Below, one piece after another: positions 1-40,177 of a DNA stretch of 40,177 nt. This DNA comes from Anaerolineae bacterium (GTDB taxonomy: Bacteria > Chloroflexota > Anaerolineae > Aggregatilineales > Phototrophicaceae). The stretch's first letter is position 1, and each line of letters begins with the position of its first letter. Location: NCBI GenBank assembly GCA_023382675.1, contig JAHDWN010000052.1, positions 1-40,177 of the forward strand, written 5' to 3'. Made by a program: the position numbers and the translations under genes. Below the pieces are notes generated by a model, which saw only the letters and a program-made list of their open reading frames with translations, searched no databases and was not told the DNA's origin.

Positions 1-2
1 CA

Positions 3-281
3 GAGGTGCTCAGTGTCAGCGCTAATGAAGGTGATAACCTGCGTTTCTGGCTCCAGTCGAATAACGGCGAGATCAGCGCTCCAGGCGCATGGTTCCCGTT
101 CGTGGATCGCCAATTCCGCGCGGGCACGTCGTTTTCAGCGCCGGTCGTGAGCATGTTGATCGCTATGGATCTGACGCAGTCACAGCCGAGCTGTCCAATT
201 CGGAATGGACGATCGGCGCTCATCGGTGGCAACTATGACAACACCCCACTGGAGGCCGTTGCTGCCAGGGTCTGCCGCTAG
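3..281 (+). CDS. Subtilisin-like serine protease, C-terminal fragment
   Basis: The reading frame is open from the window edge, so the gene starts upstream. The visible 92 residues contain R-A-G-T-S-F-S-A-P, which matches the subtilase (peptidase S8) motif around the catalytic serine, GTS-x-[SA]-x-P. The Asp and His of the triad would lie upstream and cannot be checked. About 50 residues follow the serine, including two cysteines, with no sorting signal or repeat domain, so the catalytic domain is close to the C-terminus. Proteins of this type are usually secreted, but the signal peptide is out of view. It converges on the Old Yellow Enzyme gene. Family assignment is based on this single motif. 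Confidence 0.7.
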   Translation, partial: EVLSVSANEGDNLRFWLQSNNGEISAPGAWFPFVDRQFRAGTSFSAPVVSMLIAMDLTQSQPSCPIRNGRSALIGGNYDNTPLEAVAARVCR

Positions 282-292
282 TCGTCAACGCC

Positions 293-321
293 GCCGGAGC
301 GTGTCGTGGATGCGCTCCGGC
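293..321. terminator. Hairpin between convergent genes
   Basis: A perfect 9-bp stem (GCCGGAGCG at 293-301 with CGCTCCGGC at 313-321) encloses an 11-nt loop, just after the protease stop codon and between two convergent genes. No T tract follows on either strand, so this is a possible bidirectional or Rho-assisted terminator rather than a classical one. Confidence 0.4.
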
Positions 322-365
322 AACTCAGATGGCGAGTGCGACAGGTTGTGAACTTGTGACACCAG

Positions 366-2439
<2,074 letters not shown>

Positions 2440-2443
<4 letters not shown>

Positions 2444-2757
2444 GTCAAATCCTCGCTGTTGAGCGTGCGCCGCGCGATCCGCTCGATCTTCATGATCAGG
2501 CGCTCATCCGGGTCCGGGCAGGCGACGAGCGAATCGCTTTCCAGCCAGTCGTTGGCGTCCAGTTGGCGCTGTTTGGCGGCGAGCAGCGGCAGGACCGCGC
2601 TCAGAGCATAAATGCAGAAATGCTTGCCCGGTGGGATGCGCAGGCGGCTGCTTTCCGTCAATTCGAAATAATCGCCGACGGTCAGCCCGCAGACCGAGCG
2701 CCCCTCGATCCGTTCCACGGTGACGCGCAGGTCATAGATTTCGAAATCGGCGCTCAT
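2440..2757 (-). CDS. TIGR04076-type small protein
   Basis: A 105-residue protein matching the TIGR04076 pattern as I recall it: Y-D-L-R-V-T-V near the start, C-G-L-T-V-G-D-Y-F-E-L, then P-P-G-K-H-F-C-I-Y-A-L, A-C-P-D-P-D and a closing M-K-I-E-R. The family has no firmly known role to my knowledge; its conserved Cys residues and compact beta-rich shape suggest a small ligand- or metal-binding protein. It overlaps its neighbours by 4 bases on both sides inside the catabolic operon, so it is probably made together with the acetyltransferase and the LLM oxidoreductase. Function is unknown. Confidence 0.7.
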
Positions 2758-3587
2758 GAGTCGAGTTCTACCCTTGCTGAGTTGAACATGGCCTGTACAG
2801 CCTGTGTTGATAAGGCGACGCCGAAACGCTGCTCCAGCACGACCCGGATCTCAGCCGCAGTGGAGAGCAGATGTTCCTCGCGGCTGCCGTCTCTGGTGAC
2901 GATCAGGCGCGAACCACTCAGGCTGATCCGTCCGCGCTCGGTGGCGCGGGAGCAAATGAGTTTGCGCGTGAACATCGAGTCGGGCGACGTCTGCTGATAG
3001 TGGCACATGACGGCGTAATCGTCCAGTTGACGCGGCTCGGTGGCGAAAGTGTAGCCGTTTTCGAACTCGCCGGTCTGCATATTCTGCTCCTGCATGATCC
3101 ATGCGTCGCCACCGGCGATCAGGCGATAGCCGCGCCGCCCGTCCGGCTGTGCGACATCCGGCACGAAGCGCAGCGGCAGCAGTGACGAATCGCCAAAGCC
3201 AACGTCGGCCAGCCACGGCTGATCGAGACTGACGATCAGTGCCATGTGATCGAACGGCAGGCTGAAGGTCTGTCCACTCCAGACACGGGCAGAGACATAG
3301 GTCACGTCGAAGCCGAGCGCCCGCAAGAGCCAGCCAAAGGCGGCGTTCAGCTCGTAGCAGAAGCCGCCGCGCCGTTCACCGACGATCTTGTCGTACAGGC
3401 GCTGCTCATCGAGCACGATCGGGCGCTTGAGATGGATATCCAGGTTCTCGAACGGTGTGCTCTGCATGTGGCACACGTGCAGCGCCCGGAGTGTGTCCAG
3501 GCTGGGTGACGTTGAACCGGTGTAGCCAATCCGCTCGAGGTAGTCGTCGATGTGCATCATATTCGCGTCCGGCTGATCATCACTCAT
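2754..3587 (-). CDS. nat: Arylamine N-acetyltransferase
   Basis: A 277-residue NAT-family enzyme that moves an acetyl group from acetyl-CoA to an arylamine, hydrazine or similar acceptor by a ping-pong mechanism. The cysteine-protease-like triad is complete: Cys77 in R-R-G-G-F-C-Y-E-L-N, His114 in F-D-H-M-A-L and Asp128 in A-D-V-G-F-G-D. Length is typical of bacterial NATs. The ATG overlaps the stop of the upstream LLM gene (ATGA). An internal start at Met10 or Met11, just before H-I-D-D-Y-L, is possible. In this operon it may acetylate an amine intermediate, or an acyl-CoA other than acetyl-CoA may be used; the natural substrate is unknown. Confidence 0.93.
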   Translation of the reverse strand: MSDDQPDANMMHIDDYLERIGYTGSTSPSLDTLRALHVCHMQSTPFENLDIHLKRPIVLDEQRLYDKIVGERRGGFCYELNAAFGWLLRALGFDVTYVSARVWSGQTFSLPFDHMALIVSLDQPWLADVGFGDSSLLPLRFVPDVAQPDGRRGYRLIAGGDAWIMQEQNMQTGEFENGYTFATEPRQLDDYAVMCHYQQTSPDSMFTRKLICSRATERGRISLSGSRLIVTRDGSREEHLLSTAAEIRVVLEQRFGVALSTQAVQAMFNSARVELDS

Positions 3588-4582
3588 GATCTGCGAAAAT
3601 GCGGAATGATCGACTGGCCGATGATCTCGATGGCGGCGAGGGCATCCGGCCCCAGCGGTGGGCCAAAGCTCAAGTGCCGTGCGCCGAGGGCGACCAGATT
3701 TTCCAGCGGCGCGATCAAATCCCTGGCCGTGCCGACGACGCCGATGCGCAGCATCTCCGACGTGACCAGGGCTTTGGCACGTTCTTTGTCGTTATCCTGC
3801 ATCATCGCCTGTTCTATCGCGCGAAAATCATCCTGCGTCAGCCCCAACCGCTGCCAAATCAACGGACTCATCGCGTGGCCGTAGTAGGCGATTTTCTCAC
3901 GCAGCACGTCTTCCGCAGCCGCGCGATCTTCGGCCAGCGAGCACCAGATGCACGCGGCGAGATCAAGATCGCGCACGTCGCGCCCGGTTCTGGCCGCGCC
4001 ATCGCTGATGTAGGGCAGGACGGTTTCGTAGTGTTCCGGCGGTAGCAGGAGCGGCAGCCCGCCATCCGCGACTTCGCCGATCAAGCCAAGCATGTTCGGC
4101 GACATGGCACCAATGTAAATGGGCACGCGGCGCTGCGGCTCGAAACGCAGATAGGCTTCGTCTGTCCAGTGCAGGAAGCGCCCGTTGATGAACGCGCGTT
4201 TGCCAGACAGCAGGCGATTGAGCACGCGCACCGTCTCGCGCACGGCTGTCACCGGCCTCTCCGGCGTGATGCCCACCCACTTGAGAAACTCCGCCGCGCC
4301 GGATGACAGGCCGAGATTGAAGCGCCCGCCGGAGATTTCATCCAGGGTGGCCGCCATCATCGCCATCTCGGCGGGGTGGAGTGTGTAGGGATTGACGATA
4401 CACGTACCGATTTCGATGCGTTCAGTGGCCGCGGCGATGGCGGTCAGGATGACCGGCGCACTGCGCAGGAACAAGTCATCGCTGACCCAGAACTGGTCGA
4501 AGCCCCAGTGCTCGGCAGCTTGCGCCAGTTTGACGTAGTCTTTCGCGGGCAGATCGTTGTTGAAGCGAAGGCTGAATTTCAC
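3584..4582 (-). CDS. LLM class flavin-dependent oxidoreductase
   Basis: A 332-residue luciferase-like oxidoreductase. Family marks are the N-terminal F-D-Q-F-W-V-S-D-D-L-F segment, I-E-I-G-T-C-I-V-N-P-Y-T-L-H-P-A-E followed by the G-G-R-F-N-L-G-L-S-S-G segment common to F420-dependent members, and V-P-I-Y-I-G-A-M-S-P-N. The frame stays open upstream to 4720, but that part is the shadow of the RidA-like gene. The GTG at 4582 overlaps the RidA-like stop by 4 bases (GTGA) and begins a normal LLM N-terminus, so it is chosen. Pairing an LLM enzyme with a RidA-like protein recalls RutA/RutC of pyrimidine breakdown, but the similarity to RutA itself is only at family level. Confidence 0.87.
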   Translation of the reverse strand: MKFSLRFNNDLPAKDYVKLAQAAEHWGFDQFWVSDDLFLRSAPVILTAIAAATERIEIGTCIVNPYTLHPAEMAMMAATLDEISGGRFNLGLSSGAAEFLKWVGITPERPVTAVRETVRVLNRLLSGKRAFINGRFLHWTDEAYLRFEPQRRVPIYIGAMSPNMLGLIGEVADGGLPLLLPPEHYETVLPYISDGAARTGRDVRDLDLAACIWCSLAEDRAAAEDVLREKIAYYGHAMSPLIWQRLGLTQDDFRAIEQAMMQDNDKERAKALVTSEMLRIGVVGTARDLIAPLENLVALGARHLSFGPPLGPDALAAIEIIGQSIIPHFRRS

Positions 4583-4977
4583 GTGTTTGCCCCGACGATG
4601 GCTTCTACCTCGATCTCGATCAGGTGCTGCGGGTCGACCAGGCGGCTGACCTCGACCATCGTCGAAACCGGGCGGATGTCCGCGAAATAGCTGCCGTGGA
4701 CGCGCCCGATGATCTCCCACTGCCCGATGTCCGTCACGAACATGCGCACCCGCACGACATCCTGTAGACTGGCACCGACTGCCTCCAACGCGTGCGCGAT
4801 TTTACGCAGGATGTAATCGGTTTGCGCTCCGGCATCGCCGACGCCGATGACGTTGCCCTGTTCATCACTCGCCGTCGTCCCGGCGACGTGGACGATATTC
4901 CCGACGCGCACCGCACGCGAATAGCCGACGACTGCTTCCCAGGGTGTGCCTGTGCCGAAGTTGATTCGTTCTGCCAT
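4579..4977 (-). CDS. RidA/YjgF/RutC-family protein
   Basis: A 132-residue member of the Rid superfamily, trimeric proteins of which RidA hydrolyses reactive enamines/imines. Typical segments are V-G-N-I-V-H-V-A-G-T-T, G-A-S-L-Q-D-V-V-R-V-R-M-F-V and the closing E-I-E-V-E-A-I-V. The arginine needed for deaminase activity in RidA (Arg105 in E. coli) aligns with Ser105 here (R-P-V-S-T-M-V-E-V), so the classical reaction is doubtful and it may belong to a Rid subfamily with another role. It lies directly after the M24 gene (1 base between stop and start) and overlaps the LLM gene. Confidence 0.9.
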   Translation of the reverse strand: MAERINFGTGTPWEAVVGYSRAVRVGNIVHVAGTTASDEQGNVIGVGDAGAQTDYILRKIAHALEAVGASLQDVVRVRMFVTDIGQWEIIGRVHGSYFADIRPVSTMVEVSRLVDPQHLIEIEVEAIVGANT

Positions 4978-4978
4978 C

Positions 4979-6121
4979 TTAGTCCACCACGTACAAGGAC
5001 TGAAAGCCCGTTGTCAACGGCTCGCCGCCGTGCGGGCGCACTACGACCACGTCTTCTACGCGCGCCGAGAAGGTGTCGAACTGCATGATGCTGGGTTCGA
5101 CGGTAAACATCATGCCTTCCTGGAACACGTTTGTGTCGCCCTTGGTGAGGAAGGGCGGCTCGTGCACATCCATGCCGATGCCGTGACCGAGCCGGTGGCG
5201 AAAGGCTTCGCCATAGCCGGCATCTTCGATGACGCGCCGCGCCGCTGCATCGGCCATCTCGCAAGTATTGTCCACCTTGAGCGCGGCGATGCCCGCGCGT
5301 TGTGACGCCATGACGAGGTTATAGACGCGCGTCATCTCCTCGGTTGGTGCGCCGAACGCGACGGTGCGCCCGAAGTCGTAGCAAAAACCGTTGTGGACGG
5401 CGCCAAAATCGAACAGTACGGCGACACCCGCATTGACAGGGCGCTTCCAGGTCGCGAGCCGGTCGCCAAACAGCAGGGGATGCTGTGGGCCGGAGTTGTA
5501 GAGCGAGGTTGTAAACGAAGGGCCAAGCGACCCGTGCCTGCGCAGTTGGTAATCGACCTCGGTCACGATGTCGAGTTCGGTCATGCCGAGCTTGAGCTGC
5601 TTGAGCACGTCCTGGAAGGCGGCCTCGGTGATCGCGCCCGCCTCGCGCATGACGGCGATCTCGTCCTCGCCCTTGACGGTGCGCAGCCTGCGCAGAATGG
5701 ACGTCGCCGAAACAAAACGCGCCTCCGGCAGTAGCGTCTGGAGGTGGATGGCCGTCTCTACGTGCGCGCGGTCGCTGACGGCCATGCGCGGCCTAGCAGG
5801 CAGATCGAGGCTGTTCAGAATGTCGCGCACCAGCGTCGTGGGATCATCCCAATCACCGAGGACGCGGATGTCGACGTTGGTCAGCCGGTTCAAGCCGCCG
5901 AATTCGGCGGTCATGCGCGGTAAGGTCAGAATCGGTGGGCGGGACGGCGTCAGCCATGCGCCTTCCAGCCACGCGCCGGGATGCAAGGTCACGCCGAAGT
6001 TCGGAATGTCGCGCGGCACGCCGAGCAAATATTCCAGGTCGGTGCTCACTGGCAGGAAGGCGAGATCGGCGGCCTCGCCAAGGATGCTCTGGAGCTGTTG
6101 CAAGCGATGGTTGTAGTCCAT
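4979..6121 (-). CDS. M24-family metallopeptidase (Xaa-Pro peptidase/creatinase fold)
   Basis: A 380-residue protein with an N-terminal creatinase-like domain (about residues 1-145) and a C-terminal pita-bread catalytic domain. All five metal ligands of the M24 peptidases are present: Asp238, Asp249, His313 (L-G-H-G-I-G), Glu342 (T-V-E-P) and Glu356 (R-V-E-D), which favours a dinuclear hydrolase such as an Xaa-Pro peptidase over a creatinase, which lacks the metals. The frame is open to 6184, but that upstream stretch covers a likely promoter (6156-6184). ATG 6121 with AGGA about 10 bases before it is preferred. First gene of the seven-gene operon, divergent from the peptide-type ABC importer, so it may cleave an imported amide or peptide. 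Confidence 0.9.
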   Translation of the reverse strand: MDYNHRLQQLQSILGEAADLAFLPVSTDLEYLLGVPRDIPNFGVTLHPGAWLEGAWLTPSRPPILTLPRMTAEFGGLNRLTNVDIRVLGDWDDPTTLVRDILNSLDLPARPRMAVSDRAHVETAIHLQTLLPEARFVSATSILRRLRTVKGEDEIAVMREAGAITEAAFQDVLKQLKLGMTELDIVTEVDYQLRRHGSLGPSFTTSLYNSGPQHPLLFGDRLATWKRPVNAGVAVLFDFGAVHNGFCYDFGRTVAFGAPTEEMTRVYNLVMASQRAGIAALKVDNTCEMADAAARRVIEDAGYGEAFRHRLGHGIGMDVHEPPFLTKGDTNVFQEGMMFTVEPSIMQFDTFSARVEDVVVVRPHGGEPLTTGFQSLYVVD

Positions 6122-6155
6122 GGTAATGATTCCTGCGCACGTTGGGAATGCTAGA

Positions 6156-6184
6156 CGAATACCATGCGCGCGGGCGGCTGTCAA
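6156..6184 (-). promoter_or_regulatory. Promoter of the seven-gene catabolic operon
   Basis: On the minus strand a perfect -35 TTGACA (6179-6184) is followed by a 17-nt spacer and TATTCG (6156-6161), with TGG directly before the -10 (extended -10 pattern). Predicted start of transcription is near 6149, giving a leader of about 28 nt before ATG 6121. Confidence 0.6.
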
Positions 6185-6231
6185 AAGAATGTGGGGCTTG
6201 AAACTTGAGTTGATTTTGAAGCTATACGTTT

Positions 6232-6260
6232 TTGATTTGACATAGTGAGATTGTTACAAT
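6232..6260 (+). promoter_or_regulatory. Promoter of the ABC importer genes
   Basis: TTGATT (6232-6237), a 17-nt spacer and TACAAT (6255-6260) lie in the AT-rich part of the divergent intergenic region, about 60 bases before the binding-protein start. It is back to back with the opposite-strand promoter at 6156-6184, so a regulator binding between them could control both units. Confidence 0.55.
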
Positions 6261-6321
6261 TTGCGCCACTGCGCAGATTTAGCGGTTATGTGCAGAACTT
6301 TTGACTATCAGGAGACATGTT

Positions 6322-7896
6322 ATGAAGTCAGGCCGTTTGCTTTTGTTGATCATGATCATTACTGTGCTCGTAACCGGGGTGGTTGCGGCGCAAGATGAAA
6401 CGGTGCTTGTCATTGGGCATGCGGAGAGTACCGACTCGCTTGATCCGGCACGGGGCTATACGCAGACGAAAGACATCATTGATCACGTGACCTATGAAAA
6501 CCTGGTCACGTTCCCGCAGGCCGATGCCAGCGAAATCTTGCCGATGCTGGCGACCGACTGGACGATCTCGGAAGATGGGTTGACCTACACGTTCAACCTG
6601 CGCGGCGACGCCGTTTTTTCCGACGGCAGCCCGGTCACCGCCGACGATGTCGCCTTCTCGGTGAATCGTCTCAAGTATGTCCAGGGCAGCCCATCGTTTC
6701 TGGCGGCGGATATCGCCAGTGTGACCGCCGATGATGCAGATACTGTCAGCTTCACGCTCACGCAGATCAATCCGGCATTTCTGGCGAACTTGGCAAACAC
6801 TGCCTTTGGTGTCGTTAATGCGGATGTCGTCCGTGAGAATGGTGGCTCGGACGCAGAAGATGCAGCCACAGCCGACACTGCCGAAGCTTACCTGAACGGT
6901 ACCTCAGCGGGTTCCGGCCCGTACCTGCTGGAAAGCTGGGAGCCTCAGGTCGAAACGGTGCTGGTGCGCAACCCGAACTTCTACGGTGATGCGCCATACT
7001 TCGACCGGATCATCATCACCAATATCCCCGAAGCCGCCACGCAGAAGGTCGCGCTGGAATCCGGCGAAATCGATCTCGCGCTTGACCTGACCTCCGATCA
7101 GATCGCGCCGCTTGAGGGCAACCCGGCGATTAGCATCTATCGTGGCCCCGGCAACATCGTCCACTTCTTGCTCATGAATGAAGACCCGGATATTGGCGGC
7201 CCGGTTTCCGATCCACTCGTGCAGCGTGCAATTCGTCTGGCGCTGGATTATGAAGGCTATCAGGCGCTCTGGGGCGGCGTGCAGCCGGGGAGCATCACGT
7301 TCGTTGGCAACGCCTACGCTTTTACGCCTGAACAGGGTGTCAAGCGCAATCTGGATGAGGCGCGTGCGCTGCTGGCGCAGGCAGGCTATGCTGATGGTTT
7401 CGACATCACGCTTGAGTACCCGATCTTCACTTTCCAGGGCGTGAATATGGAGACGAACGCCCAGAAAATCCAGGCGGATCTGGCCGAAGTCGGGATCAAC
7501 GTGACGCTCAGCCCGGCTGAACTGCAAGTGGCGCTGGAGAACTATCGCACCGGGGCTGAAGGCTTTGGTTACTGGTTCTGGGGACCGGACATTCTGGATG
7601 CGATTGACATGCTCGCCTTCCTGCCCGGCGGCAAGGTCGCGGACGAGCGCGCGCTCTGGACACCTGACCGTGCCGACGCGGCGCTGAACGATCTGGTCGC
7701 GCGAGCGCGAGTCGCCACCGACCCGGCCGAGCGCGAAGAAGTCTTCACCGCCCTCCAGGCTTCCATGCAGGAGAACAGCCCGTTTGCGCCGTTCATTCAG
7801 CCGGACGTGCAGACCGCATTCCGCTCAGATATCGAGGGGTATGTCTGGCATCCGCAGTGGTTGCTGGACGTGGCGCTGCTCAGCCGCAGTATGTAG
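6322..7896 (+). CDS. ABC transporter substrate-binding protein, family 5 (peptide/nickel type)
   Basis: A 524-residue extracytoplasmic solute-binding protein of the SBP_bac_5 (DppA/OppA) family. The N-terminus is a signal peptide ending in V-V-A-A-Q, without a lipobox cysteine. Family segments include S-L-D-P-A, D-W-T-I-S-E-D-G-L-T-Y-T-F, G-S-P-V-T-A-D-D-V and G-S-G-P-Y-L-L-E-S-W. The frame is open from a TTG at 6301, but ATG 6322 has AGGAGA (6310-6315) 6 bases upstream and begins the signal peptide. A terminator follows the gene, so it is probably made in excess of the permeases. Ligand is unknown; family members bind oligopeptides, opines, nickel or sugars. Confidence 0.93.
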   Translation: MKSGRLLLLIMIITVLVTGVVAAQDETVLVIGHAESTDSLDPARGYTQTKDIIDHVTYENLVTFPQADASEILPMLATDWTISEDGLTYTFNLRGDAVFSDGSPVTADDVAFSVNRLKYVQGSPSFLAADIASVTADDADTVSFTLTQINPAFLANLANTAFGVVNADVVRENGGSDAEDAATADTAEAYLNGTSAGSGPYLLESWEPQVETVLVRNPNFYGDAPYFDRIIITNIPEAATQKVALESGEIDLALDLTSDQIAPLEGNPAISIYRGPGNIVHFLLMNEDPDIGGPVSDPLVQRAIRLALDYEGYQALWGGVQPGSITFVGNAYAFTPEQGVKRNLDEARALLAQAGYADGFDITLEYPIFTFQGVNMETNAQKIQADLAEVGINVTLSPAELQVALENYRTGAEGFGYWFWGPDILDAIDMLAFLPGGKVADERALWTPDRADAALNDLVARARVATDPAEREEVFTALQASMQENSPFAPFIQPDVQTAFRSDIEGYVWHPQWLLDVALLSRSM

Positions 7897-7914
7897 TTCG
7901 ACTGTAACGCCAGA

Positions 7915-7947
7915 GCACAGGGGCATGTTTTTGCCCCTGTGCATTTT
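7915..7947 (+). terminator. Rho-independent terminator after the binding-protein gene
   Basis: A perfect 11-bp stem (GCACAGGGGCA at 7915-7925 with TGCCCCTGTGC at 7932-7942), loop TGTTTT, followed by ATTTTAT. It lies between the binding-protein gene and the first permease and probably acts as a partial terminator that sets the ratio of binding protein to membrane parts. Confidence 0.85.
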
Positions 7948-7987
7948 ATCGACTGACACGCTGATCACGGATTGATAACGGCCATCA

Positions 7988-9007
7988 ATGACATTTTTTC
8001 GCTACATTGCCCGACGCGTCCTGTTCACGATTCCAATCTTGCTCGGCATCACATTGGTGTCGTTTCTGATTGCGAATGCCGTGCCAGCCGATCCCATCAA
8101 CGTCAACTTACCGCAGAGCCAGCTCAACAACCCTGAGATCGTGGCGGCTTTCCGCGCTGAATGGGGACTGGACAAAACGCCTGTCGAGCAATATCTGACT
8201 TACCTCGGTAATCTCGCCCAGGGTAATTTAGGGCGCTCGATCAAGACGCGGCAGCCGGTTGCCGAGGATATTGCGCGTTTCCTGCCCGCAACTATCGAAC
8301 TGGCAACGAACGCCACAGCGCTCGGCATCATTCTGGGCGTGGGGCTGGGGGTGGCCTCCGCCGTTTGGCGCAACCAATGGATCGATTTTGCGGCGCGCAC
8401 ACTGGCCGTCATCGGCGTGAGTGTGCCGGTGTTTGTGCTGGCGCTCATCTTCCTGAGTGTCTTCCACGCGCAATTAGGGATTGCGGCGGGGCCGGGACGC
8501 CTCGATTTCACGATGGATGAACCGGCTATGCTCACAGGACTGTTCACAATCGATAGCCTGGCGGCAGGACGGTTGGATATTTTCGCGAACGCGGTCGCGC
8601 ATCTCGTTTTGCCGAGCCTGGTGCTGGCGCTGTACGTCGCCGGTCTGATCAGCCGTGTGACGCGATCTTCGATGCTCGAAGTGCTCGGTATGGATTACAT
8701 GCGCACGGCGCGCGCCAAAGGCGTCCGCGAGTCTCTCGTCGTCATGCGCCACGGGCTGTCGAACGCGCTGATCCCGATTCTGACGGTGATCGGGCTGTCG
8801 TATGGCAATCTGCTGGCCGGGGCGGTGCTCACCGAGTCGATATTTGCCTGGCCGGGAATTGGCCGGTATATGTTCCGGGCGTCCACATCGCAGGATTTTC
8901 CGGCGATTATGGGCGTGAGTCTGCTGATTGCGCTTATCTACGTGGTGGTGAATCTTGTCGTCGACCTCCTCTACTATTTCGTCGATCCGCGTATCCGCGC
9001 GAACTAG
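7988..9007 (+). CDS. ABC transporter permease, DppB/OppB type
   Basis: A 339-residue inner-membrane permease. The N-terminal F-F-R-Y-I-A-R-R-V-L-F-T-I-P-I-L-L-G segment is typical of DppB-like proteins, followed by five further hydrophobic segments. The EAA-type cytoplasmic loop that contacts the ATPase is present (Y-M-R-T-A-R-A-K-G-V then L-S-N-A-L-I-P). It starts at ATG 7988, 91 bases after the binding-protein gene and beyond its terminator. It pairs with the DppC-type permease, whose start lies inside its 3' end. The matching ATPase genes are not in this window. Confidence 0.93.
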   Translation: MTFFRYIARRVLFTIPILLGITLVSFLIANAVPADPINVNLPQSQLNNPEIVAAFRAEWGLDKTPVEQYLTYLGNLAQGNLGRSIKTRQPVAEDIARFLPATIELATNATALGIILGVGLGVASAVWRNQWIDFAARTLAVIGVSVPVFVLALIFLSVFHAQLGIAAGPGRLDFTMDEPAMLTGLFTIDSLAAGRLDIFANAVAHLVLPSLVLALYVAGLISRVTRSSMLEVLGMDYMRTARAKGVRESLVVMRHGLSNALIPILTVIGLSYGNLLAGAVLTESIFAWPGIGRYMFRASTSQDFPAIMGVSLLIALIYVVVNLVVDLLYYFVDPRIRAN

Positions 9008-9836
9008 CCGCGCCGGGCGGATCGCCGGCGTCCTGGGACGCCAACCGCTGCTGGTGGTCGGCATCATTGTCGTCATCATCTGGATCATCGCGGCGCTGCT
9101 GGCTTCGCAGATCGCGCCGTTTGAACCGCTGGCGCAGGATGTGCGCAATCGGGTTCAGCCGCCGAGCGCGGCACATCTCGGCGGCACGGATGAACTGGGG
9201 CGCGATGTCTTTTCGCGCGTGCTCTATGGCGGGCGCATTACCATCCCGGCGGGCATCCTGGTGATTGTGTTTGGCAGCCTGCTCGGTTCTGCCATGGGCG
9301 CGCTCGCCGGCTTTCTGGGCGGCATCTGGGACGAGGTGATCATGCGCATCTCCGAGCTGTTCATGGCCTTTCCCACGATCATCCTGGCGATGGCCGTGAC
9401 GGCAGCGCTCGGCCCGGACATTCGCAATGCGATCATCGCGCTGGTGGTCGTCTGGTGGCCGGGCTACGCGCGCTTGATGCGCGGGCTTGTCCTCAAGGTC
9501 AAGTCTAACGATTACGTCGAAGCGGCTTACTGCGTCGGCGCGCCGAGGCGGTACATCCTGCTGCGCACAATCATCCCCAACTGTATTGCTTCCGTGCTGG
9601 TGATGACGACCCTCGACATCGGCAACGCCATCCTGACGTTTGCCGGTTTGAGCTTCCTGGGGTTGGGGCCTGAACCCACGTCGCCGGAATGGGGGCGCAT
9701 GATTGCCGTCGGCATCGACTATTTCGACCAGTGGTGGACGTGGCTATATCCCGGGTTTGCGATTGCCTCCCTGGTGATCGCGTTCAACTTTATTGGCGAC
9801 GGCCTGCGCGACATTTTTGACCCGCGCCTGCGCTGA
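8955..9836 (+). CDS. ABC transporter permease, DppC/OppC type
   Basis: A 293-residue inner-membrane permease with the DppC-type layout: a polar N-terminus, a first membrane segment, the H-L-G-G-T-D-E-L-G-R-D-V-F-S-R motif after it, and an EAA loop (V-E-A-A-Y-C-V-G-A then I-I-P-N). The frame is closed at 8949, and the first usable start is TTG 8955, giving a 53-base overlap with the dppB-like gene. No later ATG lies before the first membrane segment, so the TTG start is accepted, although its ribosome site (GGTGG region) is weak. The convergent dhaL gene follows 7 bases after its stop. Confidence 0.9.
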   Translation: MSSTSSTISSIRVSARTSRAGRIAGVLGRQPLLVVGIIVVIIWIIAALLASQIAPFEPLAQDVRNRVQPPSAAHLGGTDELGRDVFSRVLYGGRITIPAGILVIVFGSLLGSAMGALAGFLGGIWDEVIMRISELFMAFPTIILAMAVTAALGPDIRNAIIALVVVWWPGYARLMRGLVLKVKSNDYVEAAYCVGAPRRYILLRTIIPNCIASVLVMTTLDIGNAILTFAGLSFLGLGPEPTSPEWGRMIAVGIDYFDQWWTWLYPGFAIASLVIAFNFIGDGLRDIFDPRLR

Positions 9837-9843
9837 AACTGCG

Positions 9844-10497
9844 TCAGGGCTTGCATTCTTCCGCGAGCACACGCCCGACGGCTTCCAGCACGTAATAGAT
9901 GGAGGTTGCGCCAGGGTCTTGCGTGCCGAGACTGCGCTCCTTGAGCACGGCTGATCGCCCTCGGCTGGCGATCATGTCCTTAGTAGATTCCATGCCCATT
10001 CTGGCGGCGGGCAGTGCGCTTTGCCAGGCTTGTGCTAATGGCGTACCGGCAGCGGCAGCTTCGCCGAAAGCTCGCGTGAATGGAATCAACGTGTCGAGCA
10101 TGGTCTTGTCGCCAAGCTGCGCTTTGCCGAGGCTTGCGACACTTGCTAATCCCTGCCTGAGCGCGTGATGCACCGTCTCCGAACTCATGTTGTCGCCGCT
10201 GAGATTGGAGCCAATCATCATCACATACATGCCGACCAGCGCGCCCGATGCGCCGCCTGCGGCTCGCGAGAATTCGGTACCTGCGTTAGAGATGACCGCG
10301 CCCGCTGTGCCGCTGCCGCTTGCCGTTCTGGCACGTTCAACAGCGGCGCGAAAGCCGCGCGCCATACCTGCGCCGTGATCGCCATCCCCGGCGACACTAT
10401 CGAGGTGTGCTAATTCATCTTCGTGTTCGAGGATGGCTGCCAGCGCTGCCTCGATGCAGTGTGTCGCGATTGTTGCCTGCGATTTCATCACGTCCAT
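9844..10497 (-). CDS. dhaL: Dihydroxyacetone kinase subunit L
   Basis: A 217-residue all-helical DhaL subunit, which binds ADP/ATP and passes phosphate to the substrate held by DhaK. The metal-nucleotide site is present: Asp33, Asp38 and Asp40 with His41 in L-D-S-V-A-G-D-G-D-H-G. A downstream glycine-rich segment (A-A-G-G-A-S-G-A-L) also fits the family. It follows dhaK after 10 bases. No DhaM phosphocarrier is encoded nearby, so the nucleotide may be exchanged freely, as in ATP-dependent kinases, or DhaM is elsewhere. A start at Met4 is also possible. The substrate could be dihydroxyacetone or a tetrose such as erythrulose. Confidence 0.92.
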   Translation of the reverse strand: MDVMKSQATIATHCIEAALAAILEHEDELAHLDSVAGDGDHGAGMARGFRAAVERARTASGSGTAGAVISNAGTEFSRAAGGASGALVGMYVMMIGSNLSGDNMSSETVHHALRQGLASVASLGKAQLGDKTMLDTLIPFTRAFGEAAAAGTPLAQAWQSALPAARMGMESTKDMIASRGRSAVLKERSLGTQDPGATSIYYVLEAVGRVLAEECKP

Positions 10498-10507
10498 GAG
10501 TCAGATC

Positions 10508-11500
10508 CTACATATTCGTCCAGGCAGCGGATTCGCTGGGCGCGTCGAACAATGTTTGCAGGTCATCGTCCAGCCACATGAGGGTCAGTGAGCAGCCCGC
10601 CATGTTTAGCGATGTCCCTAGCTCATCAACGATGGGTTTGTAAACTTCGATACCCTCTGCTGCCAGTCGTTTGTAAAGGTCACTGTAAAGGACGAACAAT
10701 TCTTCGTATTTGGTCGAACCCAGGCCATTGAGCAGCACCAAGGCTCGGCTGCCAGCAGCTTGCGGTGCGTCTGCCAGCAGGCGGTCAACCATCATGCGGG
10801 CGATGTCTTTTCCAGGCAGCATTTCGCTGGTTTCCACACCCGGCTCACCATGCAGCCCCAGCCCAAGCTCCATCTTGCCGGGATCGACAGTGAACAGCGG
10901 CTCAGTGCGACCGGGCACGGTACAGCCGCCAAAAGCCACGCCGAACGAACGTGTCCGCTGGTTGGCGTGCTGGCCGAAGGCATGGACGGTGTCGAGGCTG
11001 TCGCCGCGCCAGGCGCTGGCACCGAGGGCTTTGAAAACGAAGAAATCACCCGCGATGCCACGCCGCTGATCGAATTCCGGTGAAGAGGCGACATCGTCGC
11101 TGATGACGACCTGGCGCACGTCGTGACCGTCCATCTTGGCGCGCATTTCGCCCATGCTGAAGTTCATCACGTCGCCGCTGTAATTGCCATAGCCATAGAC
11201 CACGCCCTTGCCCGCATCAACCGCCTTGGTACAGCGATAGATCTCTTCGCCGGAGGGACTGGCGAAAATATCGCCCATGACCGCGCCCATGGCGAGGCCT
11301 TTGCCGACCAGCCCACAGAACAGCGGATAGTGCCCGCTGCCGCCGCCAATGAGCACAGCGACTTTGTCCGCCACCGGGCCGCCTTTGACACGCACACCCG
11401 ACGCATCCGGAATTCGCTCAATGATCCGCCCATAGGCCGCAACGAAACCATCGATCAATTGATCCTTGAATTCAATCGGGTTGTTCCATATTCTGGTCAT
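10508..11500 (-). CDS. dhaK: Dihydroxyacetone kinase subunit K
   Basis: A 330-residue DhaK subunit, which binds a short keto-sugar covalently through a histidine. The hemiaminal-forming His217 is in G-L-G-L-H-G-E-P-G, and the acid/base residues His57 (G-S-G-H-Y-P) and Asp110 (S-G-D-V-M-N-F) are conserved. ATG 11500 is chosen over an upstream in-frame start because GGAGGAG lies just before it and the protein then begins with the family-typical T-R-I-W-N-N-P. dhaL follows. A terminator lies upstream, between this gene and the UroD-like gene, so dhaK-dhaL is probably a separate unit, though its promoter is not obvious. Confidence 0.94.
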   Translation of the reverse strand: MTRIWNNPIEFKDQLIDGFVAAYGRIIERIPDASGVRVKGGPVADKVAVLIGGGSGHYPLFCGLVGKGLAMGAVMGDIFASPSGEEIYRCTKAVDAGKGVVYGYGNYSGDVMNFSMGEMRAKMDGHDVRQVVISDDVASSPEFDQRRGIAGDFFVFKALGASAWRGDSLDTVHAFGQHANQRTRSFGVAFGGCTVPGRTEPLFTVDPGKMELGLGLHGEPGVETSEMLPGKDIARMMVDRLLADAPQAAGSRALVLLNGLGSTKYEELFVLYSDLYKRLAAEGIEVYKPIVDELGTSLNMAGCSLTLMWLDDDLQTLFDAPSESAAWTNM

Positions 11501-11536
11501 GAATAACTCCTCCAGGGGCAATAACATCAGGTAAGC

Positions 11537-11560
11537 AAAAACACTTGCTCATTGGCAAGT
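11537..11560 (-). terminator. Terminator after the UroD-like gene
   Basis: Read on the minus strand: ACTTGC, loop CAATGA, GCAAGT, then GTTTTTGC. A short 6-bp stem with a T run, placed 40 bases after the UroD-like stop and before dhaK. The short stem suggests only partial termination. Confidence 0.55.
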
Positions 11561-11600
11561 CCCTGATACTGGCAGGTGAAATTGCCTGGCTGGAAATGTA

Positions 11601-12542
11601 TCACTTTCTGTGATTGTGGGCGACATCAATCGCCGTTTTGAGATTATCCCAGGGCGTGTCGTTCGGCACGGTGCAGTCGGCTGCCAACATAAAATGGTCA
11701 GGCGCTCCGGCGATCACCGCCTGTGCTTCCGCCCGGATTTGCTCAGGTGTGCCTGTCGCCAGCGTGCCTTTGCGCTCCATCCCGCCCATGTAGGGGCGTT
11801 TGAAGAGCGCCGCAGCTTCGGCGGGCGTCAACATCTGGTCGCCGACCTGGAGCGGGCTGTTCACGATGTGCCCCGGATAATCGACGAAGGGCGCGAAGTC
11901 CTCGTAACTGCGCAGATAATCGCAGACGTGCAGGATGTTGAATGGGCAGGTTGCATTGGCCTCGTTCATCAGGACGAGGTCGAGCGGCCTGATGTAGTGG
12001 TCGAAGATGCGCTGGTCGGCAAAGCGCCCACCTTCGCCACCCTGTGTCGAGTGATAGAAGCCATCCACGCCGAGCCTGACACATTCGCGCACAAAAAACA
12101 GCAGGCTGTCGGTAATGATTTCCATGCCCTGCCTGACCGCTTCGGGGTCTTCATTCAGGTGGCGAATGAGGGTGTCTTCGCCGGCTGTGTGCCGCGCTTC
12201 CATGAACGGCGAATACAGGGTGATGACGACGACCGCTTCCTGCTTCATTGCTTGCACCAGCCCGCCAACCACGGCTAACTGCTCGGCAAAGTACTCCTGG
12301 CCGTAGCGCGGCAGATTGCGCCAATCGCCCGGATTCTGGATGCTGTCGAGTGCCGGGAAGCCACACTCGTATTGAATTTTGACCAAATCCATGCCGGTAT
12401 GCCGAAAGAATGCGATGTGCTTATCCACCGCTGGTTGCCCACGGCGAAACTCCGGCGGGAAATGCAGGAAAAACGCCGCTGGTATGTGTGGAAGTGCTGC
12501 GCTGCTATCCAGCAGCGCGAACATCAACTCACGCTTGTTCAT
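11601..12542 (-). CDS. Uroporphyrinogen decarboxylase-fold protein with MtaA-like zinc site
   Basis: A 313-residue protein of the URO-D superfamily, which holds heme-pathway decarboxylases and corrinoid methyltransferases of the MtaA/MtbA type. Key residues for the methyltransferase branch are visible: His205 and Cys207 (N-I-L-H-V-C) and Cys290 (L-A-A-D-C-T-V-P, followed by T-P-W-D-N-L as in the family's C-terminal T-P-x-x-N motif), forming an HxC...C zinc site. ATG 12542, with AGGAAAGG upstream, is chosen over an open extension to 12635. No corrinoid protein or reactivase is near, so the methyl acceptor or donor is unknown. It is unlikely to be a true HemE. Confidence 0.8.
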   Translation of the reverse strand: MNKRELMFALLDSSAALPHIPAAFFLHFPPEFRRGQPAVDKHIAFFRHTGMDLVKIQYECGFPALDSIQNPGDWRNLPRYGQEYFAEQLAVVGGLVQAMKQEAVVVITLYSPFMEARHTAGEDTLIRHLNEDPEAVRQGMEIITDSLLFFVRECVRLGVDGFYHSTQGGEGGRFADQRIFDHYIRPLDLVLMNEANATCPFNILHVCDYLRSYEDFAPFVDYPGHIVNSPLQVGDQMLTPAEAAALFKRPYMGGMERKGTLATGTPEQIRAEAQAVIAGAPDHFMLAADCTVPNDTPWDNLKTAIDVAHNHRK

Positions 12543-12597
12543 GGCTTGCCTTTCCTGATTGCGTGGACGCTCATCGAATTCCGATTTTGCGAGCTTG

Positions 12598-13947
12598 TCA
12601 CTCGACACAGTTGAATGATGCTGCGAATGGTTCACTGACGTGACCGTCCTCGTCCGTAATCGTGATCGACCATTCTACCGGCCCGATGAAGTTCGCGCCG
12701 CCGAGTGAGCACGTACCGCCCCAAGCAAGCACGCCGCTCGTATTGTTGCCGTCAATCAGTTCGGGCGGCTCTCTAAAGTTTGAAGTCCAGGTGCCTTGTG
12801 GCGCGCGGACAAACTCCACATCCATGCGCGTGATGGCGTCGCCATCGGCGTTGACGAAATACAGCGGGCAAAGCGTTTCGCCCCTGTCAGAAGCAACCCT
12901 ACATGCGTCAACACCGACGATATGCGGGATTTCATCGTCGAGTGAGGCGACCGGATCGATGGCTCTTGGGAGCAGCGATAGCGGCAGGGTTTTCACATCA
13001 TCAGCGTTGTAGGTGCTGACCGTGGGCCTGCCCGCCGGCGTATTCTCCAGCGATAGCGGCACGGTCACGCGCGTTCCGGCAGGTACGGACACGCTGGAAT
13101 CATTGGCGGTGACGCTGGTGCTGCCTTCGAGCGTTTCGATTTGGAGATGCTGACCCGGTATCGACTGCACAAAAATCGTCGATGTGAGCGCGATTTCCGT
13201 ACCGTTGATTTGCAGACTAGTGCTCTCAACTTCAGCAGGTGCTTGAATGAGAATGCCGTCATCAGGTTGCTCAGTGCAAGTGGTTTCGCCTTCATTGCCT
13301 TGAAACGTGAATGCCTGCATCGATTCATAGACGGGGGTATCGGCTTCAACGACCGGTAAGTCGCCAGATTCGCCGAGTATGCTCACGTCCATTGCGGAAA
13401 TCCAGCCGATGTGGCCGTCACTCATCGTGATCCGCAGCCAGTTGCCTGTGCAATTGCAGGCATTGGTTTCGACGGTTTCATCTTTGTTCAATACGCCAAT
13501 GACTTCGAAGTGCGATCCGGGTCCCGCGTGGATGTCTGCGTCTTTTGACGCCCAGACTTGGAGCGCAAACACGTCGCTGGCGGCGTTCTGGATCTCGATG
13601 TCGCCGAAAAGAGCGTAGGTGATGCTGGCGGGATAAGTCGAGGGTTGGACGGACATAACCGCCACACCCCATTCGCCGGACGATTGCAGCGGGCTAAGAC
13701 GCAACGCGCAGATAGTACTCAGCGGGATAATGTCCCCAGAAGAGTCGAATTCGAGCGCCTCCTCGCAGTTTACAATCGCGCTGACGTCGGCGTGGCCGTA
13801 ACAAACTTCATTGGGTCCCAGGTTGGTACAGCTACTGGCCGCGGCGGCTATACCGGTGGCCACGGTTGCCGGACAATCCTCAACCTGTGCAGCCACGGGT
13901 GTGACTATCAGTAATAAAAGGGCGGCAGCAATCAATATGTATTTCAT
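12598..13947 (-). CDS. Secreted protein with SH3-type domain
   Basis: A 449-residue protein with a clear signal peptide (M-K-Y-I-L-I-A-A-A-L-L-L-L then T-P-V-A-A-Q). At about residues 135-200 lies a bacterial SH3-like segment: A-D-I-H-A-G-P-G-S-H-F-E-V-I-G, then W-L-R-I-T-M-S-D-G-H-I-G-W-I. The preceding part and the C-terminal 250 residues are beta-rich with several cysteines (for example N-A-C-N-C), which suggests disulfide-stabilised extracellular domains. ATG 13947 is chosen because the signal peptide begins there. Likely a wall- or surface-associated protein; enzymatic function is not seen. The UroD-like gene starts 55 bases downstream, but a functional link is not evident. Confidence 0.7.
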   Translation of the reverse strand: MKYILIAAALLLLIVTPVAAQVEDCPATVATGIAAAASSCTNLGPNEVCYGHADVSAIVNCEEALEFDSSGDIIPLSTICALRLSPLQSSGEWGVAVMSVQPSTYPASITYALFGDIEIQNAASDVFALQVWASKDADIHAGPGSHFEVIGVLNKDETVETNACNCTGNWLRITMSDGHIGWISAMDVSILGESGDLPVVEADTPVYESMQAFTFQGNEGETTCTEQPDDGILIQAPAEVESTSLQINGTEIALTSTIFVQSIPGQHLQIETLEGSTSVTANDSSVSVPAGTRVTVPLSLENTPAGRPTVSTYNADDVKTLPLSLLPRAIDPVASLDDEIPHIVGVDACRVASDRGETLCPLYFVNADGDAITRMDVEFVRAPQGTWTSNFREPPELIDGNNTSGVLAWGGTCSLGGANFIGPVEWSITITDEDGHVSEPFAASFNCVE

Positions 13948-14134
13948 TGTAAGCCCCGTTGAGACTATAGGTATTGATCTCATCATTGGGCTTGATTGAA
14001 TTCACGTAAAGTGAGCAAGGTCACGGCTGAGGTTCGTCATTGATCATAACTTGGTGCGAATAAGCATGATAAGTCCTTGGATGTCCAAACTCAAAGCGGT
14101 AAGACGGTAAAATAGTGTTGCATGGCGGATTTCG

Positions 14135-14170
14135 AAAAGCAGGGCGTGAGGCCGACAGCGCCAGCCTCAC
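14135..14170 (-). terminator. Terminator after the aldo/keto reductase gene
   Basis: On the minus strand GTGAGGC and GCCTCAC form a perfect 7-bp stem around an 11-nt loop (14146-14170), followed after six bases by CTTTTC. It lies 38 bases after the aldo/keto reductase stop. Confidence 0.45.
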
Positions 14171-14208
14171 AAGAGCAAGGAGTATGCTCGCGCGGTGTCT
14201 GTGGTCGA

Positions 14209-15294
14209 TTAGCCTTCCCAGGAGCGCCCGCGCAGGTCTTTCCATGGCCCACCGTCCGCGAAGCGTTCTGGTTCGAGAATCTTCGGGCGTGGATCTTCGG
14301 CCTGGTCGAGTTGGAGCACCATCCATTTGGGATAGGGCGTGCCGGGATCGGAGACCTCATTCAATTCTGTCACGTCTTCCTCGCTCAGCACGAGATCGGC
14401 GGCGGCGATGTTATCTTCCAGGTGTTCGAGCTTCCGTGCGCCGAGGATGACACTGCTGACCGCCGGGCGGTGCAGCGTCCAGGCGAGAGCGACTCGCGCC
14501 GGGCTGACTGCGTGCCGATCAGCGACGCGCTTCAGCGCTTCAATCACTGCGTAGCTTTCCGCGGGCTCGAAATTGACGAACGGCCCTGCTTCTGCGAAGC
14601 GCGTGCCTGCCGGTGCTGTTGTGCCGGGTTGATATTTGCCAGACAGGAAGCCACCAGCCAGTGGACTCCAGACGAGAATGCCCATGCCAGTGTATTCACA
14701 GTACGACATGAACTCGTGTTCAAGCCCGCGTCCGACCAGGCTGTAGTACATCTGCGCCGTGACGTATTTCTCCAGGCCCAACCGCTCCTGCATATCGACC
14801 GCCATTGCTGCCTGCCACGACAGATAATTACTGATCCCGATATAGCGGACTTTGCCCTGGCGCACGAGATCGTCCATGGTGCGCACAGTTTCTTCCAACG
14901 GAGTGTTGCTATCCCAGCCGTGAAGCTGGTAGAGATCGATGTAGTCGGTCTGCAGGCGGCGCAAGCTCTCTTCGACCGCGCGCATGATGTTGACGCGCGT
15001 CGCGCCACTCTGGTTGAAATTAGTGTCACTCATCGGCAGGCGGCATTTGGTGGCGACAACCAGATCCTGGCGGATGCCTTTGAGCGCGTTGCCGACGAGC
15101 GTCTCGCTCTCGCCACGGCTGTACACGTTGGCTGTATCGATGAAATTGATGCCGCGCTCGATGGCGAACTTGATCATCGCATTGGTTTGCTGTTGATCGA
15201 GTTGGCCCATATTCATCGCTTTGCCGAACTGCATCGTCCCCAGCGACAGGGCGCTCACGATCAAGCCCGTGTTGCCTAGTCTCCTGTAAATCAT
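14209..15294 (-). CDS. Aldo/keto reductase
   Basis: A 361-residue NADPH-dependent aldo/keto reductase (TIM barrel). The catalytic tetrad is complete: Asp53 and Tyr58 (F-I-D-T-A-N-V-Y), Lys83 (V-V-A-T-K-C-R) and His125 (Y-Q-L-H-G-W-D). The C-terminal cofactor-binding S-S-V-I-L-G-A-R-K-L-E-H-L-E-D-N segment places it in the bacterial group of potassium-channel-beta-like and YhdN-like reductases. ATG 15294 has AGGAG at the right distance and starts the typical Y-R-R-L-G-N-T-G-L, so the longer frame to 15339 is rejected. It appears monocistronic. Substrate unknown; the family reduces aldehydes and ketones from sugar and lipid damage. Confidence 0.93.
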   Translation of the reverse strand: MIYRRLGNTGLIVSALSLGTMQFGKAMNMGQLDQQQTNAMIKFAIERGINFIDTANVYSRGESETLVGNALKGIRQDLVVATKCRLPMSDTNFNQSGATRVNIMRAVEESLRRLQTDYIDLYQLHGWDSNTPLEETVRTMDDLVRQGKVRYIGISNYLSWQAAMAVDMQERLGLEKYVTAQMYYSLVGRGLEHEFMSYCEYTGMGILVWSPLAGGFLSGKYQPGTTAPAGTRFAEAGPFVNFEPAESYAVIEALKRVADRHAVSPARVALAWTLHRPAVSSVILGARKLEHLEDNIAAADLVLSEEDVTELNEVSDPGTPYPKWMVLQLDQAEDPRPKILEPERFADGGPWKDLRGRSWEG

Positions 15295-15427
15295 TATTGA
15301 ATTCTCCTGTGAAGCCGTTTTGAAATCATTCGCGCACAATGGTAACGCGGAATCCTGGCTCGTGCAGCCGATTCAGTCCCGCCATGCAGTCATGTGACTC
15401 GATTATTGAATTCTTCGGCTTTACTCA

Positions 15428-15456
15428 TGAGTTACTGTTCTAATTAAACCTATAAT
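15428..15456 (+). promoter_or_regulatory. Promoter of the DoxX-like gene
   Basis: A consensus -10 TATAAT (15451-15456) with a weak -35 (TGAGTT, 17-nt spacer) in an AT-rich stretch. The last T of the -10 is the first base of the CRP/FNR-type palindrome described separately, so the promoter is probably regulated. Confidence 0.5.
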
Positions 15457-15471
15457 GTGAAAATGTTCACA
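15456..15471. promoter_or_regulatory. CRP/FNR-type palindromic operator
   Basis: TGTGA, six bases, TCACA: both half-sites match the classical CRP-family consensus exactly, and the symmetry extends to TGTGAA-N4-TTCACA. It covers the region from the end of the -10 to the expected start of transcription, a place where a bound regulator would block transcription. Which CRP/FNR-family protein binds cannot be told. Confidence 0.5.
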
Positions 15472-15488
15472 AATAGAGGTGGGGTGTA

Positions 15489-15977
15489 ATGTTATCGTAT
15501 TGGATGGGTGGGTATAAAAACTGGTTTGATCGTGTCGATCGTGCTGCGACGCGATGGATGGCGCGTAACGGCATCACACTATTGCGCATTTCCATGGGGG
15601 TAGTTTTCATATGGTTTGGGGCGCTTAAGCTCGTGCCGGATCTCAGTCCGGCGGAACCGCTGATCCGCGAAACCATAGACTTCATCCCCATGGCGATTTT
15701 TCTGCCCCTGCTCGCCATCTGGGAAATCGCTATCGGCCTGGGATTTATCACCGGCAAGTTCATGCGCCTGACAATCCTACTGCTCTTCTTGCAGATGCCA
15801 GGCACGATTTCACCGGTGTTTTTGCGCCCGGATCTTGTGTTTACGAGCTTTCCATTCGGACTGACTCTGGAAGGCCAGTACATTGTCAAGAATCTGGTCT
15901 TGATCAGCGGCGCGCTCGTGATCGGCTCGACGGTGCGGGGTGGGAGCTTATCGGCGGAACATGACGCAGGTTCGTGA
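15489..15977 (+). CDS. DoxX-like / DUF417-like membrane protein
   Basis: A 162-residue membrane protein with about four hydrophobic segments. The first contains [17 protein letters not shown], the pattern shared by DoxX and YkgB (DUF417) proteins; the second follows [16 protein letters not shown]. Related proteins have been linked to quinone-dependent redox steps and oxidative stress, but this is not shown by the sequence here. AGGTGG sits 6-11 bases before ATG 15489. It is monocistronic, with its own promoter and a possible CRP/FNR-type operator, and converges on the aminotransferase gene across a strong hairpin. Confidence 0.75.
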
Positions 15978-16009
15978 GCATGAGGCGGTCAATCGCCCGC
16001 CTCACGCTC
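15976..16009. terminator. Hairpin between convergent genes
   Basis: GAGC-A-TGAGGCGG (15976-15988) pairs with CCGCCTCA-C-GCTC (15997-16009), 12 paired bases with one A/C mismatch and an 8-nt loop. It begins at the stop codon of the DoxX-like gene and ends 18 bases before the aminotransferase stop. No T run follows on either strand; it probably serves both directions. Confidence 0.55.
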
Positions 16010-16026
16010 CGACTCAGTGCAATCGC

Positions 16027-16983
16027 TCAGGCCTGTTCGGTTCGTTTGGCATAGACAGGCGTCAGCCATTCACGGTATTTTTCGACCTGGCCGCGAACGA
16101 GGCTGTGATACAGGCTGCTGATCCGCTGCGTGATCGGCCCCATCACTCCGTTCGCTACCGGTCGATGCTCAATCTGGGTGATCGCTGCGATCTGCACGCC
16201 CGTCCCGCAGAGGAAGACCTCGTCTGTTACGTAGAGTTCCGTCCGGTCAATGTCGCGCTCGACGACCTCGATACCGAGTTCTTCGCGTAAAAGATGGATG
16301 ATCGTCCGGCGTGTAATACCTTCCAGCACATCCGCATACACCGGCGGTGTGATGACCACGCCTTTGCGAACGATAAAGACGTTCGAGGCACTGGTTTCTG
16401 AGAGGTGGCCCCCGCTGTTGAGTACTAGCGCTTCGTCATAACCAGCCAGATTCGCCTCGGTTTTGATCAGTGCCGAATTCGCATACGCTCCGGTGACTTT
16501 ACCGCGAGCAGGGATAGCATTGTCGTCCACGCGCCGCCAGGACGAGAAGCCGACGTGCAGCCCGGCTTCCTTGTCGTTGACGTAACTGCCGAAGGGCAGG
16601 GCGAAGATCGTCAGGGCGTTATCGACATCGTGCAGCTTGACGCCGATCATCTCGGTCGATTTATAGGCTAGCGGACGAATGTAACAGTTCTCCCGAAAGC
16701 CCTCTTTACGCAGCAGATCCAGCAGAATATGAACCAGTTCCGTTGCGGAGTAGGGCAGATCGATGCGCATCATATATGCGGATTGCAGGAAGCGCTCAAA
16801 ATGATCGTGGGGTCTGAAGACGAAAAGCTGTTCCTCGTCTTCATTCCAATATCCCCGTAACCCACCGAAGACGCCTGTGCCGTAGTTGAGCGCGTGCGTC
16901 ATCACGCCCACTTTTGCGTCTGCGATTGGGACAATTTTGCCTTCGAAAAATGCATATCGCGGTTTACCTTGCGCCATTGTCAT
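16027..16983 (-). CDS. ilvE: Branched-chain amino acid aminotransferase
   Basis: A 318-residue class IV PLP aminotransferase that makes or degrades leucine, isoleucine and valine with 2-oxoglutarate/glutamate. The PLP lysine is Lys162 in A-R-G-K-V-T-G-A-Y-A-N-S; Glu196 in G-H-L-S-E-T-S-A-S-N-V-F and the phosphate-binding L-E-G-I-T-R-R-T segment match IlvE. The N-terminal H-A-L-N-Y-G-T-G-V-F-G-G-L-R-G-Y pattern separates it from D-amino acid aminotransferase. AGGA lies only 3 bases before ATG 16983 but 9 before the second ATG (16977), which may be the real start. It appears monocistronic. Confidence 0.93.
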   Translation of the reverse strand: MTMAQGKPRYAFFEGKIVPIADAKVGVMTHALNYGTGVFGGLRGYWNEDEEQLFVFRPHDHFERFLQSAYMMRIDLPYSATELVHILLDLLRKEGFRENCYIRPLAYKSTEMIGVKLHDVDNALTIFALPFGSYVNDKEAGLHVGFSSWRRVDDNAIPARGKVTGAYANSALIKTEANLAGYDEALVLNSGGHLSETSASNVFIVRKGVVITPPVYADVLEGITRRTIIHLLREELGIEVVERDIDRTELYVTDEVFLCGTGVQIAAITQIEHRPVANGVMGPITQRISSLYHSLVRGQVEKYREWLTPVYAKRTEQA

Positions 16984-17079
16984 CTTTCCTCAATATCTAT
17001 ATGCTCAGCAGTATCTATGCGCAGGATAGGACGTTCGGCTGTTTGCGTCAATTGCCTTGCCAGTCCAACGCTTGCTTCA

Positions 17080-18315
17080 TCAGGGGCCTAATAATCCCAG
17101 AACATGACGTGCGCTGAGCATCATCGTCAGGATGAGCAGCGCAAACACGCCGACGATGCGCCGCCAGCGTCCACCCTGCTCCAGAAAGCGCGCCATCAGA
17201 ATGGTGAGCGGGAACAGCATCAGCGCATAGCGGCCAAAGCTCTGTGTATGGGTAATAATGTTTGTGCCATAGGCGTAATTGATCTTGGAAACGAAAAGGA
17301 AAAGTGATGTCACAGTGTAGATAGTGAGTGGCAGGTGACGTTTTCGCTCCTGCAAGATCAGTAATGCCGTCAGTAGCAGCGTCGCGACGACCGCCCACGC
17401 ATCGACGTTCGACAGATCATGAATCGTCCATAACCAGCGAAGGTTTACCCACAGACCTGTCAACGGGTCAACAAACGTCAGATACGAAATTTCTTTGTAA
17501 ACCTGATCGAGTGGAGGCGCGTGGAGTGCTGTTCGAAAGACCGTGAAGGCGACAACGCCAAGCAGAATGAGCGCCAGTGGATACCCACGGAGCAGCAATC
17601 GCTGGATGCGCGCTTTCCACGTCGTTTCGCTGCTCAAACAATCCTGGAGCAAGAACAGTCCGGCGACCGGCAACAGGAGCACACCCTGCGTGCGTGTGAG
17701 TGTCGCTAGAAATCCGGCAATGCCCGCCAGCCACCAGCGCCGCCGGAAAGCTGCATAGATAGTTGCCAGTGTCAAAGCCAGATAGAGACTTTCGGACATA
17801 GGCGCAGCAAAGAAGTGCCCAAGCGGCAGCAGTGCCATCACCACGACCGCCCACCGAGGCAGGGCAGAGTCGTCATAATACGTGGCGCACAGGCGATATA
17901 AGAGCGTTAGCGCCAGGCCAAACATGAGGGTACTTGTCACCATGCCTGCCAGATCGACCCCGCCGGGCAGCAGCAGATCGAAAGCGCGTATGCTCCAGGC
18001 CGTCAGCGGCGGGAATACGGACATCCCCGCGTCCGCACTGCTATAGCCCTGCTGCGCCAGATTCAAATAGTGGATTGCATCCCAATGCCGCCAGACCCCG
18101 AAGATCAATGATTCAGCGCCACTCAGTTGAGGTAGTTGCGCTGATGCCGGCACTTGAAAGTCCGGGCGCGCGCCGAAATACGGGCCGGCAATTTGCCAGA
18201 TGAGTGCCATCCAGACGCCAAGCAGCACGCGCTGGATCAAAGCCGCGCCATAACCCCAGCGTACTGCCTCTGCCCAGCCAGAGGGTGTATTGGAAGGAGG
18301 ATCGAATCTTTGCAT
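17080..18315 (-). CDS. Gpi18-like (PIG-V family) mannosyltransferase
   Basis: A 411-residue polytopic membrane protein with about ten hydrophobic segments. Features of the Gpi18/PIG-V glycosyltransferase family (GT-C fold, polyprenyl-phosphate sugar donor) are R-H-W-D-A-I-H-Y-L-N-L-A near residue 75, V-F-P-P-L-T after it, P-M-S-E-S-L-Y and T-R-T-Q-G. The Asp in R-x-W-D-A is the likely catalytic base. Bacterial members add mannose-like sugars outside the membrane to lipids or proteins. There is no ribosome site before ATG 18315, and a possible -10 lies 7 bases upstream, so the mRNA may be leaderless. It follows the sigma-factor gene on the same strand, beyond a terminator. Confidence 0.82.
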   Translation of the reverse strand: MQRFDPPSNTPSGWAEAVRWGYGAALIQRVLLGVWMALIWQIAGPYFGARPDFQVPASAQLPQLSGAESLIFGVWRHWDAIHYLNLAQQGYSSADAGMSVFPPLTAWSIRAFDLLLPGGVDLAGMVTSTLMFGLALTLLYRLCATYYDDSALPRWAVVVMALLPLGHFFAAPMSESLYLALTLATIYAAFRRRWWLAGIAGFLATLTRTQGVLLLPVAGLFLLQDCLSSETTWKARIQRLLLRGYPLALILLGVVAFTVFRTALHAPPLDQVYKEISYLTFVDPLTGLWVNLRWLWTIHDLSNVDAWAVVATLLLTALLILQERKRHLPLTIYTVTSLFLFVSKINYAYGTNIITHTQSFGRYALMLFPLTILMARFLEQGGRWRRIVGVFALLILTMMLSARHVLGLLGP

Positions 18316-18322
18316 GTAAATC

Positions 18323-18328
18323 AGTGTA
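18323..18328 (-). promoter_or_regulatory. Possible -10 for a leaderless mannosyltransferase mRNA
   Basis: On the minus strand TACACT lies 7 bases before the ATG at 18315, and a T-rich -35-like stretch (TTTTCA, 16-nt spacer) coincides with the tail of the sigma-factor terminator. Transcription would then begin at or next to the start codon, which fits the missing ribosome site. Confidence 0.35.
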
Positions 18329-18345
18329 GGGCAATTTGGACGCGT

Positions 18346-18374
18346 GAAAACGCAAGACCGGGTCTAACCCGGTC
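18346..18374 (-). terminator. Rho-independent terminator after the primary sigma factor gene
   Basis: On the minus strand GACCGGGT, loop TAG, ACCCGGTC (18356-18374, perfect 8-bp stem) is followed by TTGCGTTTTC. It lies 38 bases after the sigma-factor stop codon. Confidence 0.75.
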
Positions 18375-18411
18375 CTGTGCGATATTCATGTAGATTTGTA
18401 ACTGCGCAGAT

Positions 18412-19581
18412 CTAGCTGAGGTAGTCGCGCAGATTATGAGCCAGCCGTGGGTGACGCAGACGGCGCAGCGCTTCTTTTTCAAGCTGGCGAATGCGTTCAC
18501 GACTCAGCCCAAACTTGTTGGCGATTTCCTCCAGGGTATGAGGCTCACCGCCACCCAGGCCAAAACGCAAGCGGAGGATGTGGCTCTGGCGTGGTGTCAA
18601 TTCGTCAAGAACGTGCTCGATGGTCTCTTGCAGTAGATGCTGGGTCGCCGACTCTACCGGACTGGGAGAGTCCTGATCTTCAATGAAGTCGCCAAATTCA
18701 CTGTCGCCATCATCCCCGACAGGGCGCTCAAGCGCAATCGCGTGCTGGCTGGCATCCATCATACTGCGGATGTTGTCGGCGCTGATGTCCATCTCATAGG
18801 CGATTTCTTCTGGCGAGGGGCGGCGTCCGAGGTGCTGTTCGAGCGACTGAGCGGTGCGGTACATCTGGCGAATGCGTTCCGTCATGTGTAGCGGAATGCG
18901 GATCGTGCGGGTTTTTTGCGCCAGCGCACGTGTTATCGCCTGCCTGATCCACCAGGTCGCGTAGGTGCTAAAGCGGTTACCGCGCTTGTAGTCGTATTTA
19001 TCAACCGCGCGCATCAGGCCGACATTGCCTTCCTGGATCAGATCCGGGAAAGGCAGTCCCTGGCCCATATAGCGCTTGGCGATGCTCACGACCAACCGTG
19101 TGTTGGCACGTCCGAGGTGCTCGCGTGCTGCCTGGCCGTCATAGACCAGCTTTTGCATGTACTGCACCCAGGCATCGCCGTAAAGCTCACAGATTTCGGG
19201 GCGTCTGACTGCTTCACGGGCGCGTTTACCAAGTTCAATGCGTTTGGCGAGGTCGATTTCTTCCTGGGCGCTGAGCAGGGGTTCTTGCGCCATTTGCCGG
19301 AAATACAAGCCGACGGGGTCATCTGCGGAGACTGCATTAATATCCCCTATCCCAGGGTCATGCAGGATTTCTTCGGGTTCGAATTCCAACTCCATCTCTT
19401 CGGGGAGGAGCATTCGTTCAACGGTTTCAGGTTCGTGTCTTAATTCTATCCCTAACTCATCTAACTCGTACAACAGTGTGTCTAGCCCAACTTCATCCTC
19501 GTCTTCGTCCAGTACCTCCAGAACATCCTCTATGGTGATATACCCCTGCTGGTTCGAGCGATTGATGAGTTCCTGTATCAC
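18412..19581 (-). CDS. rpoD: RNA polymerase primary sigma factor (sigma-70)
   Basis: A 389-residue group 1 sigma factor that directs RNA polymerase to housekeeping promoters. Residues 1-55 look like region 1.1 (L-I-N-R-S-N-Q-Q-G-Y-I-T-I-E-D), region 1.2 starts at D-P-V-G-L-Y-F-R-Q-M, region 2 holds F-P-D-L-I-Q-E-G-N-V-G-L-M-R-A-V and the -10-reading Y-A-T-W-W-I-R-Q-A-I-T-R-A, and region 4.2 holds L-S-R-E-R-I-R-Q-L-E-K-E-A-L. Region 1.1 argues for the main sigma factor (also called sigA) over a stress paralogue. The start is GTG 19581 with AAGGAGG 10 bases upstream. It is monocistronic, with a promoter at 19664-19693 and a terminator after it. Confidence 0.93.
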   Translation of the reverse strand: MIQELINRSNQQGYITIEDVLEVLDEDEDEVGLDTLLYELDELGIELRHEPETVERMLLPEEMELEFEPEEILHDPGIGDINAVSADDPVGLYFRQMAQEPLLSAQEEIDLAKRIELGKRAREAVRRPEICELYGDAWVQYMQKLVYDGQAAREHLGRANTRLVVSIAKRYMGQGLPFPDLIQEGNVGLMRAVDKYDYKRGNRFSTYATWWIRQAITRALAQKTRTIRIPLHMTERIRQMYRTAQSLEQHLGRRPSPEEIAYEMDISADNIRSMMDASQHAIALERPVGDDGDSEFGDFIEDQDSPSPVESATQHLLQETIEHVLDELTPRQSHILRLRFGLGGGEPHTLEEIANKFGLSRERIRQLEKEALRRLRHPRLAHNLRDYLS

Positions 19582-19663
19582 AGTGGTCCCGCCTCCTTAA
19601 CGAGAGAACCAAAGCCACGTTTGTTTAGGTTACAAACCCGACTAAACTATTTTTAGCCAACTC

Positions 19664-19693
19664 ATTGTAGCACCATAATCATTACTTTGTGAA
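19664..19693 (-). promoter_or_regulatory. Promoter of the primary sigma factor gene
   Basis: On the minus strand TTCACA (19688-19693), an 18-nt spacer and TACAAT (19664-19669). The leader to the GTG start would be about 75 nt. Confidence 0.5.
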
Positions 19694-19848
19694 TTACATC
19701 TTAAAGTCTGGAAGGTAATTTGTGACAACAAGCGCAAAATAGGCCAATTTCATGCCGCTAACACTCAGCTTCGATGTCTGGTTAAGGGCTGCATACGTCG
19801 CGCGACACGCCAGGATTGAGCGGAGACAAAACGAGATCTAGGCAGCAC

Positions 19849-19894
19849 ATCCGCATAGGAACTGCGACTGAGAATGGCCGCAATTCCTACGGAT
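19849..19894. repeat. Imperfect inverted repeat
   Basis: ATCCG-CA-TAGGAA-C-TGCG (19849-19866) pairs with CGCA-A-TTCCTA-C... read as CGCA-A-TTCCTA-CGGAT (19879-19894) around a 12-nt loop: about 15 paired bases with a 2-base bulge and one mismatch. It is 50 bases after the lipA stop and has no T run, so it may aid transcript ending or be a remnant of a small repeat element. Confidence 0.45.
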
Positions 19895-19945
19895 TCGTTG
19901 GCTGCTCGACCGTATCCGTGGCCGAGATGATCTAAAGCGACGATT

Positions 19946-20911
19946 TCAGGTCGTCGGCGTTTCGCGCGGGCGAATGTAGTTCAGCTGGGAGAGCACCCGC
20001 ACCTGCTCGTCGGCGCGGTAACTGCTGCGCACGAGCGGCCCGCTCTCGACCCACTTGAAGCCGAGTTCCTTGCCAATCGTGACAAAGCGGTCGAACTCCT
20101 CCGGCAGGTAGAAACGTTCTACCGGCAGGTGTTTTTTACTCGGTTGGAGGTACTGCCCGATAGTGAGAATATCCACGCCACGAGCAGCCAGATCGCGCAT
20201 CACGTCAACGACTTCTTCGAATGTTTCGCCGAGGCCGACCATGATGCCGCTTTTCGTCAAAACAAGCGGGTCCAGTTCCTTGGCATTCGCCAGTGTCGTC
20301 ATGGCCCACGCATAATTGTCTTGCGGTTGAACTTTCTTGAACAGGCGCGGCACGGTTTCGACATTGTGATTGAGGATCTCTGGTTGGGCGTCCATCACGA
20401 TCTTGAGCGCATTACGATTGCCTTTGAAGTCCGGGATCAGGACTTCGATGCTGCATCCCGGTTGCAACTGGCGGATGCGCCTGATGACCATAGCGAAGAT
20501 CGGCGCCCCACCGTCGGCGCGCTCATCGCGGTTGACACTGGTGATGACAACGTGGCGCAGATTGAGGGCACGCACAGATTCGGCGACACGATTCGGCTCA
20601 TTCCAGTCAAGCGGATTGGGCCGACCCGTCTTGATGTCGCAGAAACCGCAGGAGCGCGTGCAGGTATCGCCCATCATCAAGAAGGTTGCAGTGCCGCGCC
20701 CCCAGCATTCGCCAAGGTTGGGGCAGAGCGCTTCTTCGCAGACGGTGTTGAGATGCTGGCGGCGCATGAGCGCCTGGACACGCTCGTAGTCTTCTCCGCC
20801 GGGCGCGCGCACTTTGATCCAGGGCGGACGACGGCGTGGATGCTGAGGATCAGGCTGCCATCCGCTGGCATTATCGACGGGGATTGCATCGGGGGTGATC
20901 AAATCGGTCAC
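19946..20911 (-). CDS. lipA: Lipoyl synthase
   Basis: A 321-residue radical SAM enzyme that inserts two sulfurs into protein-bound octanoyl chains to make lipoyl groups for 2-oxoacid dehydrogenases and the glycine cleavage system. The auxiliary cluster cysteines are Cys58, Cys63 and Cys69 (CX4CX5C), the radical SAM cluster is Cys84, Cys88 and Cys91 (CX3CX2C), and the C-terminal R-S-S-Y at 295-298 supplies the serine ligand of the auxiliary cluster. The start is GTG 20911 with GGAG 7 bases upstream. No lipB is adjacent. It lies 64 bases after the membrane-protein gene on the same strand; a TAGAAT -10-like box at 20941-20946 may give it its own promoter. Confidence 0.96.
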
Positions 20912-20975
20912 GGTAAATCTCCATTATTCCCGCTCCGCTTATTCTAACACGCCAGCGAAGCAGATACAGAACCAA

Positions 20976-21884
20976 TCAATCCAGGGATAGCGTCGGCGAC
21001 AAACAGTCAACCTCGTCCAGCCGTCGACACGCGAGATGCCATAAAACTCTGCACGACGCTTCGCGCGCCAGCGTCACCAACGCGACGAGCACAATCGTCA
21101 TCACCGTTTGCGTTTCGGTCTGCAAGGTGTTTATCAGTGTGCGCATGGGCTGTAGTTGAAAGATGAGCGTGATCGCCGTTATAGGCAGAGCGTAGACGCC
21201 GAACTGCACGATTTGAAAGATGAAAAATCCGGCCAATTGTGATTCGGTACGCCGCCCGGCCAACAGCGCGCCCAATATGCCTGAGAGCGCTGCACAACTC
21301 ATCCCGTGGATATAATCGAGATACAGCAGGCCGAGCATCGCTGCTATCTGAACGATAATCAGGATAGACCCTGATTCAAACCGGTATCGATTCGACTCCA
21401 AAATGGCGAGCATCAGGAATAGCCCCAGCGCCGCGGCAATCACTGCAATCGCCCATTTGAGGCTGCGCAGTCCCCGGCGCAGCAGTCTCCATCGATGAAA
21501 TGTCGCTTTGCACAATGACCACATGACGCCTGTCGGCCCGGAGGGAGTGACTGCCAATAGATCCCACTGACGCTTACGCCGATGGATAGCGATTCCATCT
21601 GCCACGCGCATTGCCCACATGCTGCCGTCCACAGTGGTGCTGAGGATGAGAATGAAACCAAAGATGATGGGGATGCCACCGAGAGCGACGACAAATGCCC
21701 ACGTGGTAAACGATGACGTCGAAATCAAACAGAGTGTCGAGCAGATCAGCGTGCCCATGGCAAAGGTGATCAAACGGATCACGGGGAGTGAGAGTTGGTC
21801 AGTTTCTGATTTGATCGCGAATTGGAAAATCGGATTCTGGGTAGAGGCTACGGACAATGCGAGCCAGATCTTGCGTGCGATCAT
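20976..21884 (-). CDS. Multi-spanning membrane protein, HPIF paralogue A1
   Basis: A 302-residue protein with about six hydrophobic segments. Near the N-terminus is Q-N-P-I-F, matching the [HN]P[IV]F motif of the three paralogues in this window. After the second hydrophobic block comes a basic loop, R-R-K-R-Q-W-D-L-L-A-V-T-P-S-G-P, which resembles the R-E-x-G-T-x-x-L-L-x-x-T-P loop of ABC-2 type permeases. The C-terminus R-E-A-S-C-R-V-L and D-E-V-D is shared with A2. ATG 21884 overlaps the A2 stop (ATGA); the open frame to 22346 is only a shadow of A2. Likely a membrane complex with A2; no ATPase is encoded nearby. Function unknown. Confidence 0.75.
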   Translation of the reverse strand: MIARKIWLALSVASTQNPIFQFAIKSETDQLSLPVIRLITFAMGTLICSTLCLISTSSFTTWAFVVALGGIPIIFGFILILSTTVDGSMWAMRVADGIAIHRRKRQWDLLAVTPSGPTGVMWSLCKATFHRWRLLRRGLRSLKWAIAVIAAALGLFLMLAILESNRYRFESGSILIIVQIAAMLGLLYLDYIHGMSCAALSGILGALLAGRRTESQLAGFFIFQIVQFGVYALPITAITLIFQLQPMRTLINTLQTETQTVMTIVLVALVTLAREASCRVLWHLACRRLDEVDCLSPTLSLD

Positions 21885-22795
21885 ACTGGGGCTACCCCTA
21901 ACAAGCTTTCGTCGATTTCTCCCACGCGCCTTCGCGTCATGATCATAAGCAGACGGGTTACTCCTTCCCGGATACCGATCAAACAGGCGAGGAACAGCCC
22001 ATAGACTGACAGTAAGGAAAAGCCTTCGAGGGCGAATTGGTGGGAAAGTTGCGGCAGCGCGATGAAGAGCATGACGTATGCCAGAAACAGATAACCGATC
22101 TGAATGCCTGTGAACATTGCCATGGCGACCAACGACGCTTCGACCTGGCGGCTGGCGACCGTTGGCGCCAGCATCCCGACCAGCACAGCCGAAACCAACG
22201 ATGCCATCAGCTCGAAATGTAGCGCCAGGCCGGTCAAGATCACGCCGATGCCTGCCGATAGGAAATTCAGGGCATAGGGCGAAGGGGTCTGATCGAGGAT
22301 CAGGCTGAGGAAGATCGTACCGGCGGTGGCAATCACTAATGCCCACAGCAAGACACGAAAGCGCCGTGTGCGTGACCGAAACGCCTGATCTGCATGGATA
22401 TAGGCACAGGCGATCATCCAGGCGACGCTTCCCGGCCCGGGAGGCGTCAGTGCCAGCAAATCCTGTGTGCCGCGCTCACGTCCACGCGCAATCATCCCTG
22501 CGATCCCCATCGCCCATTGCAGACCCCAAAAGGCGCCGCTGAACAGCAGACTCAAGATGACGTAGAGAAAAACCAGGAACACCATCAAATAGATCAGAAA
22601 TACGAACAGGAGCGTGAGCAGTGCCAGGAAGAGGTAGCGAACGATCTGCCGCACCCATTTAGGAATGCCTAACGCATCCCAGCGCAAGATCGCGTTCTCT
22701 GGCCGGTGACGCAGGCGCAGCGTTTGCTTGAAGATTGGATGCGCATGGATAACTGAGGTGAAACGGAGTCCACGCCAGAGCTTGAAGGTGATCAT
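21881..22795 (-). CDS. Multi-spanning membrane protein, HPIF paralogue A2
   Basis: A 304-residue protein with six or more hydrophobic segments and a basic N-terminus. It has A-H-P-I-F-K-Q-T at residues 18-25 and the loop R-E-R-G-T-Q-D-L-L-A-L-T-P-P-G-P-G, the closest of the four paralogues to the ABC-2 permease loop. It shares W-A-M-x-x-A before that loop and the C-terminal R-E-G-V-T-R-L-L plus G-E-I-D with A1. Its ATG overlaps the beta-propeller gene stop and its stop overlaps the A1 start, so all three are translationally coupled. Inferred to be an ABC-2-like transmembrane subunit; an ATPase would have to come from elsewhere. Confidence 0.77.
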   Translation of the reverse strand: MITFKLWRGLRFTSVIHAHPIFKQTLRLRHRPENAILRWDALGIPKWVRQIVRYLFLALLTLLFVFLIYLMVFLVFLYVILSLLFSGAFWGLQWAMGIAGMIARGRERGTQDLLALTPPGPGSVAWMIACAYIHADQAFRSRTRRFRVLLWALVIATAGTIFLSLILDQTPSPYALNFLSAGIGVILTGLALHFELMASLVSAVLVGMLAPTVASRQVEASLVAMAMFTGIQIGYLFLAYVMLFIALPQLSHQFALEGFSLLSVYGLFLACLIGIREGVTRLLMIMTRRRVGEIDESLLGVAPV

Positions 22796-23934
22796 CCCGG
22801 TGGCAGCCCCCAGGCGGCTACATCAGGCGCGCCGAGTGCGGGATATATGCCTTCACTAAGGATGGTGAAGATGCCCGTTTCGATACTGAGTGCCAGAAGG
22901 AGATTGGGTTTTTCGTCACCCGGTATGTCTGCGCCGAAAGCGATATGCGTGCTATCAGGCGACCATACCAGCCGGGGCGGGTTGGGGGTGTTGGTTTCGG
23001 TAGTGAAGTGACAGTATTTCTGCGTGGCTCCGGACTCGACATCGACGATGTGGATCGTGGCACCAAGCGCTGTCTCAACCGGGTCGAAGCCGCCGAGATC
23101 GACCAGCCAGAAGGCGATCTCTCGGCCATCTGGCGACCAGCGCAGTTCGCCCGCCGCCAACCCATTGATGCGTGCAGTGCCATACGATTCGAGCAGTCGG
23201 GTGAGTTGTACAACGGAGCCATCGGCGGGCGTTGCGACAAGGAGTTCGCTGCCGTCTGGCAGGTCGTCGTCGTTGGTGAAGATCGGCGCGACATAGGCGA
23301 AGCGCGTGCCATCCGGCGACCAGCCATAATCATCAAAATAGGCCAGATCGACGCCCAGGTCGATTCGCTGCGTGCGATCACTCAGATTCACCAATGCCCG
23401 CTCGAAGCGGTCGCCACGGGCTTCCAAGACCAGACCCCAAGTGCCGCCCGGCTGTACAGATACGACCCCCGCCGCATCGATGGGATCGCGTGCTCCATCG
23501 CTCCTGAGTAGGTAGGCATTTCGTCCCGGTGTCCACACGAGCCAGGTATCTGCCGACCACCAATCCACGGTTGAGGCGTACTCGCTCACCAGAGAACGCT
23601 GCGTGCCGTCCAGTCGCATCCGGTTATAGGCGTTCGTCAGGTCGTTGAAGTAGAGCAGCCAACGCATATCCGGGGACAAACGGCAGTTATAGGTGCAAGG
23701 AAAAGTTTCTGGCAGCGGATAACGCCGGTCACGCTCGACATCGTAGACCCAGAGGTTATAGCGGTCGAAGCTCGTCAAGATGATGCCGCCGGTTTCGTAG
23801 GTCGGGCCGCGCACTTCGATGCCCGTCACCGGGCACAGGTTGCGGATGCCAATCTGGGCTTTCACCGTTGGCGCGACCAGGAGAACGAGACTACAGCCTA
23901 TGATCATGAGTAAGACTGGCAGGCGGCGATACAT
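22792..23934 (-). CDS. Secreted TolB/WD40-like beta-propeller protein
   Basis: A 380-residue protein with an N-terminal signal peptide (L-L-M-I-I-G-C-S-L-V-L-L then P-T-V-K-A-Q). The rest is a series of beta-propeller blades with PD40-like motifs: C-R-L-S-P-D-M-R-W-L-L-Y, Y-G-W-S-P-D-G-T-R-F-A-Y, L-R-W-S-P-D-G-R-E-I-A-F and L-V-W-S-P-D-S-T-H-I-A-F. The repeated W-S-P-D-G fits TolB-type propellers, which usually serve as binding platforms. AAGGA precedes the ATG. Its stop overlaps the start of membrane protein A2, so it may be the outer-face partner of the A1/A2 pair. Ligand unknown. Confidence 0.8.
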   Translation of the reverse strand: MYRRLPVLLMIIGCSLVLLVAPTVKAQIGIRNLCPVTGIEVRGPTYETGGIILTSFDRYNLWVYDVERDRRYPLPETFPCTYNCRLSPDMRWLLYFNDLTNAYNRMRLDGTQRSLVSEYASTVDWWSADTWLVWTPGRNAYLLRSDGARDPIDAAGVVSVQPGGTWGLVLEARGDRFERALVNLSDRTQRIDLGVDLAYFDDYGWSPDGTRFAYVAPIFTNDDDLPDGSELLVATPADGSVVQLTRLLESYGTARINGLAAGELRWSPDGREIAFWLVDLGGFDPVETALGATIHIVDVESGATQKYCHFTTETNTPNPPRLVWSPDSTHIAFGADIPGDEKPNLLLALSIETGIFTILSEGIYPALGAPDVAAWGLPPG

Positions 23935-24075
23935 CAGCGGTTCCTTATCGAGAAGTGATCAGTGATGCGTAACGGTTAATGAGTATAGATAATACACTTT
24001 GTGGCTTAAGGTTGAACGCCATGCCGAATCTCAATTGATGGCGACAAGGGCTCAAGCATAGCGTATCCTGGCCGC

Positions 24076-24855
24076 TCAGCCATACAGCGCTTGCCAACGC
24101 TTCTCCGCCGAATCGCCCGCTTTTTCGATGCCGTCGATGCGCCAGATGTGGACGGCGCTGCGACGGTCGTCGGCGCCGCCATCGGCGATACACAGGTGGT
24201 CGAACGCCGCCAGACAATCCATCGGACGCCGCAACCGTACGCCAGGGAAGTAAGACATTTGCTGCGTCAGCGTGGCTGTGTCGGTAGTGCCAAGGGTGTG
24301 CAGATGGGCAACGTAAAGCGGCACGGTGTCGTAATCATAGACGTAGCCATCGTGATCGCGCTTCGGCACAGGAAGTGCATAGGCGATGCGCAGACGACGA
24401 CAGACACAGTAGACTCTGGAGGTAATTGGCGCTTCGGCCAGGGAATAGCTTTCTGCCAGTCCCAGAACCATGGGTGCGGGCACGGGAAGGTTGAGCGACG
24501 CGGCCAGGAATACCTTTTCTTCGAGCGTCAATGGATGGACGAGTGAGTCGATCTGCTCGTCTGCGCGAATGCCCCGGTGGCGCGCGCCAGCGAAGTTCAG
24601 CGACATGGTATGCCATGCTGTGTATGGATGTACAATATCAGTGGGCAATTCGAGCGGATTCGTGTGACCCAGGCCTTCATCGACTGCCGCAATTAGCTTA
24701 CCCTCGAGAGTGTGTGCTGCCTGTGCTACCAGGCCGTCTTCGCCGTAGATTTCTTCGCTGTAGAGGGTGAGATCGCCCCCCAGGCCGAGTAAACAACAAT
24801 CACTTGAATGCTGCAAGGAAATGCTGGTGAGGTAGGTGAACGTGGCCTCTGACAT
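24076..24855 (-). CDS. Conserved-looking protein of unknown function
   Basis: I do not recognise this 259-residue protein. It has no signal peptide or membrane segment and looks soluble. It is rich in aromatic and histidine residues, for example D-I-V-H-P-Y-T-A-W-H-T near the middle and a late F-D-H-L-C-I-A-D-G-G then V-H-I-W-R-I-D, which faintly recalls the last strand of a propeller. Three in-frame starts exist: GTG 24876, ATG 24870 and ATG 24855; the last has a weak GAGA-AGGT site and is listed. It lies on the same strand as the beta-propeller gene, 141 bases upstream of it, and is divergent from the response regulator. Confidence 0.6.
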   Translation of the reverse strand: MSEATFTYLTSISLQHSSDCCLLGLGGDLTLYSEEIYGEDGLVAQAAHTLEGKLIAAVDEGLGHTNPLELPTDIVHPYTAWHTMSLNFAGARHRGIRADEQIDSLVHPLTLEEKVFLAASLNLPVPAPMVLGLAESYSLAEAPITSRVYCVCRRLRIAYALPVPKRDHDGYVYDYDTVPLYVAHLHTLGTTDTATLTQQMSYFPGVRLRRPMDCLAAFDHLCIADGGADDRRSAVHIWRIDGIEKAGDSAEKRWQALYG

Positions 24856-24909
24856 ACCTGCGTCTCTCATCCGCACACTCTAACGTTAAGTCTCAGGTCG
24901 AAAACAGTT

Positions 24910-24918
24910 TGCTATAAT
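24910..24918 (+). promoter_or_regulatory. Extended -10 promoter of the response-regulator operon
   Basis: TGC directly before a consensus TATAAT (24913-24918) forms an extended -10; the -35 is weak. The start would be near 24925, giving a leader of about 44 nt before ATG 24969. It lies in the 113-base gap between the divergent genes. Confidence 0.6.
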
Positions 24919-24968
24919 GAAGGCGAAGCTCAATTTTTCTCATTGTAGTCTTTTATAAGGCGGCGGGG

Positions 24969-25616
24969 ATGAGCAAACGATCCCAATCGGTGTCAACCAG
25001 TCAAGAGTATGCATCCGACTCGGAAGACATCCAGATGATGCGTGAGCCGCACATTAAGCGCCACACTGCAAGTCTGCCGAGCGCCGCCCTGGACGTCGGA
25101 GCTGGCGCGCCCCACTCGGAAACGGGCGTGGCCGCCGCCGTTGTGGTGTCGGCAGATGGCAAGGACAATGACGACCGGCAAGACGCTCCGCTAGCAGTCG
25201 GTGAAGCTCATCCTGCGACCGCAGTTTCTGCCAGGCCGGTTGTGTTGCTGGTCGAAGACACACATGAGATCGCGGAAGTCATCGTAGCCGTGCTTTCGCG
25301 GGTCAAGATCGAGACGGTTCATGAAAGTCATGGCGCCAGGGCGCTGGATCGCTTCAATACCATGAAACCCGACGTGATCTTGCTCGACATCGGTCTGCCC
25401 GACATTTCCGGCTGGCAGTTCCTTGAGAACTTGAAAGCCCACACTCAAGCGACGGGCAGAGGCATACCGCCGGTGATCGTGATCTCAGCCTTTGGTGATC
25501 CGGCGAACCGTCTGGTAGGGAAATTTCAGGGCGTACATGATTATTTGATCAAGCCCTTTACTGCCGCAGAAGTCGAGCAGGTCGTGACGAAAGCGTTAGC
25601 AACACGCGGCGAATGA
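24969..25616 (+). CDS. Receiver-only response regulator with long N-terminal extension
   Basis: A 215-residue protein. Residues 90-213 form a CheY-like receiver: acidic pocket Glu96-Asp97 (L-V-E-D), phospho-acceptor Asp140 (I-L-L-D-I-G-L-P-D), Ser173 and Lys195 (Y-L-I-K-P-F). There is no DNA-binding or enzymatic output domain. Residues 1-88 are low in hydrophobic residues and probably disordered, which is unusual for a single-domain regulator. AAGG-rich sequence precedes ATG 24969. No histidine kinase is encoded nearby. The gene overlaps the TPR lipoprotein gene by 4 bases (ATGA), so the regulator may act on proteins of this operon rather than on DNA. Confidence 0.88.
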   Translation: MSKRSQSVSTSQEYASDSEDIQMMREPHIKRHTASLPSAALDVGAGAPHSETGVAAAVVVSADGKDNDDRQDAPLAVGEAHPATAVSARPVVLLVEDTHEIAEVIVAVLSRVKIETVHESHGARALDRFNTMKPDVILLDIGLPDISGWQFLENLKAHTQATGRGIPPVIVISAFGDPANRLVGKFQGVHDYLIKPFTAAEVEQVVTKALATRGE

Positions 25617-26911
25617 AGCATCGGGTCAGAATATCAATCTGCGTCGGCTTGCTGCTGATTCTTGCATCGTGCGCGTCTGCTGCAGCGGACGTGCCTCTTG
25701 CTTCACTCGATCCTCAATTACTACTAGAGCGCGTAGATACCTATCGACGGTTGAACCGCCCCATCCAGGCCCTGCATATTGTCGAAACAGTGGCGGCGCG
25801 TGACGGCTGGACGCCGTCGCTGGCAGGCATCGCCGGTACGCTGCGGCGCGCCACTGGCGACCTGGAAGGGGCAGTCGCTGCCTGGAGTCTGATCCCATCG
25901 CCGGATAGCGGCCTGCTGCGATCTGTGGCGCAAACCCAGATCGAGTTGGGCGATTGGCCGGAAGCCGCTGAGACACTGGTCAGATTGATGGACATTGCGC
26001 CGGACGAACGCTGGGCTGCCCTCAATTACGGGTTATTGATGGCATCCATCGATCCGCAGGCGGCCACCTACGCGCTACAGACGGCGGCAGAAGACAATGC
26101 TTATCGCACCTTGGCAAATGTGATACTCGATACGATCAGCAGAAACCAGGATCAGCCCCTGCTGCCGATGCGGGTCGGGGTTGCGCTGGCTGATCAGAGC
26201 CAGTGGGCGTTTGCCGAAGTTGCCTTCGCACGCGCCGCCGATCTGAATGATCCGTATGCCGAAGCGCTGGCCTATCTGGGGTTGGCACGTGATCGTCAGG
26301 GCAAAGACGGTGGTGACTCGATTTTGCGGGCGGTGGCACTGGAGCCAGGTAACGCGCGCGTGCGCTATTTGCAGGGCGTTCATCTTCGCGCTGAGGGGGA
26401 TGCGACGGGTGCTATCGATGCGCTGGCACAGGCCGCCGCGCTCGATCCGCAAAACCCAGCCCATTACGCGGAACTGGCGCAAGCTTACCGTGATAACCAC
26501 GATCTGACTCAGGCTGAGAACTGGCTGTTGACGGCTGTCGCGGTATCCAACAACGCGCCACGTTATCAGGAGATGCTCGCCCTGTTTTATGCGGATGAAG
26601 GTGTCAATCTGACCACCAGCGGTCTTGAGGCGCTGGAACAGACCTTGACCGGTCTCCCAGACAGCGCCGACGCGCGTGCTGGCTATGGCTGGGCGCTGTA
26701 TACTGCCGGGGAAGTTGAGCGCGGTAAAGCGATCATCGAAGAAGTCCTTCAGCGCGATTCCGGCAATACGCGTGCGCTGTACTTTAAAGCCCAGATATTG
26801 CTGGATTCGGGCGTGGAAGACGAGGCACTGGCGTTGTTAGAGCGGGTCGCCAGCGGCACGTCGGATTTTGCCGTGCCCGCGCGCACCTTGCTCGACGACC
26901 TGCGGAGATAA
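25613..26911 (+). CDS. TPR-repeat lipoprotein
   Basis: A 432-residue protein with a lipoprotein signal: basic start, hydrophobic core and lipobox L-A-S-C with Cys20 as the lipidated residue. The remainder is helical tetratricopeptide-like repeats (for example A-L-A-Y-L-G-L-A-R-D-R, A-R-V-R-Y-L-Q-G-V-H-L-R-A-E-G-D, D-P-Q-N-P-A-H-Y-A-E-L-A-Q-A-Y and T-R-A-L-Y-F-K-A-Q-I-L), a scaffold for protein contacts on the outer face of the membrane. It overlaps the response-regulator gene and is followed after 5 bases by the first of two paired membrane proteins, so it is probably their partner, as the beta-propeller is in the opposite gene set. Confidence 0.85.
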   Translation: MKHRVRISICVGLLLILASCASAAADVPLASLDPQLLLERVDTYRRLNRPIQALHIVETVAARDGWTPSLAGIAGTLRRATGDLEGAVAAWSLIPSPDSGLLRSVAQTQIELGDWPEAAETLVRLMDIAPDERWAALNYGLLMASIDPQAATYALQTAAEDNAYRTLANVILDTISRNQDQPLLPMRVGVALADQSQWAFAEVAFARAADLNDPYAEALAYLGLARDRQGKDGGDSILRAVALEPGNARVRYLQGVHLRAEGDATGAIDALAQAAALDPQNPAHYAELAQAYRDNHDLTQAENWLLTAVAVSNNAPRYQEMLALFYADEGVNLTTSGLEALEQTLTGLPDSADARAGYGWALYTAGEVERGKAIIEEVLQRDSGNTRALYFKAQILLDSGVEDEALALLERVASGTSDFAVPARTLLDDLRR

Positions 26912-26916
26912 GCGCC

Positions 26917-27822
26917 GTGCTCAAGTTCCGCCCGATGATCAATCCTGTGCGGCTGTCTATCGCCCGACATCCGATCTTTCGTCTGGAACGGCGGCGCGTG
27001 CACTGGGCTGCTGGAAACACGGACTACCTGCCATCTGCCTTGCGCTGGGTAGGCCTGTCCTGCCTGCTCATCGTCGGCTTCTCGTGGCTTGCTGAAGCCG
27101 TGGCTGCCAGAAATAGCGTGGCGCCATACCCTGAAGCGTGGCAAGGCGACATTCTCATACTCGCATTCGGCCTTGTTTCGCTGGCCGGGCTGCTGCTTGA
27201 TTTTGCCTGTCTTGTGCTGGCAGGTGGCGCGATCAACAGGGAGATCACTTCCGGTCGATGGATCTTACTCTGCCTGACCCCGTTGAGTGACGAGAGCATC
27301 ATGCAAGCGAAACATGCGGGCGTGCGCTTGCGCTGCTGGCCCTGGCTGCATGTTCTGGTCGGGATGCGCTGTGGCATTGGAGTTTTGCTTGTTCTCTGGG
27401 GTCTTGATGAGTTGCGCTATGTCTCAGCATTGGAAGCTTTTCTGGCGATCGGGCTTTTCATGCTGGCGGTTGTGCCTTATGTGATCGAGCCATTCTGGCG
27501 CATCGAGGCGATGACCACCGCCGGCCTGTTCTTTTCAACACTCAATCGCACCACAACGTTGACAGTGCTGACGGCTGCTCTGGGGTTGTTTGCACTCTGG
27601 CTGGCACAAGCTGTGTTCGTCGGCTCAGTGAGCTATGCCGTACTGCTCACCCTGAACACGCTCTATGAAAGCCTGACCGAATTTCGCGGCTTATGGGTCA
27701 CTTTTCTCTTTACCGGCCTGACTGTAGGTTGCTTCTGGTTGCTCAATTATGGTTTTTATGAACAGCTTGAGCGCCGGAGCTGGCGGCGGCTACTGCGCCG
27801 CCTCGCGCGTTTCGACGTTTAG
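26917..27822 (+). CDS. Multi-spanning membrane protein, HPIF paralogue B1
   Basis: A 301-residue protein with about six hydrophobic segments. It has R-H-P-I-F-R-L-E-R-R-R at residues 17-27 and a loop S-G-R-W-I-L-L-C-L-T-P-L-S-D, similar to ABC-2 permease loops. With B2 it shares I-E-P-F-W-R-I and W-L-A-Q-A-V-F-V-G-S-V. The start is GTG 26917 with GGAG 8 bases upstream; the first 30 residues align without gaps to B2 begun at 27858, which supports this start. It follows the TPR lipoprotein gene by 5 bases. Transport or sensing at the membrane is inferred; no ATPase is near. Confidence 0.77.
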   Translation: MLKFRPMINPVRLSIARHPIFRLERRRVHWAAGNTDYLPSALRWVGLSCLLIVGFSWLAEAVAARNSVAPYPEAWQGDILILAFGLVSLAGLLLDFACLVLAGGAINREITSGRWILLCLTPLSDESIMQAKHAGVRLRCWPWLHVLVGMRCGIGVLLVLWGLDELRYVSALEAFLAIGLFMLAVVPYVIEPFWRIEAMTTAGLFFSTLNRTTTLTVLTAALGLFALWLAQAVFVGSVSYAVLLTLNTLYESLTEFRGLWVTFLFTGLTVGCFWLLNYGFYEQLERRSWRRLLRRLARFDV

Positions 27823-27857
27823 TGCGTTGTGACAGGTATCAAAGGTCTGATGGCGTG

Positions 27858-28793
27858 GCGAAGGTATTCTCGGCGGTCAATTTACTGGGGCAGACGATTG
27901 CGGCGCATCCGGTCTTCGTCGCTGAGGCGCGGCGCAGTCGTTGGGCGGTGACGCGAAAATCGTTTCGCCAAACGTCCATGCGCATCTTTCTAGTGGCGAT
28001 GATCGCGGCGCTGGTCATCTGGGGATTGATCTCACTGCTGGCAATGGTTTCGCAGCGTGCCGATCCATGGCTCCAGGTCAACCTGGATGAACAGGATATC
28101 TATGCTCTAATGTTGATCGCCAGTTTTCTGGGCGGTCTATGGCTGGATTACCACAGCCTGTCGGCGTCTATCAACGCAGTGAGTGGCGACATTACCGGCG
28201 GACGCTGGGATTTGCTGCGCCTGACCGCGCTCAACGACAGTGGGTTAATCGCGGCCAAGCACGCCGTCAGTCAACTGCGCGTCTGGCGTCGGCTCCTTGC
28301 CATCGTGGCGATCCGCCTCGCTCTCGCGCTCATCGGCCTGATCATCCTGCTGCGCGACATAACCCGGATCCCCGATGGTGACGTGATGGTGTCGGCAGTC
28401 GGGGCCATCGTCGGCGGGCTAGCAGTCACATTCTTGTTGACAATTCTGTATTTGTTCGAGCCATTCTGGCGTGTTCGCGCGATCACGGCCTTTGGGGTTT
28501 ACGTTTCGGTACGTGAGCGCAACACGGCGTCTGCGCTGCTGGCCGCCATTCTTGGCCTGGGTGGGATGTGGCTGGCGCAGGCGATCTTGTTGGGGTCAGT
28601 TGCGATGGGGTTGGCGTTCGCGGTCGTGCCGCTCCTGTTAGGTGTGTCGGCAGTCGGCTCCAGTTACCTGTTCTCGTTGTTCTGTAACGGCCTTTTCATT
28701 ATCCTGTTCATATCGTCTGTCTATGGCTTCCACCACTTGGTCGAGCGCTGGAGTTTGCGCCAGGCTCAGCGGCGGCTGAAACTGCTCAACTGA
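27858..28793 (+). CDS. Multi-spanning membrane protein, HPIF paralogue B2
   Basis: A 311-residue protein with about six hydrophobic segments, closely related to B1: A-H-P-V-F-V-A-E-A-R-R at residues 17-27, loop G-G-R-W-D-L-L-R-L-T-A-L-N-D, then A-A-K-H-A, F-E-P-F-W-R-V and W-L-A-Q-A-I-L-L-G-S-V. A GTG at 27822, overlapping the B1 stop, is also in frame, but GTG 27858 has AAAGG upstream and makes the N-terminus match B1 residue for residue, so it is preferred. B1 and B2 probably form a heterodimer. Last gene of the response-regulator operon. Function unknown. Confidence 0.77.
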   Translation, partial: AKVFSAVNLLGQTIAAHPVFVAEARRSRWAVTRKSFRQTSMRIFLVAMIAALVIWGLISLLAMVSQRADPWLQVNLDEQDIYALMLIASFLGGLWLDYHSLSASINAVSGDITGGRWDLLRLTALNDSGLIAAKHAVSQLRVWRRLLAIVAIRLALALIGLIILLRDITRIPDGDVMVSAVGAIVGGLAVTFLLTILYLFEPFWRVRAITAFGVYVSVRERNTASALLAAILGLGGMWLAQAILLGSVAMGLAFAVVPLLLGVSAVGSSYLFSLFCNGLFIILFISSVYGFHHLVERWSLRQAQRRLKLLN

Positions 28794-28796
28794 ACG

Positions 28797-28825
28797 TTTA
28801 CCCCGCTTTGCCCCCATGTTAGAAT
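28797..28825 (+). promoter_or_regulatory. Promoter of the mtaB-pgpH operon
   Basis: TTTACC (28797-28802), a 17-nt spacer and TAGAAT (28820-28825), just after the stop codon of membrane protein B2. Start of transcription would be near 28832, about 29 nt before the TTG start at 28861. Confidence 0.5.
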
Positions 28826-28860
28826 CGCGCCCACAGACCAAAAGCTAAAGAGGTGACCGA

Positions 28861-29604
28861 TTGCGACGGTTACTCACACTGGCAGTGCTCGGCGCGGCAC
28901 TGCTGATTTTGTTCTACGTGAATCAACAGGTGCAGAATTGGCATTACGTTGTCAGCGGCGAACCGGGGCAGCTCCTTTATCTCGCTGTGTTCGATGATGG
29001 CGCGGCGTCTGACTGGCAGCAATACCCGGGACGCGTGTCGGCGCAGGTCACAGAGGGGCAATTCCGCATCAGCAACGGCGTTTCGGGCAACGTCGCTTTT
29101 TCGGTCACCGAGCCATACTTTGCCGATTTCGATTTGCGCGTCCAGGCGCAGGCTGTAGGTGGCCCGCTCGATAACGGCTACGGGGTGATCTTTCGTTACC
29201 GCGACAACGACAATTTCTATGAGTTTCTAGTCAGCAGCGATGGGTTCTATCGCGTGAACCGGGTGCTGAACGGTGCGCAGCGTGAGCTGAGCACCTGGGT
29301 CGATTCTCCCACTGTGCGCCAGGGATTGAATGAAATCAATTACCTGCGTGTGGTGGCGCGGGGAGACCAATTCGCGTTTTATGTCAACAATGAGCGCGTG
29401 TCGCTGTGCATCCCCTCCGATCCGGAGGCGCTCAGCACCTATCGGACTGGGCTTGGCTGTATCGGCGGCACGATGCAGGACACCCTGACCGATGCTAGCC
29501 TGAATACGGGCCGGATCGGTGTCGCGGCGAGGTCGCTCGGAGAACCGGATGTCGAGGCGGCGTTCGACAATCTGATCGTCTTCAGCCCGGAGACCGCAGA
29601 GTGA
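28861..29604 (+). CDS. Membrane-anchored LamG/DUF1080-like protein
   Basis: A 247-residue protein with one N-terminal membrane segment (about residues 4-22, L-L-T-L-A-V-L-G-A-A-L-L-I-L-F-Y) and an extracytoplasmic jelly-roll domain. Motifs of the concanavalin-like/DUF1080 type are D-L-R-V-Q-A-Q-A, N-G-Y-G-V-I-F-R-Y-R-D-N-D-N-F-Y-E-F, N-Y-L-R-V-V-A-R-G-D-Q-F and a closing A-F-D-N-L-I-V-F. Such domains bind or cleave sugars; no catalytic residues are identifiable. The start is TTG with AGGTGA 4 bases upstream. It overlaps the methylthiotransferase gene by 4 bases (GTGA) and opens a long housekeeping operon, an odd place for a sugar-binding protein. Confidence 0.75.
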   Translation: MRRLLTLAVLGAALLILFYVNQQVQNWHYVVSGEPGQLLYLAVFDDGAASDWQQYPGRVSAQVTEGQFRISNGVSGNVAFSVTEPYFADFDLRVQAQAVGGPLDNGYGVIFRYRDNDNFYEFLVSSDGFYRVNRVLNGAQRELSTWVDSPTVRQGLNEINYLRVVARGDQFAFYVNNERVSLCIPSDPEALSTYRTGLGCIGGTMQDTLTDASLNTGRIGVAARSLGEPDVEAAFDNLIVFSPETAE

Positions 29605-30890
29605 ATGTCCATTTGCGGATGCTCGGCTGCCGCTTGAATCAGGCAGAGATCGAGCGTATGGGGCGTCAACTGGCAGCGCAGGGGCATACGGTCGTCGATG
29701 ATGTCACACAAGCCGATCAGATCATCGTCAATACGTGCGCCGTGACCCACGACGCCGTGCGTGGCAGCCGCAAGCTCGTCCGCCAGATGCACCGCACAAA
29801 CGACTCCGCAGCGATCACCGTCACCGGCTGTTACGCGCAGTTGGAGCCAGAAGCACTGCGGACTCTGCCGGGTGTAACGCGCGTGGTCGACAACCAGGAA
29901 AAAGATCGCCTGGTTGAAACGCTGACCGGACAGCCGCTGCCTGATTACGACATCGAACCCGTCTCGCGCCATTTGCGGGCAGTGAGCGGCGGGCGGACGC
30001 GCGCCTTCGTCAAAGTGCAGGATGGCTGTGACAATGCCTGCACATTTTGCGTCACGACCGTGGCGCGTGGGGCAGGGCGCAGCCGCACGGTTGCGGATGT
30101 GTTGGACGAGATACGCCTGCTCCTGGCGATGGGGTATCAAGAGGTGGTGCTCACGGGTGTCCATCTGGGGAGCTATGGGCACGACCTGGGGGATGCCCAG
30201 GGCTTGCTGCATCTGGTACAGGCGATCTTCGCGGAAACAGACGTGCCGCGCCTACGCCTTTCGTCGCTTGAACCCTGGGATCTGACGCCTGAGTTCTTCG
30301 ATCTCTGGCAGGATCCGCGCCTGTGCCGGCATCTGCACTTACCTTTGCAAAGCGGCTGCGACGCAACCCTGCGCCGCATGGCCCGCCGGACGAATCAGGC
30401 GCAGTTCAGTGCCCTCGTGCAGGAAGCCCGGCAGCGCTCGCCAGAGGTGTGCATCACGACCGATGTCATCGTTGGCTTTCCTGGCGAAACCGATGAGGAA
30501 TTCGAAACGAGCTTTGCCTTCATCGAATCGATGGACTTTGCCGGATTGCACGTCTTCCGTTACAGCAAGCGTCCGGGAACGGCAGCGGCGCGGATGCGCG
30601 GTCACGTTGCCGAGGCAGTCAGCCGTGAACGCAGCACCCGGCTGATGGCCTATGCCGATGCGCAGGCAAGGCGCTACGCGGAAAGATTCGCCGGGCAAGC
30701 GCTCGATGTGCTCTGGGAGCAGGTTGCAGGGGCGACCGAGCGAGGATTTGTCAACATTGGGTATACTGATAACTACATTCGAGTTCGCTGTATTCACCCG
30801 CGCGCACTGACGAATCACATCATCCGCGCCCAACTGGATGCCTATGATGTGGAGCGGCAGCAGATGCGTGGGATAGCTATTCTGGATTGA
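29601..30890 (+). CDS. mtaB: tRNA threonylcarbamoyladenosine methylthiotransferase (MtaB-like)
   Basis: A 429-residue radical SAM methylthiotransferase that adds a methylthio group to t6A37 of tRNAs reading ANN codons. The UPF0004 domain has Cys10 (G-C-R-L-N-Q), Cys46 (N-T-C-A-V-T) and Cys77 (G-C-Y-A-Q); the radical SAM cluster is Cys143, Cys147 and Cys150 (C-D-N-A-C-T-F-C). G-C-R-L-N-Q and N-T-C-A-V-T, rather than G-C-Q-M-N, separate MtaB from MiaB. A TRAM-like end is present but short. It starts with GTG overlapping the previous stop. The following yqeY and pgpH genes fit a translation and RNA maintenance operon. Confidence 0.92.
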   Translation: MNVHLRMLGCRLNQAEIERMGRQLAAQGHTVVDDVTQADQIIVNTCAVTHDAVRGSRKLVRQMHRTNDSAAITVTGCYAQLEPEALRTLPGVTRVVDNQEKDRLVETLTGQPLPDYDIEPVSRHLRAVSGGRTRAFVKVQDGCDNACTFCVTTVARGAGRSRTVADVLDEIRLLLAMGYQEVVLTGVHLGSYGHDLGDAQGLLHLVQAIFAETDVPRLRLSSLEPWDLTPEFFDLWQDPRLCRHLHLPLQSGCDATLRRMARRTNQAQFSALVQEARQRSPEVCITTDVIVGFPGETDEEFETSFAFIESMDFAGLHVFRYSKRPGTAAARMRGHVAEAVSRERSTRLMAYADAQARRYAERFAGQALDVLWEQVAGATERGFVNIGYTDNYIRVRCIHPRALTNHIIRAQLDAYDVERQQMRGIAILD

Positions 30891-30901
30891 AGGCAGATCC
30901 C

Positions 30902-31348
30902 ATGAGCGATCCCAAAGCGAAGTTGCAGGAAGCCTTGAAGGAAGCGATGGTGGCAAAGGACACCAAGCGCCGCGATGTGATCCGTATGACATTGAGCGAA
31001 ATCAAGCAGGTCGAGATCGATGAGCGCAAGACACTGGCCCCGGACGAGGTGCTGACTGTCTTGCAGCGCGAGGTCAAGAAGCGCCGCGAAAGCATCGAGG
31101 AGGCAGCTAAAGCCGGTCGCACCGACCTTGCCGAAGATGCCGAAGCGGAGATCAAGATTCTGGAAACATTCTTACCTGCTCAACTGACGCGCGAAGCGAT
31201 TGTGGCGCTGGCAAGCGCTGCGATTGCCGAGAGCGGCGCGACCTCTGCGAAAGATATGGGCAAAGTCATGGGCGTGCTGATGCCGAAGGTCAAGGGACAG
31301 GCAGATGGCAAGCTCGTGAATGAAGTCGTCCGCGAATTGTTGAGCTAA
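30902..31348 (+). CDS. yqeY: GatB/YqeY domain protein
   Basis: A 148-residue protein of the YqeY family, which resembles the tRNA-binding tail domain of the GatB amidotransferase subunit. The typical N-terminal D-T-K-R-R-D-V-I-R-M-T-L-S-E-I-K-Q helix and the late K-D-M-G-K-V-M-G-V-L-M-P-K-V-K-G-Q-A-D-G-K segment (family end pattern M-G-x-V-M-x-x-x-M-x-x-x-x-G-x-x-D-G) are present. The exact cellular role is not established; a link to tRNA aminoacylation is assumed. ATG 30902 is preferred to an in-frame TTG at 30887. It lies 11 bases after mtaB. Confidence 0.93.
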   Translation: MSDPKAKLQEALKEAMVAKDTKRRDVIRMTLSEIKQVEIDERKTLAPDEVLTVLQREVKKRRESIEEAAKAGRTDLAEDAEAEIKILETFLPAQLTREAIVALASAAIAESGATSAKDMGKVMGVLMPKVKGQADGKLVNEVVRELLS

Positions 31349-31352
31349 ATTG

Positions 31353-33713
31353 ATGGCACGCGCGTTACGCCGCTGGTCTGATACGTGGTTGAGCCGCCCG
31401 AATTGGGCGACTCCGCAAATGCTGCGTAACTTGAATGTGGTGGCGCTGGCGTTGCTCTTTGTCTTGCTGGTGACGGTGATCCTTTCGCTCGACACCATTT
31501 TCCCGGCAGGCAATCAAACGGCTGATTTGCGGATTGGCTCGGTCGTTGATGAAGACATCCGCGCGCCGCGCAGCCTGACCTACGTCAGCCGTGCACTGAC
31601 TGAACGGGCACGCCAGGCGGCTGTCGAAGCCGTCGCGCCCATCTACGATCCGCCCGATCCGACTGTGGCACGTCAGCAGCTCGATCTTACCCGTGCTATC
31701 CTGACCTATATCACCAATGTGCGGCAAGACCCGTATGGCACGCGGTCGCAAAAAGTCGGCGATCTCAAGATGATCGCGGCGTTCGATCTGCCGGAAGTGT
31801 TGTTACAGCGCATCATCGAGATCGATGAGGATGCATGGCATGCGATTGAAGGCGAGATCATCAACGTTCTGGAACGGGTGATGCGCGAGCCGATTCGTGA
31901 GCCTGATCTTGTCAGCGTGCGCGATCAACTGCCGATGCAGGTAAGCGTCCGTTTCGATTCCCGTCAGGCTGACATTATCGTCGCTATTCTCGAAGACACC
32001 GTCCGCCCAAATCAATTCGAAAACCCGGATGCGACTGAAACTGCTCGCCAGGAAGCCGCCAACGCAACCGAGGACGAGACACGCAGTTTTGCCCAGGGGC
32101 AGGTGATTGTGCGTGCGGGAACGCGGATCGACGAAATCGACTACGAGACGCTTCAGGCATTCGGGCTGCTTCAGCCGCAGGATCTCGGCGGACAAATCCT
32201 GCTCAGATCGCTACTCGCCAGCCTGACGATTCTTCTGAGTGGTGGCCTGTATATCATGCGTTTCCAGCCGGTGCTGCGGCGTGATTTTCAAATGCTGGCG
32301 CTGTTGGTAACGCTTTTCTTGATCGCTTTATTAGGCGCAAAGATTTTCGCCGGGAGCGGCCAATTTTACCTGTACCCGGCAGCAGCCGTGGCGTTGTTGT
32401 TTGTGTCTTTCGTGCCGGTCGAAGTGGCGATCATCGGCGGTCTCTCACTCGCCTTGCTTTACGGCATCATCACTGGTGGCTCGCTGGAAGCGATGTCACT
32501 GGCGGGCTTTGGCAGCCTGGTGGGCGCTGCCTCGTTGAGGCGGGCCGAGCGCGTCAACACCTTCTTTATCGCTGGTTTGATGATCAGCTTCGTGAATTTG
32601 CTGGTCGTGGTCATGTTCAATATCGACGCCTTGAGCAACGGCGAAAGTGGCCGGTTGGGCGTGTTCGTGCTCTTCAGCGTGATCAATGGTATTTTCGCGG
32701 CTGCGGTTGCGCTTGCCGGTATGTACGTCGTGACTCTGGGCTTCAATCTGCCCACGAGTTTGAAACTGGTCGAGTTGAGTCAACCAAATCAGGCGCTGTT
32801 GCAGCGGCTGCTGCGGGAAGCTCCAGGCACGTATCAGCATTCGCTTCAGGTCGCCAATCTGAGCGAGCAGGCGGCGCTGGCGTTGGGGGCGAATGCGCAG
32901 TTGGTGCGTGTGGCCGCGCTCTATCACGATATTGGCAAGATGCTCAACCCGGCGTTTTTCATTGAAAACCAGGCCGAGGGGGTCAACCCGCACGATCAGC
33001 TCAATGATCCGGTGCGCAGTGCTGCGATCATCTTGAGTCACGTGCCGGATGGCGACCGTCTGGCAAAGCAGTATCGATTGCCCGCGCGCATCCGCGATTT
33101 TATTCTCGAGCATCACGGCACGACGGGGGTCGGCTATTTCTATAAGCAGGCGCTCGACCAGGCGGAAGAGCCGGATACCGTAGACATCGAGCAATTTCGC
33201 TATCCGGGGCCGCGCCCGCGCAGCCGAGAAACGGCCATTCTGATGCTGGCGGATAGCTGCGAGAGCACCGTTCGGGCGCGGAAACCGACGACCCGGCAGC
33301 AGATCGCCGATATTGTCGACGAGATGGTTGACATACGGCTGCGCGATGGCCAGATGGACGACGCGGATCTCACGACGCGCGACCTGAAGACGATTCGCAC
33401 GATTTTCGTTGAAATGCTCCAGGCCGTTTTCCACCCGCGCATCAATTATCCGACGTTGCCCTCATCGCGTCGCCCTGGAATTGAAACGCCTCCCGCGGGC
33501 CGCAGTGTCGTTGATGATCGGAGCGAGCCGGAGCCTGTCCCTGAAGTGCAGGCTGTCCCCAACGCGCCGCCTGACGACACGCCACTGCCTGACGTACCGC
33601 CGCTGCGCCGCGTCGCGAAATCAACCCAAGAAACGAAGGCCGTCAACATCAACAGTGACAAAGACTCTGAGCACAGCCCCTCGGAGATGGAGCAGGGCGG
33701 CAATGGCACATGA
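31353..33713 (+). CDS. 7TMR-HD family phosphodiesterase (PgpH-like)
   Basis: A 786-residue membrane protein: one N-terminal membrane segment (about 30-50), an extracytoplasmic domain (about 55-285), a block of seven membrane segments (about 290-465) and a cytoplasmic HD domain. Metal ligands are His496 (T-Y-Q-H-S), His525-Asp526 (Y-H-D-I-G-K), a histidine in S-H-V-P-D-G, His587/His588 and Asp634 (L-A-D-S). PgpH in Listeria hydrolyses cyclic di-AMP, the likely activity here. The last 85 or so residues are proline- and acid-rich and look disordered, longer than I would expect. ybeY starts 11 bases before its stop. No di-adenylate cyclase gene is in view. Confidence 0.9.
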   Translation: MARALRRWSDTWLSRPNWATPQMLRNLNVVALALLFVLLVTVILSLDTIFPAGNQTADLRIGSVVDEDIRAPRSLTYVSRALTERARQAAVEAVAPIYDPPDPTVARQQLDLTRAILTYITNVRQDPYGTRSQKVGDLKMIAAFDLPEVLLQRIIEIDEDAWHAIEGEIINVLERVMREPIREPDLVSVRDQLPMQVSVRFDSRQADIIVAILEDTVRPNQFENPDATETARQEAANATEDETRSFAQGQVIVRAGTRIDEIDYETLQAFGLLQPQDLGGQILLRSLLASLTILLSGGLYIMRFQPVLRRDFQMLALLVTLFLIALLGAKIFAGSGQFYLYPAAAVALLFVSFVPVEVAIIGGLSLALLYGIITGGSLEAMSLAGFGSLVGAASLRRAERVNTFFIAGLMISFVNLLVVVMFNIDALSNGESGRLGVFVLFSVINGIFAAAVALAGMYVVTLGFNLPTSLKLVELSQPNQALLQRLLREAPGTYQHSLQVANLSEQAALALGANAQLVRVAALYHDIGKMLNPAFFIENQAEGVNPHDQLNDPVRSAAIILSHVPDGDRLAKQYRLPARIRDFILEHHGTTGVGYFYKQALDQAEEPDTVDIEQFRYPGPRPRSRETAILMLADSCESTVRARKPTTRQQIADIVDEMVDIRLRDGQMDDADLTTRDLKTIRTIFVEMLQAVFHPRINYPTLPSSRRPGIETPPAGRSVVDDRSEPEPVPEVQAVPNAPPDDTPLPDVPPLRRVAKSTQETKAVNINSDKDSEHSPSEMEQGGNGT

Positions 33714-34197
33714 GATTGAAGTGCTTAACGAAGCGGGATTCACGCTGGACGCGGATCTACTCTGCGCGGCGGCAACCTGTGTGCTGAATCAGGAGCACGT
33801 CACTGCCGACAGCGCCATGACCATCGTCATCAGTGACGACGCGCATGTGGCAAGCCTCAACAAGCAGTATCGCGGCATCGGCGCTGCAACCGATATTCTG
33901 TCGTTTCCTGCCGACGCACCGCCCATCGCCATCCCTGATGAACTTCCGTATCTGGGTGATCTCATTATCGCCTATCCTTATGCTTCGGCTCAGGCAGCCA
34001 GAGAGGGGCATGTGCTGAGCCAGAGCCTGGCGCTGCTGGTCGTTCATGGCACACTGCATTTGTTGGGCTATGACCACGACTCGCCCGAACAGCGCGCCAG
34101 CATGTGGCAGGCACAGGCGACAGCTCTAGCCACGCTCGGCATTCCTCTGGATTATGTCCCGACGCTCGAAAACTCAGTGGACGATCATCATGGCTAA
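33703..34197 (+). CDS. ybeY: Endoribonuclease YbeY (16S rRNA maturation)
   Basis: A 164-residue zinc-dependent RNase involved in 16S rRNA 3' end processing and ribosome quality control. The metal site H-G-T-L-H-L-L-G-Y-D-H-D matches H-x3-H-x5-H, and T-D-I-L-S-F-P (here A-T-D-I-L-S-F-P) and G-D-L-I-I-A are the other family segments. ATG 33703, inside the end of pgpH (11-base overlap), has GGAGCAGG upstream; the much longer open frame before it is a shadow of pgpH. Its stop overlaps the start of the first diacylglycerol kinase gene. The pgpH-ybeY-dgkA order is widely conserved in Firmicutes and relatives. Confidence 0.94.
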   Translation: MAHEIEVLNEAGFTLDADLLCAAATCVLNQEHVTADSAMTIVISDDAHVASLNKQYRGIGAATDILSFPADAPPIAIPDELPYLGDLIIAYPYASAQAAREGHVLSQSLALLVVHGTLHLLGYDHDSPEQRASMWQAQATALATLGIPLDYVPTLENSVDDHHG

Positions 34198-34633
34198 ACA
34201 CGGACGCTTACTTGAGGCGCTCACCAGCACCGCGCGCATCAATCCGGATGCCTACAGTGTCAAGACCAGCCCGAACCGGATCAAGAGTCTGGGCTATGCC
34301 CTGGCCGGCTGGCTGTACATGCTGCGCTGGCAGAAGAACGTGCGGATTCAAGCCCTGGCGAGCATCCTCGTCATTACTTTGTCGCTGTGGTTGCAGATCG
34401 ATTTCTACGGGATTGCGTTGATCGTACTGGTCATAACGATGGTTTGGATGGCTGAATTTCTGAATGCAGCGGTTGAGGCAGTGGTCAATCTGGCGACCGA
34501 AGAATGGCATCCGATGGCGAAAGTTGGCAAGGACGTCGCTTCGGCTGCGGTGCTGCTGGCGGTGATGGCTGCGGTCATCATCGGGCTGTTGGTGTTAGGG
34601 CCGCCGTTGATAGGGCGTTTGGGGATCAGGTGA
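34190..34633 (+). CDS. Diacylglycerol/undecaprenol kinase family protein (first copy)
   Basis: A 147-residue DgkA-family membrane protein with three membrane segments. Conserved residues are W-M-A-E-F-L-N-A-A-V-E-A-V-V-N-L (the E-x-x-N-x-A-x-E active-site motif) and H-P-M-A-K-V-G-K-D-V-A-S-A-A-V-L, which carries K-D-x-A-x-A-A-V. In Gram-positive relatives such enzymes phosphorylate undecaprenol. Residues 1-35 precede the core and are polar. It overlaps ybeY by 8 bases. A second copy follows at 34649. Confidence 0.9.
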   Translation: MAKHGRLLEALTSTARINPDAYSVKTSPNRIKSLGYALAGWLYMLRWQKNVRIQALASILVITLSLWLQIDFYGIALIVLVITMVWMAEFLNAAVEAVVNLATEEWHPMAKVGKDVASAAVLLAVMAAVIIGLLVLGPPLIGRLGIR

Positions 34634-34648
34634 GGAGGGCGCGCAGCT

Positions 34649-35152
34649 ATGCCAAAACAAGGTGATCAACCAGAGCGAGACGAAAAACCAGATGTGCTGA
34701 TCACGCCGGAGGGCGAGGAACTTGATCTATCGATTGGCGGGACGATGAAACTCGACGCGAGCGAGTACAGCCCCGTCACCAATAAAGATCGTTTCTCCAG
34801 CCTGAAGTACGGCCTTGCCGGCCTGCTTTATATTCTCCGACGTGAGCAGAGCATTCAGTTCGCCACGGGCCTGACGGTGATTGTCATCATAGTGGGGCTG
34901 TGGCTGAATATCGGTGTGCTCAGTTGGGCGCTGCTGACCTTATCACTGGGCGCCGTCTGGATCACCGAGTGTTTGAATACGGCAATTGAAGCCACGATCA
35001 ATCTGGAGTCGCCTGATCCGCACCCGATGGCGAAGGTCGGTAAAGATGTGGCTGCGACCGCTTCACTCATCGCCACCGTCGTTTTCTTGATCATCGTCGT
35101 ATTGATTCTCTTGCCGCAACTGTTGGATCGATTGGCGCTGCCGGGGGCGTAG
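34649..35152 (+). CDS. Diacylglycerol/undecaprenol kinase family protein (second copy)
   Basis: A 167-residue DgkA-family protein that directly follows the first copy. The active-site motif is W-I-T-E-C-L-N-T-A-I-E-A-T-I-N-L, and H-P-M-A-K-V-G-K-D-V-A-A-T-A-S-L repeats the second signature. It differs by a 50-residue acidic N-terminal extension (E-R-D-E-K-P-D-V-L-I-T-P-E-G-E-E) and by Thr in place of Ala after the motif Asn, closer to the canonical N-T-A-I-E. AGGAGG lies 10 bases before ATG 34649. Tandem duplication followed by divergence is likely; the two may differ in lipid substrate or form a mixed trimer. Confidence 0.9.
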   Translation: MPKQGDQPERDEKPDVLITPEGEELDLSIGGTMKLDASEYSPVTNKDRFSSLKYGLAGLLYILRREQSIQFATGLTVIVIIVGLWLNIGVLSWALLTLSLGAVWITECLNTAIEATINLESPDPHPMAKVGKDVAATASLIATVVFLIIVVLILLPQLLDRLALPGA

Positions 35153-35156
35153 CTGC

Positions 35157-36347
35157 ATGGACGACCGAGATTTTCTGCAATCTGAACCGCCAGTAGAGCC
35201 GCATGACACGCGCCCAGCGGGGCGTGCCCGGCAGCGTATCGCCCAACGCAAGCGTGAGCACTCTGCAAAAGGCAAGCATGAACCGGCTCGCAAGCGCGGG
35301 TTCGAACAGTTATCGCCTGCTGGTGGGTTTCGGTTGCCTGATTTTCGGCTACCGCGCAATCAGATTTATCTGGCGTATATGGGCGGCGCCTTATTGTTCA
35401 TAGCGGTGATTGTGTTTGTGCTTGGACGCCTGCGAAACGATACGCCAGAGCGTCCTCCGAACGCGATTTGGATCGGCACTGAGTGGACATATGAGACGCA
35501 CGACGATCAGGCAGTCGAACAGTTCACGTCCGATCTGCGCAACCGCAAGATTGGGACGATTTATGCCTGGGTGAGCTGGTTACAACCAGACGAAACCTGG
35601 CGCGGCGTGGATAATTTCGACAAAGTGCGCGCCTTTGTCGAGCAGTTCAAACGCTTCTACCCGGAAGCGGAATTGCTGGCCTGGATCAGCTTGCCGGTGG
35701 ATGATGGGCAAGGCTACCGTCTTGATCAGACCGACGTTCAGGAAAAAGTCGTCCAATTCAGCCAGACGACGATCAGTGAGTTCAAGTTTGATGGTGTTTT
35801 CTTGAATGTCGAGCCGGTCTGGAATGGCGATGACAACTTCCTGAGCCTGATGCGCCAGGTGCGCGCAAGTTTGCCCGAAGCCAGTTTGATCGGCGCGGCG
35901 ATACCGCCGGATTGGAGCCCGCTCAATGCGGACATCCCCGTGCCGCCGCTGATCGTGCCCGGCACGGTCTGGGACGAGTCGTACAAGCAGAGCGCGGCGC
36001 TGCTGCTCGATCAGATGGCGATTATGAGCTACAACAGCGGCCTGAGCAGCCCAAGTGACTATACGCTGTGGACGGCCTACCAGGTCAAGACGTTTGCGCA
36101 GGCAGTTGACGCCCTCGGCTCAGGCGCGACGACCGAGCTTGTATTCGGAATGCCAACCTATGAGGCGGAACCTCCGGGACACGATCCACTGGTTGAAAAT
36201 GTGGCATCCGCCGCCGATGGGATCGCGTTGGGATTGCAGCAGGTGGGGGAGGCGGCGCGGCTCGTGCGCGGCGCCGCCATCTACGCGAGTTGGACAACCG
36301 ATGAGCAGGAATGGGCGCAGTATGAGCAGTCCTGGCTCAACCGCTAG
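35157..36347 (+). CDS. Membrane-anchored GH18-like TIM-barrel protein
   Basis: A 396-residue protein: a basic, probably disordered cytoplasmic part (1-68), one membrane segment (about 70-90), then an extracytoplasmic domain of about 300 residues. F-D-G-V-F-L-N-V-E (residues 211-219) looks like the D-G-x-D-x-D-x-E strand of glycoside hydrolase family 18, and Q-M-A-I-M-S-Y-N-S-G like its later M-x-Y strand. The acid Glu219 is kept, but the Asp two places before it is Asn217 and the one before that is Phe215, so chitinase activity is doubtful. It may bind a glycan or act by another mechanism. Last gene of the operon, 4 bases after the second dgkA. Confidence 0.65.
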   Translation: MDDRDFLQSEPPVEPHDTRPAGRARQRIAQRKREHSAKGKHEPARKRGFEQLSPAGGFRLPDFRLPRNQIYLAYMGGALLFIAVIVFVLGRLRNDTPERPPNAIWIGTEWTYETHDDQAVEQFTSDLRNRKIGTIYAWVSWLQPDETWRGVDNFDKVRAFVEQFKRFYPEAELLAWISLPVDDGQGYRLDQTDVQEKVVQFSQTTISEFKFDGVFLNVEPVWNGDDNFLSLMRQVRASLPEASLIGAAIPPDWSPLNADIPVPPLIVPGTVWDESYKQSAALLLDQMAIMSYNSGLSSPSDYTLWTAYQVKTFAQAVDALGSGATTELVFGMPTYEAEPPGHDPLVENVASAADGIALGLQQVGEAARLVRGAAIYASWTTDEQEWAQYEQSWLNR

Positions 36348-36368
36348 TATCCGGTTGCGCGCGGCGCT

Positions 36369-37739
36369 CTAGATCTTGGCTATCTCATCGAGGAATTGGA
36401 TGTTGGTGTCAATTCCTTTGTAGAAAAGCTCAATCGGATAGTGCTCATCTGGCCCGTGCGCGCCATCGGTCGTCAGGCCGTACCCCAACAGCAAAGAGTC
36501 GACGCCGAGTTCGCGGCGGAAGGTCGCCAGAATCGGCAGCGTGCCACCTTCGCGGATGAAGATAGGTGTTGCGCCCCACACCTGGGTATAGGCACGGATG
36601 GCTGCCTTCATTTCCGGGCTGTCACGCTCGATGAATGCCGGATCACCTTTATCAATCAGCTGGACTTCGGCATGGACACCAGGCGGCGCGATGGATTTCA
36701 CATAGGCTTTGACCAGTTCGAAAATACGCTCCGGTTTCTGATTGGCGACCAGACGGCAGCTAATTTTAGCCATCGCTTTGGCTGGGAGGACCGTCTTGCT
36801 GCCTTCACCCGTGAAGCCGCTGAGTAAGCCGTTAACTTCCATCGTCGGACGCGCCCCCACACGCTCGCGCAGTGAGTATGCATCTTCGCCCCAGCTTTGG
36901 GGAACGCCGGTTTCAGAACGAACAGCATCTTCACTAATGGCCGTTTTCGTGAGTTCTTCACGCTCTTCCGGAGTCAACGGGATGACATCATCGTAGAATC
37001 CGGGTACGGCAACGCTGTTATCTTCGTTGTGCAGCTTGCTGATGATTTGCGCCAAGGCCAGCGCGGGATTATGAACGATGCCACCATAAATCCCACTGTG
37101 AAGATCGCGTACCGGGCCGGTCACGTCGATCTGCATATACGACAGACCACGAGTCGAATAGGTGATGGCTGGCTCATCGACGCGGCGAATACCCCCATCG
37201 GAGATGACGCAGACATCGCTCTTCAGCTTGTCACGGTGTTCAGCCACGAACTTGTAGAGGTGGCGTGAACCAATTTCCTCCTCGCCTTCGAGGATGAATT
37301 TGATGTTGACCGGCAGCGCGCCGACCGTCTTCATGATCGACTCGAATGATTTCAAGTGCGTCATCATCTGACCCTTGTCATCCGACGATCCGCGTGCGTA
37401 CAAGCGTCCATCGCGGGTGACTGGTTCGAAGGGATCGCTAGTCCAGCCATCTTTCATTTCGGCAGGCTGCACATCGTAATGACCGTACACAAGAACAGTC
37501 GGCTTGTCCGCTCCTGCTTTGAGCCAATCGCCATAGACGACGGAATGGCCGCCTGTCGGCATGACCTCGACATTCTCGACGCCGATGGCGCGCATATGAT
37601 CCGCCAGCCACTGGGCTGCTTCTTGAACATCACTCGCGTGCTCCGGATCGGTACTGATGCTCGGAATGCGAATCAACGTTTTCAATTCTTCAAGGAATCG
37701 TTCGGCATTTGCATGTGCATATTCGTGCGGAGTAGTCAT
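36369..37739 (-). CDS. M20-family dipeptidase
   Basis: A 456-residue zinc peptidase of the M20 family, nearest in motifs to the cytosolic dipeptidase/CNDP group. Residues visible are His87 and Asp89 (Y-G-H-Y-D-V-Q-P), bridging Asp120 (R-G-S-S-D-D-K-G), Glu154 and Glu155 (E-G-E-E-E-I-G-S) and Asp near D-G-G. A lid domain occupies about residues 200-330. GAGGA precedes the ATG. It follows the LLM gene after 29 bases and probably shares its transcript. The enzyme removes amino acids from dipeptides or related amides; exact specificity unknown. Confidence 0.93.
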   Translation of the reverse strand: MTTPHEYAHANAERFLEELKTLIRIPSISTDPEHASDVQEAAQWLADHMRAIGVENVEVMPTGGHSVVYGDWLKAGADKPTVLVYGHYDVQPAEMKDGWTSDPFEPVTRDGRLYARGSSDDKGQMMTHLKSFESIMKTVGALPVNIKFILEGEEEIGSRHLYKFVAEHRDKLKSDVCVISDGGIRRVDEPAITYSTRGLSYMQIDVTGPVRDLHSGIYGGIVHNPALALAQIISKLHNEDNSVAVPGFYDDVIPLTPEEREELTKTAISEDAVRSETGVPQSWGEDAYSLRERVGARPTMEVNGLLSGFTGEGSKTVLPAKAMAKISCRLVANQKPERIFELVKAYVKSIAPPGVHAEVQLIDKGDPAFIERDSPEMKAAIRAYTQVWGATPIFIREGGTLPILATFRRELGVDSLLLGYGLTTDGAHGPDEHYPIELFYKGIDTNIQFLDEIAKI

Positions 37740-37768
37740 GGGTCCTCTTTTTTATGATGTGAAGTCGT

Positions 37769-38791
37769 TTAGCGGCAAAACACCTCTGCCGCGTTGCGCC
37801 AGATCGCGCTTTTGTCTACGTCATCCGGCTCGAAAGGCAAATAATAGCCAACACGGTCGAGCAGTTCATCATAACGCGCGCGCACAGCCTGAGCCAATTC
37901 ATCCATAGGAGCGATGACGGCAAACTCGCCCACGATATCGTCGCTAATCTGATCACCCATGGCTGCCCATTGGCCGGTTCGGGCCATCAGCGCCAGTCGT
38001 TCCTGTAAATCGCCCCAGCCATGCAGATCGAGCACGGGTCGGTAGCTGGGGGTGCTGGCATAGAAGGCAATCTGCGTTTTGATAGCGGCGGTGCTGGCGC
38101 GAATCTCATCTTTGTTGCGCCCTGTAGCTACAAACAACGCGCACGTGAGTTGGAGATCGGCGCGTGTGCGGCCAGCGCTCTGTGCGCCCGCGTCAATTGC
38201 CGGGATCAGCACCTCACGTAGATAGCGCGTCGTGTGTAAGGGATGGACGTGAAAACCCTGGCATAGTTCACCCGCCAGTTTGCACAGACCTTCATTGACC
38301 CCGGCGATATAAATCGGAATAGCTGGATTTTCAATTGGGCCGGGAGAAAAGAACGGCGTCATCAGCGAGAAGCGGTAATGCTCGCCTCGATACCGGAGCG
38401 GCGCACCCGTCTGCCAGGTCTGCCAGATAGCGCGCATGGCCTCGATGTATTCACGCAGGCGCGGCACCGGGGCTGCCCAGGGGATGCCAAAGCGTTTGGT
38501 GATATGTGCTTTGACCTGCGTGCCTAATCCCAGAATGAATCTGCCGTTTGACTGCGCAGCCAGATCCCAGGCAATCTGCGCGGTGATCATCGGGCTGCGT
38601 GGAAAGGCGACCGCAATCGCCGTTCCCAGTTCGATGCGCGAGGTCTGTGCTGCAGCATGGGTGAGCGGCAGAAAAGGGTTGTGGGCTGTTTCTGCTGTCC
38701 ACAAGGCATGAAAGCCCATGGTTTCAACAGCCTGTGCCCAGCTACCTGCCCGGTTCAAATCTGTTGGGAAGATGGTGACATCAAATTTCAT
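37769..38791 (-). CDS. LLM class F420-dependent oxidoreductase, TIGR03617 type
   Basis: A 340-residue luciferase-like oxidoreductase. It fits the TIGR03617 pattern: M-K-F-D-V-T at the start, A-L-W-T-A-E, R-I-E-L-G-T-A-I-A-V-A-F-P-R-S-P, G-R-F-I-L-G-L-G-T-Q-V-K-A-H-I and L-M-T-P-F-F-S-P-G-P-I. Members are inferred to use coenzyme F420; the substrate is unknown. ATG 38791 begins the conserved N-terminus, so the open extension to 38842, which runs into the promoter, is rejected. It leads a two-gene unit with the M20 dipeptidase and is divergent from the AI-2E transporter. Confidence 0.9.
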   Translation of the reverse strand: MKFDVTIFPTDLNRAGSWAQAVETMGFHALWTAETAHNPFLPLTHAAAQTSRIELGTAIAVAFPRSPMITAQIAWDLAAQSNGRFILGLGTQVKAHITKRFGIPWAAPVPRLREYIEAMRAIWQTWQTGAPLRYRGEHYRFSLMTPFFSPGPIENPAIPIYIAGVNEGLCKLAGELCQGFHVHPLHTTRYLREVLIPAIDAGAQSAGRTRADLQLTCALFVATGRNKDEIRASTAAIKTQIAFYASTPSYRPVLDLHGWGDLQERLALMARTGQWAAMGDQISDDIVGEFAVIAPMDELAQAVRARYDELLDRVGYYLPFEPDDVDKSAIWRNAAEVFCR

Positions 38792-38828
38792 CGGTGGTTC
38801 TCGCGTGCGGCTTGGATGTAGAGAGCTG

Positions 38829-38855
38829 ATTATAACGCGCATGGCGAACTCTCAA
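38829..38855 (-). promoter_or_regulatory. Promoter of the LLM-dipeptidase unit
   Basis: On the minus strand a consensus -10 TATAAT (38829-38834) lies 15 nt after TTGAGA (38850-38855). The leader would be about 30 nt. On the other strand a TGT-TATCAT extended -10 (38861-38869) may drive the divergent AI-2E transporter gene. Confidence 0.5.
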
Positions 38856-38910
38856 CGGCGTGTTATCATCTGCGGCGGGGTTGTTCAGTGGGATGGGATA
38901 GGGTCAACAG

Positions 38911-40026
38911 ATGGGTCAGTTGCCGGTATCTTCGCCTTATGGTGCGACGACGCGCTGGGTTTTGCTGGCACTTGCGATTGTCATATTTCTGGCATCTCTG
39001 TGGTTCATTCGGGGAATTTTGCTGCTTATCCTGGCGGCAATCATTCTGGTGATTCTCTTTACTACTCCCATCCGTTCTCTGGTGAAACGCGGCGTTCCTC
39101 ACGGTTGGGCGACACTGATCTCGGTCGTCTTGGTTGTGACGGTTATTGTTTTGCTCATTGCTATCGTCTTACCCTCACTGACGGCGCAGTTTGGAACGCT
39201 GCTCGGCGATACGGTCCCACGCGGTATTAATGAATTGATCGCTCGGCTTGAGGACCCACAATTGCAGGAGCAGTTCGCTTTTCTTGCCAACATTAATCTG
39301 CAAGACACGATCAATGCGCTCGGGAGCCAGCTTGCGAACGCGGTCAGCCAGATTGGCGCTTCGGTGCTCCCAGTTTTGGGGGGCGTTGCTAATACGCTCT
39401 TGAGCATTTTGATCGTCATTTTCCTGAGCATGTACTTCCTATCGGATCCGAATATGCATCAGGAAGGGCTGGTGAGACTGCTGCCCGTCTGGTATCGGGA
39501 GCGCGCCAGGGAGATTATTCGCGAGATCGACGCGACTTTGCGTGGGTGGCTGCGTGCAACGCTGGCAAGCATGATCTTTGCGGGAGTAGCCACAGGGGTG
39601 CTGCTGGCACTGCTTGGCATTGAGCAATCCATCGCTCTGGGGGTATTGGCAGGCGTGCTTTCGTTTGTCCCGAACTTTGGCCCGATTATCGCTCTGATCC
39701 CCTCGGTTGCTGCCGGAATCGTCGAAGTACCTGGTAGTGTGCTCTGGATCGTCGTGATTATCTACGGCGTGTCGTTTGTGCAAAGCCAGATCATTACCCC
39801 GATTCTTGTCTCGGATACCATCAAAATCCCTCCGGTTCTGATCTTGCTCGGCCAGATCATTGCTGGCGTGTTTTTTGGATTTCTTGGCATTATGCTGGCT
39901 GTGCCGATGACAGCGATTCTGACCGTCCTGGTCAAGGAGATTTATGTCAAAGATGTTCTCGGCGATTCAGAATCCTTTGCGCCGACAACCACATTTCGCG
40001 ATGAGGTTTTGGCGGATGAAGCCTAG
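38911..40026 (+). CDS. AI-2E family transporter (PerM/TqsA type)
   Basis: A 371-residue membrane protein with seven or eight hydrophobic segments. The family layout is clear: a two-segment N-terminal block (W-F-I-R-G-I-L-L-L-I-L-A), a third segment, an extracytoplasmic domain (about 85-155), then the C-terminal block with F-V-P-N-F-G-P-I-I-A-L-I-P and Q-S-Q-I-I-T-P-I-L-V. Members include TqsA, an autoinducer-2 exporter, and sodium/proton antiporters, so the cargo cannot be assigned. Ribosome site is weak. It appears monocistronic. Confidence 0.92.
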   Translation: MGQLPVSSPYGATTRWVLLALAIVIFLASLWFIRGILLLILAAIILVILFTTPIRSLVKRGVPHGWATLISVVLVVTVIVLLIAIVLPSLTAQFGTLLGDTVPRGINELIARLEDPQLQEQFAFLANINLQDTINALGSQLANAVSQIGASVLPVLGGVANTLLSILIVIFLSMYFLSDPNMHQEGLVRLLPVWYRERAREIIREIDATLRGWLRATLASMIFAGVATGVLLALLGIEQSIALGVLAGVLSFVPNFGPIIALIPSVAAGIVEVPGSVLWIVVIIYGVSFVQSQIITPILVSDTIKIPPVLILLGQIIAGVFFGFLGIMLAVPMTAILTVLVKEIYVKDVLGDSESFAPTTTFRDEVLADEA

Positions 40027-40085
40027 GGTTAAGGAAAAGTCGTGAGAATGTTTAAGCTTCGTCAGTGGTTTATTTAAAGTTGCCA

Positions 40086-40114
40086 TTGACAGCCGGATTT
40101 GAGGATGCTAACCT
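40086..40114 (+). promoter_or_regulatory. Promoter near the window end
   Basis: A perfect -35 TTGACA (40086-40091), a 17-nt spacer ending in TGC (extended -10) and TAACCT (40109-40114). The start would be near 40121, directly before the hairpin at 40124-40146. The gene it serves lies beyond the window. Confidence 0.45.
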
Positions 40115-40123
40115 AATGCTACG

Positions 40124-40146
40124 CGCGCGGGGAAGCCGCGCGTTTT
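40124..40146 (+). terminator. GC hairpin with T run at the window end
   Basis: CGCGCGG, loop GGAAG, CCGCGCG, then TTTT: a 7-bp all-GC stem with a short T run. It may end the AI-2E transporter transcript about 100 bases after its stop, or be a 5' stem in the leader made from the promoter just upstream. Confidence 0.55.
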
Positions 40147-40177
40147 GCACCTTAACAACAGCAGCGTGCGATGAAGG

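Follow-up and report, generated by a model that had tools for sequence, protein, structure and literature searches.

In one family of Anaerolineae, genes for two pairs of membrane proteins, A1/A2 and B1/B2, recur in a conserved block together with genes for surface proteins and a response regulator (RR). This gene set is apparently undescribed. Judged by structure models and sequence profiles, A1/A2 and B1/B2 are divergent ABC-2 permeases.

Results

Two divergent gene sets in a conserved block

The window, i.e. the whole stretch of 40,177 nucleotides from an uncultured Chloroflexota bacterium analysed here, carries two gene sets that point away from each other. On the minus strand are A1 (20976-21884, 302 aa) and A2 (21881-22795, 304 aa), both ABC-2-type permease-like membrane proteins, PROP, a TolB-like beta-propeller of 380 aa with an N-terminal hydrophobic stretch (22792-23934; Pfam PD40, E 8.3e-6), and P0, a conserved 266-aa protein without a Pfam family (24076-24876). 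On the plus strand follow RR (24969-25616), with a receiver domain at residues 92-206 (Pfam Response_reg, E 2e-19), TPR, a TPR-repeat protein of 432 aa (25613-26911; Pfam TPR_19, E 2.3e-21), and the ABC-2-type permease-like membrane proteins B1 (26917-27822, 301 aa) and B2 (27822-28793, 323 aa). A sequence-only reading had placed these genes correctly except for P0, which it did not name. It had also claimed that start/stop overlaps couple most of the genes, and indeed 4 of the 6 junctions within the two sets overlap (PROP/A2, A2/A1 and RR/TPR by 4 nt, B1/B2 by 1 nt); TPR and B1 are 5 nt apart, P0 and PROP 141 nt.

The plus-strand run extends beyond B2. After 67 nt comes a lectin-like protein of the 3-keto-disaccharide hydrolase family with an N-terminal hydrophobic stretch (28861-29604; Pfam PF06439, E 1.5e-7), followed at 29601-33713 by genes which we take to be MtaB-like and PgpH-type (7TM-HD), with YqeY between them (Pfam UPF0004/Radical_SAM, YqeY, 7TMR-HDED and HD). 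MtaB and YqeY are joined by 4-nt overlaps after the lectin-like gene, and 7TM-HD follows after a 1-nt gap. The opposite border is formed by LipA of the lipoyl synthase family (19946-20911, minus strand; Pfam LIAS_N and Radical_SAM), 64 nt downstream of A1. Promoter-like matches numbered 1 versus 4.2 expected in shuffled sequences; no promoter is claimed.

The divergent arrangement was seen again in many genomes, and the block was found repeatedly across the window's family of Anaerolineae in the order LipA, A (0 to 6 copies), propeller, P0 and, divergently, RR, TPR, B (0 to 3 copies), lectin-like gene, MtaB, YqeY and 7TM-HD. Fifty-five genome-contig loci were retrieved through PROP, which is thus present in them by construction. 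LipA was found in 37 of 56 loci, many of which end at contig ends. Most genomes are draft MAGs. Genes in the loci were called by a simple longest-ORF script, which undercounts (in L077 one A gene was called, the genome search gives two A stretches), and helices were counted with a hydropathy window.

A and B are related to each other

The claim that the four membrane proteins are mutually related proved correct, within the pairs by BLAST and between them by comparison of profiles. A1, which is matched by the A profile, aligned with A2 at E 2.3e-15 (30% over 223 aa), B1 with B2 at E 2.0e-35 (32% over 310 aa). BLAST of A versus B gave a best E of only 1.2. Profile against profile, A and B were matched with a probability of 96.2 (E 2.4e-9) and, in a second comparison, of 96.5 (E 8.1e-10); eight control alignments with unrelated proteins of the same loci reached at most 0.9%. 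A1 and A2 are clearly paralogues, as are B1 and B2; the kinship between A and B is distant. In a tree the two families were separate and array positions paired one to one in a few related loci, the thorough search being unfinished with 50 of 104 inner branches open and long end branches. Between the window and the close relative G002, identity was 43% for B1, 55% for A1, 63% for A2, 64% for P0 and 72% for B2; TPR (73%), RR (76%), PROP (78%) and LipA (93%) were better conserved.

Structure models and profiles point to ABC-2 permeases

AlphaFold models of A2 (pLDDT 90.0, pTM 0.85) and B2 (pLDDT 88.8, pTM 0.86) were compared with solved structures. The top matches of both were ABC-2-type membrane subunits (chains of NosFY/NosDFY, ABCG, ABCA, CcmABCD and LptB2FGC). 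The A2 model matched an LptB2FGC chain with Z 10.7 and a NosFY chain with Z 10.3; the B2 model matched NosFY with Z 13.5, and its first nine Foldseek rows were NosDFY/NosFY chains (best E 4.9e-3, prob 1.00). No Foldseek E-value was below 0.001 for either model, the best for A being 0.072. Both models show six membrane helices preceded by an elbow helix, and a short coupling helix that connects helices 2 and 3, with weaker matches for A.

In agreement with the models, hhalign of B against 11 permeases whose loci also encode an ABC ATPase gave a probability of 98.9 (E 1.2e-17), a score which is not independent of selection, as most of these loci were found with the B profile. A scored 96.1 (E 3e-9) against the same 11 permeases; the eight controls stayed at 0.9% or less. 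When a subset of five canonical permeases was used, A reached only 65.5 over 20 columns. In a sample of 297 genomes, the top-scoring relative of B from outside the order is the permease of L196, whose gene shares 4 nt with that of an ABC ATPase. Canonical Chloroflexota ABC-2 clusters (L199, L200, L203, L207, L231 and, in the window's own genome, G000:C34 = L201) have permeases related by these profiles to B and A and share with them an NP motif at the N-terminal end and a loop motif containing DLL. These clusters hold an ABC ATPase whereas none was found in the block; their other genes presumably resemble MoxR and DUF58 proteins.

Could A and B be another kind of membrane protein, similar to ABC-2 subunits by nothing more than a common arrangement of helical bundles? 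We consider this very improbable. It is true that Z-scores below about 13 may reflect such an arrangement, that three MATE rows were among the 50 shown for A, and that the gathering cut-off of Pfam ABC2_membrane was reached by none of 22 B and 85 A proteins scanned. This cut-off is a means of recognition and not a defining trait, and the ATPase-linked L196 permease likewise falls below it; B1 came to E 0.018 with ABC2_membrane_4, also below cut-off. Against a mere common bundle, the sequence profiles concur with the fold, in 48 of B's 50 displayed rows the name was that of an ABC transporter or CcmABCD (in the remaining two, 'mycobacterial efflux pump'), and the motifs in the loop and at the N-terminus (NP/HP) agree with those of ATPase-linked permeases. 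Profiles of A, B and P0 had no match with E below 0.4 among the sequences of solved structures. Other transport or secretion parts were considered and dropped: matches to GspL, SecE and MtN3 were weak and below cut-offs, and each Pfam family that was hit at all was hit by a single A or B protein. We assign A and B to the divergent ABC-2 permeases because the models match solved ABC-2 subunits and because the loop that would dock an ATPase is best conserved (see below). The idea that they are an undescribed kind of membrane protein has to be given up.

A conserved putative docking loop and no local ATPase found

Conservation peaked in the presumed ATPase-docking loop after helix 2 (residues ~101-120 in A2, ~119-138 in B2). 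In A this loop scored 0.458, the highest of 12 segments whose mean was 0.338; in B it scored 0.562, the highest of 14 with a mean of 0.455. Segment bounds were drawn by hand from the models. This is expected if an ATPase still binds. A complete ABC exporter would have its cognate ATPase in the operon or the block. Within the core span, an ABC ATPase was present in 0 of 56 loci, many of which are truncated at contig ends; 7 had one elsewhere in the fetched stretch. A gene of about 390 aa with a Walker-A motif, next to LipA in several relatives, is no hidden local ATPase of this kind to judge from the sole copy scanned (L053), which is DnaB_C-like (E 1.1e-23). Among 20 stretches around B-profile or B-like matches, eight contained an ATPase with Walker-A and signature (L196, L197, L199-L201, L203, L204, L207) and five a Walker-A protein only (L193, L195, L198, L202, L208); seven had neither.

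A and B might have kept the ABC-2 fold and lost transport, serving the propeller and TPR proteins as ATPase-free membrane anchors or sensors, as a scaffold or as a relay to RR. The lack of an ABC ATPase in the block in the 56 loci, the copy number of A, which varies from 0 to 6, and the faster divergence of A1, A2 and B1 than of most neighbours in the close pair of window and G002 would fit. Yet the slowest-evolving segment is the presumed docking loop, which there would be little reason to keep without an ATPase, and a similar motif stands at this position in the own genome's canonical permease. On balance this explanation is unlikely.

An ATPase acting in trans has precedents among importers. 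According to one study, FhuC of Staphylococcus aureus energises at least four importers, of which Hts, Sir and Isd have no ATPase of their own, and the coupling helix of IsdF has a role (PMC10147376). A and B would likewise belong to ATPase-less permease operons that draw on a shared ATPase, with coupling-helix residues that matter; the FhuC systems, however, are importers with a known shared ATPase, whereas A and B are of the ABC-2 exporter kind and their ATPase is a prediction. A literature search with narrow terms returned no paper in which ABC-2 exporters share an ATPase. The window's own genome yielded 162 ATPase matches, some being parts of one gene, and no partner of A or B could be singled out among them. 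In its canonical ABC-2 cluster the ATPase G000:C34:19892-20833 is 59% identical to that of L196, the next best being 39%. A search for an orphan ABC-2 ATPase in this genome brought up no candidate that stands out: by crude gene calls, all of 20 stretches except L277 and L278 seemed to lie beside a multi-helix gene.

Partner proteins

The receiver domain that had been proposed is borne out: E96, D97, D140 and K195 of RR are conserved in 36/36 homologues and position 173 is T in 35 and S in 1, so that acidic pocket, phospho-Asp, T/S and Lys are all in place. The receiver is preceded by a tail of ~90 aa with an invariant TG (52-53), and no output domain was matched. The designation of TPR as a lipoprotein suits the window copy, which has a LASC box, and not the family: a lipobox was found by motif in 6 of 41 homologues, a count which missed L078 with its LLGC, and many other homologues start with a plain hydrophobic stretch. 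Hydrophobic N-termini are present in PROP in 48/55 loci and in 33/33 homologues of the lectin-like protein. None of 23 P0 proteins had a strongly hydrophobic window within its first 60 aa. Among solved structures the best matches of the PROP profile were TolB chains and related propellers (E 3.9e-4 to 5e-3); the match is partial and weak, and no other Tol or Pal label appeared among the window proteins scanned, which were part of the window's genes.

One system or two?

The sequence-only reading had the two sets built on the four membrane proteins. We picked 27 loci that have propeller, RR, TPR, lectin-like gene and LipA. Of these, 21 contained A and 13 B; both were found in 9, only A in 12, only B in 4 and neither in 2. 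Loci L081 and L113 lack A as well as B and yet keep propeller, RR, TPR and the lectin-like gene. Because these genes can persist in this way, the sets are not built on A and B. Conversely, A occurred without a strong propeller match in 31 genomes of genus g29 (manual count). From this and from L081 and L113 it follows that the partner proteins are not mutually required everywhere. Decayed copies were sought by tblastn. For B, the interval from TPR to the lectin-like gene was searched in L081, L108, L112, L113 and L120 and gave no convincing remnant (best E 0.005). Of nine loci without A, six gave nothing at E 0.01; in the other three, matches of 32-58 aa (E 2e-5 to 0.003) lay inside PROP (L090, L123) or B (L078).

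If the A set and the B set form one system, shared position is the main link between them. Two separate systems, PROP with A and RR-TPR with B and the lectin-like protein, may share an old chromosomal neighbourhood near housekeeping genes. The independent gain and loss of A and B in the 27 loci would agree with this, as would the PROP-A pairs of L116 and L121, whose fetched stretches show no RR-TPR, and the wider spread of A than of PROP in the family. On the other hand, RR and PROP came together in one stretch in 41 of the 56 loci, which were fetched through PROP and several of the rest of which are cut short, and for unrelated systems the homology of A and B would be a coincidence. We regard two separate systems as rather improbable.

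Discussion

The earlier interpretation stands as far as kinship, recurrence, receiver and novelty of the set are concerned, and fails for sets built on A and B and for an unknown kind of membrane protein. As to novelty, A, B and P0 have no Pfam family above cut-off, and searches of open-licence papers with narrow terms found none on the gene set, judged by title and opening of the abstract.

One of the closest known likenesses is NosDFY. Chains of 246-275 residues, taken as NosY, top the Foldseek lists of both the A2 and the B2 model. NosD is the extracytoplasmic partner protein of NosY; similarly, A as an ABC-2 membrane subunit is linked to an outside protein, the propeller. NosY has the ATPase NosF, whereas none was found near A or B. 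Further, the outside proteins here are propeller, TPR and lectin-like proteins instead of NosD, and different paralogues stand in a row. The literature search found nothing on NosDFY with mechanotransmission.

Paralogy, ABC-2 fold, conservation of the docking loop, the failure to find a local ATPase, linkage and intact receiver residues are observations. As the best explanation, though tentatively, we propose orphan permease pairs which take their power from one ABC-2 ATPase, shared and acting in trans, and which work on surface proteins under receiver control. Most likely A1 would pair with A2 and B1 with B2. The pairs would dock, via the conserved loop after helix 2, a shared ABC-2-type ATPase encoded elsewhere and use it to export a cell-surface component or to exert conformational force onto the co-encoded surface proteins, presumably the propeller in the case of the A pair and, in that of the B pair, the TPR and lectin-like proteins. 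RR, with its single domain, may tune this activity from the cytoplasm once it is phosphorylated by a kinase encoded elsewhere. Carried further, one lineage of Anaerolineae could have a surface apparatus that is so far undescribed, where up to six divergent orphan ABC-2 permeases in a row share one housekeeping ABC-2 ATPase and serve, under receiver control, as exchangeable membrane motors for a conserved propeller/TPR/lectin-like complex; we consider this extension quite doubtful.

If the proposal is true, the A, B and P0 families, which lie outside Pfam coverage, would gain a testable role, and ATPase sharing, documented for importers, would be extended to ABC-2 exporters. ABC-2 subunits would then multiply in tandem beside a conserved surface protein, and the block would be a good place to probe the role of the outside partner.

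Gene order of the block

The window lies on contig JAHDWN010000052.1 of a 6.4 Mb genome in 110 contigs. The block consists of two divergent runs bounded by a lipoyl synthase gene (LipA) and an MtaB-like gene. The leftward run comprises P0, a TolB-like beta-propeller gene (PROP) and the putative ABC-2-type permeases A2 and A1, followed after 64 nt by LipA. The rightward run comprises a response regulator (RR), a TPR-repeat protein (TPR), the putative permeases B1 and B2 and, after 67 nt, a lectin-like gene, MtaB, YqeY and 7TM-HD. The sequence-only reading had the coordinates right, and most of its gene overlaps were borne out; it had set the end of the rightward run too early and had left P0 unnamed. 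P0 (24076-24876), divergent from RR and adjoining PROP, is a conserved protein of 266 aa without a Pfam family. RR (24969-25616) has intact receiver residues. Ahead of the receiver domain, residues 1-90 form a tail in which TG (52-53) is invariant and QD (71-72) nearly invariant; judged by sequence, these residues look like a short binding motif. In one relative (L053) a DnaB_C-like gene (14293-15477) is located between LipA and a sigma factor gene. Several relatives have a similar Walker-A gene at that site, but the window has none.

Conservation of the block

A PROP profile retrieved 55 loci from the genome collection, 56 with the window, many of them cut by contig ends. Chloroflexota names were attached to 53 of the 55. 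The exceptions, L090 (Pleurocapsa, titled Pleurocapsa minor) and L099 (Bacteroidetes), carry a block of the same kind, and their labels are probably naming or binning errors. Linkage was conserved: among the 56 loci A was present in 42, B in 18 (not counting L096, whose match fell short of the score required), P0 in 23, RR and TPR in 41 each and together in 40, the lectin-like gene in 33 and LipA in 37. Copy numbers per locus ranged from 0 to 6 for A and from 0 to 3 for B. In the 27 loci with PROP, RR, TPR, lectin-like gene and LipA, 21 had A, 13 had B, nine had both and two neither (L081, L113). One of two chief alternatives to the borrowed-ATPase account given below is that two unrelated systems share one neighbourhood.

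Of 154 genomes from the order, 62 had PROP at E up to 1e-30; 58 of these belong to the window's family and four to another. P0 was found in 39 of the 154, one of them outside the family. Of the 98 family genomes, 86 had A at E up to 1e-3 and 84 at 1e-20 (the latter counted by hand). The corresponding figures for B were 60 at 1e-3, where the weaker ones are candidate matches often confined to the helix 1-2-loop part, and 28 at 1e-25 (hand count). Genus g29 (34 genomes, hand count) had a strong PROP match in one genome and A at 1e-20 in 32; thus, A is independent of PROP.

A and B had median identities between loci of 23% and 25.5%, both values mixing paralogues, compared with 36% for TPR, 39% for P0, 45% for the lectin-like protein, 45.5% for RR, 48% for PROP and 80% for LipA. 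Compared like for like with the closest genome, B1 (43%), A1 (55%) and A2 (63%) diverged fastest, followed by P0 (64%), B2 (72%), TPR and lectin-like protein (73% each), RR (76%), PROP (78%) and LipA (93%). In a quick tree the array positions of the related loci L087/L103/L104 and of L089/L099/L100 matched one to one, therefore those arrays are older than the split of their genomes. In L219 a 582-aa protein (7550-9298) with a match to the middle domain of hydrazine synthase alpha (E 1.5e-12) lies between two A genes. In L074 (7594-8544), L218 (6628-7539) and L225 the gene for an A-like permease is preceded by a run of two multi-helix genes and two ABC ATPases, and this run looks like a dipeptide-type operon.

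Kinship and predicted fold of the membrane proteins

That the four membrane proteins are related, as the first reading had claimed, was confirmed. BLAST aligned A1 with A2 (30% identity over 223 residues, E 2.3e-15) and B1 with B2 (32% over 310 residues, E 2.0e-35), and detected no similarity between A and B. Profile comparison joined A and B over 207 columns (21 B and 24 A rows; probability 96.2, E 2.4e-9), and larger profiles did so again (22 B and 85 A rows; 96.5, E 8.1e-10). As controls, eight alignments of unrelated proteins taken from these loci reached at most 0.9%.

The models of A2 (85-row alignment; pLDDT 90.0, pTM 0.85) and B2 (22 rows; pLDDT 88.8, pTM 0.86) had short N-terminal helices and long helices compatible with six membrane spans, the second of which is followed by a short helix. 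With Foldseek, NosDFY or NosFY chains filled the first nine rows for B2 (best E 4.9e-3, probability 1.00; none below 0.001) and the first seven for A2 (E 0.072 or worse). In a second structure comparison NosFY was on top for B2 (Z 13.5, 221 residues, rmsd 5.6); 48 of the best 50 rows were named ABC transporters or CcmABCD and two were titled mycobacterial efflux pump. A2 matched an LptB2FGC chain (Z 10.7), NosFY (10.3), ABCA1 and CcmABCD (9.2 each), with three MATE rows among the best 50. According to the tool's own caution, Z values under about 13 can be commonplace among helical bundles, so fold alone was not used as a basis.

When 297 genomes of the class were searched with the B profile, 60 gave matches, many of them limited to the helix 1-2-loop part. 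Among 20 stretches around such matches, eight had an ATPase with Walker-A and signature, five a Walker-A protein only and seven neither. Of the matches from outside the order, L196 scored highest; its gene shares 4 nt with that of an ABC ATPase (Pfam ABC_tran, E 1.3e-29). Against 11 permeases of ATPase-bearing loci, B scored 98.9 (E 1.2e-17) and A 96.1 (E 3e-9); A's value is the more independent since the B profile had found most of these loci. With a subset of five, the score was 96.7 for B but no more than 65.5, over 20 columns, for A. By predicted fold and sequence homology, A and B are members of the ABC-2 permease superfamily.

Presumed docking loop and ATPase

Mean Jensen-Shannon conservation peaked in the loop after span 2, the presumed ATPase-docking loop, in A (0.458, mean 0.338) and in B (0.562, mean 0.455), with segment bounds drawn by hand. 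The loop of the genome's own canonical permease, ERERQTYDLLRTT, resembles the motifs GRWDLLRLT (B) and G.YDLL..TP (A). With a profile built from 10 ATPases and applied at E up to 1e-10, an ABC ATPase was found within the block span in none of the 56 loci and elsewhere in the stretch in seven. Because no ATPase was found inside, the block does not qualify as a complete ABC exporter. The other chief alternative is that A and B make no use of an ATPase any more and serve as scaffold or sensor.

The simplest account that uses all observations is that of an exporter with a borrowed ATPase. A and B would pair as membrane halves of ABC-2 exporters energized in trans, the outside proteins would be their working partners in moving or pulling a substrate, and RR would provide cytoplasmic control. 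For FhuC of S. aureus, ATPase sharing with the coupling helix implicated is reported (PMC10147376). The genome's ATPase nearest to that of L196 (C34:19892-20833; 59% identity, the next 39%) sits inside a canonical ABC-2 cluster; by likeness, it is the first candidate for a shared ATPase. This cluster (C34:15000-28000) encodes a large anchored protein, the ATPase, a permease of 447 aa with an extra N-terminal part and a further anchored protein.

A and B score below the Pfam cut-offs for ABC-2 families, and in open-licence papers we found no description of the block.
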